Assembly (NCBI GenBank): GCA_900318015.1
Contig: ONJB01000037.1
Span: 1-51,240 of the forward strand
Direction: 5' to 3'
Origin: an uncultured Bacteroidales bacterium
GTDB taxonomy: Bacteria > Bacteroidota > Bacteroidia > Bacteroidales > UBA932
DNA: 51,240 nt
In this document: piece after piece, positions 1-51,240 of the stretch
How the letters are laid out: each line of letters opens with the position of its first letter
How positions within the stretch are numbered: the stretch's first letter is position 1
Position numbers and translations under genes: made by a program
Notes under the pieces: model-generated
The model's input: only the letters and a program-made list of their open reading frames with translations
Database searches by the model: none
Told to the model about the DNA's origin: nothing

Positions 1-1236
1 ACCCCTCCGACGGACGTCATCTACATCATCATCGCGGCCGTCACCTGCGCCGGCACCCTCCAGGCGTCGGGCGGTATGGACTGGATGATCCAGATCGCGG
101 AACGGATGCTCCGCAAGCACCCGGACCACATCACCTTCCTGGGCCCGCTCGTGACCTTCTTCCTGACCGTCCTCGTGGGCACGGGCCACGTGGTCTATAC
201 CATCATGCCCATCATCTGCGACATCGCCCTGAAGAAGAACATCCGGCCCGAGCGCCCCTGCGGCGTCGCGTCCGTCGCTTCGCAGGTGGGTATCACCTGC
301 TCGCCGATCGCCGCCGCCGTCGTCGCCTTCGTCACCATCTCCAACGCGAACGGCTACATGGTCTCGATCCCGCAGGTGCTGATGGTCACCATCCCCGCCT
401 GCCTCATCGGCCTGATGTGCGCCGCCCTCGCTTCCTTCAAACGCGGCAAGGACCTCGACGTCGACCCTGAATTCCAGAAGCGCAAGGCCGATCCCGAGCA
501 GTACGCCTACATGTACGGCAGCTCCGCCACCACCCTGGACAAGGTCATCACCAAGGAGGCCAAGGCTTCCGTGTTCGTGTTCCTGGGATCCCTCCTCGTG
601 ATCGTGGGCTTCGCGTTCTGCCAGATGATCCACACGGCCGACGGCAAGTCCATCGCCGAGGCCATCGCCATCCCGAAGATGAACATCTGCATCCAGATCA
701 TCATGCTCGTGGCCGCCGCCTGCAACATCATCTTCTGCAAGGCCTCCCCGAAGAAGGCCGTCGCCGGCGCTGTCTGGCAGTCCGGCATGGTCGCGGTGGT
801 CGCCATCTACGGCATCGCCTGGATGGCCGACACCTACTTCGGCAACTACATGGACGAGATGAAGGCCATGCTCACCGGCCTGGTCACGAACTACCCGTGG
901 TCCATCGCCCTCGTCTTCTTCCTCGTCTCCGTGCTCATCAACAGCCAGGGCGCCGTGGTCGTCGCTTTCCTCCCGCTGGCCTACCAGCTGGGCATCGCCG
1001 GTCCCGTCCTCCTGGGCGTCCTCCCGAGCGTGTACGGCTACTTCTTCATCCCGAACTATCCTTCCGATATCGCCACCGTGAACTTCGACCGGTCAGGCAC
1101 CACGGTCATCGGCAAATACCTCCTGAACCACAGCTTCATGATGCCGGGCATGATCAGCGTAGTCGTCTCCACGATTGTCGGCTACCTGATTACCACCGTC
1201 CTCTTCCCCGGCTACTTTGGCAGCTTCGTCCAGTAG
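1..1236 (+). CDS. anaerobic C4-dicarboxylate transporter, DcuA/DcuB family (5' truncated)
   Basis: Inner-membrane carrier that exchanges or takes up C4-dicarboxylates (fumarate, malate, succinate, aspartate), typically in anaerobic fumarate respiration. The reading frame is open from base 1, so the N-terminus lies outside the window; the ATG at 76 is internal. The visible 411 residues show family features: ASGGMDWM, then GTGHVVYTIMPII and a NIRPERP loop, followed by hydrophobic segments consistent with about eight membrane spans. It ends in TAG at 1234-1236, and a tRNA promoter lies directly after it. Family assignment is firm; DcuA versus DcuB cannot be decided. Confidence 0.93.
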   Translation, partial: TPPTDVIYIIIAAVTCAGTLQASGGMDWMIQIAERMLRKHPDHITFLGPLVTFFLTVLVGTGHVVYTIMPIICDIALKKNIRPERPCGVASVASQVGITCSPIAAAVVAFVTISNANGYMVSIPQVLMVTIPACLIGLMCAALASFKRGKDLDVDPEFQKRKADPEQYAYMYGSSATTLDKVITKEAKASVFVFLGSLLVIVGFAFCQMIHTADGKSIAEAIAIPKMNICIQIIMLVAAACNIIFCKASPKKAVAGAVWQSGMVAVVAIYGIAWMADTYFGNYMDEMKAMLTGLVTNYPWSIALVFFLVSVLINSQGAVVVAFLPLAYQLGIAGPVLLGVLPSVYGYFFIPNYPSDIATVNFDRSGTTVIGKYLLNHSFMMPGMISVVVSTIVGYLITTVLFPGYFGSFVQ

Positions 1237-1255
1237 GAAATTCGGAAAAATTGCT

Positions 1256-1263
1256 TACCTTTG
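1256..1263 (+). promoter_or_regulatory. -7 promoter element for tRNA-Arg
   Basis: TACCTTTG matches the Bacteroidetes -7 consensus TAnnTTTG and lies 21 bases before the mature tRNA. No clear TTTG -33 box is seen. Confidence 0.7.
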
Positions 1264-1284
1264 CACTCCCTTCCCAGGGAGTAC

Positions 1285-1358
1285 GGTTCCGTAGCTCAGC
1301 TGGATAGAGCAACAGCCTTCTAAGCTGTGGGTCTTGGGTTCGAATCCCAACGGAATCA
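1285..1358 (+). tRNA. tRNA-Arg (anticodon TCT)
   Basis: Full cloverleaf: acceptor GGTTCCG pairs with CGGAATC (one G-T), anticodon stem ACAGC/GCTGT encloses the loop CTTCTAA with anticodon TCT, and the T arm contains GGTTCGAATCC. Discriminator A; CCA is not encoded. It reads AGA codons. Confidence 0.95.
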
Positions 1359-1359
1359 C

Positions 1360-1387
1360 AAAACGGCAGCCATGCGGCTGCCGTTTT
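1360..1387 (+). terminator. intrinsic terminator after tRNA-Arg
   Basis: Perfect 12-bp stem (AAAACGGCAGCC / GGCTGCCGTTTT) with an ATGC loop; the T run is part of the 3' arm. It follows the tRNA by one base. Confidence 0.8.
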
Positions 1388-1410
1388 GCGATGATGGCAT
1401 TTCATGCATT

Positions 1411-1539
1411 GGGGGGCTAACCCCCCAAACCCCCTGCGTCGCTTCGCTCCGAAGGTGCCTCGATTCGGTGTCGGTGCTTTTCCAGGCTTTCAGCCACATG
1501 GCGTCCGTTCTATGCTCGTACATTAGCCCCCCGCAGGGG
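1411..1539. repeat. inverted-repeat-bounded intergenic element
   Basis: GGGGGGCTAA (1411-1420) is repeated inverted as TTAGCCCCCC (1523-1532). A second inverted pair lies just inside and outside it: CCCCTGCG (1431-1438) and CGCAGGGG (1532-1539). A local GGGGGG-CTAA-CCCCCC hairpin (1411-1426) competes with the long-range pairing. No credible gene lies inside. It could be a small non-autonomous mobile or REP-like element, or a structured RNA; the sequence alone does not decide. Confidence 0.5.
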
Positions 1540-1635
1540 CAGGGATGTGGCCGGCCTCCGGCCGGACAAATCCCAACACCTTGCACAATCTTCGCAAGAA
1601 ATGCTTATCTTCGCACAAACCAACGATATTCTCCT

Positions 1636-2197
1636 ATGTGCCAATTCCTTTCACGACTGGTCCTGATCGCCGTGGCGATCTTGACGGCGTCCTGTTCATC
1701 CGACCCCGGCAGCCTGGAGCTGTCTTTCCAGTATAACAAGCAGCCCGGCCCCGGCTCCAACCAGTATGCCGTCTGGATCGAGAATGCCGACGGGCAGGTC
1801 GTCAAGACCCTCTATGTCAGGCCGCAGCCGCGACGGTTCCAAGCCCGCCCGCGGCTATACCTACCGTCCATCCTGCACGCCGACGTGGGTACAGCATGTC
1901 GGCGCCGAGTCGCTCACGGACGAGCAGATCGACGCCTTTACGGGCGCCACGCCTGCCCAGGGCGGCATCCAGACCTTCACCTGGGACTTCACCGACCAGG
2001 ACAATCGGCCCGTAGCCAAAGGCACCTATCGCTTCTACATCGAGGCTACCTACAACGGTCCCAGCGTCGTGACGCATACCGGCACGGTCACTTACGGCGC
2101 TCCTGCCGGAGACATCCCGGTCGAGACCTCCTACATCGAGGCTTCGGAGGACCGCAAGGACATGATTACGGATGTCAAGGCCCGGTTGGTCCATTGA
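1636..2197 (+). pseudogene. DUF2271 lipoprotein, frameshifted
   Basis: DUF2271 proteins are periplasmic or lipid-anchored proteins of unknown function. From the ATG at 1636 the first frame gives a lipoprotein signal (LIAVAILTASC) and QYAVWIENADGQVVKTLYV. The family-like continuation then moves to the next frame at about 1815-1825: DGSKPARGYTYRP, PTWVQHV, DAFTGATPAQGG, TFTWDFTDQD, GTYRFYIEATY, ending with TGA at 2195-2197. One extra base (or loss of two) near the GC-rich string at 1818-1836 explains this. It may be a true lesion or a sequencing error. A -7-like TATCTTCG lies at 1606-1613. Confidence 0.7.
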
Positions 2198-2213
2198 TCC
2201 GGTATACAAGCCT

Positions 2214-3170
2214 ATGAAGAGCCCGAAGAAACTCCTTTGGACGCTGGCAGGCATCGCTGCCGTGATTTTGCTTGCCTGTGTCGGTATCAAACTGTTCGAC
2301 GGCCGGTCCCCGCAGGCCTTCTTCGTGCACAAGGTCATCGGTTTCAGGGCGTTGGATCTGAAGAAGTACGAGGCGGACAAGGCGGATTTGTCGGACAAGG
2401 GGACCGTGGCGATTCCTGCAGGAATCAAGTTCCCCCGGCCGATGCGGGAATACCGCGTGAACGGCATGCAGGTTTTCGAGGCGGATCCCGCAGACGATTC
2501 CAAGCCAATCCTCTTGTATCTCCACGGAGGAGGGTACTGTCACAATTTCGCGAAGCAGCACTGGAAGGCGCTCGCCGAATGGGCCGACATGGCTGGATGT
2601 GGCATCGTGGCACCCAATTATCCGTTGCTGCCTCTCCATACGGCCGCGGAGGCCCATCCACTGGTCTTGGCACTCTATGAGGAACTGTTGCAGCGGTATC
2701 CGGCCGGCCGTATCGTCATCGCGGGCGACTCCGCCGGCGGCGGCTTCACCCTGGCCCTGGCACAGGAGATCCGGGACTTCTCCATCGGTCTTCCCAGGCA
2801 CCTCATCCTCATCGCGCCCTGGGTTGACATCCTGGGCGGGGATGCGTCGATTCAGAAACACGACAATTGGCTCACCGTGGAAGCGCTTCCCAAGTTCGGG
2901 CTCGACTGGGCCGACGACATCGACCCCAAGGACCCGATGGTATCGCCGCTATACGGCAGCATGCATGGGCTTCCGCCCACCGATATCTACGCTGGCACCT
3001 GGGACGTCCTCTACACGGACGTTGTCAAGGCCTATGACAAGATGAAGGCCGCTGGCGTGGATGTCCGCCTGCACGTAGGAGAGAAGATGGACCATGTTTA
3101 CCCGCTCCTGCCCACCCCCGAAGGAAAGGCGGCCCGCAAGGAGATCGCGGAGATTCTATCGGCATGGTGA
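2214..3170 (+). CDS. alpha/beta hydrolase, esterase/lipase (HSL-like)
   Basis: Probable carboxylic-ester hydrolase of the alpha/beta-hydrolase-3 (hormone-sensitive lipase-like) group, 318 residues. An N-terminal hydrophobic helix (residues 8-25) without an obvious cleavage site suggests a membrane-anchored enzyme facing the periplasm. The oxyanion motif HGGGY is at 104-108, nucleophile elbow GDSAG at 171-175 (Ser173), and the likely acid and base are Asp264 (GTWD) and His294 (KMDHVYP). The ATG at 2214 was chosen because upstream in-frame codons overlap the preceding gene and the hydrophobic anchor starts there. It begins 16 bases after the DUF2271 stop and may be co-transcribed with it. Natural substrate unknown. 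Confidence 0.88.
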   Translation: MKSPKKLLWTLAGIAAVILLACVGIKLFDGRSPQAFFVHKVIGFRALDLKKYEADKADLSDKGTVAIPAGIKFPRPMREYRVNGMQVFEADPADDSKPILLYLHGGGYCHNFAKQHWKALAEWADMAGCGIVAPNYPLLPLHTAAEAHPLVLALYEELLQRYPAGRIVIAGDSAGGGFTLALAQEIRDFSIGLPRHLILIAPWVDILGGDASIQKHDNWLTVEALPKFGLDWADDIDPKDPMVSPLYGSMHGLPPTDIYAGTWDVLYTDVVKAYDKMKAAGVDVRLHVGEKMDHVYPLLPTPEGKAARKEIAEILSAW

Positions 3171-3180
3171 TCTCTCTCTT

Positions 3181-3591
3181 TCAGCAAAAAGAAATATGCA
3201 TCAACTCCCTTCCGAGCTGCTGCAAGGCGGATTCCATCTTCTGAAGTTGTGCCTTCCGAGGTTTCGACACGCCATGCATATAAGCCCAGATCTGTTTCGG
3301 GTTGATTCCGGATAGCCGGCCCAATGCAGCCGGGGTGATGATGCCGGCGTAATAGCCCATTAAGTCCTTTACGTTCCACTTCGTCTGGAATTCAAACGGT
3401 TCGTCCAGCCAGTCCGGATAGATGAAAGCGATTTCCCGTCCATCCTGCTTGACAAGCCGGAGTGTCTCGCGGAGTTCGTCCAAGGCTTCCGCCGGGGTAT
3501 TCCCACCCCCAAAGAGGGCCGGATGGTCGCTGCAACAGGCCGAATAGAATCCATCGGCGCCTACGCTCATGGTAATTTCCACTTTTCTCAT
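3181..3591 (-). CDS. hicB: HicB-family antitoxin
   Basis: Antitoxin of a type II HicAB module, 136 residues. The N-terminal half (about 1-65) is the partly degraded RNase-H-like HicB domain: VEITMSVGADGFYSA followed by GGNTPAEALDELRETL. The C-terminal part (about 84-130) looks like a helix-turn-helix (ITPAALGRLSGINPKQIWAY), which in this family binds the operon's own promoter. The start ATG (3589-3591) overlaps the hicA stop as ATGA, so translation is probably coupled. Longer upstream codons in the same frame run through hicA and are rejected. Confidence 0.88.
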   Translation of the reverse strand: MRKVEITMSVGADGFYSACCSDHPALFGGGNTPAEALDELRETLRLVKQDGREIAFIYPDWLDEPFEFQTKWNVKDLMGYYAGIITPAALGRLSGINPKQIWAYMHGVSKPRKAQLQKMESALQQLGRELMHISFC

Positions 3592-3773
3592 CGTATTCCC
3601 ATTTCTTGCAAAATCTTCTTGGCGAAATCGTTCCCGATTTCCTTGCCTTTGTGAAAAGGAACCGTATATACCGTCCCGTCTTTCACATAGCGCTTGTGGC
3701 TTCCTTTTCCCCTCTTCGGGAGCTCGACCCATCCATTTTGAGTTATGAGTCGATGCAATTCGGCGTATTTCAT
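3588..3773 (-). CDS. hicA: HicA-family toxin (mRNA interferase)
   Basis: Small RNA-cleaving toxin, 61 residues, with a double-stranded RNA-binding-like fold. Family marks are visible: N-terminal helix MKYAELHRLI, GWVELPKRGKGSHKRYV with the catalytic His26 in GSH, then TVPFHKGKEIGNDFAKKILQEMGI. Length and motif order are typical of HicA. It is first in a two-gene operon with hicB. Its promoter (TATCTTTG on the minus strand at 3787-3794) sits only 13 bases before the start codon, so the leader is very short. Confidence 0.92.
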   Translation of the reverse strand: MKYAELHRLITQNGWVELPKRGKGSHKRYVKDGTVYTVPFHKGKEIGNDFAKKILQEMGIR

Positions 3774-3786
3774 GGATCAAGCAGTA

Positions 3787-3821
3787 CAAAGATAGATAAA
3801 TTTCTTTTATAGAACACAAAA
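3787..3821 (-). promoter_or_regulatory. hicAB promoter
   Basis: On the minus strand TATCTTTG (3787-3794) is preceded by TTTTG (3817-3821). The surrounding 60 bases are very AT-rich compared with the genome. The spacing (22) is slightly longer than usual. Confidence 0.6.
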
Positions 3822-4021
3822 TAGTAGAAAAATTTCGTTTTTATCGGTGCTGTCCTACTCGTTCATTTTTCCCAAACCTACTCAAAAACCACCGAACCGA
3901 GGGCAAGAAACATAAAAATGTGGCGAAATGTTTTGGGTTGTTTCACGAAAACACGTGCCCGTTTAGGCCGATAATCACTATCTTTATCCCCGCGAACAAC
4001 GAACCCTATTCTGAACGACCG

Positions 4022-4873
4022 ATGAAACATGACTTTCCCAAAGGAACCAGCCTGGCGCTGATCGCCGGGATGTATGTGTTCGCCCTGTGTATCGGGGTGC
4101 GCGCCTTTGCCTGGGCGGTGGATGTGATGCCGGAGGTATGGGCCCTGCTGGTGGCCGACGTCGTGATGACGGTGCTCATCTGGGGCTTCGGTCTGGCGTA
4201 TGAGAACGTGTCCATCTACGATCCTTACTGGAGCGTCATCCCGCCGACGATGTTCACCGCGTGGGCCCTGTACAAGCACTGTTTCACGCTTCCGGTCATC
4301 CTGCTTCTCGTCGCCGTGTGGTGGTGGGGGATTCGGCTCACAGGCAATTGGGTGTGGACTTTCAAGGGAATCGGGCACGAGGACTGGCGCTATACCCGCT
4401 ACCGGGAAACGCAGTCACCGTTCCTTTTCCAGGTGACGAACTTCTTCGGGCTGAACATGGTGCCCACGCTGGTCGTTTTCGCGTGCATGCTGCCGGGATT
4501 CGGCCTGTTCGAGGCCGCCGGACCCGCGAACGCGCTCACCTGGGCGGGCTTTGCCATCTGCCTTGCCTCGGCCACCCTCCAGCTCGTGGCCGATACCCAG
4601 ATCCACCGTTTCCGGGCCGCGCATCCCGGCGCGGTGTGCGACGTGGGCCTGTGGAAGCGCGGCCGCCATCCGAACTACTTCGGGGAAGTGATGATGTGGT
4701 GGGGCGTCTGGCTGATGTACGCCTCCCTGCGGGGCATTGACTGGCTGATGCTTGCGCCCTTCGCGATGACCGACCTCTTCCTCTTCATCAGCATCCCGAT
4801 GATGGAGCGCCGCCAGCTGGCGCACAAGCCGGCGTACGCCGCCTACCGGAAGCGTACGCGGCTGTTCATCTAG
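4022..4873 (+). CDS. DUF1295 (steroid 5-alpha-reductase-like) membrane protein
   Basis: Integral membrane protein of 283 residues in the DUF1295 group, related to 3-oxo-5-alpha-steroid 4-dehydrogenases and isoprenylcysteine methyltransferase-type enzymes. Visible signs are several hydrophobic helices, YENVSIYDPYWSVIPP in the first half, RLTGNWVWTFKGIGHEDWRY mid-protein, and RHPNYFGEVMMWWGVWL near the C-terminus, the cofactor-binding signature of this fold. The real substrate of bacterial members is generally unknown. The ATG at 4022 was chosen because upstream codons are not hydrophobic and overlap the promoter (TATCTTTA, 3979-3986). It stands alone between hicAB and the patatin gene. Confidence 0.87.
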   Translation: MKHDFPKGTSLALIAGMYVFALCIGVRAFAWAVDVMPEVWALLVADVVMTVLIWGFGLAYENVSIYDPYWSVIPPTMFTAWALYKHCFTLPVILLLVAVWWWGIRLTGNWVWTFKGIGHEDWRYTRYRETQSPFLFQVTNFFGLNMVPTLVVFACMLPGFGLFEAAGPANALTWAGFAICLASATLQLVADTQIHRFRAAHPGAVCDVGLWKRGRHPNYFGEVMMWWGVWLMYASLRGIDWLMLAPFAMTDLFLFISIPMMERRQLAHKPAYAAYRKRTRLFI

Positions 4874-4914
4874 CCGGAACGGTGGCCCGCATCCGGTTAT
4901 TGCGGGATAATCGC

Positions 4915-4922
4915 TATCTTTG
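4915..4922 (+). promoter_or_regulatory. -7 element of the patatin gene
   Basis: TATCTTTG, 24 bases before the ATG at 4947; exact consensus. Confidence 0.7.
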
Positions 4923-4946
4923 CAACCTAAACTCCTTTTTCAGCCT

Positions 4947-7355
4947 ATGAAACGCATCCTCATAGCCGTCCTGGCCACGCTTGTGGCCATCAGCGCGTTC
5001 GCCCAGAACCGAAACGGGCTGGTCATGCCCAGCGTGGATCCCAAGGCGGATTCCGCCGCCATCGCCCGCGTCCGGGCCCGGATGGACTCCATCCGCCAGC
5101 ACCGGCCCACCGTCGCCGTCATCCTCGGCGGAGGCGGCGCCCGCGGCATGGCCCATATCGGCATGCTCAAATACATGGAGCAGCTGGGCATTCCCGTGGA
5201 CCTGGTGGGCGGCACCAGCATGGGCGGCCTGGTGGCCGGCCTGTATTCCCTCGGCTACGATGCGCAGTATCTGGACTCTCTCGTCCGGAGCATCGACTGG
5301 ACCGTCATGATGTCCGACAAAGTGCCGGATTCGTACCAGAGCTACAGGCGCCGGAAGAACAACGAACGGTTCGCCCTGACCATTCCTTTCCATTATGAGG
5401 AGGAAGACGCGATTTCCCGGCTCAGCCGCGAGATGGACCTGGAAAAGACGATGGACAATGTCGAGACCAGTTCCTCCGACATCGCCACCGAAGTCATGAC
5501 CCAGGTGGGCATGGGCCTGCCCGACGGCTACCTGTTCGGCTACAACATCCGCAACACCCTGAGCTCCGTCTCCGTCGGCTATCAGGATTCCCTCGTCTTC
5601 GAGCACCTGCCCATTCCCTTCTTCTGCGTGGCGACGGACATGTACTCCATGAGCGAGAAGAACTGGACGTCCGGCCTGCTGGTGGATGCCATGCGTTCCA
5701 CGATGTCCATCCCGTTCTATTTCCGGCCGGTCCGCACCCAGGACATGATCCTGTCCGACGGCGGCACGCGGAACAACTTTCCCGTCGATGTCGCCAAGGC
5801 GATGGGGGCCGACATCGTGATCGGCTCCGAGATGCCGGTGGACCGGGAACTCACCGAGCTGGGTTCCGCCGCCAGCCTGCTGATGCAGAACATCACGATG
5901 ATGTCCTCCGACGCCGCCCGCATCAACCGGCTCAAGACCGACATCCTGCTCCAGCACGAGCTGCCCGGCTACACCATGCTTTCCTTCGACAAGGAGAGCG
6001 TCGCCAACATCATCCGGCTGGGCTATGAACTGGCGGAGGAATATAAGGATGATTTCGAGAAGGTGGCCCGGAAAGTCGGCGCGCAGCCGCGGAAACTGAA
6101 CCATGCGCGCGCCGTCGACCTCGGAAAGGAAAAGATCCAGATCGGCGCCATCGGCGTGGAGGGCATCACGCCGGAAGAACGGAAACTCCTTCTCGGCTCC
6201 CGTTTCATGCCCAAGGGAGGCCTGTACGGCCGCCAGGAGATCGAAGCGCTCCTGTCCTACCTGTACGGTACCCGCGCTTTCGAATCGGTCACCTACCGGA
6301 TCTGCGGCGCCCAGGAGCCCTATACCCTCATCTTCGACTGCCAGAAAGGGCAGACGAACGAATTCGGCGTGGGTGTCCATATCGACAACGACGAGGTCGT
6401 GTACGTAAGTGGCGTCCTGGGCATCGGAACACGCAAGCTCAGCGGGCCCCGGCTCCTGGCCGAGATCAAGATCGGCAACAACCCCATCCTGAATGTCGAA
6501 GGATCCTACAAGCCCCTGAACGGCTATCCGACCGTGGGCATCGGCCTGCTGACCCGCTATTGGCAGGAAAGCGGGACCAATGTGTCTTTCAACGAGCTGC
6601 ATTCGCGATTGAACCTGTTCGTCGAGGACGGGCGGTTCGTGTGGGGACGGGTCCGTCTGGGATTGTCCACCGACTTCTCGCCGCTCATCTCCGCAGCGGG
6701 CGATGAAGGACGCTATTTCAACTGGATGCTCAAGAACCGCTGGTGTTCCGCCTTCTCGGACATTCGCCTGGACACGTTCAACGACGGCTATTTCCCTACC
6801 AAGGGCTTCCGCCTGGACCTGAACGGCCGGTATATGTTCTACGGTCTCCGTGAAGGATGGGAGGACGAGGGGCAGGTCACGACGGACCGGCTCCCCAACT
6901 ATTTCATCGGTCTGGGCTCCGTTTCGGCCGCGCTCACGTCCGGTCGATGGACGTTACTTCCCAGCCTGTATCTGGGTTATACCAGCGCGACGATGAGCAT
7001 TGTCCATCCGACCCATGCGCTGGCCATCGGCGGTATGGTCGGCGGTCGCTATGTGGATTACCAGATTCCTTTCTTCGGGATAAACCGCGGCATGCGGGCG
7101 CTCTATGGTTACGTGGCTTCGCCGCAAGTGAACCTCCAGTACCGGATCAGCCACAAGAACTACCTGACGGCGCGCTCCGGCCTGTTCGCGAATCATTACG
7201 ATTCTTTCAAGGGATTGTTCAAAGAGCCGCTTCTCGACTATGCCTTCGGTCTGGACTTCGGCCGCAAGACAGTCGCCGGCCCGTTCCGCTTCGGGCTGGC
7301 CTGGAGCAAGCGGACCCACTTCGGCGGCTACTTCTCCTTCGGCTACGACTTCTAG
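4947..7355 (+). CDS. patatin-like phospholipase with outer-membrane beta-barrel
   Basis: Predicted lipid acyl hydrolase fused to an Omp85-type barrel, 802 residues, resembling type Vd (PlpD-like) proteins. A signal peptide ends near SAFAQ (residue 20). The patatin domain (about 55-310) has the oxyanion loop GGGGARGMAH (61-70), nucleophile GTSMG (Ser91) and DGG with the catalytic Asp271. Residues about 355-440 look like a POTRA domain (IGAIGVEGITPEERKLL), and the rest is beta-rich and ends in FGYDF with a terminal Phe typical of outer-membrane barrels. Family knowledge suggests the patatin part is carried to the outer membrane or surface. The stop abuts the stop of the convergent DUF4886 gene. 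Confidence 0.92.
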   Translation: MKRILIAVLATLVAISAFAQNRNGLVMPSVDPKADSAAIARVRARMDSIRQHRPTVAVILGGGGARGMAHIGMLKYMEQLGIPVDLVGGTSMGGLVAGLYSLGYDAQYLDSLVRSIDWTVMMSDKVPDSYQSYRRRKNNERFALTIPFHYEEEDAISRLSREMDLEKTMDNVETSSSDIATEVMTQVGMGLPDGYLFGYNIRNTLSSVSVGYQDSLVFEHLPIPFFCVATDMYSMSEKNWTSGLLVDAMRSTMSIPFYFRPVRTQDMILSDGGTRNNFPVDVAKAMGADIVIGSEMPVDRELTELGSAASLLMQNITMMSSDAARINRLKTDILLQHELPGYTMLSFDKESVANIIRLGYELAEEYKDDFEKVARKVGAQPRKLNHARAVDLGKEKIQIGAIGVEGITPEERKLLLGSRFMPKGGLYGRQEIEALLSYLYGTRAFESVTYRICGAQEPYTLIFDCQKGQTNEFGVGVHIDNDEVVYVSGVLGIGTRKLSGPRLLAEIKIGNNPILNVEGSYKPLNGYPTVGIGLLTRYWQESGTNVSFNELHSRLNLFVEDGRFVWGRVRLGLSTDFSPLISAAGDEGRYFNWMLKNRWCSAFSDIRLDTFNDGYFPTKGFRLDLNGRYMFYGLREGWEDEGQVTTDRLPNYFIGLGSVSAALTSGRWTLLPSLYLGYTSATMSIVHPTHALAIGGMVGGRYVDYQIPFFGINRGMRALYGYVASPQVNLQYRISHKNYLTARSGLFANHYDSFKGLFKEPLLDYAFGLDFGRKTVAGPFRFGLAWSKRTHFGGYFSFGYDF

Positions 7356-8264
7356 TTACCGGTATTCTTTCACCGCTTTCACTGCACATTTCTGGCAAAG
7401 GCGCGCGTCTTTGGCGGTAATGGCGTATTCCGTGTCCAGGAGCTGATACCCGTTGCCCAGGACGGACTTGCCCAGGGTTGGCTTGATCAGGGTCTCAAAC
7501 CAGGTACAGGCCGCGATGTAGCGGCCGTGTTGACGCGTGAGGTGATAGCCGTCGCGCGTGAGCTGGTAAACCTTGGAAGTCGCGGGAACCTTCGTGTCGT
7601 TGTTCAACCGCGTACCGCGGGCAATCTGCACGGCTTCTCCGGAGGGGATGATCACCGGGATGTTGAACTGCTTGCTGGCGCGGTCCACGCAACTCTTGAT
7701 GGCCTCGTACATCTGCAACTGGTTCCGCCCATAGCGGGGGAAGGCCCGGTGGTCGGAATTGGTGGCGTAGGCCCAGGTCATGTGCCACACGATGGCGGCA
7801 TGGGGATTGGACGCCTCCTTCCGGATGATGGACACGAGCTTCGGAATGCCCTGTTCATACGTTTCGTAGATACCCGAATCGTCCGAGGCCTGCTGGATCG
7901 TGATGATATCCCAGGGCTCGTCTTTCAGGCCGTCCAGAATCGTGGCGTTCCGGCTGACGGTCACCCATTCGTTCTTCGTGGACTTGTAATAGATGTAGTT
8001 TGCCGTCCCTTCGGCATATTCCTTACAGTGCCTTTCCAGGGTGCAGCCGCCGATGTACAGGCGCGCGACGATGACATTGTGGATGCCCGCGGCCTCGAGC
8101 AGGCCGGGGAGATACTCAGTCCCGTCGTCGGAAAAGCTGTTGCCCACGGCGAGGATCCGGAGGGTGTCCGGATGCTGCGGCAGGGGGTAATTGTCGATGC
8201 GGACCTGGGCAAAGAGGCCTGCGGCCGTGGCGAGCGCGACCAGGGTGAGGAGGAATCGTTTCAT
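7356..8264 (-). CDS. DUF4886 SGNH-type hydrolase
   Basis: Secreted protein of 302 residues with a signal peptide (cleavage likely after LFAQ, residue 20). The motif AVGNSFSDDG at 39-48 matches block I of SGNH/GDSL hydrolases, with Ser43 as the probable nucleophile. ITIQQASDD, MTWAYATNSDH and a late DGYHLTRQHGRYIA (likely catalytic Asp/His block) fit DUF4886. In Bacteroidales such proteins often accompany carbohydrate or sialate deacetylation, but nothing here fixes the substrate. Transcribed from TATCTTTG on the minus strand at 8287-8294, back-to-back with the promoter of the next gene. Confidence 0.88.
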   Translation of the reverse strand: MKRFLLTLVALATAAGLFAQVRIDNYPLPQHPDTLRILAVGNSFSDDGTEYLPGLLEAAGIHNVIVARLYIGGCTLERHCKEYAEGTANYIYYKSTKNEWVTVSRNATILDGLKDEPWDIITIQQASDDSGIYETYEQGIPKLVSIIRKEASNPHAAIVWHMTWAYATNSDHRAFPRYGRNQLQMYEAIKSCVDRASKQFNIPVIIPSGEAVQIARGTRLNNDTKVPATSKVYQLTRDGYHLTRQHGRYIAACTWFETLIKPTLGKSVLGNGYQLLDTEYAITAKDARLCQKCAVKAVKEYR

Positions 8265-8286
8265 CTCATAAGGGGCTGATTACATT

Positions 8287-8314
8287 CAAAGATAAGGAAA
8301 AAATGCTATCTTTG
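8287..8314. promoter_or_regulatory. overlapping divergent promoters
   Basis: Two exact -7 boxes face away from each other: TATCTTTG on the minus strand (8287-8294, for the DUF4886 gene) and on the plus strand (8307-8314, for the barrel gene). Only 12 bases separate them, so the -33 region of each promoter coincides with the -7 box of the other. Confidence 0.7.
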
Positions 8315-8342
8315 TGCCCAATTTATTGGGAACTAATTCGAA

Positions 8343-9026
8343 ATGAAAATGAAAAAGCTTGTTATCCTGATTGTTACGGCCTTGCTGGCCGTTCCGGGGT
8401 TCGCCCAGATCGAGCCCGTGTACACTTCTTCCGACGGTAAAGCCATGTTCGACATCGTCCACCATATCGGCTACGGCTACAACATCACGAAGTCCAACGA
8501 TTTCAAACCCGGCTGGTGCAGCGATTTCTTCCTGAACATCCTGAGTTTCGGCCTGTACCCGACCGAGCACCTCGGCTTTGAACTCGGCGTGGACCTGCAG
8601 GTCAACGACTTCAACACCAAGGACAAGGCGTTCGTCCAGCGCGACGGCCTCATCAAGGTCGCTGATTTCTCCACGCTGGAGACGATCGGCGGCGTGGACC
8701 GCAAGCAGAGTGATTTCACCGTCTTGAGCCTGGGCGCTCCGCTGCTGGTGAAGGCCAAGTTCGACAAAGTGAGCCTGGGCGCCGGCGCGGTGGCCTCCTG
8801 GAACATCAGCGGCGTCAACTCCTACTGGGTGGAAAAAGGAAACCGCAACATGACGATCAATGAACGCAAGGCGAAGGTCAATCCCTTCTCCTACGGCATC
8901 GTTGCTACGGCTTCTTACGGCGCTTTCGGCCTGTATTTCAAGTTCTATCCGAAGTCTTCCCGGCTCCTGCCCGACGGCAGCGTGGACCTGAGCTATTCGA
9001 CGGTCGGCATCGTCCTCGGCCTGTAA
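8343..9026 (+). CDS. putative outer-membrane beta-barrel protein
   Basis: Hypothetical protein of 227 residues. A signal peptide ends at FAQ (about residue 22). The mature part alternates hydrophobic and polar residues with many aromatics (FDIVHHIGYGYNI, LGFELGVDLQVNDF, AFGLYFKFYPKSS) and ends with a strand (STVGIVLGL), as in small outer-membrane barrels. I recognise no named family. The first ATG (8343) is followed six bases later by a second (MKMKK), so the start could be two codons later. The stop lies 3 bases from the stop of the convergent dehydrogenase gene. Confidence 0.8.
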   Translation: MKMKKLVILIVTALLAVPGFAQIEPVYTSSDGKAMFDIVHHIGYGYNITKSNDFKPGWCSDFFLNILSFGLYPTEHLGFELGVDLQVNDFNTKDKAFVQRDGLIKVADFSTLETIGGVDRKQSDFTVLSLGAPLLVKAKFDKVSLGAGAVASWNISGVNSYWVEKGNRNMTINERKAKVNPFSYGIVATASYGAFGLYFKFYPKSSRLLPDGSVDLSYSTVGIVLGL

Positions 9027-9029
9027 TCC

Positions 9030-10217
9030 TTACCGGGCCATCCGGTAGATGGCTTCGATATCCTCCGAACCCAGGACTTTGAACGAGCCCTGGGTTATTT
9101 TATGCCCGCGGGTGCACTTGCGTGCCATTTCTTTGATCTCGGCGTCCGAGACTTCCTTGCCGATGAGCTCGTGGATGTTGATGGGCATGCCGATGGCGTG
9201 GTAGAACCGCTCCATCGCCTCGATGCCCTTGATTGCCGTCCCTTCCGGATCGGTGAAGTCCTGGGGCACGCCCAGCACGTTCACGGCGAAGCGGACGAAG
9301 CGGCTCACGTTCTCCTTGTACACGTAGCGCGCCCAGCTGGGCCAGATGGCCGCGAGGCCGGCGCCGTGCGTGACGTCGAACATGCCGCTGAGCTCGTGCT
9401 CGATCTCGTGGGTGGCCCAGTCGCCGGTGAGGCCGCAGCCCGTCAGGTCGTTGTGCGCCAGGCTGCCGCCCCACATGATCTGGGCGCGGGCGCGGTAGTC
9501 CTCCGGATCGGCGAGAACCTTGAAGACATTGTCCATCAGGTCCCGCATCAGGGCCTCCGCGATCGCGTCGGTGAGGTCCATGTCGTCGTCATGGGAGAAA
9601 TAGCGCTCCATCGTGTGCATGATCATGTCCGTCACGCCGGCCGCCGTCTGGTACGGGGGCAGGGTGAAGGTGCGGACCGGGTTCATGATGGCGAACCGGG
9701 GCCGGCTCATCTGGTTGGAATAGCCCAGCTTCACGTCGCCGTCCTCGTTCGTGATGACGCTGGATTCGCTCATCTCGCTGCCCGCGGCCGGGATGGTGAG
9801 CACGCAGGCGACCGGGAGGTAGCACTTCGGAGAGGCCTTGCCCAGGTAGAAGTCCCAGACTTCGCCGTCATACGGGACGCCGCAGGCAATCGCCTTGGCC
9901 GAGTCGATGACGGAGCCGCCGCCGATGGCGAGGATGAAATCCACGCCCTCCTGGCGGCACAGGTCGATGCCCTGGTGGACGAGGGACAGCCGCGGGTTCG
10001 GAACGACCCCGCCCAGGCAGACGAAGTTCACGCCGCCGTCGCGGAGCAGGCCGCAGATCTTGTCCAGCAGGCCGGACTTCTGGGCGCTCTTGCCGCCGTA
10101 ATGGACCAACACCTTGTGACCGCCGTACTTCTTCACGAGGCCAGCCACTTTTTCCTCGGACTGCTTCCCGAACACGACTTCGGTCGGGGCATGATAGACA
10201 AAATCTCTCATATTCAA
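9030..10217 (-). CDS. iron-containing alcohol dehydrogenase (butanol dehydrogenase-like)
   Basis: NAD(P)H-dependent group III alcohol dehydrogenase, 395 residues. The N-terminal nucleotide-binding part shows FGKQSEEKVAGLV, then the GGGSVIDSAKA motif typical of this family. Metal ligands are visible in AGVTDMIMHTMERYF (Asp, His) and HEIEHELSGMFDVTHGAGLA (two His). Overall it resembles BdhA/YqhD-type enzymes that reduce aldehydes. A second in-frame ATG two codons later (MRDFVYH) is possible. It lies 17 bases downstream of the DUF5009 gene on the same strand, so the two are probably one operon. Confidence 0.93.
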   Translation of the reverse strand: MNMRDFVYHAPTEVVFGKQSEEKVAGLVKKYGGHKVLVHYGGKSAQKSGLLDKICGLLRDGGVNFVCLGGVVPNPRLSLVHQGIDLCRQEGVDFILAIGGGSVIDSAKAIACGVPYDGEVWDFYLGKASPKCYLPVACVLTIPAAGSEMSESSVITNEDGDVKLGYSNQMSRPRFAIMNPVRTFTLPPYQTAAGVTDMIMHTMERYFSHDDDMDLTDAIAEALMRDLMDNVFKVLADPEDYRARAQIMWGGSLAHNDLTGCGLTGDWATHEIEHELSGMFDVTHGAGLAAIWPSWARYVYKENVSRFVRFAVNVLGVPQDFTDPEGTAIKGIEAMERFYHAIGMPINIHELIGKEVSDAEIKEMARKCTRGHKITQGSFKVLGSEDIEAIYRMAR

Positions 10218-10234
10218 TGTGTTTTGTACAAATA

Positions 10235-11428
10235 CTAAATCTTGATTTTAATTCCGAACTTCCCGAGCGCCCAGGCGGTCCCGATGACCAGGAAGGCGAA
10301 GGCGGCGCATTTCACGAGGCCGAGGGGGCCTTCGAGCCAGGCGGGGGAGGACAGGTCGACGGCCTCCGCCACGGCGTAATAGACGTCGGGGAGGAGATAG
10401 ACCGTCAGGGTGGCCATGCCGGCGGGACGGAAGGGCGCGAACCAGCGGGTCCAGCCCTTTTCCTCCAGCACACGCAGGAGCGTATACATTCCAACGCCGA
10501 TGGCGGCCACGTAGAAGCACCAGGGGAGGGTGCCGATGTTCTTGGAAATGATCCAGTCCTCATGGGCGGCGGTGCCGAAGCCGATGAGCATGCCCACGGT
10601 CAGGAGGGCGTACAGGATTCTCCGCCCGCCCGGCTCCCGTTCGAAGTTCTTTTCCTGGACGGCGACCAGCACGCCGCTGACGACCATCAGGGCTGACGAG
10701 CCGTTCCCGAGGTTCAGCGCCCGGGCGAAGTCCTGCAGGAGGTTGCCACCGTCCAGGAGCATCTCGCCGTCGCGCGTGGCTGTGGTCAGGAGGTTCAGGC
10801 CGATAAGCCCGAGCCAGACGAAGGATAGGGCGCCGGTCCGTTTCCGGCACAGCAGCCAGGCCACGGCGGCGAACAGGTAGGCCCATCCGATCAGTCCGAG
10901 GATGCCCCACCAGCGGGCTTTCATCAGGCCGCCGCTCTCGGTGCGGTATGTGACGGCGAGGGCGATGAGCAGGATGATACCGGCCCCCCGGAGCCACTTT
11001 CCAGCCTTGAGCTGTTCCGGATAGGCGTTCCACACGAGAAAGAAGCCCAGGATGGCGAGAAGCTTGAAAAGCCAGCCGCCGCAGCCCAGGAACGGGGCCA
11101 TCCGGCCATCGGCATTCACAAAGAAGACACCCATCACCAGCAGGGCGAAGGTGCGGGAGATGATATGGCTGAGCGTCTTTTCGGCAGGGATCAGTTTCTG
11201 GAAGCGGCGCTCGATGGCGTAGGGGATGGACAGGCCCACAACGAACAGGAACAGCGGGAAGACGATGTCCGCGAGGCCCATGGCATCCTCCTGCGTGGCC
11301 GTGTGCTCCAGCCAGTGGGGAACGCCCCCGACCGTCCAGAAGTCGTTCACGAAGATCATCAGGAACATGGTCAGTCCCCGGAGCATGTCGATGGCGCCGT
11401 TGCGCCGGCCGAAACCGTAATTTTCCAT
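10235..11428 (-). CDS. DUF5009 / heparan-alpha-glucosaminide N-acetyltransferase-like membrane protein
   Basis: Polytopic membrane protein of 397 residues, about ten to twelve hydrophobic helices. The N-terminus RNGAIDMLRGLTMFLMIFVND is the signature of the acyltransferase group that includes lysosomal HGSNAT and bacterial DUF5009/DUF1624 proteins; in these the family role is transmembrane acyl transfer to sugars. FPLFLFVVGLSIPYAIERR and a C-terminal AWALGKFGIKI follow. The ATG at 11426-11428 was chosen because translation upstream enters the divergent esterase gene. Promoter TATCTTTG on the minus strand at 11448-11455. First gene of a two-gene operon with the alcohol dehydrogenase. Confidence 0.85.
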   Translation of the reverse strand: MENYGFGRRNGAIDMLRGLTMFLMIFVNDFWTVGGVPHWLEHTATQEDAMGLADIVFPLFLFVVGLSIPYAIERRFQKLIPAEKTLSHIISRTFALLVMGVFFVNADGRMAPFLGCGGWLFKLLAILGFFLVWNAYPEQLKAGKWLRGAGIILLIALAVTYRTESGGLMKARWWGILGLIGWAYLFAAVAWLLCRKRTGALSFVWLGLIGLNLLTTATRDGEMLLDGGNLLQDFARALNLGNGSSALMVVSGVLVAVQEKNFEREPGGRRILYALLTVGMLIGFGTAAHEDWIISKNIGTLPWCFYVAAIGVGMYTLLRVLEEKGWTRWFAPFRPAGMATLTVYLLPDVYYAVAEAVDLSSPAWLEGPLGLVKCAAFAFLVIGTAWALGKFGIKIKI

Positions 11429-11447
11429 GGTTGAGCCGCTTTCTATG

Positions 11448-11507
11448 CAAAGATATAAACATTTGGACATATGCGAAAAAGGTTTTCCCTCCGGATTGCT
11501 ACCTTTG
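11448..11507. promoter_or_regulatory. divergent promoter region
   Basis: Minus-strand TATCTTTG at 11448-11455 serves the DUF5009 gene; plus-strand TACCTTTG at 11500-11507 serves the carboxylesterase gene. Confidence 0.65.
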
Positions 11508-11530
11508 CGGCAGACAAAACACTTTTCCGT

Positions 11531-13172
11531 ATGAAACTCTACAGATTCCTTCTCCCCGCGCTGCTCGTGGCGTCCTGCTGCGGTGGCAACAAGGCCGCCC
11601 AGGAAGACGGGCAGCGCCTGTTCGTCGGTGACGACTACGCCGTTACCCAGACCCAGTACGGCAAGGTCCAGGGTTACATCCTGGACGGCGTGTACACCTA
11701 TCTCGGCATCCCGTACGGCGCCCCTACCGGCGGCGAGAACCGCTTCATGCCCCCGCAGAAGCCCGAATCCTGGGAAGGAATCCGCCCCGCGATGTTCTAC
11801 GGCAACGACGCGCCCCAGAACATGGCCGACAAGTGGAAGAACAACTCCAGCACCTTCACAGACCACTGGAATTATTACGACGTGAGTGAAGACTGCCTGA
11901 ACCTGAACGTGTGGACCCCGGCCCCGGACGGCAAGAAGCGCCCGGTCCTGGTGTGGATGCACGGCGGCGGCTTCTCCGCCGGCAACAGCATCGAGCAGGA
12001 CGGCTACCACGGCGCGAACCTCGCCGAACCTCGCGCGTGCGGGGGACATCGTGTTCGTGAGCGTGAACCATCGGCTCAATGCCTTCGGTTTCTCCGACCT
12101 CTCCGCCGCCGGCCCTGCCTTCAAGAACTCCGGCAACGTGGGTGTCATGGACCTCGTCGCGTCCCTGCAGTGGGTCCATGACAACATCGCGAACTTCGGC
12201 GGCGACCCCGGTAACGTGACCATTATGGGCCAGTCCGGCGGCGGCGCGAAGGTGTGCGACGTGATCTCCATGCCTTCCGCGAAAGGCCTTGTCCATAAGG
12301 GTGTTGCGCTGAGCGGCAATGCCACCTCCGCCACGGATCCCGCTTCTTCCATGGCCATCGGCGCGGCCATCCTCAAGACCGTGAAGGGCGATGTGAGGAA
12401 GCTCCAGCAGATGCCTTGGGAAGAGTACTATGAACTGGCCCACAAGGTCGCGGCCGAACTCGGTGGCGGCGGAATGGGCGGCTTCTCCCCGGTTGCCGAC
12501 GGCGAGGTCCTTCCCGCCGACGGCTTCTTCAAGGACGACGTGGCCAAGAACGTTCCCCTGATGCTCTGCACCACCTCTTCCGAGTTCGCCCTGAGCAAGG
12601 AGAACGTCGAACTTGAGAACATCGATTTCGCAGGCGCCGTGGCCATGGTCCGCGACCAGTTCGGCCAGGCCAACGCCGAGGACATCCTCAAGGCCTACCA
12701 GGCCGCCTTCCCGGCCAAGAAGCCCATCGAGCTGGTGAACCTCACCGTGGCCCAGCGCAAGAACGTCCTCGCCACGGCTGATGCCAAATATGCGCAGGGC
12801 GCCCCGGTCTATCTCGCCTGGTTCGACTACAACGCGCCGCTCTTCGGCGGCCGCATCCGCGCCTTCCATTGCTCCGACATCAGCTACTGGTTCAAGAACA
12901 CCGACCTCATGGTCACCCACACCGGCGGCGGCGCCGAGCCCCGCGGCGTCTCCGACCAGATGTCGGCCGCCCTCCTCGCCTTCATGCGCACCGGCAACCC
13001 GAACTGCCCTGAAATCCCGCAGTGGCCCGCCTATACGCCCGAGGACGCTCCGACCATGATCTTTGACGTCAAGAGTGAAGTCAAGAACGCCCCCGACCGC
13101 GCCGCCCTGGAGCTGATGTCCGACTTCAATCCCTGGCGCATGGCCCGTCCCGCCCCGGCGGCCTCGAAATAA
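11531..13172 (+). pseudogene. type B carboxylesterase lipoprotein, frameshifted by a 10-bp duplication
   Basis: Carboxylesterase/para-nitrobenzyl esterase family. A lipoprotein signal (LLVASCC) is followed by YTYLGIPYGAPTGGENRF, EDCLNLNVWTP and WMHGGGFSAGNS in one frame, up to about 12024. From about 12035 the next frame continues: DIVFVSVNHRLNAFGF, then the nucleophile elbow GQSGGG and AFHCSDISYWF with the likely catalytic His. At the break, cgaacctcgc occurs twice in tandem (12015-12024 and 12025-12034). Removing one copy restores GANLARAGDIVFVSVN, exactly the family pattern, giving about 543 codons. As written the product is truncated after a short out-of-frame tail. Either reversible slippage, recent inactivation or assembly error. 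Confidence 0.88.
12015..12034. repeat. 10-bp tandem duplication causing frameshift
   Basis: Two perfect copies of cgaacctcgc side by side inside the carboxylesterase gene. Deleting either copy restores one open frame with conserved residues across the junction. Confidence 0.9.
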
Positions 13173-13232
13173 ACCCGTCGGCCGCCCATTCGGCCGTCGA
13201 GTATAATTGGTTGTTTTAATAATTGGTTGGAA

Positions 13233-13274
13233 GAAACTGCCTGGTCCATTTGGGCCAGGCTGTTTCCTTTTTTT
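13233..13274 (+). terminator. terminator after the carboxylesterase gene
   Basis: Hairpin with arms GAAAC-TGCCTGG and CCAGGC-TGTTTC around CCATTTGGG, followed by seven T residues. Confidence 0.8.
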
Positions 13275-13303
13275 GCCGGTCGAACCGCTGATTCGTTCCA
13301 AGC

Positions 13304-13334
13304 TTGCAATAAAGCTATCATTTTATTACATTTG
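13304..13334 (+). promoter_or_regulatory. promoter of the EEP gene
   Basis: TTG at 13304-13306 and TACATTTG at 13327-13334 are separated by 20 bases, a good Bacteroidetes promoter. The ATG follows at 13377. Confidence 0.65.
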
Positions 13335-13376
13335 TAAGCACCGCACAATCAATGAAAACCAAATAACCTTATCGAT

Positions 13377-14654
13377 ATGGCCAGCTACAAGAAAATCAAG
13401 AAGATCGAGGACGAGTCGGCCAAAGTCCGCGTCGTCGAACGGCTTTTGGAACTGCGTAAACAGCTGAGCGCCCAGGTCCCGGAGAAGACGGCGACGCAGA
13501 CGCTGCTGCTCGCGACCTGGAACATCCGTGAGTTCGGGGACAACCGGCTCCCGGAGAGTTCGTACTACATTGCGGAGATTATCGACCACTTCGACATCGT
13601 CGTGATCCAGGAAGTGAACTCCAAGGAGATCGGCGGTCTGGAAAGCGTGTTGTCCATCCTGGGCGACAACTGGTCCTATGTCATGTCGGACGGGGTCGAG
13701 GGATCGGCCGGCGGCAACGAGGCCATGGCTTTTGTCTATAACACCAACAAGGTCAAGTTCACCGGTCTGGCCGGCGAACTCGTCCTTCCCGACAGCAAGC
13801 TCATGGGCGGCGTCCAGTTCGCCAGGACCCCGTTCATGGTGTCGTTCCGCGCCGGCTGGTTCGATTTCAAGCTTTGCACGGTCCACATCTATTACGGAAA
13901 GGATACCGTCAAGGGCATTTACCAGCGGCGGCTCAAGGAGATCCAGACGGTGTCGGATTTCCTGCTCAAGCGGCAGCAGTCGGATGATGTGTCCTACATC
14001 CTGCTGGGTGATTTCAACATCCCCGATACCAAGGGAGAGTATTTCAATGCGCTGGTCGAGGAACGGACCAAGACCAAGAGCGGCAAGGAGAAATCCAAGG
14101 AGAAGTTCTTCATCCCAGAGGAAATCCGCAGGCATCCTACCGACCTGGGCCACGTCAGCCATTATGACCAGATTGCCTTCAGCCTCAAGTTGGACCGCTC
14201 CATGGTCCTCTACGATGACGATAAGCAGAAGGCCGGCGCGTTCAACTTCACGGAAACCGTGTACAAGCCCGAGGATTGGGAAGTGTACCTGCCCTTCTAC
14301 CAGGAGTCTTATGACAAGATGATCGAGAACGAGAAGGCGTCTTTCGCGAAGAAATTGGCCAAATACGCCCAGGATAAGGAGCGGTTCGAGAAGAACTGGA
14401 AGAAATATGAGGAGGATTTGGCCGAGTATCAGAAACGGAACGAGGAGTATAAGAAAACCAAGGAAGGGACCAAGCCCAAGTCGCCCACCAAGCCGAAGGA
14501 ACCGTCCGAGCCGAATACGGCGCACACGCCCCCGGAGAAGCTCTTCACCGGCAGTTGGAGAACCTTCCAGATGTCGGACCATCTGCCCCTTTGGGTGGAG
14601 CTGAAGATCGATTTCAGCGACCAGTACCTGAAGAAGCAGAAGACGGCAGAATAG
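13377..14654 (+). CDS. endonuclease/exonuclease/phosphatase (EEP) family protein with coiled-coil insert
   Basis: Predicted metal-dependent phosphoesterase of the DNase I-like fold, 425 residues, no signal peptide. Catalytic blocks appear in order: TWNIREFG (Asn49), IQEV (Glu79), CTVHIYYG (His170), LLGDFNIPD (Asp212, Asn214), HYDQIAF (262-268) and MSDHLPLW (Asp401, His402). Unusually, about 80 residues (roughly 310-390), a charged, probably coiled-coil helix followed by a Lys/Pro-rich linker, lie between the last two blocks. Residues 1-40 are also helical and charged. Nucleic acid, phospholipid or nucleotide could be the substrate. It lies 126 bases upstream of the DUF2589 operon on the same strand, with a hairpin between, so functional linkage is inferred from position. 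Confidence 0.85.
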   Translation: MASYKKIKKIEDESAKVRVVERLLELRKQLSAQVPEKTATQTLLLATWNIREFGDNRLPESSYYIAEIIDHFDIVVIQEVNSKEIGGLESVLSILGDNWSYVMSDGVEGSAGGNEAMAFVYNTNKVKFTGLAGELVLPDSKLMGGVQFARTPFMVSFRAGWFDFKLCTVHIYYGKDTVKGIYQRRLKEIQTVSDFLLKRQQSDDVSYILLGDFNIPDTKGEYFNALVEERTKTKSGKEKSKEKFFIPEEIRRHPTDLGHVSHYDQIAFSLKLDRSMVLYDDDKQKAGAFNFTETVYKPEDWEVYLPFYQESYDKMIENEKASFAKKLAKYAQDKERFEKNWKKYEEDLAEYQKRNEEYKKTKEGTKPKSPTKPKEPSEPNTAHTPPEKLFTGSWRTFQMSDHLPLWVELKIDFSDQYLKKQKTAE

Positions 14655-14692
14655 AGGCTCCGCCAGGGAGGTTACAAATTATTATTTATTTT

Positions 14693-14722
14693 TTGGGGGA
14701 AAAGTTTTCTTTTCCCCTTTTT
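14693..14722 (+). terminator. possible terminator between EEP gene and DUF2589 operon
   Basis: GGGGGAAAAG and CTTTTCCCC form a stem with a short loop, followed by TTTTTATT. It may be leaky, because the next promoter begins at once. Confidence 0.6.
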
Positions 14723-14728
14723 ATTTAT

Positions 14729-14736
14729 TATATTTG
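14729..14736 (+). promoter_or_regulatory. -7 element of the DUF2589 operon
   Basis: TATATTTG in an AT-rich stretch, 44 bases before the ATG at 14781. The genes that follow to 23720 are spaced 7-48 bases apart; the only other candidate is a weak TAACTTTA at 15773-15780 before the second gene. Confidence 0.6.
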
Positions 14737-14780
14737 TCCCAAAGCGAAAAATTTTTAATAACCTCATAATCCTTTCAGCC

Positions 14781-15746
14781 ATGGTTAAGTACAGAGCAGC
14801 GTCCAATGCCGCCACCAGCGCATTGAAATCGATTCCCTTCGAGAACATCATCGGTGCACCCCTTGAGGCCTGCATCCGTGCCCAACAGTCAGCAGCGCAA
14901 AGCACTGTCGATTTCATCAATGCAGTCGGCCTTCAGGAGGTTCCGATCCTGGATGCGGAAGGCAACGAGACCGATAAAACCAAAGTCGAGGCCATCTATG
15001 TCTCCTTCCAGTTCATCCAGGGCGGGCGGATGGTCCAGATGAATGTCCCTCTGCTTTCGATCGTTCCGATTCCGTACATCGCCATCAACACGATCGACAT
15101 CAACTTCAAGGCGAACATCACCGCCGCGACCACGAACACCGCCGAGGATACCAGTTCTGAAGACAAGTCCAGTAAGTCTGATCATTCGTACTCGCATAAA
15201 TACAATGGCTGGCGCGTAAAGAACACCTCGTCTTCCAACATCTCGGCCCAGGTCTCCAGTAAGAAGGACTCCAAGGCGACGCAGGAATCCAAGTACAGCG
15301 TCGAGTATACGATCGACGTAGCCGTCCATGCTTCCCAAGACAGCATGCCTGCGGGTATGGCGAAGGTGCTGGAGATGATCGGCACGGCAATGGATCTGTG
15401 CAGCGCGGATGGCGAAATCTACGTGAATGGGACGCAGTTTGAGGCGGCGGCTGGTGGGAATGCCATGCTGGAAGTTTCCTACAAGACCCCGGCTGGCCTG
15501 ATTGACAACAAGAGTATCCAAGTGAATGAGTATAACCCTAATACTCAGGCTATTGGAGAGGTTGTGCAGGTCAAGAACAAAACCCGGGATGCCGTTTACT
15601 TCGAGCTGTCGGCAGGCGACGCGGGCAAGAGTTATATCGTGAAGTCGTCGGAGAATCCGGACAATCAAGAGATTATTACGGTTTCGGTTACGCAAGCGGT
15701 TGTCCCTGCAACTGGTGGTCAGCAGCCGGCTGAGGAAACCAAGTAA
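14781..15746 (+). CDS. DUF2589 protein, paralogue 1
   Basis: Protein of unknown function, 321 residues, no signal peptide or membrane span. The DUF2589 core (about 15-205) has the pattern shared in this operon: IPFENIIGAPLEACIRAQ, a variable strand, NVPLLSIVPIPYIAI then IDINFKANI, a Ser/Thr-rich linker, SSKKDSKATQESKYSVEYTI and SMPAGMAKVLEMIG. The C-terminal module (about 206-321) is beta-rich with no family I recognise and ends in a Gln/Pro/Glu tail. Codons in the last 220 bases look more AT-rich than in the core. First gene of the ten-gene operon; the next starts after 48 bases. Confidence 0.88.
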   Translation: MVKYRAASNAATSALKSIPFENIIGAPLEACIRAQQSAAQSTVDFINAVGLQEVPILDAEGNETDKTKVEAIYVSFQFIQGGRMVQMNVPLLSIVPIPYIAINTIDINFKANITAATTNTAEDTSSEDKSSKSDHSYSHKYNGWRVKNTSSSNISAQVSSKKDSKATQESKYSVEYTIDVAVHASQDSMPAGMAKVLEMIGTAMDLCSADGEIYVNGTQFEAAAGGNAMLEVSYKTPAGLIDNKSIQVNEYNPNTQAIGEVVQVKNKTRDAVYFELSAGDAGKSYIVKSSENPDNQEIITVSVTQAVVPATGGQQPAEETK

Positions 15747-15794
15747 TCCCGTCCTTTTCGAGACTCTCTACGTAACTTTAAATAATTACGTATC

Positions 15795-16691
15795 ATGCCA
15801 ATAGATAGCAGCGCCTCTACCGTTGCGACCAATGCGTTGCAGGCCATCCCCTTTGGGAGCATCATCGGCGGGCCTTTGAAGGCTTGTATCGATGCGCAGG
15901 CACAGGCAGCGCAGACGACCTGGGATTTCATCCGGCAGGTCGGTCTCAGCGAGGATGAGAACGGCAATGTGAAAGCCATCAACGTCCAGTTCGAGTATAT
16001 CAACGGCGGACGGCGGATGATGCTCAACATCCCGCTTCTCACGATTGTGCCGATCCCGTACATCGCTATCGACGAGATCGACATCAACTTCAAGGCTTCC
16101 ATCTCGGCTTCGTCCTCCCAGTCTTCGGAAAAGACCAAGTCCCTGGCCGTCGACTCCGGCGTCAAGGCCAAGGCGTCCGTCCGCGCGCTTTTCGTCAAAG
16201 CCAGTGCCGAAATGCACTGCAACGTATCGAGCAAGAAGGACTCGAAGGCCACCCAGGAGTCGAAGTACAGCGTGGAATACACGATGGACGTGCATGTCCA
16301 CGCCGGGCAGGACGGCATGCCCGCCGGTATGGCCAAGGTCCTGGAAATCCTGAACAGTTCCGTCGATACGGTCAATGCCAAGGGTGAGCTCTCCCTCAGT
16401 GACAATGTCCTCTATATAGGGAGTGGGGGTGCACAAACCATCGTCGCCTCCTTCCGTTCCGCTGACGGCGTCCTGGACGCCAAGCAGATCAAGGTCTACC
16501 TGGTGGAGGATGGGAAAGACGAAGAGTTGGTCGCGGATGCGAGTGTCAAGGATAATAAACTGCCCATCCGTCTCGCCGACTCCGATGAAAGCGTCGTCTG
16601 TGAGTTCACGTCCAGTAATGTGGGTAAGAACTATTACTTCAGGGCCGGTGACTGCAAGTCCCTGGTCAGCATCATGAGTAAATCCAGTTAA
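15795..16691 (+). CDS. DUF2589 protein, paralogue 2
   Basis: 298 residues, closest in look to paralogue 1. The core (about 10-192) contains IPFGSIIGGPLKACIDAQ, LNIPLLTIVPIPYIAIDEI, SSKKDSKATQESKYSVEYT and GMPAGMAKVLEIL. The segment between the strand pair and the SSKKDS motif (about 103-143) differs completely from paralogue 1. The C-terminal module (about 193-298) is a predicted small beta-sandwich (TIVASFRSADGVLDAKQIKV, VCEFTSSNVGKNYYF) reminiscent of Ig-like domains, without a named hit from memory. No export signal. The next gene starts 11 bases later. Confidence 0.88.
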   Translation: MPIDSSASTVATNALQAIPFGSIIGGPLKACIDAQAQAAQTTWDFIRQVGLSEDENGNVKAINVQFEYINGGRRMMLNIPLLTIVPIPYIAIDEIDINFKASISASSSQSSEKTKSLAVDSGVKAKASVRALFVKASAEMHCNVSSKKDSKATQESKYSVEYTMDVHVHAGQDGMPAGMAKVLEILNSSVDTVNAKGELSLSDNVLYIGSGGAQTIVASFRSADGVLDAKQIKVYLVEDGKDEELVADASVKDNKLPIRLADSDESVVCEFTSSNVGKNYYFRAGDCKSLVSIMSKSS

Positions 16692-16702
16692 CCGGCATCA
16701 TT

Positions 16703-17788
16703 ATGGCAGAAAAGAAATCTGTAGTTGAGGAATCAACAAAGCCGAAGGGCACGGAAGAAAAGCCGGTTGAGGAGAAGCCAAAGGCTACAAATGACGAAAG
16801 CGCAATCCCTACCAGTTATCAGGCATCGAGCGTTTTCGCTTCGTGGAGCAGTCTGCCCTTCGCTTCGCTGATCGGTGATCCGCTCCGCGCGGCCGTCGCC
16901 GCGCAGGCGGATGCCAACAAGCAAGTCCTGAAGTATATGCAGGACGTTGCTTTCGGCACGAAGGCGGAAGGAAGCGAAGAGCCCGCGAAGGCAGTCAAGT
17001 TCGATTTCGAGTTCATGAACAACGGGAAGCTCGCGAAGCTGAGCGTTCCCCTGATCACCCTCGTTCCAATCAACTTCCTGACCATCGACAAGGTCAAGGT
17101 CCAGTTCAAGGCGGCCATCAATGCCTCCAGCAATTCCACCTCGGTCACCCAGACCATCGAAAACGAGATCAACGCGACCAAGAAGAAAGTGGACCAGGAG
17201 AAGGCAGCCCAGAAAAAGGCGGCCGGCAGCGAAGGTGGTGGCTCCCAACAAGCTGGTAGTGGCTCCCAACAATCTGGAAACACCGAGGATGATAGCATCC
17301 TTGGCAAGATCAAGGCCGGTGTCCAGAAACTGATTCCGACCATCTCCAAGATCTCCGGCGGGGAATCCGAGAAGAGTGCCGCCCCTCAGGGCGACAACAC
17401 CTCCTATTCCAGCAAGAAAGACTCCAAATCCACCCGCGACTCCAAGTACAGCGTGGAGACGACGATAGACTTCGAAGTATCGGCCGTTCCGAGCGACATG
17501 CCCGGCGGACTTTCCAAGATGCTGGAGGTGCTGAACGGCGCCATTTCCGTCATCAATCCCGCGGGAGAGCTTTTCATCACCGAAAGCGAAGCCACCAAGG
17601 GCTCGAAGATCTACATCACCTACAAGAACGGGGAAGGAATCTTTGCTCCTGCCGATATCAAGATCTCACCGGAAGAGGGCGTCAAAACCACGACGATGGG
17701 AGACGGTATCCTGGCCACTTTCGAGAAAACCGAGAAGTACACCGTTACCGCCGGGAAGCAGACCGGTTCGATTGAAATCAAAGACTAA
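16703..17788 (+). CDS. DUF2589 protein, paralogue 3 (with low-complexity insert)
   Basis: 361 residues. It starts with about 40 charged, probably disordered residues rich in Lys/Glu/Pro. The core follows: LPFASLIGDPLRAAVAAQ, LSVPLITLVPINFLTIDKV, then after a long insert SSKKDSKSTRDSKYSVETTI and DMPGGLSKMLEVL. The insert (about 145-232) has a Lys/Ala helix and two 7-residue repeats GGSQQAG/SGSQQSG-like, encoded by 21-bp direct repeats (17234-17254, 17255-17275). A short C-terminal beta domain ends SIEIKD. The most divergent of the five full cores. 12 bases to the next gene. Confidence 0.85.
   Translation: MAEKKSVVEESTKPKGTEEKPVEEKPKATNDESAIPTSYQASSVFASWSSLPFASLIGDPLRAAVAAQADANKQVLKYMQDVAFGTKAEGSEEPAKAVKFDFEFMNNGKLAKLSVPLITLVPINFLTIDKVKVQFKAAINASSNSTSVTQTIENEINATKKKVDQEKAAQKKAAGSEGGGSQQAGSGSQQSGNTEDDSILGKIKAGVQKLIPTISKISGGESEKSAAPQGDNTSYSSKKDSKSTRDSKYSVETTIDFEVSAVPSDMPGGLSKMLEVLNGAISVINPAGELFITESEATKGSKIYITYKNGEGIFAPADIKISPEEGVKTTTMGDGILATFEKTEKYTVTAGKQTGSIEIKD
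17234..17275 (+). repeat. 21-bp in-frame tandem repeat
   Basis: Two adjacent 21-base units (17234-17254 and 17255-17275) differ at two positions and encode a Gly/Ser/Gln heptad inside the third DUF2589 paralogue. Copy-number change would stay in frame. Confidence 0.8.
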
Positions 17789-17800
17789 AGCCGTTCGTAT

Positions 17801-18571
17801 ATGACCAATATCCGACGTATCGTACGTTCCCTCCTGAGGGATGTCATCCAGGCCCAGCACGACGCCAATCTCTATTCCCAGCAGCTCAGCGAGGAATACT
17901 CCTCCGAGGGCGCTTCCGCCAATTTCAAGATTCCGGCGGCGCAGATCGGCGAGCTGGACATCGAGGTGAAGTACGCCATCGCTTCCACCCAGCCGGAGGA
18001 CACCGTGAGGACCGAGGTCAACGCTCGGGAGGAGAAGAAGTTCATCGGCAAGCTGTCCGAGAAACTGTCCGGGCTCATCCTGTCCAGGATCTCGGCGGAG
18101 GTCAAGCGCTCGAAGGTGCCTTACCAGGAGAATGGATTCGGCTATATCGACGACCTTCCGAAGCACCCCCTGATGAACAGTTTCGTCACCGAGTCCATCG
18201 GCAATGCCCTTTCCGAGAACAGCGTCAACATGTATCTGGACGGGTCTTTCGATTGCGACTACATCGCCAAGAGGGTTCTGAGGGTCGCCGAGAACGTGGT
18301 CCTCGGGCACAATGACATCCGGAATCTGTTCGCCCTGCCTGGCGGGGATGTCCTCAAGAAGACGCTCGTGGACAAACTCGACGACAACATCATCGAGAAT
18401 GTCCGCAAGGTCGTCAATGAGGTGAGCATGGACAGTTTCTTCCGCAAGCGTACCGCCAAGCATTCCATCCCCGTCATCGTGGATTCGGAAGCCCTGGCGA
18501 AGATGCCCCCGGAGTCGATCCAGACCCTTCGCCTGAAGGTGGGCCCGCAGGAACTGAAGAATGATCGGTAG
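17801..18571 (+). CDS. unknown protein, possible divergent DUF2589-like member
   Basis: 256 residues, no recognised family, no signal peptide. The N-terminal layout copies the DUF2589 core in reduced form: a helix LLRDVIQAQHDANLYSQQL comparable to the PLxACIxAQ helix, then IPAAQIGELDIEVKYAI (44-60), comparable to the PLLxIVPIPYxxIDxIDINF strand pair. The remainder is mainly helical with RILRVAEN-like and DKLDDNIIENVRKVVNEV segments and lacks the SSKKDS and MPAG motifs. It sits between the third DUF2589 paralogue (12 bases) and the next gene (23 bases). Relationship to DUF2589 is inference from pattern only. Confidence 0.72.
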   Translation: MTNIRRIVRSLLRDVIQAQHDANLYSQQLSEEYSSEGASANFKIPAAQIGELDIEVKYAIASTQPEDTVRTEVNAREEKKFIGKLSEKLSGLILSRISAEVKRSKVPYQENGFGYIDDLPKHPLMNSFVTESIGNALSENSVNMYLDGSFDCDYIAKRVLRVAENVVLGHNDIRNLFALPGGDVLKKTLVDKLDDNIIENVRKVVNEVSMDSFFRKRTAKHSIPVIVDSEALAKMPPESIQTLRLKVGPQELKNDR

Positions 18572-18594
18572 GCGCAACAGAAGGACCGGACAAG

Positions 18595-19026
18595 ATGAGT
18601 AACCCTGTCGAAATATCCGCACTCCTGAAGAATGTGCTCTCCTCCGCCATGGACGCTGAGTACCAGGGGTATCTGAGGTATCTGACCATCCTGGAGGAAC
18701 TGGAGGACGCCGGTTCCGTCGCCTTCTCGTTCGTCGACGAGAATGGGGAACGGTCGGCTATCGAGATTCCGATCGTGACCCTGGTCCCGCTGACGATGCT
18801 CCATATCGAGGAGGCGGTCTTCGATTTTGCCCTGAACATGAAGAACACCGATAATGACTCGGGTACCGAAGGGCAGGACCGTTCCGGCATGATGGTCACG
18901 GTGACTTCGAACAACACCGAAGATGAAACCACCAATCTCGTCGTCAAAGTCGAGATGGGGCAGTCGGACATTTCCTCCGGACTGATCGCGATGCTGCAGA
19001 AAAAGAACAATTCCCAGATCGAATAG
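18595..19026 (+). CDS. minimal DUF2589-like protein
   Basis: 143 residues, the smallest version of the core. The N-terminal helix LLKNVLSSAMDAEYQGYLRYL is followed by a strand pair (VAFSFVDENG, EIPIVTLVPLTMLHIEEAVFDF at 57-78) that aligns by eye with NVPLLSIVPIPYxxI of the full paralogues. A short Asn/Thr-rich linker and NLVVKVEMGQSDISSGLIAML (114-134), parallel to the core's last strand and MPAGMAKVLE helix, follow. No C-terminal add-on domain. It shares TLVPLTMLHI with the next gene, so these two form a sub-pair, probably by duplication. No signal peptide. Confidence 0.78.
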   Translation: MSNPVEISALLKNVLSSAMDAEYQGYLRYLTILEELEDAGSVAFSFVDENGERSAIEIPIVTLVPLTMLHIEEAVFDFALNMKNTDNDSGTEGQDRSGMMVTVTSNNTEDETTNLVVKVEMGQSDISSGLIAMLQKKNNSQIE

Positions 19027-19033
19027 AATCCGC

Positions 19034-20143
19034 ATGAATGCCATCAAGAATCTGACGGATGTTCTGAGCAACTCCCTGACCACGACCCTTGACGTCGAGT
19101 ACAAGGGGTACCTGCAGTATGTCCAGATCCTGAAGCGTCTGGAGAATATGCCTCCGCTGGAGTTCACCTACTACGACGACCTGAATGTCCCCAGGATGCT
19201 CAAGGTCCCGCCCATCACGCTGGTCCCGCTGACGATGCTGCACATCAAGCGCGCCTCCTTCGATTATTCGGTGGCGGTCGACAAGCTCGATTCCCTGGCC
19301 GAAACCGGCAAGTTGGAGCCCAGTCCCGCCCTGGACGAGGCGAAGAAGAACGCGAAGAACAGTTGCAACTACACCGAGTACACCCTTGATTCATCGGGCC
19401 AGTACAAAGTCAGCAGCAAGGGAAAAACGAGCCTCATCCAGGTGGGCGTCTTCAGCGAGAGCAGGATCAATGCGGCCAACAAGAACGGGAGGTCGGCTGC
19501 TGCCGCCCTCAAGAATGCCGCCGTGGAGAGGGTGGAAAAGCGTTTCAGAGGGATTACGGGGGTTGCCAAGAGGAATATCGCGGATATTGAGCTGAGAAGA
19601 ATGCTCTCTTCCTTGAAGAGCTATTACGGAAAGCCCTTTGTCCTGATGGACGGAACCTTCTATATCCCGAAGCTCATCCTGACCAAGGGCAGCGATGTTC
19701 AGAAGGCGTACACCTTTGATGGGATTTCGGCCAGTGTGAAAGGTTCCATTCCTTCCGGTTATCAGGTAATGTTCTGTCCGCTCACGAATCAGGTTTTCCG
19801 TCTTCTGAGCGATTCGCTCGCGAATTGTGTGCAATACAGTTTCTATCAGGACGGCAGCGCCCTTTCGGCAGCCGGGGAAAAACTGGAGCCCGTTCCCTCG
19901 ACGGGAGACCGGTCGCCGATCTTCTCGATCAGCTTCAACGACGGCTCCACTACCCTGCTCTGCCAAGTCAAGGTCTACTATGGGCCGGAGATCGAGACGA
20001 AGATCGTCAGCAAAGACATCAACATCAAGTCCGAGAAACGCACCAACTGTAATCTCAAAGTCACCGTGAAAATGGGGCAGGCCGGTATCTCCCAAGGGGT
20101 CATCAGCCTGTTGAATTCAAAGAACAAGACCAATTTAAAATAG
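19034..20143 (+). CDS. DUF2589-like protein with large internal insertion
   Basis: 369 residues. The ends match the preceding minimal protein: VLSNSLTTTLDVEYKGYLQYV and KVPPITLVPLTMLHIKRASFDY at the N-terminus, and KVTVKMGQAGISQGVISLL at the C-terminus (about 340-360). Between them roughly 230 residues are inserted: a Lys/Ala-rich stretch (AALKNAAVERVEKRFRG) and a beta-rich part (YYGKPFVLMDGTFYIPKLIL) without a recognised family. So the same fold core appears to carry its extra domain internally rather than at the C-terminus. Start 7 bases after the previous stop; zinc-ribbon gene starts 10 bases later. Confidence 0.78.
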   Translation: MNAIKNLTDVLSNSLTTTLDVEYKGYLQYVQILKRLENMPPLEFTYYDDLNVPRMLKVPPITLVPLTMLHIKRASFDYSVAVDKLDSLAETGKLEPSPALDEAKKNAKNSCNYTEYTLDSSGQYKVSSKGKTSLIQVGVFSESRINAANKNGRSAAAALKNAAVERVEKRFRGITGVAKRNIADIELRRMLSSLKSYYGKPFVLMDGTFYIPKLILTKGSDVQKAYTFDGISASVKGSIPSGYQVMFCPLTNQVFRLLSDSLANCVQYSFYQDGSALSAAGEKLEPVPSTGDRSPIFSISFNDGSTTLLCQVKVYYGPEIETKIVSKDINIKSEKRTNCNLKVTVKMGQAGISQGVISLLNSKNKTNLK

Positions 20144-20153
20144 ACAGAAGGGT

Positions 20154-20381
20154 ATGGCTGGAAATCAGCAGCAGAGGACACCGGGGCTGGAGTGCCCCAA
20201 ATGCCATCATTTCATTCCGACGACCATCGCCGAGCTTATCTCCGCGCAGTATCTGGAATGCCCGCATTGCAGGCTCCGCCTGACGATCAACAAGAAGGAA
20301 TCCAAGAAAGCGCTGGAGATCCTGAGCAACGTGAACGACGCCCAGAAGAATCTCGACAAAGCGAGCAAATTCAACCGTTAA
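20154..20381 (+). CDS. small zinc-ribbon protein
   Basis: 75 residues. Two CxxC knuckles, CPKC (14-17) and CPHC (36-39), separated by 18 residues, form a zinc ribbon. A basic helical tail (KKESKKALEILSNVNDAQKNL) follows. Such proteins bind nucleic acid or serve as small adaptors; which applies is not visible. It sits inside the DUF2589 operon, 10 bases after one member and 17 before the next, so a role in that system is likely from context. Confidence 0.82.
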   Translation: MAGNQQQRTPGLECPKCHHFIPTTIAELISAQYLECPHCRLRLTINKKESKKALEILSNVNDAQKNLDKASKFNR

Positions 20382-20398
20382 ACCAAAGTTAGGATCCC

Positions 20399-21505
20399 AT
20401 GTCTAGGGACTTGGACGTAAACAAACCCCTCCGATCGCTCAATTTCAGTCATCTGATCGGTTCGCCGCTCTTGGCCTGCATCGACGCCCAGGAGAAGGCC
20501 GCCCAATGCTCGCGGGAGTATATCGAAGAGGTGGGTCTGGAAGCCGATGATGACGGCAAGAAGGAAGCCATCATGGTTACCTTCTCATTCATCCAGGATG
20601 GGCAGGCCGTCGAGCTGAACGTTCCGCTCCTGTCCATCGTTCCCATCCCGTATTTCTCGATCGACCTGCTGGAAATCAATTTCCGGGCGAACGTCAAGAT
20701 CTCCGACGGTGAAATCACCGCCAGCTATGCCGCCGGCAGCGATTCCAAGAATGTCCAGCAGTCGCTGTACAATGTGGAAAGCTCCGTCGACGTCCATGTC
20801 AAGGCATCCCAGGACGACATGCCGGCGGGCCTGAGCAAGGTCCTCGGCGTTCTCGGGAACAGCATCCGCAGCTACAGCGAAAGCGTGGAGATCCCGGCCG
20901 AGGCCGACGACCAGCTGGTCCGCCTGCTGTGCGACGTGACCCATACGCCGGCCATCTTCACCCGGCTGGAGGACGGGACGGAAATCGTGGACAAGGTCCT
21001 GACCCGGATTCCGGAAGTGGATGCCATGCAGGTCCGTGAGCTGTATGTCAATTACGAGAAGTACCCTTTCCGGGACATCGGAATCCTGTCCATCCTGACC
21101 CACTTGACGAACCTGACCCTCACCTACGATTCTTCCAAGGTCCAGAAGCTCGACTTCAGCGCCGTCCCCAACCTGACGCGCCTCAAGCTGACCGACCTCA
21201 ATCTGGATCCCAAGGGGGGAATCATCTTCGACTTCGAGCCGCTGACGATGCTTCGCGTCCTCCGGCTCAAGAGAATCACCAACTACTCGGAGAACAAGCT
21301 TTCGCTGAACAAGATCCCGCTCATCGAGCGGGTAAACCTGACGGAGTGCAAAATCAAGGAACTGGACATCAACCAGTGCACCGCGGTCGAGATGGTCAGC
21401 CTCCGGAAGTCAGAGGTCGAAAAGCTTTTGGTCGACCAGGGATTCAGCGACTATTACCTGTATGGGGATTCCGTCGGGGAAGTGGTCAAGAACGAAACGA
21501 CGTAG
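20399..21505 (+). CDS. DUF2589 protein with leucine-rich-repeat-like C-terminus, paralogue 4
   Basis: 368 residues. Core (about 10-160): NFSHLIGSPLLACIDAQ, LNVPLLSIVPIPYFSIDLLEI, a short linker replacing SSKKDS (DSKNVQQSLYNVESSVDVHV), and DMPAGLSKVLGVLG. From about 205 onward the protein has irregular leucine-rich repeats: LTHLTNLTLTYDSSKVQKLDF, VPNLTRLKLTDLNL, LTMLRVLRLKRI, IPLIERVNLTECKIKELDI. LRR arcs usually bind protein partners, so this paralogue may be a binding or recognition subunit; that is inference. No signal peptide. 12 bases to the next gene. Confidence 0.86.
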   Translation: MSRDLDVNKPLRSLNFSHLIGSPLLACIDAQEKAAQCSREYIEEVGLEADDDGKKEAIMVTFSFIQDGQAVELNVPLLSIVPIPYFSIDLLEINFRANVKISDGEITASYAAGSDSKNVQQSLYNVESSVDVHVKASQDDMPAGLSKVLGVLGNSIRSYSESVEIPAEADDQLVRLLCDVTHTPAIFTRLEDGTEIVDKVLTRIPEVDAMQVRELYVNYEKYPFRDIGILSILTHLTNLTLTYDSSKVQKLDFSAVPNLTRLKLTDLNLDPKGGIIFDFEPLTMLRVLRLKRITNYSENKLSLNKIPLIERVNLTECKIKELDINQCTAVEMVSLRKSEVEKLLVDQGFSDYYLYGDSVGEVVKNETT

Positions 21506-21517
21506 CCGGACTGTGCC

Positions 21518-22858
21518 ATGGCAGAGGATAAATTGAATCTGATCAACAACACCTTCAACCAGGTGCCTTTCTCGCATCTGTTGGGGTCCCCGCTTCTCGC
21601 GTGTATCGATGCGCAGAAGCAAGCGGCGGATTCGTCGATCGACTATATCCATAGCGTCGGCTTCTACGAAGGCACCAACGAGGTCGTCAACGTGACGTTC
21701 AACTTCTACGTCGAAGGCCGTCCGGCGACGCTCGTCGTCCCCCTGCTGACCATCGTCCCCGTCCCGTTCTTCTCCGTGGACCTGCTCGACATCAAGTTCA
21801 ACGCGATGGTGGACCTGCACGAGGAGGAGGTCGAGGAATTCAAGGGCAATTACTCCAAGCCGGTCAGCGAGTCCAATTCGAACTATACCTACGACTACTT
21901 CTCCAACCTGAATGTCCACATGACCGCCTCGAAGGACCATGTTCCTTCCGGGTTGAGCACATTGATGGGCATGCTGGATTCCAGCATCCATGTCGTGGAG
22001 AGGAACGACGCTGCCGACGAGGTCGCCTCCCTCCGGCTGGACCGGAAAGAGGCGGACCTGACCCCGGGAGATGAGCTCCAGCTGATCACCAGTTCACAGG
22101 GGGAATTCATCTGGAGCCGCAACAATCCGGAGGTGATCGAACTGGACCAGACCGGTCATATCAAGGCTTTGAAGCTGGGCAAATCGCGGGTCTATGTCCG
22201 GACGGAAAGCGGAGAGAAGGTGGCCACATGCCTCGTGCGGGTGGTCGCTCCGGTGTTCTTGCCGGAACCCGAGCCGGAGCCCAAGCCCGAGCCTACGCCC
22301 GATCCGAAGCCTGATCCGAGACCGGCTCCCACCCCGCAGCCCATTTACACGTCCGGATCCGGCTCTGGATCAGGTTCATTCGGTTTTGGCCCGGGCGGAG
22401 CTGGCGAAACGTCCGGAGGCGTAGGCCCCCGCGTGGACGGCGGTGGCTCCAAGCTGGCGCCTATTCTTGAGGGTATGGTCGGCGGCTCCATCCTGGCTGA
22501 CCATTCCACCGAGAAAGCTATTGAGGCTGCCGTAGACAAAATCAATCAGGCCCAAGACAAGGTTTCAAGTACCGCCAAGGAGATTAAAGACAAAGCTTCA
22601 AGTATCTACGAGGAGGTCAAACAGAAGGCGACGGAAACCTCTAAGGGCGGGAAATCCTCTGTCGATAAAGAGATAGAAAAGATTTCAAAGGCCACCGAGG
22701 ATGCGGTTAAGAAAGTGAAGGAAGCGGCAGAGAAGTCTTCCTCTAGCAAGAAGACTACCACCACCAAGGTGAAGAAGTCCGCCACTGCGAAGGCGGCGAC
22801 CACTGCGAAGGCGAAAGCGGCTGCGACGACGAAGAAGCCTGCTTCAAAGAAGAAGTAA
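21518..22858 (+). CDS. DUF2589 protein with BIG2-like domain, Pro-rich stalk and basic tail, paralogue 5
   Basis: 446 residues, the longest paralogue. Core (about 10-160): VPFSHLLGSPLLACIDAQ, VVPLLTIVPVPFFSVDLLDI, HVPSGLSTLMGML. Residues about 170-245 look like a bacterial Ig-like (BIG2) domain (LTPGDELQLITSS, VIELDQTGHIKALKLGKSRV). A PEPxP/PDPKP repeat (249-275), a Gly/Ser-rich stretch (279-311) and amphipathic LEA-like helix repeats (about 332-405) follow. The last 37 residues are almost only Lys, Ala, Thr and Ser, like histone H1/AlgP tails, and could bind nucleic acid. Codons from about 22480 are more AT-rich. No export signal seen. 19 bases to the next gene. Confidence 0.87.
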   Translation: MAEDKLNLINNTFNQVPFSHLLGSPLLACIDAQKQAADSSIDYIHSVGFYEGTNEVVNVTFNFYVEGRPATLVVPLLTIVPVPFFSVDLLDIKFNAMVDLHEEEVEEFKGNYSKPVSESNSNYTYDYFSNLNVHMTASKDHVPSGLSTLMGMLDSSIHVVERNDAADEVASLRLDRKEADLTPGDELQLITSSQGEFIWSRNNPEVIELDQTGHIKALKLGKSRVYVRTESGEKVATCLVRVVAPVFLPEPEPEPKPEPTPDPKPDPRPAPTPQPIYTSGSGSGSGSFGFGPGGAGETSGGVGPRVDGGGSKLAPILEGMVGGSILADHSTEKAIEAAVDKINQAQDKVSSTAKEIKDKASSIYEEVKQKATETSKGGKSSVDKEIEKISKATEDAVKKVKEAAEKSSSSKKTTTTKVKKSATAKAATTAKAKAAATTKKPASKKK

Positions 22859-22877
22859 CCTCTTTTCACCCCAAGCG

Positions 22878-23720
22878 ATGAAAGCCCTCCATATCAACAG
22901 CACCCTTCCTTTCCAAGGTGCCGTGTTCTTCATTGAGGATCCGATCATCCTGTGTACGATCCTTTCCGCCCTCATGTGGCGGAAACTGAACGGGGAGATC
23001 AAACTCTATACGGACAAGGTCGGATACGATTATTACAAGCGGGTGGGCCTGCTGGGCCTGTATGACGGGGGAATCGACGTGGATACGCTGGAGCATCTTC
23101 CCTCGACGATCGACTACAGGATCTTCTGGGCCGGCGCCAAGCTTTTCGCCCTGCGGAAAGAGGGAACACCCATCGCGATGATCGACAACGACCTGGTTGT
23201 CTGGAAACCGATCGGGTCGGAGTTCGCCTCGCATCCCGTTACCGTTCTCCATACCGAGAATCTCGACGAGCAGGTGTATCCTTCCGGATATGTCCTCTTG
23301 ACGCGGAATGGGTACCAGTACAACCCCGCCTGGGACTGGAATGCGCGTCCGTGCAATACGGCCCTCGCCTGTTTCTCCGATCCGGCATTCCTGGAGTACT
23401 ATATCGGATGCGCCGTCGATTTCATGGAAGGAAACGCAGCGCCGGCCCACGAGAATGTGTCCCGGATGGTCTTTGCCGAGCAGCGGATCCTGGCCATGTG
23501 CGCTGCAGAAAAGGGGATCGCGGTGCATACCCTGCTGGGCGATCCTTTCGAGCGGCAGGACCTCGTCACCCATATCTGGGGCGCGAAGGTCTATGCCCGG
23601 AACGATCCGGACCAGAACCGGATCCTCTGCAATTTCCTGCTTCAGTGCATCTTGCGGCACTTCCCCGATTTCTCCTTCGGCACTCCGAAGCTCCAGTCCC
23701 TCCTGGAGACCTACAAGTAG
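22878..23720 (+). CDS. glycosyltransferase-like protein (DUF6734-like)
   Basis: 280 residues, no signal peptide. The N-terminal half reads like a GT-A fold: IKLYTDKVGYDYYKRVGLL, FWAGAKLFALRKEGTPIAMIDNDLVVWKP, where DND is a candidate metal/nucleotide-sugar DxD motif. The second half has PSGYVLLTRNGYQYNPAWDWN and CNTALACFSDPAFLEYYI, typical of family members I associate with DUF6734. Last gene of the operon before a strong terminator. It might glycosylate one of the Ser/Thr-rich subunits, which is inference from position. Activity is unproven. Confidence 0.7.
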   Translation: MKALHINSTLPFQGAVFFIEDPIILCTILSALMWRKLNGEIKLYTDKVGYDYYKRVGLLGLYDGGIDVDTLEHLPSTIDYRIFWAGAKLFALRKEGTPIAMIDNDLVVWKPIGSEFASHPVTVLHTENLDEQVYPSGYVLLTRNGYQYNPAWDWNARPCNTALACFSDPAFLEYYIGCAVDFMEGNAAPAHENVSRMVFAEQRILAMCAAEKGIAVHTLLGDPFERQDLVTHIWGAKVYARNDPDQNRILCNFLLQCILRHFPDFSFGTPKLQSLLETYK

Positions 23721-23751
23721 ATTTCCTTGACGGCCGTTGCTTACTGATCAA

Positions 23752-23792
23752 GACAAAAGTCCCCGGAAATGATCTTTCCGGGGACTTTTGTC
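23752..23792. terminator. bidirectional terminator between convergent genes
   Basis: 18-bp perfect stem (23752-23769 with 23775-23792) and 5-base loop, with A and T runs at the arm ends so it can act on both strands. It closes the DUF2589 operon and the fibronectin-repeat gene. Core AAGTCCCCGGAA is also used in the terminator at 27426-27459. Confidence 0.85.
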
Positions 23793-23807
23793 ATGCGGGG
23801 CGGAAGA

Positions 23808-25478
23808 CTACCTGCGCGGACGGGGCTTCGGAACCGGCAGCAGGGTCATCGTGGTCTCGCTCTTGTCCAGGCCCGGGTACTGGGTCATGTTGCCCGCCTC
23901 GTCATAGGCCATCACGTAGAAGGAGTAGTTCGTGCCCGGCTTCAGTTTCTTGAAGGTGAACTTGCAGATGTTCGTGTCCTCGCCGACGATGTGCCAGGGA
24001 TCCTGGTCGTTGTCCGTCTCGGTGAGACCGACGACGTAGCGGACGTCCTTGGACAGGGTGTTGTCGTCCTTCGCGCGCTCCCACTGGATGGAGATGGTGG
24101 TCTCGGTGACGTCCTTGATCTCGAGTTTCTTGCTGGCAGCCATGGGCGCCTTGTTGTCGGGCTCCAGGGTCTTGGCATACATGCAGCCGTTCAGGAACGG
24201 ATACTGGGTCATGTGGCCGGCCTCGTCGAAGGCTATCACATAGAAGGCGTACAGGGTGTCGTTCTTCAGCCCCTTGAAGGTGTGGGCGCAGATGTCCATC
24301 TGCTCACGGACGATGTGCCAGGGATCGTCGGGATTCTCGGCTTCGGTAAGACCCACGACATAGCGGATCTCCTTCTGGCGGGAGAGGTCGTCGGTGGCTT
24401 TCATCCACTGGATGGAGATGGTCTTGTTCGTGACTTCCATTACGTAGATATCCTTGCTCAGCACCGTCGGGGCGAGCGTGTCTTCCTTGTCCTCCAGGGT
24501 CTTGGCGGACATGCAGCCATTGGAAAGGGGATATTGAGTCATGTTACCCGCCTTGTCCTTGGCCAACACGTAGAAGCCGTACTTGGTGTCGGGCTTCAGG
24601 TGCGGGAAGGTGTGTTCGCAGATGTCCTTCCCTTCGCGGACCATGTGCCAGGGGTCATCGGCATTGTCGACCTCGGTCAGATAGATGGCATAGACGATAT
24701 CCTTCTGCTGGATGCGGTCGTCCGTGGCCTTCATCCACTTGATGGAGATGCTTTCGTCCGTGACCTTCACCACGTCGATCTTCTTGTTGAGGACGGTCGG
24801 GGCAACGGCATCCGGAGCCAGGGTCCTGGCGGACATGGAACCGTTGTAGAGTGGATACTGGGTCATGTTCCCCTCCTCGTCGAAAGCCATCACGTAGAAG
24901 GCGTAAAGGGTGTCGCCCTTCAGGTTCTTGAAGGTGAACTCGCAGAGGTCCTTCGCCTCGGCGGCGATGTGCCACGGGTCATCGGCATTGTCGGCCTCGG
25001 TAAGGCCCACGACGTAGCGGATTTCCTTGGCGAGGGTCAGGTCGTCGGTGGCTTTCTCCCACTGGATGGAAATGCTGTTCTCCGTGACTTTGACCACATC
25101 CAAGCTCTTGTTCAGCACGGTCGGAGCGTAGATGTCAGCCTTCGCCTCCAGGGTCTTGGCGGACATGCTGCCATCCGTGAGCGGATACTGGGTGCAGTTG
25201 CCGGCCTCGTCGAAAGCCAAAACATAGAAGGCATACACGGTGCTCGCCTTCAGTTTCGTGAAGGTGAATTCGCAGATACCCTTCATTTCAGCGGCGATGT
25301 GCCACGGGTCATCGGCATTGTCGGCCTCGGTGATGCCCACGACGTAACGGATGTCCTGGGCGGGTGTCTTGTCGTCCTTGGCGGGTTCCCACTGGATGGC
25401 GATGCTTCTGTCCGTGACTTTGACAATGTTCAATTTCTTGGACAGGACAAAAGGGGAGAGATTGTCTTGATTTTCCAT
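23808..25478 (-). CDS. protein with five fibronectin type III-like repeats
   Basis: 556 residues made almost only of five repeats of 108-110 residues (about 8-116, 117-226, 227-335, 336-443, 444-546). Each has a Trp in SIxIQW, YVVGLTEADN then DPWH (DPWH at 57, 167, 275, 385, 493), a LKxxTxYAFYV strand and DEAGNxTQYP. The strand order fits a fibronectin III/Ig-like sandwich. The N-terminus (MENQDNLSPF) carries no signal peptide and the end is Pro/Arg-rich, so it appears cytoplasmic or non-classically exported. The high repeat similarity suggests recent duplication. Promoter TATCTTTA on the minus strand (25521-25528). It converges on the DUF2589 operon; linkage is inferred. Confidence 0.85.
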   Translation of the reverse strand: MENQDNLSPFVLSKKLNIVKVTDRSIAIQWEPAKDDKTPAQDIRYVVGITEADNADDPWHIAAEMKGICEFTFTKLKASTVYAFYVLAFDEAGNCTQYPLTDGSMSAKTLEAKADIYAPTVLNKSLDVVKVTENSISIQWEKATDDLTLAKEIRYVVGLTEADNADDPWHIAAEAKDLCEFTFKNLKGDTLYAFYVMAFDEEGNMTQYPLYNGSMSARTLAPDAVAPTVLNKKIDVVKVTDESISIKWMKATDDRIQQKDIVYAIYLTEVDNADDPWHMVREGKDICEHTFPHLKPDTKYGFYVLAKDKAGNMTQYPLSNGCMSAKTLEDKEDTLAPTVLSKDIYVMEVTNKTISIQWMKATDDLSRQKEIRYVVGLTEAENPDDPWHIVREQMDICAHTFKGLKNDTLYAFYVIAFDEAGHMTQYPFLNGCMYAKTLEPDNKAPMAASKKLEIKDVTETTISIQWERAKDDNTLSKDVRYVVGLTETDNDQDPWHIVGEDTNICKFTFKKLKPGTNYSFYVMAYDEAGNMTQYPGLDKSETTMTLLPVPKPRPRR

Positions 25479-25520
25479 AAGATCCGTGATTTGGTTATTA
25501 GTTTTAGGCTCATTGTTTTG

Positions 25521-25528
25521 TAAAGATA
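25521..25528 (-). promoter_or_regulatory. -7 element of the fibronectin-repeat gene
   Basis: TATCTTTA on the minus strand, 42 bases before the ATG at 25476-25478, in an AT-rich stretch. Confidence 0.55.
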
Positions 25529-25576
25529 GGAATATATTTTAAAAAATACTAATAATCAGCCTGTTATTACTTGAAA

Positions 25577-25621
25577 AATGCGGGAGGACAACACCGTTTG
25601 GCAAGAAAATGCTCCCGCATT
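25577..25621. other. long-loop inverted repeat in intergenic region
   Basis: AATGCGGGAG (25577-25586) is complementary to CTCCCGCATT (25612-25621) around a 25-base loop. It lies in the 262-base gap between two minus-strand genes, upstream of the fibronectin-repeat gene's promoter. The rest of the gap holds only that promoter and the terminator at 25673-25708. Confidence 0.45.
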
Positions 25622-25672
25622 CCGGAGCTCCAGCAGTTCCAAACATGGACTTTTCGGTTTGAAGAATAGGAT

Positions 25673-25708
25673 AAAAAAACCCTCAGGTCCACCCAATGGA
25701 CCTGAGGG
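25673..25708 (-). terminator. terminator of the C69 dipeptidase gene
   Basis: 12-bp stem CCCTCAGGTCCA/TGGACCTGAGGG with a 5-base loop; on the minus strand it is followed by seven T residues. Confidence 0.85.
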
Positions 25709-25740
25709 CGCATTTGCATGCCGCGTATTGAAGTACGCCT

Positions 25741-27390
25741 TTACGGCCTCACATACCGGTCTCCCGTCTGCGCCTTCACCGCGTCAATGAACACGGGGGC
25801 GTAGGCCGGGGAGGTGCGGCGGCCGGGCACGATGACGCCGTTCTGGCTCGGCTGCATGGTCTGGTCGTTGTGCTTGACGATGAGAAGTTTCGCCAGCTTG
25901 TCCCAGCGTTCCATCATCTTCGTCGTGTAAGCCTCCGTCTTGGCGGTCAGGAAGGACACGCGCTCCTGGTGGGTGAGGTTCGTCACCTGCTTCTCCACCT
26001 CCGGCTGCTCGGCGGCGTAGAAGTCCTCCAGCTCGGTCTGGGCCTCGCGGAGGTCACCGATCATGGCGCTCCAGCGCGGATAGACCATGTTCGCCACCCA
26101 GTTGTTCATCCAGAAAGCGCTGTCGAAGCTGAATTCGCGGATGTTGTTGTTCTCGCGGCGGAAGGGCTCCGGGACGCGGTTGATGCTGCAGTACACGGGG
26201 ACATAGGCCACCATCGTGGCGTCGTCCATGTTGAAGTAAGTCACGCCGCCCACCTCGTCGGGCAGGAAGGAACGCATCTGGCACACCATCGTCATGCCGC
26301 TCTGCTGGCAGCCGATGGGACGCTCACGGAACATCTTGGTGCCGTCGGAGGCCTCGTAGTTCACGGGCTGGTTGCGGTAAGGCGAGGCCCAGGGGCCGGC
26401 GCTCACATCGGCGGTCATGTCCAGGGCGGTACCCTCGTAGTGGTCGCGCATGTCGTTCATCAGGTCACGGACGCTCAGCGGCTTGTCGGGCTTGATCCAG
26501 AGGGGAAGCTCGTCGCAGATCTCGGTATGGCCGTTGATGAAGGGGAGGTAGGCGTCCATCTTCTCCGGATCGGTGTGGTGTCGGAAGAAGCTCCAGACGC
26601 GGGCCTCGCAGTAGCGGATGGCGCTGAAATCGAGCGGGCCGTAAGCTTCGCGGAAGCTGAAATCCGCGTCGGGACCGTCGTACCAGCCCATTTCACGGGC
26701 GAAGGAGATGACGTCGGCGCTGTACATGCATTCGCCCTCGACGATGCAGAAGCCCTTCTTCTTGTCGGCCTTCTTGGCCTGCGGGAACTGGCGGATGCGG
26801 CTGGCATTGGCATAGGCGGAGATGCAGTCGTCCGGGACGCGTCGCGCCACCCACACGGCCCCCTTGCGGCCGGGGCCCTTGCCGATGAGTTCCATGATCC
26901 AGGCTTCCTGCGGATCACACACGGCGAAAGACTCGCCGGACGCGCTGTATCCGTATTCCTGTACAAGGTTATGCATCACTTCGATGGCCTCCCGGGCCGT
27001 CGCGCTGCGCTGCAGGGCCAGGTCCATCAGGGTGAAATAGTCCAGCGCGCCCTCGGAACGGGCCAACTCCTGCCGGCCGCCCCAGGTGGTCTCCACGATG
27101 CTGACCTGATGGTCGTTCATCAGGCCCACGACGCCGTACGTATAGTCCGCCTGGGCGACATAGTGCACGGGGGACTGGGGACCCCAGCCGCGGATGGCGA
27201 TCATCTCGCCCGGCGCGTGCTTTCCGGCCGCAAACCAGTCGAGCGGCTGGAGGAAGCCGAAGCTGTCGCAATTGTACGTGCACATCACGCTTCCGTCAGT
27301 GGAAGCCAGCTTGCCCACGATGAGGTTGGTGCAGGGGAAACCGGACACTGCCGCGAGGGACAGGAGGACCGTCAGGAACAATTTCTTCAT
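25741..27390 (-). CDS. C69-family dipeptidase
   Basis: Secreted dipeptidase of the peptidase C69/U34 (PepD) family, N-terminal-nucleophile fold, 549 residues. A short signal (MKKLFLTVLLSLAAVSG) precedes FPCTNLIVGKLASTDGS, in which the Cys after cleavage is the expected nucleophile. GVVGLMNDHQVSIVETTWGG, GESFAVCDPQEAWIMELIG and the later YEGTALDMT fit the family. Probably cleaves dipeptides in the periplasm for amino acid supply. Promoter TATATTTG on the minus strand (27413-27420), partly inside the preceding terminator; single-gene unit ended by the hairpin at 25673-25708. Confidence 0.9.
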   Translation of the reverse strand: MKKLFLTVLLSLAAVSGFPCTNLIVGKLASTDGSVMCTYNCDSFGFLQPLDWFAAGKHAPGEMIAIRGWGPQSPVHYVAQADYTYGVVGLMNDHQVSIVETTWGGRQELARSEGALDYFTLMDLALQRSATAREAIEVMHNLVQEYGYSASGESFAVCDPQEAWIMELIGKGPGRKGAVWVARRVPDDCISAYANASRIRQFPQAKKADKKKGFCIVEGECMYSADVISFAREMGWYDGPDADFSFREAYGPLDFSAIRYCEARVWSFFRHHTDPEKMDAYLPFINGHTEICDELPLWIKPDKPLSVRDLMNDMRDHYEGTALDMTADVSAGPWASPYRNQPVNYEASDGTKMFRERPIGCQQSGMTMVCQMRSFLPDEVGGVTYFNMDDATMVAYVPVYCSINRVPEPFRRENNNIREFSFDSAFWMNNWVANMVYPRWSAMIGDLREAQTELEDFYAAEQPEVEKQVTNLTHQERVSFLTAKTEAYTTKMMERWDKLAKLLIVKHNDQTMQPSQNGVIVPGRRTSPAYAPVFIDAVKAQTGDRYVRP

Positions 27391-27425
27391 GTCTATCTGT
27401 TTTAGTTACTGACAAATATAAACAA

Positions 27426-27459
27426 AAAGTCCCCGGAAACGAAATGTTCCGGGGACTTT
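27426..27459 (-). terminator. terminator of the EF-hand/LEA-like gene
   Basis: 13-bp stem AAAGTCCCCGGAA/TTCCGGGGACTTT, followed on the minus strand by TTG. Shares its core with the terminator at 23752-23792. Confidence 0.8.
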
Positions 27460-27481
27460 CTGCATGGATGGAAGGAAGGGC

Positions 27482-27844
27482 TTAGGCCTCCTTCTTGTCC
27501 TTGAGGTCCTGGATCTTGGCCTTGCCCTTCTCGGTGAGTTCGGCGGCCTTGGCTTTGCCCTTCTCGGCGAGTTCGGCGGCGTTCTCCTTGGCTTCGGCAT
27601 ACACGTCCTTGGCCTTGTCGGCGGCCTTGTCATAGACCTCCTTGCCTTTTTCCTTGGCCTTGGCGGCCAGGACCTTGGCGTCCTCGAGGGCGTCCTTGGC
27701 GTCTTCCTTGACGCCTTCGTACACCTTCTTCACGCCCGCCTCGACCTTTTCACCGGCCTTGCCGGCATAGTACTGGACCTTTTCACCGAAGGTGACCTTG
27801 CCGTCACCGTTGAGGTCCATGGGGTTCTTGTTTTCTTCTTCCAT
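27482..27844 (-). CDS. small EF-hand plus LEA/coiled-coil-like protein
   Basis: 120 residues, very hydrophilic. Residues 9-20 (MDLNGDGKVTFG) match a calcium-binding EF-hand/dockerin-type loop DxNxDGxxxxxE. The rest is a long amphipathic helix rich in Lys, Ala, Glu and Asp with repeating units such as AKEKGKEVYDKAADKAKDVY, like late-embryogenesis-abundant (LEA) or YtxH-type stress proteins. No signal peptide. Possible role in protecting proteins or membranes under stress, inferred from composition. Its -7 box (TATTTTTG on the minus strand, 27872-27879) lies directly after the xylose transporter stop, so read-through from the xylose operon is also possible. Confidence 0.8.
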   Translation of the reverse strand: MEEENKNPMDLNGDGKVTFGEKVQYYAGKAGEKVEAGVKKVYEGVKEDAKDALEDAKVLAAKAKEKGKEVYDKAADKAKDVYAEAKENAAELAEKGKAKAAELTEKGKAKIQDLKDKKEA

Positions 27845-27880
27845 GATGGATCAGTGTTTAGTGTCTTTGTGCAAAAATAG

Positions 27881-29344
27881 CTATTTTTTCATTCTCTCGC
27901 GCCACAGCGTGGTCATGTCTTCGAGCGTCTTGCCCTTGGTCTCGGGGACGAGCTTCCAGACGAAGAACGCCGCGAGCAGGCAGAAGAAGCAGTACATGCC
28001 GTAAGTGAACGCGGGACTCCAGGTGTACAGCGGCACGAAGGTGGAGCTCACGATGAAGTTCGAGATCCACTGGAAGGCGACCGCGATGGCCACGGCGGCG
28101 CCGCGGATCGTGTTCGGGAAGATCTCGGAGATGAGCACCCAGCAGATCGGGCCCCAGGAGAACATGAACGAAGCGCTGTAGACGACACCGACGATGCCGG
28201 GCACGCCCTGCACGGCGTCCGCCAGGGCCACGCCCAGGGCGCCGAGGGCCATGCCGAGGGATCCCGTGATGAGGAGCGGCTTGCGGCCGAGCTTCTCCAC
28301 GGTGAAGATCGCCACGAGGGTGAAGGTGATGTTGATCACGCCCATCAGCACGGTCTGGGTCATCGGATTGCCCATGCCCATGGATTCGAAGATGCGCGGC
28401 GCGAAGTACAGCACGGCGTTGATACCGACGAACTGCTGGAACACGCTGAGCATGATGCCGACGAAGATGACGAGGGCGCCATAGGCCAGGAGCTTCTCCT
28501 TCTTCTCGATGACGGTGTTCTTGATGTCGTTCAGGATCTCGCGGGCCTTGGATTCGCCGTTGATGTTGGACAGGACCGTGAGGGCCTTCTCCTCCTGGCC
28601 GCTCATCGCGAGGTAACGCGGCGTCTCGGGGACGAGGAGGATGAGCAGGGTGAAGAGGCCGGCGGGCACCATCTCGGAGCCGAACATCAGGCGCCAGCCC
28701 GTGGTGACGGACCAGTTGGCGTCAGCGGCGAGGTCGCCGGCGTTGATGATCTGGTTCATGCCTTCGGCGAGGGACTCCATCTTCGGGGCGATGTGGTCGC
28801 CGAGGATCACGAAGTTCACGAAGTACACGACGAGCTGACCGAAGATAATCGCGAACTGGTTCCAGGAGACGAGCGCGCCGCGCTTTTCGGCCGGGGCCAC
28901 TTCGGCGATGTACATCGGGCAGATGGCGGAGGCCATGCCCACGCCGATGCCGCCGAGCACCCGGTACAGGTTGAAAGCCACGAGGAGGCTCTTGGAGGCG
29001 ACGCCCTTCTCGAAGAATGCGAACTCCGGATAGTAGGAGCCCGCTGCGGACAGGAAGAAGCACACGCCTGCAATGAAGAGGCTCTTCTTGCGGCCGAACT
29101 TGCCGGCGAAGAGGCCGGAAAGGGCGGAGCCGATGATGCAGCCGATCAGGGCGCTGGAGGATGTGAAGCCGTGCAGGGCGTTCGTGTAGGTGAAGTCCGT
29201 GGCGCCCATGAAGAACGCCTGCAGACCGCGCTCCGCGCCGGAGATGACCGCCGTGTCGTAACCGAACAGCAGGCCTCCGAGGACGGCTACCAAAACAATA
29301 GTAAACAGGTAGCCGGGGCTACCTGTTTGTCTGTAACTGGCCAT
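27881..29344 (-). CDS. xylE: D-xylose:H+ symporter (MFS sugar porter)
   Basis: Inner-membrane sugar-proton symporter, 487 residues, twelve spans. Signature segments: GGLLFGYDTAVISGA, FGRKKSLFIAG, RVLGGIGVGMAS, VPETPRYLAMSGQEEKA, QQFVGINAVLYFAPRIF, EKLGRKPLL and VPETKGKTLEDM, the pattern of XylE-type porters. Last gene of the xylose operon, six bases after xylA. An 11-bp perfect hairpin with a CGGG loop (29303-29328) lies within codons 6-14 and could tune its translation. Specificity for xylose is inferred from the operon. Confidence 0.93.
   Translation of the reverse strand: MASYRQTGSPGYLFTIVLVAVLGGLLFGYDTAVISGAERGLQAFFMGATDFTYTNALHGFTSSSALIGCIIGSALSGLFAGKFGRKKSLFIAGVCFFLSAAGSYYPEFAFFEKGVASKSLLVAFNLYRVLGGIGVGMASAICPMYIAEVAPAEKRGALVSWNQFAIIFGQLVVYFVNFVILGDHIAPKMESLAEGMNQIINAGDLAADANWSVTTGWRLMFGSEMVPAGLFTLLILLVPETPRYLAMSGQEEKALTVLSNINGESKAREILNDIKNTVIEKKEKLLAYGALVIFVGIMLSVFQQFVGINAVLYFAPRIFESMGMGNPMTQTVLMGVINITFTLVAIFTVEKLGRKPLLITGSLGMALGALGVALADAVQGVPGIVGVVYSASFMFSWGPICWVLISEIFPNTIRGAAVAIAVAFQWISNFIVSSTFVPLYTWSPAFTYGMYCFFCLLAAFFVWKLVPETKGKTLEDMTTLWRERMKK
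29303..29328 (-). promoter_or_regulatory. hairpin at the start of the xylose transporter gene
   Basis: Perfect inverted repeat AAACAGGTAGC/GCTACCTGTTT with a 4-base loop, 16 bases inside the coding region, just after the xylA stop. It could reduce transporter translation or stabilise the upstream message; it may also be coincidental coding sequence. Confidence 0.45.
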
Positions 29345-29350
29345 AGCGGT

Positions 29351-30622
29351 CTATTTCGCGTAGAGGTTCAGAAGGGTCTCGTAGAGCTCCTGCTTGCCGG
29401 ATTCGGCCTTGACCTCACCGTTCGCCTTGGCATACTCGTAGAGTTCCTCGAGGGTGGCCTTGCCTTCCTCGAACTTCTTGCCGAGGCCGCTGTCGAAGGA
29501 AGCGTAACGCTTGGCGACCATCTCGCAGAGCGGGCTCTCCTCGATGACGGCGGCGGCGTTCAGCAGGGCGTGGGCCATGGCGTCCATCGCGCTGATGTGG
29601 GCGATGAAGATGTCCTCCGGATCGGTGGAAGAGCGGCGGAGCTTGGCGTCGAAGTTGGTGCCGCCGTCCTTGAAGCCGCCGTTGCGGATGATCTGGATCA
29701 TCGCCTGGGTGAGATCGTACGGATCCACCGGGAACTGGTCGGTATCCCAGCCGTTCTGGGCGTCGCCTCGGTTGGCGTCGATGCTGCCGAGGAAGCCGTT
29801 GTCGACGGCCACGGTGAGCTCGTGCTCGAAGGTGTGGCCGGCGAGGGTGGCGTGGTTCACCTCGATGTTCACCTTGAAGTCCTTGTCCAGGCCATTGGCG
29901 CGGAGGAAGCCGATCACGGTCTCCGTGTCCACGTCATACTGGTGCTTGGTGGGCTCCATCGGCTTGGGCTCGATGAGGAAGGTGCCCTTGAAGCCGTTGG
30001 CGCGGGCGTAGTCGCGGGCGGCGGTGAGCATCTTGGCGAGGTGGTCCTTCTCGCGCTGCATCTGGGTGTTCAGCAGGGTGTAGTAGCCTTCACGGCCGCC
30101 CCAGAACACGTAGCCGGTGCCGCCGAGCTTGATGGTGGCGTCGATCGCGTTCTTGATCTGCAGGGCCGCGCGGGCGACGATGTCGAACTGCGGGTTCGTG
30201 GCGGCGCCGTTCATGTAGCGCTTGTTGCCGAACACGTTCGCGGTGCCCCAGAGGTTCTTGATGCCGGTCTCCTTCTGCTTCTCGACGAGGTAGTCGGTGA
30301 TGTCCTTCATGCGGGCCTCGTACTCGGCGATGTCCTCGGTGTCCTCGACCAGGTCGATGTCGTGGAAGCAGTAGTAGCCGATGCCGAGCTTCTGCATGAT
30401 CTCGAAACCGGCGTCAGCCTTCTGACGGGCGCGGCAGTAGGGGCACTCGCCCTTGTCCCACTCGTAGGAACGGGTCTGGCCGCCGAACGGGTCGGCAGAA
30501 GCCTGGCCCAGGGTGTGCCACCAGGCGCGCTCGGCGTCATAATAATGGAAAGCCAGGGGATTCTTGCTTTCAGCGCCCTCGAAGGGGATCTTTCCGATTG
30601 TCGGGAAATACTCTTTTGCCAT
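29351..30622 (-). CDS. xylA: xylose isomerase, with an apparent 15-residue internal gap
   Basis: Converts D-xylose to D-xylulose in the cytoplasm with two divalent metal ions. 423 residues; Bacteroidales enzymes I know are about 438-439. Active-site regions are intact: [11 protein letters not shown] (His, Asp), [34 protein letters not shown] and [20 protein letters not shown]. However, AFHYYDAER runs directly into AWWHTLGQ, whereas family members have about 15 residues between (a helix resembling VVMGKKMKDWLKFAM). The loss is in frame. The missing helix follows the first strand and its absence may impair folding. Second last gene in the operon. Confidence 0.9.
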
Positions 30623-30649
30623 GATGTCTTGTGTTTTTAGGTGTTTTGT

Positions 30650-32028
30650 TTATAAGTTTGATTTCCAATTTTCGTAAGCGGCCTTGTACTCTTCCTCGTG
30701 GGAAGGAGTGATGACGGCAAGCTTCTCCAGGGTGGCGAAAGCCTCGTTGTTGTCGCGGTAGATGCCCGCGCCGATGCCCGCGCCCTTGGCGGCGCCCACG
30801 GAACCGTCCGTGTCGTACAGCTCGATGGTCGCGCCGGACACGCCGGCGAGGGTGTCGCGGAAGATCGGGGAGAGGAACATGTTGGCCTTGCCGGCGTGGA
30901 TCATCTTCACCGGGATGCCCATCTTCTCCATGATCTCGATGCCGTACTGGAAGGAGAAGACGATGCCTTCCTGGGCGGCGCGCATCAGGTGCGCCTTGCC
31001 GTGGCGGTTGAAATTGACCCCGTGGATGCTGCAGCCGGTTCCGGGGCGACGTTCCGGCGGATCCAGGAGTTCAGGATGCCGGTGCCGTTGATGCACAGGA
31101 GGACGCCCAGGCGGGTCTGCTCGTCCGTATGGTTCACATGGGCAAAGGTGTTCACGCGGCTCTGCGGGTCATAGTTGACCGTGCCGTTCACACCGTACAC
31201 GACGCCGGAGGTGCCGGCGGTGGAGGCGATTTCGCCCGGATTGAAGACGTTCAGGGAGAGGGCGTTGTTGGGCTGGTCGCCGGCGCGGTACGTGACCGGG
31301 ATGCCGGGGGCGAGGCCCAGGACCTCCGCCGCTTCCTTGGAGAGGTTGCCCTGCTGGCCGAAGGTGGGACGGATCTGCGGGATGAGGTTCGCGTCGAAGC
31401 CGAACTCCGCGAGCAGGCGGTCGGACACCTTGTTCTCCCGGAAGTCCCAGAAGATGCCCTCGGACAGGCCGCTGACTGTCGTGCAGACGGTGTCCGTCAG
31501 GCGCATGGCGATGTAGTCGCCCGGGAGCATGATCTTGTTGATGCGCTCGTACAGGGCGGGCTCGTTCCGCTTCACCCAGGCGAGTTTCGCGGCGGTGAAG
31601 TTGCCGGGATTGTTCAGCAGGTGGTCCAGGCACCAGTCGGCGCCCAGTTCCTCGAAGGCCTTGTTGCCGTAGGGAACGGCGCGGGAGTCGCACCAGATGA
31701 TGGACGGACGCAGCACATTACGGTCCTTGTCCACGCATACGAGGCCGTGCATCTGGTAGGAGATGCCGATGGCCTTGATGTCGGCGGGGGAGAAGGCCTT
31801 GCTCTGGAGGGTGGCCTTGCTGCGGACCTGCTCCAGGATGTCGGCGGTGGCGAGTTTGAGGTTGGCCCACCACATGGCCGGGTCCTGTTCGGCGAAGCCG
31901 GGCTGCTTGGACATGATGGGCGCCTCGCTCTTCGGGTAGAAGGCGGTGGCCACGCACTTGCCGGTCTCGATGCTCACGAGGCTGGCCTTGACGGAAGAAC
32001 TTCCGACGTCGTAACCAAGAAGATACAT
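30650..32028 (-). pseudogene. xylB: xylulokinase with internal deletion and frameshift
   Basis: Xylulokinase phosphorylates D-xylulose for the pentose phosphate pathway. The N-terminal frame starts MYLLGYDVGSSSVKASLVS and runs through GISYQMHGLV, TAGTSGVVYG and INGTGILNSWIRRNVAPE; it then loses family similarity at about 31041. The second frame resumes with GCSIHGVNFNRHGKAHLMRAAQEG and continues to the end (ELYDTDGSVGAAKGAGIG). Family members have about 35-40 residues between NVAPE and GCSIHG, including a PFGNGAER segment absent here. So roughly 110-120 bases are missing and the frame is shifted. Either the strain lost xylose kinase function or the assembly collapsed here. Confidence 0.88.
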
Positions 32029-32030
32029 GT

Positions 32031-32747
32031 TTAGAGTCTGGATTTATTGTAGATATTCTTGTCGAAGCGGTAGAAGCGCGCAGCGCGGTGGGAGACGCCC
32101 TTCTCGCGCTCGTCCAGGGCGACGAGGTACGGCATCTGGGTCATCTTCTTGTAGAAGTTGGCCGGGTCCAGGCGCTTGCCGAAAACCACCTCGTAGAGGT
32201 TCCGCAGCTGGGTGACGGTGAACTTGCGGGGCAGGAGGTCGTACAGGATGGACGGGTCCATGGAGGCGAAGGCGCGCAGGTGCTCCAGGGCGTGTGCGAT
32301 GATGTCGTTGTGGTCGAAGGCCAGGGGCGGGATCGCATCGACGGGCACCCAGAGGGCCTCGGTGGTCTCCAGGTCGCGGCTGGTACCCCGGCCGATCTTC
32401 ACGAGGGCCATGTAGGCGACGGTGACGATGCGGTGCACGTGGGCTTTCTGGGCGTGCTCCAGCCAGTGGACGTCCTTGGGGTCCTTGGTCCGGTTGATGG
32501 AACCGAAAGACTGGAACTGCACGAGGGGGATGTTTTTCAGGCCGGTGAGTTCGGCGAGGACGCGCCGGGCGGCGTCGTCGAGTTCTTCATTGTCCAGGAT
32601 CAGGCTGCCAGGAAGCTTCATGTCATGGAAGGCCTGGCCGTCCTCGATACCCGTACGGCGAATCAGGAGTACCTCCAGCCGCGTCCCGTTGAAGCCGAGA
32701 ACTGCGCAGTCGACTGATAGGTGAATTTGGGCTAGTCCGTTGTCCAT
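32031..32747 (-). CDS. Nudix-family transcriptional regulator of xylose genes
   Basis: 238 residues: an N-terminal Nudix-fold domain (about 5-150) and a C-terminal winged helix (about 165-238, RKFTVTQLRNLYEVVFGK). The Nudix box region (GSLILDNEELDDAARRVLAEL) lacks the catalytic REuxEE pattern, so it is a ligand sensor rather than a hydrolase, as in Bacteroides AraR-type regulators. First gene of the operon regulator-xylB-xylA-transporter, two bases before xylB. It likely responds to xylose or a derivative and represses its own promoter, where the palindrome TGAATTAATTCA lies between the -33 and -7 boxes. Confidence 0.88.
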   Translation of the reverse strand: MDNGLAQIHLSVDCAVLGFNGTRLEVLLIRRTGIEDGQAFHDMKLPGSLILDNEELDDAARRVLAELTGLKNIPLVQFQSFGSINRTKDPKDVHWLEHAQKAHVHRIVTVAYMALVKIGRGTSRDLETTEALWVPVDAIPPLAFDHNDIIAHALEHLRAFASMDPSILYDLLPRKFTVTQLRNLYEVVFGKRLDPANFYKKMTQMPYLVALDEREKGVSHRAARFYRFDKNIYNKSRL

Positions 32748-32772
32748 GGATCAATTGGTCTTAGTACAATCA

Positions 32773-32804
32773 CAAATGTAGTGAATTAATTCATAGAAAC
32801 AAAA
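32773..32804 (-). promoter_or_regulatory. xylose operon promoter with palindromic operator
   Basis: On the minus strand TTTTG (32800-32804) and TACATTTG (32773-32780) are separated by exactly 19 bases, a full Bacteroidetes promoter. The perfect 12-bp palindrome TGAATTAATTCA (32782-32793) occupies the spacer, a good position for repression by the Nudix regulator. Confidence 0.7.
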
Positions 32805-32905
32805 ACTTTTTTCATATTTTTTCGTAACTCATTGATAATCAACGCTTATTATATTGTGTAACCTACAATTTGAGAGATATGTTTCGCCCTGTCGTGATTT
32901 TTCCG

Positions 32906-32913
32906 TAACTTTG
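32906..32913 (+). promoter_or_regulatory. -7 element for tRNA-Pro
   Basis: TAACTTTG 51 bases before the tRNA. The 100 bases further upstream are AT-rich and hold no recognised gene. Confidence 0.55.
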
Positions 32914-32964
32914 TCCCGGCCTTCCCGCCCGTCCGCGCCCCGCCGCGGCGGCGGCAGGCCGCTC

Positions 32965-33038
32965 CGGGGTGTGGCGCAGTTGGCTAGCGCATCTGGTTTG
33001 GGACCAGAGGGTCGTGTGTTCGAGTCACATCACCCCGA
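32965..33038 (+). tRNA. tRNA-Pro (anticodon TGG)
   Basis: Acceptor CGGGGTG pairs fully with CACCCCG; anticodon stem TCTGG/CCAGA encloses TTTGGGA with anticodon TGG; T arm GTGTG-TTCGAGT-CACAT. CCA not encoded. Confidence 0.94.
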
Positions 33039-33040
33039 CA

Positions 33041-33072
33041 GGAAAAAGCTGGGCATGACCCGGCTTTTTCCG
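33041..33072 (+). terminator. terminator after tRNA-Pro
   Basis: 13-bp stem GGAAAAAGCTGGG/CCCGGCTTTTTCC (one G-T) around CATGA. Begins two bases after the tRNA. Confidence 0.8.
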
Positions 33073-33119
33073 TCGGGTGATGTTCCATTTTCTTTACTGC
33101 GTGATTTGGCTGTTTTTCG

Positions 33120-33127
33120 TATCTTTG
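33120..33127 (+). promoter_or_regulatory. -7 element directly before the IMPase gene
   Basis: TATCTTTG ends only 4 bases before the first ATG (33132), so transcription should begin at or inside the start region and the message would be nearly leaderless. Confidence 0.65.
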
Positions 33128-33131
33128 TGTT

Positions 33132-33923
33132 ATGAACATGGACATTCAGCAAATCATCGATATCGTCCGGGAGGCGGGGGCGCTGATGGACCGGACGGGC
33201 GGGTTCGAGGTGCATGACAAAGGGGCGCGGGAGAATATCGTCACGTCGTCGGACGTGGCGGTGCAGCATTTCCTGACGCAGAAGCTGTCGGCGCTGCTGC
33301 CCGGGAGCGGGTTCCTGTGCGAGGAGGAGGATCTCGCCGATACGACCCATGAGGCCGTGTGGATCATCGACCCGATCGACGGGACGGCCAATTACGCCCG
33401 CGGGAACGAGAACTGCTGCATCAGCGTGGCGTTGGCGCGGGGCGGCGAGCTGGCCCTGGGCGTCGTTTACTGCCCCTGGCGGGGCGAGATGTACGCGGCC
33501 GAAAAGGGCCGCGGCGCGTACTGCAACGGAAAACGCATCCACGTATCGGACCGGACCTATGAACGGGGCCTCCTTTTCACGGCGATGTCCACCTACCGGA
33601 AGGAACTGGCCCGCAGCTGCAGCGACATCATCTACGACATCTATATGGAATGCAACGATGTGCGCCGGACCGGCTCCGCCGCCGTCGAGCTGTGCCTGAT
33701 GGCCGCCGGCTTCGCGGAGCTCTATTTCGAGATTCGGCTGATGCCGTGGGACTATGCGGCGGCGAGCCTCATCCTGCTGGAGGCGGGCGGCGCCGCGTGC
33801 GGCTTCACGGGCGAATCCCCGTCGCTTTACAAGCCGTCGATGTTCATCGCCGCGAATACGCGCGAGCATTGCGAGCGCCTCCTGGCGACCGTTCGAAAGC
33901 ATCTGGATAAAGTGCCTTATTGA
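33132..33923 (+). CDS. inositol monophosphatase-family phosphatase (CysQ-like)
   Basis: Mg2+-dependent, Li+-sensitive-type phosphatase, 263 residues. Metal and phosphate motifs: ENIVTSSDVAVQHFL, GFLCEEED, WIIDPIDGTANYARG (metal-binding DPIDGT) and the late MPWDYAAASLILLEAGG. Substrate may be inositol phosphate, 3'-phosphoadenosine 5'-phosphate or a sugar phosphate; the motifs do not decide. A second ATG at 33138 (MDIQQII) may be the real start because the promoter box ends at 33127. The stop TGA overlaps the presumed TTG start of the polymerase gene. Confidence 0.9.
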   Translation: MNMDIQQIIDIVREAGALMDRTGGFEVHDKGARENIVTSSDVAVQHFLTQKLSALLPGSGFLCEEEDLADTTHEAVWIIDPIDGTANYARGNENCCISVALARGGELALGVVYCPWRGEMYAAEKGRGAYCNGKRIHVSDRTYERGLLFTAMSTYRKELARSCSDIIYDIYMECNDVRRTGSAAVELCLMAAGFAELYFEIRLMPWDYAAASLILLEAGGAACGFTGESPSLYKPSMFIAANTREHCERLLATVRKHLDKVPY

Positions 33924-35419
33924 CCTTGTCCCGCGTCATTTTCCATATCGACGTGAACTCCGCCTTCCTCAGTTGGACGGCGGTGAAGCTGGTCATGGAA
34001 GGGGGGCAGGACATCCGGCAGGTGCCGTCGGTCGTGTCCGGGGATCCAAGCGACCGGCGGAGCATCATCGCGGCTGCGTCGATGCCCGCGAAGAAACTGG
34101 GCATCCGGGCGGCGATGCCGGTGACGATGGCGCTGCGGAAGTGCCCGCAGCTGGTCATTGTCCGAGGCGACTGGGAGTGGTACAAGCGCTGCTCCGAGGG
34201 GTTTATCGCCATCTGCCGGAGCTATTCCCCGGTGCTCCAGCAGTTTTCCATCGATGAGTGTTTCATCGACATGAGCCTCCGCCTCGGGTCGAGGGACCCG
34301 GTGGAGATCGCCACGCGCCTCAAGGACGAGATCAAGTCCCGCCTGGGGTTCACGGTCAATGTCGGGGTGGGCCCGAACAAGCTCCTGGCGAAGATGGCCT
34401 CGGACTTCGAGAAGCCGGACAAGGTCCATACCCTCTGGGAGCATGAGATCCGCGAGAAGATGTGGCCCCTGGGCGTGCGCGACCTCCTCTGGGTCGGCAA
34501 GAAGACCGAGGAGCGGCTCGTTGCCTACGGCGTCCACACGATCGGGGACCTCGCGCGTCTCAGCGTGGGCCAGCTCACGCGCATCGTGGGCCAGAAGTTC
34601 GCCGCGCAGCTGCACGAGAACGCGAACGGCCGGGACGATTCCCCGGTGGAAACGGAAATCCAGGAAGCCAAGAGCTACAGCGCGGAACGGACCTTCCCGA
34701 AGGACCTCTCCGACCCCAAGGACATCGACCGGGCCCTCTTCAACGTGGCCTGCATCGTCGCCCACCGCATCCGCCGCGACGGCTTCCGCGCCTCGACCGT
34801 GTCCATGTTCGTCAAGTACACGGACTTCTCCGTCGCCCAGAAACAATGCCAGACGGGACAGCCCACGGATATCACGGCCGTCATCCTGAACGAGGCCCGG
34901 CGGATGCTCGCCGAGGTCTGGGACGGCGTGACGCCCCTCCGCCAGGTGGGCCTCGGCGTCTCCAAGCTCACCCACGAAACCGTCGAGCAGATGTCCCTCT
35001 TCGAGGACCCCAAGATGGAGTACTACCGCGAATGGGACCGCCAGTACGACGCCGCCCGCGCCCAGGCCGAAGACGCCCGCCTCCTCGCGTACGAGCGGAA
35101 GAACCCGCCCCAGGCCTCAGCCCCGGCATTGACGCCGGCTGTGTCCCCGTCGACGGAAGACCCAACCGCCCCGACCTACGTCGTCCTTCGGGAAGTGACA
35201 GCACCATCGGCCCCTGCGGAGGCCCCGTCTACTTCCGTGGACACCGGGCCGCTCCTTTTCCACTACCCTGACGGTGAAAAGGCCCTTGCCGCCGCGAAGA
35301 GCGCCGTCCGCTCCGACCCCTCCCTCCGCATCCACCATTCGAAGCTCCCCGACGGCTCCGATTGCTTCGACCTTCTCCGCGACGGCAAGCTCCTCGAGCG
35401 GCACATGGTCACCCGATAG
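33920..35419 (+). CDS. dinB: DNA polymerase IV (Y family)
   Basis: Translesion DNA polymerase, 499 residues, about 130 longer than E. coli DinB. Palm motifs: VIFHIDVNSAF (first metal-binding Asp) and QFSIDECFIDMS (SIDE with Asp-Glu). The thumb/HhH part (VGVGPNKLLAKMASDFEKP) and little-finger domain follow. A beta-clamp-binding motif QMSLFED is near residue 354. The extra C-terminus has a Pro/Ala/Thr linker and a small domain ending LLERHMVTR. No upstream ATG exists: TTG at 33920 overlaps the IMPase stop as TTGA, and TTG at 33926 would give the family-like start SRVIFHID. Translation is probably coupled to the phosphatase gene. Confidence 0.9.
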   Translation: MTLSRVIFHIDVNSAFLSWTAVKLVMEGGQDIRQVPSVVSGDPSDRRSIIAAASMPAKKLGIRAAMPVTMALRKCPQLVIVRGDWEWYKRCSEGFIAICRSYSPVLQQFSIDECFIDMSLRLGSRDPVEIATRLKDEIKSRLGFTVNVGVGPNKLLAKMASDFEKPDKVHTLWEHEIREKMWPLGVRDLLWVGKKTEERLVAYGVHTIGDLARLSVGQLTRIVGQKFAAQLHENANGRDDSPVETEIQEAKSYSAERTFPKDLSDPKDIDRALFNVACIVAHRIRRDGFRASTVSMFVKYTDFSVAQKQCQTGQPTDITAVILNEARRMLAEVWDGVTPLRQVGLGVSKLTHETVEQMSLFEDPKMEYYREWDRQYDAARAQAEDARLLAYERKNPPQASAPALTPAVSPSTEDPTAPTYVVLREVTAPSAPAEAPSTSVDTGPLLFHYPDGEKALAAAKSAVRSDPSLRIHHSKLPDGSDCFDLLRDGKLLERHMVTR

Positions 35420-35471
35420 CACGGCTGAGGGAGCAAAAATGCGGCAATACGTGCCCCCAGCCGTGCTGGAG
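35418..35471 (+). other. long-loop stem after dinB, possible terminator
   Basis: AGCACGGCTG just after the dinB stop pairs with CAGCCGTGCT about 30 bases later. No T run follows directly, so it may be a weak terminator or an RNA structure. Confidence 0.5.
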
Positions 35472-35508
35472 AGGGGGCTCTTCATTTTGGGAAACTCATT
35501 GAAATTCT

Positions 35509-35516
35509 TATATTTG
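35509..35516 (+). promoter_or_regulatory. -7 element of the small membrane protein gene
   Basis: TATATTTG, 30 bases before the ATG at 35547. Confidence 0.65.
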
Positions 35517-35546
35517 TAGAAAAGGCCCATAGGGGTCAGGACAGCT

Positions 35547-35729
35547 ATGAGTAAGGAGTTTATCATTACGGCCCTGGTGCATGCGGTGGTGTTCACGGTG
35601 TTCCAGATGGTGGGGAACTGGATTTTTCATTTCGGTTTCACCTGGGTTTATTACTTGGTGTCGGGCCTCTTGTTCGGTGTCTTGATGACATGGGTGAACC
35701 GGTGGTTGGAAAAGAATAGGAAACGGTAA
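35547..35729 (+). CDS. small two-span membrane protein
   Basis: 60 residues, unknown function. Two hydrophobic helices (about 6-26 and 30-50) with a short turn, then a basic tail RWLEKNRKR that should stay in the cytoplasm. It has its own promoter and ends one base before the oxidoreductase gene, so it leads that operon. I recognise no family. Confidence 0.72.
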   Translation: MSKEFIITALVHAVVFTVFQMVGNWIFHFGFTWVYYLVSGLLFGVLMTWVNRWLEKNRKR

Positions 35730-35730
35730 T

Positions 35731-36729
35731 ATGGACAAGCAGGATTTCAAAGTCGGAATCGTCGGGGCCGGGTGGATCGCCGCGAAGGCGGCGGAGACGC
35801 TCAACGGGCTCGACGGGTTCCACCCCTATACGATCGGGTCCCGGTCGCTGGAGAAGGCGCAGGCTTTTGCCGCCCAATGGGGCATCGAACGCGCCTATGG
35901 GTCGTACACGGAAGTGATTGAAGACCCGGAGGTGGACCTTCTGTATGTGGCGACGCCGCATTCGCATCATTTCGAGGTGACGAAGGAAGCCCTGGAAAAG
36001 GGGAAGCCGTGCCTTGTGGAGAAGGCTTTCATGGCCAACAAGGCGCAGGCGCAGGTCATCGTGGACCTGGCCCGGCGCCGGAAGGTGTTCCTCGCCGAGG
36101 CCATCTGGACGCGGTACCAGCCTGCCCTGCAGATGGTGCGGGGGCTCATCCAGGAAGGACGCATCGGCAAGCCGCAGCTCGTCACGGCGACCCTCGGGTA
36201 CAGCATGGGCCGGAAGGAGCGGATTTTCCGGCCGGACCTGTGCGGCGGCGCCCTGCTGGACCTCGGCGTGTACTGCCTCAATTTCGTGCGGATGTTCTGC
36301 GACGCTCCGATCGTGTCCATGGATTCGCAGTGCGTGAAGACGGACACGGGGATGGACCTTTCCAATGCCATCTCCCTTGTGCTCGCCGATGGAATCCTCG
36401 CGAATGTCCAGTCCTCGGCCGCCTGCGTGGGCGACAACATCGGCGTCATCGCGGGGACGGAGGGGAACCTCATCATCGACAATGTCAACAACCCCCAGCG
36501 CATCACGGTGAACGGTCCGGACCGCGTGTACGTGGAGACGATCCCGGTCCCGAAGCAGATCACGGGCTACGAATACCAGTTCGTCGCCTGCCGCGACGCC
36601 ATCGCGGCGGGGCTCACGGAACCGCCGCAGATGCCTTTGGACGAAACCCTGTACATCATGGAACTCATGGACGGCCTCCGCAAGGACTGGGACGTCCGCT
36701 ATCCGATGGACGAAATAGATTGGAAATGA
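35731..36729 (+). CDS. Gfo/Idh/MocA-family oxidoreductase
   Basis: NAD(P)-dependent sugar or polyol dehydrogenase, 332 residues, cytoplasmic. The Rossmann start VGIVGAGWIAAKAAETL has the nucleotide-binding GxGxxA pattern; YVATPHSHHFEVTKEALEKG and VEKAF replace the usual EKP motif (EKAF). GGALLDLGVYCLNFVRMF is the substrate-domain signature. Substrate not evident. It overlaps the next gene by 4 bases (ATGA), so the two enzymes are probably made together and may act in one sugar conversion. Confidence 0.9.
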   Translation: MDKQDFKVGIVGAGWIAAKAAETLNGLDGFHPYTIGSRSLEKAQAFAAQWGIERAYGSYTEVIEDPEVDLLYVATPHSHHFEVTKEALEKGKPCLVEKAFMANKAQAQVIVDLARRRKVFLAEAIWTRYQPALQMVRGLIQEGRIGKPQLVTATLGYSMGRKERIFRPDLCGGALLDLGVYCLNFVRMFCDAPIVSMDSQCVKTDTGMDLSNAISLVLADGILANVQSSAACVGDNIGVIAGTEGNLIIDNVNNPQRITVNGPDRVYVETIPVPKQITGYEYQFVACRDAIAAGLTEPPQMPLDETLYIMELMDGLRKDWDVRYPMDEIDWK

Positions 36730-37748
36730 AACGCAAAGCTTTATTCATCGGCGGTACCGGAACGATCAGCACCGCCATCACCGCGAAACTGGCCGCGGAA
36801 GGGGAGTGGGAGCTCACGCTCTTGAACCGGGGGAACCGGAGCGCTGAGGTTCCGGCGAACGTGAAGGTCCTGAAGGCCGACGTCAACGACGAAGCGGCCG
36901 TGGAGAAACTCCTCGAAGGCACGCAGTGGGACTGCGTGTGCGATTTCATCGGCTTTGTCCCGGCCCAGGTGGAGCGCGACTGGCGCCTCTTCCGGGGACG
37001 GACGAAGCAGTACATGTACATCAGCAGCGCCTCGGCCTACCAGAAACCGCTCACCAGCCCCTTCATCACCGAGGGGACGCCGCTGGTGAACCCGTACTGG
37101 GAGTACTCCCGCAACAAGATCGCCTGCGAGGACTTCCTCATGGGCAAGTTCCGCGAGGAAGGCTATCCGGTGACCATCATCCGTCCGTCGCACACCTATG
37201 ACAACCGCTCCGTGCCTCTCGGGGTCCACGGGGACAACGGTTCCTGGCAGGTGTTGAAACGGATGCTGGACGGCAAGCCCGTGATCATCCACGGCGACGG
37301 CACGAGCCTGTGGACCGTCACGCACAATACGGACTTCGCGAAGGGGTTCGTGGGCCTGATGGGCAATCCCCACGCGATCGGGGACGTCTTCCACATCACC
37401 TCCGACGAGACGCTCACCTGGAACCAGATCTACCAGACCGTCGCGGACGCGCTGGGCGTGCCGCTGAAGGCGGTCCATGTGTCCTCGGAGTTCCTGGATG
37501 CGGTCGGCCCCTATGATTTCCGCGGCGGGCTGATCGGGGACAAGGCCAATACGGTCCTGTTCGACAACAGGAAACTCAAGCGCGCGGTGCCGGGCTTCCA
37601 GGCGACGGTCCGGTTCGAGCAGGGCGTGCGCCGGACCCTCGACTACATCCTGGCCCATCCGGAATGCCAGCCGGCGGATCCGGCCTTCGACGCCTGGTGC
37701 GACCGGGTGATCGCGGCGGTGGAGGCCGCCAAGGCTTCCCTCTGCTGA
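36726..37748 (+). CDS. NAD-dependent epimerase/dehydratase (extended SDR)
   Basis: 340 residues, Rossmann fold. The N-terminus MKRKALFIGGTGTISTAI departs from the classic GxxGxxG at its last Gly (GGTGTIS). Downstream: DWRLFRGRTKQYMYISSASAY, YWEYSRNKIACEDFL (YxxxK-like pair) and VTIIRPSHTYDNRS, fitting atypical extended SDRs that act on nucleotide sugars or related compounds. Begins inside the stop of the oxidoreductase gene. A GC-rich hairpin and T run follow it (37777-37819). Confidence 0.87.
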   Translation: MKRKALFIGGTGTISTAITAKLAAEGEWELTLLNRGNRSAEVPANVKVLKADVNDEAAVEKLLEGTQWDCVCDFIGFVPAQVERDWRLFRGRTKQYMYISSASAYQKPLTSPFITEGTPLVNPYWEYSRNKIACEDFLMGKFREEGYPVTIIRPSHTYDNRSVPLGVHGDNGSWQVLKRMLDGKPVIIHGDGTSLWTVTHNTDFAKGFVGLMGNPHAIGDVFHITSDETLTWNQIYQTVADALGVPLKAVHVSSEFLDAVGPYDFRGGLIGDKANTVLFDNRKLKRAVPGFQATVRFEQGVRRTLDYILAHPECQPADPAFDAWCDRVIAAVEAAKASLC

Positions 37749-37776
37749 CGGTTCGTCCGCCGAAACGGTTGTTTCA

Positions 37777-37819
37777 TCGGGAAATCCGCGCCCCGGGCGC
37801 CGGGTCTCCCGTTTTTTTC
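37777..37819 (+). terminator. terminator after the epimerase gene
   Basis: CGGGA ... TCCCG with internal GCGCC/GGCGC pairing, followed by a run of seven T residues. Confidence 0.65.
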
Positions 37820-37820
37820 G

Positions 37821-37828
37821 TACCTTTA
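37821..37828 (+). promoter_or_regulatory. -7 element of the GH13 operon
   Basis: TACCTTTA, 22 bases before the ATG at 37851. Confidence 0.6.
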
Positions 37829-37850
37829 ACCCGATTAATAACACGCACGT

Positions 37851-39281
37851 ATGAAAAAGCTCCTGATTCTCTGCGCCGCCCTGCTGGCCCTTGCCGGCTG
37901 CAAGAAGACGACGCCTTCCGCCCATCCCGACTGGACCTATGGCTCCGTGATGTACGAGGTGAATATCCGCCAGTTCTCCCCGGAGGGGACCTTCGCCGGC
38001 GTCGAGGCCCAGCTGCCCCGCCTGAAGGACCTCGGGGTGGACATCCTCTGGCTCATGCCGATGTACGAGATCGGCACCGAAGGCCGCAAGGGCACCCTCG
38101 GCTCCTACTATGCCATCTCCGACTACAAGAAAGTGAATCCGGAATTCGGGACGATGGAGGATTTCGAACACCTCCTTGCCGCTGCCCACAAGCTGGGCTT
38201 CAAGGTCATCCTGGACTGGGTGGCCAACCAGACGGCCCCGGACAACGTGTGGATGACCGAGAAACCCGCGGACTTCTACGAGCGCGACGCGGACGGCAAC
38301 GCCATCTGGGAATATGACTGGACCGACACCCGCAGCCTCAACTACGACAACGAGGACGTGTGGTGGGCCCAGGATGATGCGATGCGCTTCTGGCTGGAGA
38401 AGGGCGTGGACGGCTTCCGCTGCGACGCCGCCGGCGAGGTCCCTGCCGCCTTCTGGAAGGGAATCCTGCCCAAGATGAACAAGGATTATCCGAACATCTA
38501 CCTCCTCGCCGAGGCGGAGCGCGACAACCTCGCGGACCCGGCCGAAACCTTCGATGCGAACTACGCCTGGGAACTGCACCACCTGCTGAACAGCCTGGCG
38601 CAGGGCCGGAAGACCGTCACGGACCTCAAGGACTACATCGCCCGCGACGCCGCCCGTTTCCCGAAGGAAGCCTTCCGCCTGACCTTCACCTCCAACCACG
38701 ACGAGAACTCCTGGTCCGGCACCGAGTTCGAGCGCGAAGGCGACGCGGCGAACGCCTGCGCGGTCCTGTGCTTCACCCTGCCGGGCAGCCAGCCGCTCAT
38801 CTACACCGGCCAGGAAATCGGCCTCTCCCGCCGGCTGGAGTTCTTTGAGAAGGACCCGATCACCGACTGGTTCCCCAACGAATATACGACCTTCTGGAAG
38901 AAGCTCGTGGACCTCAAGCACGGCAATCCCGCCCTCGCCGCCGGCGAGAAGGGCGGTCCGATCCAGTACATCGACGCTCCGGACGGCATCATCGCCTTCT
39001 CCCGCGCCGTGAAGGGCAACAAGGTCATCGTCGCCGCGAACTTCGGCGTCGCCCCGGCCGAAGCGCCGGCTGAAGCCGAAGTCCAGCAGGCCGAGGCGAC
39101 CGACAACCGCCCGGCGGCCGAGACCGGCGGCACGCCGTTCCTGAACCTGAAGGGCGAGCCCCAGACCGTCACCATCGACCTGGACGGCCCTTACACCGAG
39201 GTCTTCACCGGACAGAAGTATGGCAAGGGGAAGCAGGAATTCCTCCTGTGGCCGGGCAGTTATGTCGTTCTGACGAAATGA
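37851..39281 (+). CDS. GH13 alpha-amylase-family lipoprotein
   Basis: Alpha-glucan hydrolase, 476 residues, lipid-anchored (signal LLALAGC, Cys17). TIM-barrel motifs: DWVANQ (122-127, region I), GVDGFRCDAA with nucleophile Asp192, YLLAEAE with the acid/base Glu at 221 or 223, and TSNHDEN with Asp284. Region I ends in Gln where most GH13 enzymes have His. A C-terminal beta domain is interrupted by a Glu/Ala-rich stretch near residue 405 (EAPAEAEVQQAEATDNRPAA). First gene of a two-gene operon; its stop overlaps the next start as ATGATG. Probably releases oligosaccharides from starch-type glucans at the outer membrane or periplasm. Confidence 0.9.
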   Translation: MKKLLILCAALLALAGCKKTTPSAHPDWTYGSVMYEVNIRQFSPEGTFAGVEAQLPRLKDLGVDILWLMPMYEIGTEGRKGTLGSYYAISDYKKVNPEFGTMEDFEHLLAAAHKLGFKVILDWVANQTAPDNVWMTEKPADFYERDADGNAIWEYDWTDTRSLNYDNEDVWWAQDDAMRFWLEKGVDGFRCDAAGEVPAAFWKGILPKMNKDYPNIYLLAEAERDNLADPAETFDANYAWELHHLLNSLAQGRKTVTDLKDYIARDAARFPKEAFRLTFTSNHDENSWSGTEFEREGDAANACAVLCFTLPGSQPLIYTGQEIGLSRRLEFFEKDPITDWFPNEYTTFWKKLVDLKHGNPALAAGEKGGPIQYIDAPDGIIAFSRAVKGNKVIVAANFGVAPAEAPAEAEVQQAEATDNRPAAETGGTPFLNLKGEPQTVTIDLDGPYTEVFTGQKYGKGKQEFLLWPGSYVVLTK

Positions 39282-41269
39282 TGAAAAGGATCTTTATGGC
39301 GACGGCCGTGGCGGCCGGGCTTACGGGCTGCCAGGCGGCCTTCGACCCGGCGAAGATTCCGGATGCGACCCCGGAGGAAGTGACGCGCGTGGAACCACTG
39401 AGCTGGTGGACGGGCATGAAGACCCCGCTGCAGCTCCTGGTGCAGGGAAAGGATCTGGGTTCCAAGGAGATCCGCATCGAGGGCGGAAAGGGCGTCGTGG
39501 CGAAGGCGGTGCACCCGGCCGCGAGCCCGGATTATCTGTTCGTGGACGTGGAAATCCAGGCCGATGCCGCCCCGGGTACCTATTACCTGGTTGTGAACGA
39601 CGGCGGGAAGGAAGTCAAATATCCCTACCTGATCCGCGAGCGGGAGAAAGGCAGCGCAGACCGCGCCAGTTTCACGACGGCGGACCTGATCTACCTCCTC
39701 ATGCCCGACCGGTTCTCCTCGGCGTCCCTTGATAACGACACAGCCTGGCAGGGCGGCCAATACGATGACGGATCGGCCGTTGCCTGGCCCGTCCCCGCCA
39801 CGCCTGACGAGGTGGACCGCGAGGACCCGGTGGCCCGCCACGGCGGTGACATCCAGGGCATCATCAACCACCTGGACTACATCGCCGACCTGGGCGCGAC
39901 GGCCATCTGGAGCACGCCGATGCTGCTGGACAACCAGCCGCAGGAGTCCTACCACGGCTACGCCTGCGCCGATTACTACCACATCGACCCCCGTTTCGGC
40001 GACAACGCCCTCTACAAGAAGTTTGTGGACGACGCCCACGGGAAAGGCCTGAAGGTCATCATGGACATTGTCACCAACCACTGCGGCACGGCCCATTGGT
40101 GGATGGACAATCCGCCTTTCCCGGACTGGTACCACGTTTCCGAGCCGTACATGCAGATGAATGCGGTTTTCTCGGTCTATATGGATCCGCATGCGTCGGT
40201 GAAGGACCGCGACCGCCAGCAGAGCGGCTGGTTCGTCCCGTCCATGCCGGACATGAACCTGGACAACCCTTATGTGCTTCGCTACTTCCAGCAGTGGGCG
40301 GTGTGGTGGATCGAATATGCGGGCCTGGACGGCCTCCGCGTGGATACCTACCCTTACAACGAGCCCGAGCCGATGGCCGAATGGTGCCAGGCGGTCCGCA
40401 AGGAGTATCCGAAGATGAACATCGTCGGCGAGTGCTGGGACATGAACATCCCGCAGCTGGCCTATTGGCAGGCGGGGCATCCGAACCGGAACGGTTTCGA
40501 CAGCCACCTGCCCGCGATCATGGACTTCCCGCTCCAGCAGGCCATCCTGCGCGCGCTCACCGAGGACGAGGTCTGGTGGGATGAAGGCATGACACGCGTC
40601 TATACGGTCCTGGCGCAGGACTTCGCGTACAAGGACCTCTCGAACCTGGTGATCTTCTTCGCAAACCACGACCATGACCGCACGGGCGACGTGCTGCGGC
40701 ACGATCCCGCCCGGATGAAACTCGCGTACGCGCTGCTCGCGACCCTCCGCGGCATCCCGCAGCTGTACTACGGTGACGAGATGATGTTCTGCGAGAAGCC
40801 CGGCCTGCATCACGACGGATCCAAGCGGATCGACTTCCCGGGCGGCTGGGAGGGCGACGCCGTGGACCTCTTTACGCCGGAAGGCCGCGCGGCGGCGGGT
40901 TACACCCGCGACGCGGACTACACGGCGGCCGAGGGCCTGCACGACTACGCCCGCGCCCTCTTCCGCTGGCGCAAGGGCTGCCCGGTCATCCACTATGGAC
41001 AGACGCTCCATTTCCTTTCCCGGAAGAACGTCAAGGACCGGAACATCACGGACAATACGTATTCCTATTTCCGCTATGACGACCAGGATGCCGTCTTCGT
41101 GTACATCAACAACACGGACGAAGTGCGGGAACTCGACTGGTCGCACTATGACGAATTCGTCGACGGTCCCGTCACGGGGCGCGACGTGATCTCCGGCGAA
41201 CCCGTCACCCTGGCCGACGGCCTCCCCATCGATCCCCGCACCGCCCTCATCGTGGAATTCAAACGCTGA
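39278..41269 (+). CDS. GH13 cyclomaltodextrinase/neopullulanase-like lipoprotein (SusA-like)
   Basis: 663 residues. A lipoprotein signal (VAAGLTGC, Cys18), an N-terminal beta domain typical of cyclomaltodextrinases (about 30-122), then the barrel: MDIVTNHCG (region I), [12 protein letters not shown] with nucleophile Asp356, IVGECWD with Glu385, FFANHDHDR with Asp465, and a C-terminal beta domain. The family splits cyclodextrins, pullulan or maltodextrins, so it should process products of the first GH13 enzyme. ATG at 39278 overlaps the upstream stop; the ATG at 39281 is equally possible. The following gene starts 4 bases after its stop. Confidence 0.92.
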
Positions 41270-41273
41270 CCCC

Positions 41274-42974
41274 ATGAGAATCGACATTCTCTGCAAGAAC
41301 GACGGCCGGAAGCATCACGTGCGGGTCGGTTCCGACCTCCTGCATCTCGCCCGGAAAGAGTATCCCGAAACCGTCGACCCGAAGACCGGTAAGCGGTACC
41401 AAGTGCTCGCCGCGCTGGTGGACCATAAGCTCAAAGAACTGAGTTTCAGTATCTTCTTCCCGCATGAAGTGACCTTCATCGGCTACAACAACCCGGACGG
41501 GCGGCGGACGTACATCCGTTCGCTGAGTTTCCTCCTGCAGCATGCCGTGCGCGACGTCTTCCCGGGCAAAGTGCTCGTGGTCGAGCACTCCCTGCCCAGC
41601 GGCCTGTATTGTGAGCTGCGCGAGGGACGCCCCGGCGGTCCGGCCTTCAAGCCGGACGCCGAGGGTTTCGAGCGCCTCCGTGCCCGGATGCGGGAACTGG
41701 TCGATGCGGACCTTCCGTTCACGACGGAAAAGATTCCTACCGAGGAAGCCGAAGCGCTCTTCGAGGCGCAGGGACAGCCCTACAAGGCGGAACTCCGCCG
41801 GTCGCTCGGCCGGTATTTCTGCCGGGTCTATCGCCTGGACGGCCAGGTGGATTCCTTCCATGGGCCGCTGGTCCCTTCGACCGGCTACCTCCAGGTATTC
41901 GGCCTGATGCCTTTCCACAAGGGTTTCTGCCTCCAGCCGCCTTCCAACATCGACCCGTCCCGGGTCACGCCCCGGCGGCCGCAGAGCAAGCTGTCCGCGA
42001 CCTTCAAGGAGTATTCCGCGTGGTGCCATACCACCGGCATCGGCGGCATCGGCACGCTGAACAAGAAACTGATGGACGGGAAGGCCGTCAAGCTCATCAA
42101 CCTGTGCGAGGCGCGGCAGGAACGGGAGTACGCCCGGGTGGCGGACCTGATCTTCGCCGAGCGGGAACGCGTGAAGATCGTCTTCATCGCCGGACCTTCC
42201 TCCAGCGGCAAGACGTCGTCTTCGCTCCGCCTGGCCCAGCAGCTCCGCATCCTGGGCATGAAACCCAAGGTCATCGAACTGGACAACTATTTCGTGTCCC
42301 GCGACCGGACGCCGCTGGACGACGAAGGCGAGTTCGATTTCGAGGCGCTGGAAGCGATGGACCTGGAGCTGCTGGGGAACCACCTCAACGCGCTCCTGGC
42401 GGGCGGCCGGGTGGAACTCCCGCGCTATGACTTCAAGCAGGGGAAACCTTTCTTCGAAGGCAATTTCATGGAGCTGGACGAGAACGACATCCTCATCATG
42501 GAAGGCATCCACGCGCTGGACCCGGCCATGGTCCCGTCCGTGGACCAGAGCCGCATCTTCCGCGTGTACGCTTCGGCCCTGACCTCCCTGAACGTGGACG
42601 AGAACAACAACATCTCCACCACCGACAACCGGCTCCTGCGCCGGATGGTCCGGGACTACCGCTACCGCGGCACCAGCCCCGAGGCCACCATCCTTCGCTG
42701 GCCGTCCGTCCGTCGCGGGGAGAACAAGTACATCTTCCCCTTCCAGGAGAATGCCGACGCGCAGTTCAATTCCGCCCTCCTGTACGAGCTTCCGCTGCTG
42801 AAATACTATGCGGAGCCCCTCCTGCGGCGGATCCACCCTTCCTCGCCGGCCTATACGGAAGCCGTCCGGCTCCTCAAGTTCCTGGACTACATCGTCGCCC
42901 TGACCCCCGAAGAGATCGCCGCCGTCCCGCCGACCTCCATCCTGCGCGAGTTCATCGGCGGACAGACGCTGTAA
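41274..42974 (+). CDS. nucleoside kinase / uridine kinase-like protein with N-terminal extension
   Basis: 566 residues. The C-terminal part (about 290-520) is a P-loop kinase of the uridine kinase/phosphoribulokinase group: [22 protein letters not shown] (Walker A), [27 protein letters not shown]. The N-terminal half (about 1-285) resembles the TGS and editing-like region of threonyl-tRNA synthetase, an arrangement common in Bacteroidetes and Firmicutes proteins annotated as nucleoside kinase. Likely phosphorylates a nucleoside; which one is unknown. It begins 4 bases after the GH13 operon and has no promoter of its own in the gap. Confidence 0.88.
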
Positions 42975-42987
42975 ATGATTTTTTTCG

Positions 42988-42995
42988 TACCTTTG
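42988..42995 (+). promoter_or_regulatory. -7 element of uvrA
   Basis: TACCTTTG, only 7 bases before the ATG at 43003, giving a very short leader. Confidence 0.65.
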
Positions 42996-43002
42996 CATTC
43001 CT

Positions 43003-45795
43003 ATGCAGCAGAAGGAATACATACAGGTACGGGGCGCGAAGGCGAACAATCTGCAGAATATCGACGTGGACATCCCCCGCGGGGAGTTTGTCGTCGTGAC
43101 GGGCCTTTCCGGCAGCGGAAAGTCCTCGCTGGCTTTCGATACGATCTACGCGGAAGGCCAGCGGCGGTACATGGACACCCTGTCCACGTACGCGAAGCAC
43201 TTCATGGGCATCCTTGAGAAGCCCGAGGTGGAGGAGATCCGCGGCCTGAGCCCGATCATCGCCATCGAGCAGAAGACCACCGGGAACAACCCCCGCTCCA
43301 CCGTGGGGACCATCACGGAAATCTACGACTTCCTCCGTCTGCTGTACGCGAAGGGCTCGCGCGCCATCTCGCCGGAATCCGGCGAGGAGATGGTGCGCTA
43401 CACCGACGGCCAGATCGTGGACCTCATCCTCACTTCTTACCGGGACCGCAAGTGCTACCTGCTGGCGCCGCTCGTACGGGGCCGCAAGGGCCATTACCGC
43501 GAGCTGTTCGACCAGCTCCGGAAGCGCGGTTACACGGAGGTCCGCATCGACGGGGAAATCTTCGAACTGCAGGGCATCCAGGCCCTGGACCGCTACAAGC
43601 CGCATTTCATCGAACTCGTCGTGGACCGCCTCAAGCCCGGGGCGGGGGATGACAAGCGGGTGCGCGACTCCGTGGGGCAGGCGATTTCCGTCGGCAAGGG
43701 GTCGGTGGCCGTGATGGACCTGGAAACGGGTGCGCTGCAGCATTTCTCCAAGCATCTGGTGGACCCGGTGACGGGCACTTCCCTCCAGGAGCCGCAGCCG
43801 CACACGTTCTCCTTCAATTCGCCGCAGGGCTACTGCCCGCACTGCAAGGGCCTCGGCACCATCGTGGATGTGAATGTCGATACCATCATCCCGGACCGCA
43901 CCAAGTCCATCGCCGACGGGGCCATCGTCCCGCTGGGGAAGGTCCGCGAGAGCCGGAAGTTCGACATCGTCCGGTCCATCGCCCGGAAATACGGTTTCAG
44001 CCTGTACGAACCCATCGGCACCCTCCCGGATGAGGCGGTCATGTTGCTCGTATACGGCTCCGACGAACTGTTCCGGGTGGGCGACGGCGGCCTGTCCGAG
44101 ATGGAGGCCTGGGGAGGCGTGATCGACCATATCGAGGATACCATCGTATGCCCCGACTGCCACGGCACCCGTCTGTCCAAGGAAGCCCTCTGTTTCCGGA
44201 TCGACGGAAAGACCATCGCCGAAGTGGCCGCGATGGAGATGAGCGAGCTGCGCAAGTGGCTCGATGACATCCCCGCCGGCTTCAACCAGCGGGAACTGAA
44301 CGTGTCCCGCGACATCCTGAAAGAACTGCGCGAGCGGGTCCAGTTCATGCTGGACGTGGGCCTGGACTACCTGTCGCTGGACCGCGCCACGGCGTCCCTG
44401 TCCGGCGGCGAAAGCCAGCGTATCCGCCTGGCGACGCAGATCGGCTCCAAGCTCGTGAACGTGCTCTATATCCTGGACGAACCGTCCATCGGCCTGCACC
44501 AGAAGGACAACCGCAAGCTCATCGCCTCGCTGAAGGCCCTCCGCGACGAGGGCAATTCAGTGATGGTGGTGGAACACGACGCGGAGACGATGTACAGCGC
44601 CGACTGGCTCGTGGACGTGGGGCCCGGGGCGGGGGAGCAGGGCGGAAAGATCTGCCTCAGCGCCCCGCTCGGCACGCTTTTGAAGGACGAGCCGATGGAT
44701 GCGGAAACGGCCTCTCACGCCGTTGTGGGCCCGTCGGTGACGCTGGATTACCTGCAGGGACGCAAGACGATTCCGGTGCCGGCGAGCCGCCGGCGCGGGA
44801 ACGGCAAGACCCTCACGCTCCGCGGCGCCCGCGGAAACAACCTCAAGAACATAGACGTTTCGTTCCCGCTGGGCTGCTTCATCGGCGTGGCCGGTCTCTC
44901 CGGCAGCGGCAAGTCCTCCCTCGTGAACGAGACGCTCATGCCCATCCTCAAGCAGAAGTTCTACCACGGCAAGGAGAAACCCCTGCCGTATGACACGCTG
45001 GAAGGGATCGAGCACATCGACAAGCTCATCGAGATCGACCAGTCGCCCATCGGCCGCACCCCGCGGTCGAACCCGGCCACCTTCACCGGCGTGTTCAACG
45101 ACATCCGCACCCTCTTCGAGGAGACGCAGGATGCCAAGGTGCGGGGTTTCAAGGCCGGCCGCTTCTCCTTCAACGTGCCCGGCGGCCGCTGCGAGGAGTG
45201 CAAAGGCGCGGGCATCAAGGTCATCGAGATGAACTTCCTCCCGTCGGTCCACGTGCCCTGCGACCAGTGCCGCGGCCGCCGCTACAAGGAGGACACTCTT
45301 GCCGTCCGCTACAAGGGCAAGAACATCAACGACGTGCTGGAAATGCCCGTCGCGGAAGCCTACGAGTTCTTCAAGCCCATCCCGAAGATCGCCACGAAGC
45401 TGAAGGCGATGGTGGACGTGGGCCTCGGATATGTCCACCTGGGACAGTCCGCCGTGACCCTGTCCGGCGGCGAGAGCCAGCGCATGAAACTGGCCTCGGA
45501 GCTCTCCCGTCCTTCCACCGGCCGCACCCTGTACATCCTGGACGAGCCCACGACGGGTCTCCATTTCGAAGACATCCAGGTGCTCCTCGGCGTGCTGGAC
45601 CGCCTCGTGGAGGCTGGCAACACGGTCATTATCATCGAGCACAACCTGGACGTGCTGAAGAGCGTGGACTGGCTCATCGACATGGGCCCGGAAGGCGGCC
45701 GCCGCGGCGGACGCATCGTCGCCCAGGGCACCCCTGAGGAACTCGCCCTCGATCCCGCCTCCGTCACCGGTCCCTTCCTGAAGGACGTGCTTTGA
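43003..45795 (+). CDS. uvrA: excinuclease ABC subunit A
   Basis: DNA damage sensor of nucleotide excision repair, 930 residues, an ABC-type ATPase dimer working with UvrB and UvrC. Two P-loops ([15 protein letters not shown] near residue 35 and [15 protein letters not shown] near 630) and two signature motifs (LSGGESQR) are present. The second zinc module is complete (CEECKGAG and CDQCRGRRY). In the first, the upstream CxxC is replaced by DPVTG while GYCPHCKG remains, a pattern seen in part also in other Bacteroidetes. Ends 63 bases before the transporter pair. Confidence 0.96.
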
Positions 45796-45796
45796 C

Positions 45797-45825
45797 GTGA
45801 TTTCGCGAAAAAATCACTACCTTTG
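45797..45825 (+). promoter_or_regulatory. hairpin and -7 element before the MFS pair
   Basis: GTGATTT/AAATCAC (45797-45817) forms a 7-bp stem directly upstream of TACCTTTG (45818-45825). The hairpin may be a terminator remnant of uvrA or an operator. Confidence 0.5.
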
Positions 45826-45858
45826 AAAATCTGAACGGAAATCTAAAACCTATTCGAT

Positions 45859-47484
45859 ATGACTGATACCGTCAAAAAGACGCTGCGCGATTCGGCAGCG
45901 ATGCGGTGGACGGCGCTGCTGCTCCTGGCACTGGCGATGTTCTGCGCGTACATCTTCATGGATATCCTGTCCCCGATCAAGGACCTGATGGAATCCACCC
46001 GCGGGTGGGACTCCAAGGCCTTCGGCACGATGCAGGGCTCCGAGGTGTTCCTCAACGTATTCGTGTTCTTCCTCATCTTCGCGGGCATCATCCTCGACAA
46101 GATGGGGGTCCGGTTCACGGCCGTGCTTTCGGGCGCCGTGATGTTCATCGGCGGCCTTATCAAGTGGTACGCCGTGAGCAATTCCTTTATCGGGACCGGC
46201 CTGGAGAGCTGGTTCACGACGCACCTGAACTGGCACACCGGCATCGGCTTCATCGACGATGTCCTCCCGTTCTACCAGAACATGCCGGCCTCCGCGAAGC
46301 TGGCGGCCATTGGATTCATGATCTTCGGCTGCGGCTGTGAAATGGCGGGCATTACGGTGAGCCGCGGTATCGTCAAGTGGTTCAAGGGCCGGGAGACGGC
46401 CCTCGCAATGGGCTCTGAGATGGCCCTGGCACGTCTCGGCGTCGCGACCTGCATGATCTTCTCGCCGTACTTTGCCAAGCTCGGCGGAAGCATCGACGTG
46501 AGCCGTTCCGTGGCCTTCGGCGTGGTGCTCCTGTGCATCGGCCTGATCATGTTCATCACCTACTTCTTCATGGACCGCAAGCTCGACAGCCAGACCGGCG
46601 AAGCCGAGGAGAAGGACGACCCGTTCAAGGTCAAGGACATCGGCACCATCCTCGCCAGCCTCGGTTTCTGGCTGGTCGCCCTGCTGTGCGTGCTCTATTA
46701 CTCCGCCATCTTCCCGTTCCAGAAGTACGCGGTGAACATGCTCCAGTGCAACCTGACGCTGACCGAGCCGGCGGCCGGTTCCTTCTGGGCCGGCGAGGCG
46801 GTCACCATCGTGCAGTACATCATCATGCTCGTGGTGGCGGGCTGCTCGTTCGCCAGCAACTTCATCAAGGAGAACAAGTCCCTCAAGTACGGCCTGATGG
46901 CCGTCGCCGTCGTGGCGCTCGTCGTGTACTGCGTCATGGGCTTCAAGCGCGGCACCGCGGAGACCATCTTCGCCGTGTTCCCGCTCCTGGCCGTCGCCAT
47001 CACCCCGATCCTCGGCAGCTATGTCGACCATAAGGGCAAGGCGGCCTCGATGCTCCTCATCGGTTCCATCCTCCTGGTGGTCTGCCACCTGACCTTTGCG
47101 TTCATCCTCCCGCTGTTCAAGGGCAGCGCCGTCGGCGGAACCATCGTCGCTTATGTCACCATCCTCGTGCTGGGCGCCAGCTTCTCGCTGGTTCCCGCCG
47201 CCCTGTGGCCGTCCGTCCCGAAGCTCGTGGACGCCAAGGTCATCGGCAGCGCCTACGCCCTCATCTTCTGGATCCAGAACATCGGCCTGTGGCTGTTCCC
47301 GATCCTGATCGGCAACGTCCTCACGAAGACGAACGCGCCCGGCACGCCGCCGGATGAGCTCAACTACACCTGGGCCCTGGTGATGCTCGCCTGCCTGGGC
47401 GTGGCCTCCATGCTCATCGGCCTGTACCTGAAGGCCGTCGACAAGAAGAAGCACCTCGGTCTCGAAGAACCCAACATCCAGTAA
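45859..47484 (+). CDS. MFS transporter, first of a tandem pair
   Basis: Inner-membrane transporter, 541 residues with about twelve or more spans. The characteristic loop after the fifth span, GCGCEMAGITVSRGIVKWFKGRETALAMG, and a late ASFSLVPAALWPSVPKLV are shared with the next gene. It is longer than its partner, with added hydrophobic segments around 290-360. Family resembles MFS proteins related to MFSD1-type carriers; substrate unknown. The stop is immediately followed by the ATG of the second transporter. Confidence 0.88.
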   Translation: MTDTVKKTLRDSAAMRWTALLLLALAMFCAYIFMDILSPIKDLMESTRGWDSKAFGTMQGSEVFLNVFVFFLIFAGIILDKMGVRFTAVLSGAVMFIGGLIKWYAVSNSFIGTGLESWFTTHLNWHTGIGFIDDVLPFYQNMPASAKLAAIGFMIFGCGCEMAGITVSRGIVKWFKGRETALAMGSEMALARLGVATCMIFSPYFAKLGGSIDVSRSVAFGVVLLCIGLIMFITYFFMDRKLDSQTGEAEEKDDPFKVKDIGTILASLGFWLVALLCVLYYSAIFPFQKYAVNMLQCNLTLTEPAAGSFWAGEAVTIVQYIIMLVVAGCSFASNFIKENKSLKYGLMAVAVVALVVYCVMGFKRGTAETIFAVFPLLAVAITPILGSYVDHKGKAASMLLIGSILLVVCHLTFAFILPLFKGSAVGGTIVAYVTILVLGASFSLVPAALWPSVPKLVDAKVIGSAYALIFWIQNIGLWLFPILIGNVLTKTNAPGTPPDELNYTWALVMLACLGVASMLIGLYLKAVDKKKHLGLEEPNIQ

Positions 47485-48795
47485 ATGGCGCGGAAACTGT
47501 CTTCGCGGTGGGCCTGCTGGATCGCCCTCCTGTGTCTGGTGGTACCGATGTTCGCATCGTACTACTTCGACGACATGTTCTCCAGCATCTCGTACCTGTT
47601 CCAGGATTCCGGGCTGACGCAGCTCGGCTGGGACGAGAATGACTACGGGAAATACACCAGCGGATACAGTGTCCTGTGCATCTTCGGCGGCCTCGCCCTC
47701 TTCGGCATCCTGCTGGACAAGTGGGGGGTCCGGGTGGCCGGCACGCTGTACGTGGGGATGATGGTGGCCGGCGCGGGCCTCGTGACCTGGGCCATCCTCT
47801 CCGGGCAGAAGAGTTCCGCGACGCTCGCGTATGCGGGCTGCATGGTGTTCGGCCTCGGCAGCGAGATGGCCGGGACGGTGGTGAACCGCTCGATCGGCCG
47901 CTGGTTCAAGGACGGGGGCATGGCCCTCGCGATGGGCCTGCACCTGGCGATCGCCCGCCTGGGCACCGCCTTCGCCCTGGTCATTTCCCCGAAACTGGTC
48001 GCCCAGCAGGCGGACCATGTCTATTCCCTCGCCGAGACCGCCCGTCCCGCCCTCCTGGGCATGGGGCTGATGGCGCTCGGACTCATCCTCTGGGCGGCGT
48101 TCGTGGCGATGGATGCCCGGCGCTTCCCGAAGCAGGGCGGCACGGTCAACAAGTCCGATGACTTCCGTTTCGCGGATGCTCTCAAGGTGCTGGGCAACAA
48201 GAACTTCTGGCTCCTGGGACTGTTGTGCGTGCTGTTCTACAGCAGCATCATCGCCTTCAAGAAATTCGCGGGCGCCATCCTGATTCCCCGCTTCGACATC
48301 CCCGCCCAATCCGCCGGTTGGATGGTGTCCATGCTTCCGTTCTCCACCGTCATCTTCGCGCCGCTTTTCGGCCTGATGGTGGACAAGCTGGGCAAGGGCA
48401 CGCGCTGGATGATTTTCGGCTCCATCCTCGCCCTCGCCGCGCACCTGCTGCTGGCCTTTGCCCCGGCCGGCGTGCCGTTCTGGGGCTACCTCGCCATGGC
48501 GATGCTCGGCTTCGGCTATTCCCTGGTTCCGGCCGCCCTGTGGCCCAGCGTGCCGAAGATCGTCCCGGACAAGATCCTGGGCACGACCTTCGCGCTCATC
48601 TACTGGGTCCAGAACCTGGGCCTGCTGGTGTTCAAGCGCCTCGCGGGCGGCATCCTCGGCAGCGAATCCGGCACGCCGGTCACCGTGGAACTGATGTTCA
48701 CGGGCCTCTGCGTGCTCGCGCTGCTCACGGCCATCCTGTTCGCGCAGAATTCCCGGAAGCATCCGGAACTGAAGCTGGACGCGCCCAATAAATAG
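47485..48795 (+). CDS. MFS transporter, second of a tandem pair
   Basis: 436 residues, about twelve membrane helices. GLGSEMAGTVVNRSIGRWFKDGGMALAMG and GYSLVPAALWPSVPKIVPDKILG match the preceding gene, so the pair arose by duplication. No space between the genes, so they are co-transcribed and may form a heteromeric or dual-specificity uptake system (inference). The dxs start follows 4 bases after its stop. Confidence 0.88.
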   Translation: MARKLSSRWACWIALLCLVVPMFASYYFDDMFSSISYLFQDSGLTQLGWDENDYGKYTSGYSVLCIFGGLALFGILLDKWGVRVAGTLYVGMMVAGAGLVTWAILSGQKSSATLAYAGCMVFGLGSEMAGTVVNRSIGRWFKDGGMALAMGLHLAIARLGTAFALVISPKLVAQQADHVYSLAETARPALLGMGLMALGLILWAAFVAMDARRFPKQGGTVNKSDDFRFADALKVLGNKNFWLLGLLCVLFYSSIIAFKKFAGAILIPRFDIPAQSAGWMVSMLPFSTVIFAPLFGLMVDKLGKGTRWMIFGSILALAAHLLLAFAPAGVPFWGYLAMAMLGFGYSLVPAALWPSVPKIVPDKILGTTFALIYWVQNLGLLVFKRLAGGILGSESGTPVTVELMFTGLCVLALLTAILFAQNSRKHPELKLDAPNK

Positions 48796-48799
48796 ATCA

Positions 48800-50668
48800 A
48801 TGTTGTTGGAGAAGGTAAATAGTCCGGCGGATATCCGGAAGTTCAATAACGAACAGCTCAAACAGCTGTGCGCGGAGATTCGTCAGTACATGGTGGAGTG
48901 CTGCGCGAAGAATCCGGGACACCTGGGCTCGAGCCTGGGCGCCGTGGAACTCATCGTGGGCCTGCACGCCGTGTACAACACGCCCAAGGACAAACTTGTC
49001 TTCGACGTCGGGCACCAGGCCTATGCCCACAAGATCCTCACCGGGCGGCGGGACGCCTTCAAGCGGAACCGCACCCGCGACGGGATCAGCGGCTTCCCCA
49101 AGCGGGACGAGAGCCCGTACGACCCGTTCGGCGCCGGGCATTCCTCCACGGCCATCTCGGCGGCCCTCGGCTTTGCCGAGGCGGCCCGCCTCACCGGCTC
49201 CAAGGAGCGCGCGGTGGCCCTCGTCGGCGACGGCGCCCTCACGGGCGGCCTCGCCTGGGAGGGCCTGAACAACGCCGGTTCCTCGAAGGCGGACCTCCTC
49301 GTGGTCCTGAACGATAACAATATGTCCATCGACCAGGCCACGGGCGGCCTGCACGACTACCTGCTCCGCGTCACCTCCTCGAACCTTTATAACAAGGTGA
49401 AGGGCCAGATCTGGAACCGGATGGGCGAGGGCAAGCTCCGTGACTGGGTGCAGCGCCGGGTCATGGACACGAAGTCCAACCTGGTGCGCGTTTCCGGCGG
49501 AGCCATCTTCGAGTCCCTGGGCTTCCGCTATTTCGGGCCCATCGACGGCAACGATATCGAGCAGGTAACGGACACGCTCCGCCGCCTCCGCGACCTCAAG
49601 GGCCCGCGCATCCTGCACGTGATCACGCAGAAGGGCAAAGGCTATGCGCCTGCGGAGGCCGATCCCACCACCTGGCACGCCCCGGGCCGCTTCGACCCCG
49701 CCACCGGCGAGCAGAAGAAGACCGTCTATCCGGCCGCGCGCTACCAGGACGTCTTCGGCGAGACGCTCGTGGAGCTCGCCCGGAAGGACCCGAAGGTCGT
49801 CGGCGTCACACCGGCCATGGCGACGGGCTGCGGGATGCATCTCCTCGAGCACGCCTTCCCCGAACGTTTCTTCGACGTAGGCATCGAGGAAGAGCACGCA
49901 GTCACGTTCTCCGCCGGCCTCGCCGCCGCCGGGATGAAACCGTACTGCAACATCTACTCCTCGTTTGCCCAGCGGGCCTACGACGAGATTGTCCATGACG
50001 TGGCCCTCCAGAACCTGCCCGTCGTCCTGTGCTTCGACCGGGCCGGCCTGGTAGGGGAGGACGGCGCCACGCACCACGGCTGCTTCGACCTGGCGGCCTA
50101 CCGCAGCATCCCGAACACCGTCGTTTCCGCGCCACGAAACGAGCGCGAGCTCAAGAACCTGATGTATACCGGCCTTTCCCAGAAGGGCGGCCCTTACATT
50201 ATACGCTACCCGCGCGGGTGCGGAGAAGGCGTCGACTGGAAGGATACCCCGTTCGAGAATCTTCCCGTCGGCAAGGGCGAGAGACTCCTGGAAGGGAAGG
50301 ACGTCGCCGTCCTCGCCCTCGGTCCCGTCGTGAACCGGGCCTTCGAGGCCGCGCTCCGGCACAAGACCGACTACTGGGTGGCTCCTTCCGTCTACGACAT
50401 GCGCTGGCTCAAGCCGCTGGACACCGGCATCCTGGAAGCGGTTTCCCGCTGCCGGGTGGTCATCACCCTCGAGGACGGCACCCTGAAAGGGGGCCTGTAC
50501 AGCGCTGTGTGCGAGTACTTTGCCGGCCGTGACGAAGCGCCCATCGTGAAGGGCCTCGGCATCCCCGACAAGTTCATCGCCCAGGACACGCAGGCGGCCC
50601 AGTGGGCCGAATGCTGCCTGGACACGGAGTCCATCTACGGGATTCTCGTGGATGTGATGAAAAAATAA
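48800..50668 (+). CDS. dxs: 1-deoxy-D-xylulose-5-phosphate synthase
   Basis: First enzyme of the MEP isoprenoid pathway: joins pyruvate and glyceraldehyde 3-phosphate, thiamine diphosphate-dependent, cytoplasmic. 622 residues. Motifs: PGHLGSSLGAVEL, FDVGHQAYAHKILTGR (catalytic His), the ThDP motif VGDGALTGGLAWEGLNNAG ... NDNNMSI, and GIEEEHAVTFSAGLAAAG with the activating Glu in the pyrimidine-binding domain. CFDRAGLVGEDGATHHG confirms the family. Probably co-transcribed with the MFS pair. Confidence 0.96.
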   Translation: MLLEKVNSPADIRKFNNEQLKQLCAEIRQYMVECCAKNPGHLGSSLGAVELIVGLHAVYNTPKDKLVFDVGHQAYAHKILTGRRDAFKRNRTRDGISGFPKRDESPYDPFGAGHSSTAISAALGFAEAARLTGSKERAVALVGDGALTGGLAWEGLNNAGSSKADLLVVLNDNNMSIDQATGGLHDYLLRVTSSNLYNKVKGQIWNRMGEGKLRDWVQRRVMDTKSNLVRVSGGAIFESLGFRYFGPIDGNDIEQVTDTLRRLRDLKGPRILHVITQKGKGYAPAEADPTTWHAPGRFDPATGEQKKTVYPAARYQDVFGETLVELARKDPKVVGVTPAMATGCGMHLLEHAFPERFFDVGIEEEHAVTFSAGLAAAGMKPYCNIYSSFAQRAYDEIVHDVALQNLPVVLCFDRAGLVGEDGATHHGCFDLAAYRSIPNTVVSAPRNERELKNLMYTGLSQKGGPYIIRYPRGCGEGVDWKDTPFENLPVGKGERLLEGKDVAVLALGPVVNRAFEAALRHKTDYWVAPSVYDMRWLKPLDTGILEAVSRCRVVITLEDGTLKGGLYSAVCEYFAGRDEAPIVKGLGIPDKFIAQDTQAAQWAECCLDTESIYGILVDVMKK

Positions 50669-50678
50669 TGCAAAAAAG

Positions 50679-50709
50679 TTTGCAGATTCAGAAAAAAACT
50701 CTACCTTTG
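50679..50709 (+). promoter_or_regulatory. promoter of the tRNA-tuf array
   Basis: TTTG (50679-50682) and TACCTTTG (50702-50709) are spaced by exactly 19 bases: a full consensus promoter, 36 bases before the first tRNA. Confidence 0.8.
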
Positions 50710-50744
50710 CAATCCCTTTCGCGATTGAAGGATCCGAATGAGCT

Positions 50745-50818
50745 GCCGATATAGCTCAGTTGGCCAGAGCACGTGATTTGTAATCTCGGGGTCGTGGGTT
50801 CGAATCCCTCTATCGGCT
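50745..50818 (+). tRNA. tRNA-Thr (anticodon TGT), two stem mismatches
   Basis: Acceptor GCCGATA/TATCGGC is perfect and the loop TTTGTAA carries anticodon TGT. The anticodon stem CGTGA/TCTCG has a central T-T mismatch and the T stem GTGGG/CCCTC also has one T-T mismatch. CCA not encoded. Confidence 0.88.
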
Positions 50819-50835
50819 CGAAAGGAAAAAACGCT

Positions 50836-50919
50836 GGGAGGTTCGCATAGTGGCAATTGCGGCGGACTGTAAATCCGCTCCCTCAGGGTTCGGTGGTTCG
50901 AGTCCACCACCTCCCACCA
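50836..50919 (+). tRNA. tRNA-Tyr (anticodon GTA), CCA encoded
   Basis: Class II tRNA with a long variable arm. Acceptor GGGAGGT/ACCTCCC, anticodon stem GCGGA/TCCGC with loop CTGTAAA (GTA). The sequence ends ACCA, so the 3' CCA is genomically encoded. Confidence 0.94.
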
Positions 50920-50920
50920 A

Positions 50921-50957
50921 AAAATCTGCGAGTAGCTTTGCGAGCAGATTTTTTTTC
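50921..50957 (+). terminator. hairpin between tRNA-Tyr and tRNA-Gly
   Basis: AAAATCTGC and GCAGATTTT form a 9-bp stem followed by a T run. Inside the array it may be partial termination or a processing signal. Confidence 0.6.
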
Positions 50958-50959
50958 AA

Positions 50960-51032
50960 GCGGAAGTAGCTCAGTTGGTAGAGCATCAGCCTTCCAAGCT
51001 GAGGGTCGCGAGTTCGAACCTCGTTTTCCGCT
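50960..51032 (+). tRNA. tRNA-Gly (anticodon TCC)
   Basis: Acceptor GCGGAAG pairs with TTTCCGC (one G-T); anticodon stem TCAGC/GCTGA encloses CTTCCAA with anticodon TCC. CCA not encoded. Confidence 0.93.
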
Positions 51033-51051
51033 CGGAAAATGAAATTTAAAA

Positions 51052-51123
<72 letters not shown>

Positions 51124-51168
51124 CTTTTTTGTGCTTTTGATAACAATTGTTTAAACAATAATAAAACT

Positions 51169-51240
51169 ATGGCAAAAGAAACATTCCAGAGAACCAAACC
51201 GCATGTCAACATCGGTACCATCGGCCACGTTGACCACGGT
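51169..51240 (+). CDS. tuf: elongation factor Tu (3' truncated by window end)
   Basis: Only the first 24 residues are present: [20 protein letters not shown] then VDHG, the start of the EF-Tu G1 (P-loop) motif GHVDHGK. EF-Tu delivers aminoacyl-tRNA to the ribosome. It follows the Thr-Tyr-Gly-Thr tRNA array by 45 bases and shares its promoter. Confidence 0.95.

What the first reader, a model, noticed from the sequence alone, without database searches (positions are those of the whole stretch)
14781..23720. Ten-gene operon built from DUF2589-type paralogues: candidate undescribed multi-subunit system
Seen: ten same-strand genes with gaps of 7-48 bases, one clear promoter and one strong terminator. 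Five encode a full DUF2589 core, three a reduced or divergent version, plus a zinc ribbon and a glycosyltransferase-like protein. All lack signal peptides and membrane spans. Known: DUF2589 is a family without assigned function, as far as I know. Inference: so many co-expressed paralogues point to a hetero-oligomeric cytoplasmic assembly (shell, filament or scaffold) rather than a redundant enzyme set.
Basis: partly seen in the sequence, partly recalled or inferred. Interest (0 to 1): 0.9.

Follow-up and report, generated by a model that had tools for sequence, protein, structure and literature searches.

The report
Phage-shared operon family with swappable neighbours
A ten-gene bacterial operon turns out to be an enlarged version of a small, undescribed gene set shared by phages and many bacteria and flanked by differing genes, among them wall-cutting and toxin-like enzymes, which suggests an unknown machine that handles or delivers such enzymes.

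The parts
14695..14718 (+). hairpin with T run between the upstream EEP gene and the operon
   Evidence: -14.8 kcal/mol
14729..14736 (+). TATATTTG, Bacteroidetes-type -7 promoter element (consensus recalled), 44 bases before gene A
   Evidence: only TAnnTTTG on + in 14501-24000; no -33 TTG found
14781..15746 (+). gene A, long DUF2589 with C-terminal domain
   Evidence: Pfam 1.5e-25; pairs with two L139 proteins in the tree, 97/98
15795..16691 (+). gene B, long DUF2589; C-terminal domain probably Ig-like
   Evidence: Pfam 6.9e-28; model pLDDT 71.6; Foldseek hits are antibody domains, not seen with the H core alone; 56% to L139
16703..17788 (+). gene C, long DUF2589 with N-terminal extension and long loop
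   Evidence: Pfam 5e-18
17801..18571 (+). gene D, possible DUF2589 remnant, member of the L-D-S-Z cassette
   Evidence: family found in 10 other loci; hhalign 60% to short type, 4.9% to long type
18595..19026 (+). gene E, short DUF2589
   Evidence: Pfam 3.4e-07; short-type model 81 bits
19034..20143 (+). gene F, short DUF2589 interrupted by about 250 residues
   Evidence: short-type model 70 bits; Pfam below cut-off. E and F were in the alignment the model was built from
20154..20381 (+). gene G, zinc ribbon CPxC-x18-CPxC
   Evidence: four invariant Cys in 13 aligned bacterial and viral proteins; phrog_4875 7e-4
20399..21505 (+). gene H, long DUF2589 with leucine-rich-repeat-like tail (by reading)
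   Evidence: Pfam 9.7e-24; core model pLDDT 73.5; tail; no Pfam LRR match
21518..22858 (+). gene I, long DUF2589, Ig-type segment, proline-rich linker, lysine/alanine-rich tail
   Evidence: Pfam 3.5e-14; phrog_215 Ig-domain structural protein 1.7e-07
22878..23720 (+). gene J, DUF6734, only copy found in the genome; candidate cargo slot
   Evidence: Pfam 6.6e-12; sole match in genome; relatives in three DUF2589-carrying viral loci, two with equal scores
23752..23792 (.). 18-bp palindromic terminator between J and a convergent gene
   Evidence: -30.5 kcal/mol
13377..14654 (+). endonuclease/exonuclease/phosphatase-family gene just upstream; possible but unproven cargo
   Evidence: Pfam 3.6e-07; EEP-type genes directly follow the cassette at L078, L088 and L090

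Best explanation
The operon is an expanded copy of a phage-related cassette: a long and a short DUF2589 protein (one fold by profile, each with a long N-terminal helix and a beta domain), a zinc ribbon and, in some Bacteroidales, protein D. The long and short proteins most likely form a hetero-oligomer that carries, packages or translocates a separately encoded, exchangeable enzyme that mostly lacks its own export signal: an endolysin in phages, and a wall hydrolase or toxin-like enzyme in bacteria. In this window tandem duplication has produced long proteins with Ig-like, leucine-rich-like and proline/lysine-rich tails, which would suit target recognition or decoration of a particle. Shown: the cassette, its conservation, its occurrence in viral contigs, the expansion, the varying neighbour gene and a clean case of neighbour exchange. 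Inferred: complex formation, cargo binding, and delivery.
For: Same gene order in another genus; L-D-S-Z cassettes in relatives; window A, B, C, H, I and five L139 long proteins in one clade, 99/97; long and short together in 51 of 69 loci; two DUF2589 genes in 75 of 80 viral loci, a zinc ribbon near them in 9 of 19 non-redundant ones, with the four Cys shared with G; in L162 the cassette lies between major head protein (1e-72) and head-tail adaptor, sheath (3e-80) and tube; endolysin PHROGs head the tally of 150 viral neighbour proteins (first 25 of 126 families shown). Bacterial neighbours include Muramidase, GH25, GH108, GH19, Amidase_2, Peptidase_M15, SLT, Peptidase_C58, deaminases, WHH/colicin nuclease, EEP. 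Neighbour exchange: L083 and L078 are 96.9% identical over 5,923 bases up to base 10545, then differ, c1 family against EEP. Of 31 cargo candidates that I picked, 27 lack a strongly hydrophobic N-terminus, while signal-bearing proteins follow the muramidase in L140 and L144, as immunity proteins do (pattern recalled). Muramidase PF11860 in 5 of 21 DUF2589+ and 0 of 21 DUF2589- genomes.
Against: No interaction, secretion or toxicity was tested. By a fixed rule only 9 of 54 proximal genes have a lytic/toxin-type Pfam match, plus 5 DUF261; others are unrelated (LemA, dTDP_sugar_isom, Jacalin, Sel1) or unassigned (25 of 27 families shown). The distal control (43 genes) showed one EEP, but only 25 of its 54 families were listed, so enrichment is not measured. 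In phages endolysin proximity may only reflect late-gene clustering, and two viral copies lie elsewhere (L223 in a replication region, L154). No muramidase was found in the window's genome and its cargo is uncertain. The core fold has no known relative. Sheath, GH25, SLT and lipase-like candidates do have hydrophobic N-termini (2.20-2.88), and one muramidase reaches 2.02.
Confidence: 0.42

Rival explanations
1. Lysis accessory or chaperone: DUF2589 complexes hold wall hydrolases inactive in the cytoplasm and release them for programmed lysis, a phage function kept by bacteria.
For: Endolysins near viral copies; wall hydrolases near bacterial copies; L181 and L209 have small possibly holin-like proteins next to the pair (by reading).
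Against: Does not explain deaminases, C58 proteases, colicin-type nuclease, EEP and c1 neighbours, nor the head/tail position in L162 and L155.
Confidence: 0.18
2. Particle or shell scaffold: DUF2589 proteins build a virion-like or cytoplasmic assembly with decorating tails; the neighbouring enzymes are incidental.
For: Paralogue number, Ig-like and repeat-like tails, phage head/tail gene position.
Against: No fold or sequence link to capsid, tube, sheath or shell proteins (models of moderate quality); neighbour genes are exchanged at the cassette boundary.
Confidence: 0.17
3. Intracellular defence or abortive-infection system: the paralogues sense infection and the variable gene is a suicide effector; phage copies are counter-measures.
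For: Varying effectors, patchy distribution (11 of 247 in the order; 11 of 398 in the family; own genome included in both), phage-encoded copies.
Against: No PADLOC match for 10 proteins; wall hydrolases are unusual suicide effectors (general knowledge); signal-bearing proteins follow the muramidase.
Confidence: 0.1
4. Cargo of a contractile system (T6SS or eCIS) encoded elsewhere in the genome.
For: Sheath PF17482 in 3 of 21 DUF2589+ and 0 of 21 DUF2589- genomes; L095 has a sheath gene directly after DUF2589.
Against: 18 of 21 DUF2589+ genomes lack that sheath family; own genome lacks VipB/TssC (not tested in the others).
Confidence: 0.06

Closest known systems
Pfam DUF2589 (PF11655)
   Same: A, B, C, E, H, I exceed the family cut-off.
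   Different: Described as of unknown function; in the searched library the name occurs in one paper, which does not describe the short type, D, zinc ribbon, phage cassette or neighbour genes in the passage seen.
Polymorphic toxin systems (shared trafficking part, exchanged toxin, immunity gene; definition recalled)
   Same: Toxin-type or unrelated genes exchanged next to a conserved carrier; signal-bearing proteins after muramidase.
   Different: Carrier and cargo are separate genes; no known trafficking domain found; immunity function untested.
T6SS and extracellular contractile injection systems
   Same: Similar cargo types (recalled); phage kinship; one sheath neighbour (L095).
   Different: No TssC in own genome; 18 of 21 DUF2589+ genomes lack the sheath family; no such structural gene in the operon.
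T4-like phage structural cluster
   Same: The cassette sits between major head protein and neck/tail genes in L162; L155 reads the same from the head gene on.
   Different: The two DUF2589 proteins of L162 have no PHROG family at E 0.01; virion presence untested.
Archaeoglobus fulgidus AF0414-AF0417
   Same: Adjacent DUF2589-related genes, up-regulated together on lactate (one passage of PMC3949148).
   Different: Archaeal, function unknown, sequences not examined here.

Membership tests
Pfam DUF2589 | score over the curated cut-off of 23 bits | tested here: met
   A, B, C, E, H, I met; F 18.5 bits and D none: not met for these two
Type VI secretion system | TssC/VipB sheath gene in the genome | tested here: not met
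   PF05943 absent from own genome; control E. coli rings; assembly 92.5% complete
Extracellular contractile injection system | tail-sheath gene PF17482 | tested here: not met
   absent from own genome and 18 of 21 DUF2589+ genomes
Polymorphic toxin system | variable toxin exchanged on a conserved carrier | tested here: inconclusive
   exchange of the next gene seen between relatives L083, L078 and L088; toxicity of either gene untested; not tested in the window itself
Polymorphic toxin system | toxin fused to the carrier in one polypeptide | tested here: not met
   cargo candidates are separate genes at the loci read
Polymorphic toxin system | cognate immunity gene | tested here: inconclusive
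   signal-bearing proteins follow the muramidase in L140 and L144, partial lipoprotein-like ORF in L143; function unknown
Catalogued anti-phage defence | match to PADLOC-DB 2.0.0 | tested here: not met
   0 of 10 proteins at E 0.01 (eight from the window, one DUF2589 relative, one c1 protein)
Phage virion proteins | presence in the virion | not testable with these tools
   only gene position is known
Proteinaceous shells (encapsulin, microcompartment) | shell fold | tested here: inconclusive
   no PDB Foldseek match at E 0.001 for the core, but the model is only pLDDT 73.5

The most novel reading that the evidence does not exclude
DUF2589 long/short pairs with their zinc ribbon are the core of an undescribed phage-derived toxin-delivery machine, used across several bacterial phyla with exchangeable cargo, and this window carries an elaborated form with target-recognition tails.
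Probability: 0.3. Interest if true: 0.93.

Novelty: categorically new. Interest (0 to 1): 0.8.

Why it matters
If right, a domain family with no function and one mention in the searched open-access library becomes the marker of a machine shared by phages and bacteria in at least Bacteroidota, Spirochaetota, Pseudomonadota, Bacillota and Actinomycetota (named loci). The gene next to it would then be a systematic way to find new toxins and lysins, including the unassigned c1 family (17 entries, at most 14 distinct contigs). It also makes the function of DUF2589 directly testable: delete or tag the pair and follow the cargo.

Tried and rejected
Ten-subunit stand-alone machine: rejected as the general form, because 56 of 69 loci have two or three DUF2589 genes. 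Contractile-system dependence: not supported. Known defence system: PADLOC negative. Fold assignment: the B model matched only antibody domains, by inference through its C-terminal part, since the H core had no PDB match at E 0.001 and one viral relative, 30% identical. PDB sequence profiles found nothing for long, short, c1 and D families; for J best E 0.1. c1 as a CNF/BLF1-like deamidase rests on a recalled Cys-His pattern; the PDB profile and a paper search gave nothing, so it is only a lead. D as a true DUF2589: only 60%. A broad paper search for new delivery systems (listing only) named nothing with DUF2589. The viral 'one clade' statistic leaves 79 rows out and was not used; the drawn tree shows at least three viral clades. 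C, I and L139_12167 are long branches. The 42-genome comparison used negatives taken from the top of the listings, not a random draw; by hand, Fisher two-sided p is about 0.05 for muramidase and 0.23 for sheath.

Limits of the counts: ORF calls in scripts are home-made; high-GC loci were called again on one strand, and some ORFs there are spurious. The 87 loci include three contigs fetched twice (L043/L149, L048/L145, L055/L146); these were removed before the 69 non-redundant loci. Two genomes still give two pieces each (L142/L143, L035/L036). Of 167 viral neighbour proteins 150 were scanned (17 dropped: 13 of L154, 4 antisense of L156). L164 was left out of the viral neighbour and tree sets as bacterial-looking.

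Full report
Observation. The ten genes are present with open frames, on one strand, with gaps of 7-48 bases. Pfam DUF2589 is over its cut-off in A, B, C, H, I and E; F is just below it and D has no DUF2589 match. G is a zinc ribbon and J a DUF6734 protein. One -7-type promoter element and a strong palindromic terminator bracket the set, and a hairpin lies between it and the gene before. No DUF2589 match was found elsewhere in the genome (92.5% complete).

Conservation. DUF2589 is patchy: 11 of 247 genomes sampled in the order and 11 of 398 in the family, the window's own genome counted in both. One of these, G247 in another genus, carries the same operon (locus L139): four long, two short, zinc ribbon, two long genes, against three long, D, two short, zinc ribbon, two long and J here. 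Best identities are B 56%, G 52%, A 48%; E is only 23%. D and J were not found there. Other relatives have a smaller long-D-short-zinc cassette (L141, L144; partly at contig ends L142/L143 and L148). In a maximum-likelihood tree the window's A, B, C, H, I and five L139 proteins, with four B-like proteins of the family, form one clade (99/97), and A pairs with two L139 proteins (97/98). So the ten-gene form grew by duplication in this lineage; at least the A/B split looks older than the two genera (B pairs with its L139 relative at only 96/45). C, H and I are unresolved.

Two protein types. Profiles of the long and short types match over 170 columns at 98.7% probability. Of 69 bacterial loci non-redundant at 80%, 51 have at least one of each, most often short then long (32); 18 do not, some of them at contig ends (for example L142). 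Models (pLDDT 71.6 and 73.5) show a long N-terminal helix, a beta domain and a short C-terminal helix, with a disordered loop. No PDB relative was found by sequence or by Foldseek at E 0.001 for the core. The B model matches antibody domains, I infer through its C-terminal part.

Phages. A scan of IMG/VR found 407 stretches related to the long type; 80 loci were kept. 75 of the 80 have two DUF2589 genes, 5 have one; of 19 loci non-redundant at 85%, 17 have two and 9 a zinc ribbon nearby. In L162 PHROGs names portal, head protease, major head protein, then come long, zinc ribbon, short, then head-tail adaptor, tail sheath and tube; L155 reads the same from the scaffold and head genes on. In L186 the pair follows a major-head-protein fragment. 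By reading, an endolysin lies within about 3 kb in L156, L163, L170, L181, L190 and L209, at least 6 of 18 loci (listing partly cut); endolysin families lead the tally of 150 neighbour proteins. L223 and L154 lie in other regions. The window's G and the viral ribbons share all four Cys. J has relatives in three of the 80 viral loci. In the tree viral rows form at least three separate clades among bacteria, so genes have probably moved between phages and hosts. In the INPHARED phage records a tblastn with one bacterial query found only one short unannotated record.

The neighbour gene. Near bacterial cassettes stand, at or over the Pfam cut-off: Peptidase_M15_3, Exo_endo_phos, DUF261 and a response regulator; two deaminase families, Amidase_2, phage sheath, Peptidase_C58, PG_binding, Muramidase, GH108; GH25, WHH/colicin DNase, GH19, C58, Muramidase; another Muramidase. 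A GIY-YIG match (L057) is below its cut-off, and 'lipase-like' for L031 is by reading. The 30 proteins were chosen by me; 9 of them had no match at E 0.05. A fixed rule (first gene of 120 aa or more within 500 bases downstream; 54 of 69 loci) gave DUF261 5, EEP 2, and one each of Muramidase, Phage_lysozyme, GH25, Amidase_2, SLT, GH19, C58 and sheath, together with unrelated families such as LemA, Jacalin, Sel1 and dTDP_sugar_isom (25 of 27 families shown). Of 43 distal genes the 25 listed families are mostly housekeeping or regulatory, with one EEP, but 29 of 54 families were not listed, so I claim no measured enrichment. The commonest unassigned neighbour, c1 (17 entries, three of them contigs fetched twice), has no Pfam match in the two members scanned and, in nine aligned members, an invariant Gly-Cys and a His 15 residues on.

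Exchange of the neighbour. L083 and L078, both Bacteroides, are 96.9% identical over 5,923 bases that end at base 10545, a few codons before the end of the long DUF2589 gene, with no further match over 150 bases downstream; the next gene is c1 in one and an EEP gene in the other. L088 shares the EEP version with L078 (94.8% through it) and breaks from L083 at the same base; L085 shares the c1 version with L083. L078 and L081 lie in the same B. bouchesdurhonensis genome, one with each neighbour. This is the strongest sign that cassette and neighbour belong together.

Mechanism. Enzymes that act on the wall, and enzymes that act inside cells, most without export signals (27 of 31 picked candidates by a crude test), share one carrier. 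In L140 and L144 the muramidase is followed by proteins with signal sequences, one pair sharing a C-terminal segment by reading, as in effector-immunity pairs (pattern recalled). Muramidase genes occur in 5 of 21 DUF2589+ and 0 of 21 DUF2589- genomes; in three of the five they lie in the DUF2589 gene cluster (L140, L143, L144), in G272 and G059 on another contig. A carrier or delivery role explains this best. A lysis chaperone, a plain scaffold or a defence system remain open.

Against known systems. VipB/TssC is absent from this genome, the sheath family from it and from 18 of 21 DUF2589+ genomes, PADLOC is silent, and a full-text search of 5.39 million open papers found the name DUF2589 in one, for Archaeoglobus AF0414-AF0417 (one passage seen); PF11655 and DUF6734 were not found. 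Preprints and supplements were not searched.

Verdict.

Noticed in passing
window 11300-13172 (+): Carboxylesterase gene lies in two frames: an N-terminal lipoprotein-like part and a C-terminal part, break near 12030; pseudogene or assembly error.
   Followed up: partly
window 23811-25478 (-): Convergent protein of five fibronectin type III repeats without a visible signal peptide (by reading).
   Followed up: no
L095 9896-11979: Phocaeicola plebeius: a phage-tail-sheath gene directly after DUF2589; by reading no tube or baseplate genes around it.
   Followed up: partly
L061, L064, L067, L069, L072, L074: Treponema and other spirochaete loci: two or three DUF2589 genes followed by a DUF261-type protein, in several also by a further shared family (c11).
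   Followed up: no
L037, L040, L094, L097, L102, L104, L108 and others (26 loci, not made non-redundant): A family of about 90 residues (c2) next to DUF2589, often in Pseudomonadota; no Pfam match for the one member scanned.
   Followed up: no
L140 5227-6773 and L144 4833-6146: After the muramidase: a signal-bearing protein of about 155 residues and a membrane protein with a shared C-terminal segment; immunity candidates.
   Followed up: partly
L061 2407-3060, L050 10577-11068: Cytidine-deaminase-superfamily genes near DUF2589.
   Followed up: no
L170 9897-10901, L171 9893-10897, L227 15899-16564: DUF6734 relatives of J in viral contigs that also carry the DUF2589 pair.
   Followed up: partly
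L078 and L081: Two DUF2589 loci in one Bacteroides bouchesdurhonensis genome, with similar cassettes and different next genes.
   Followed up: partly
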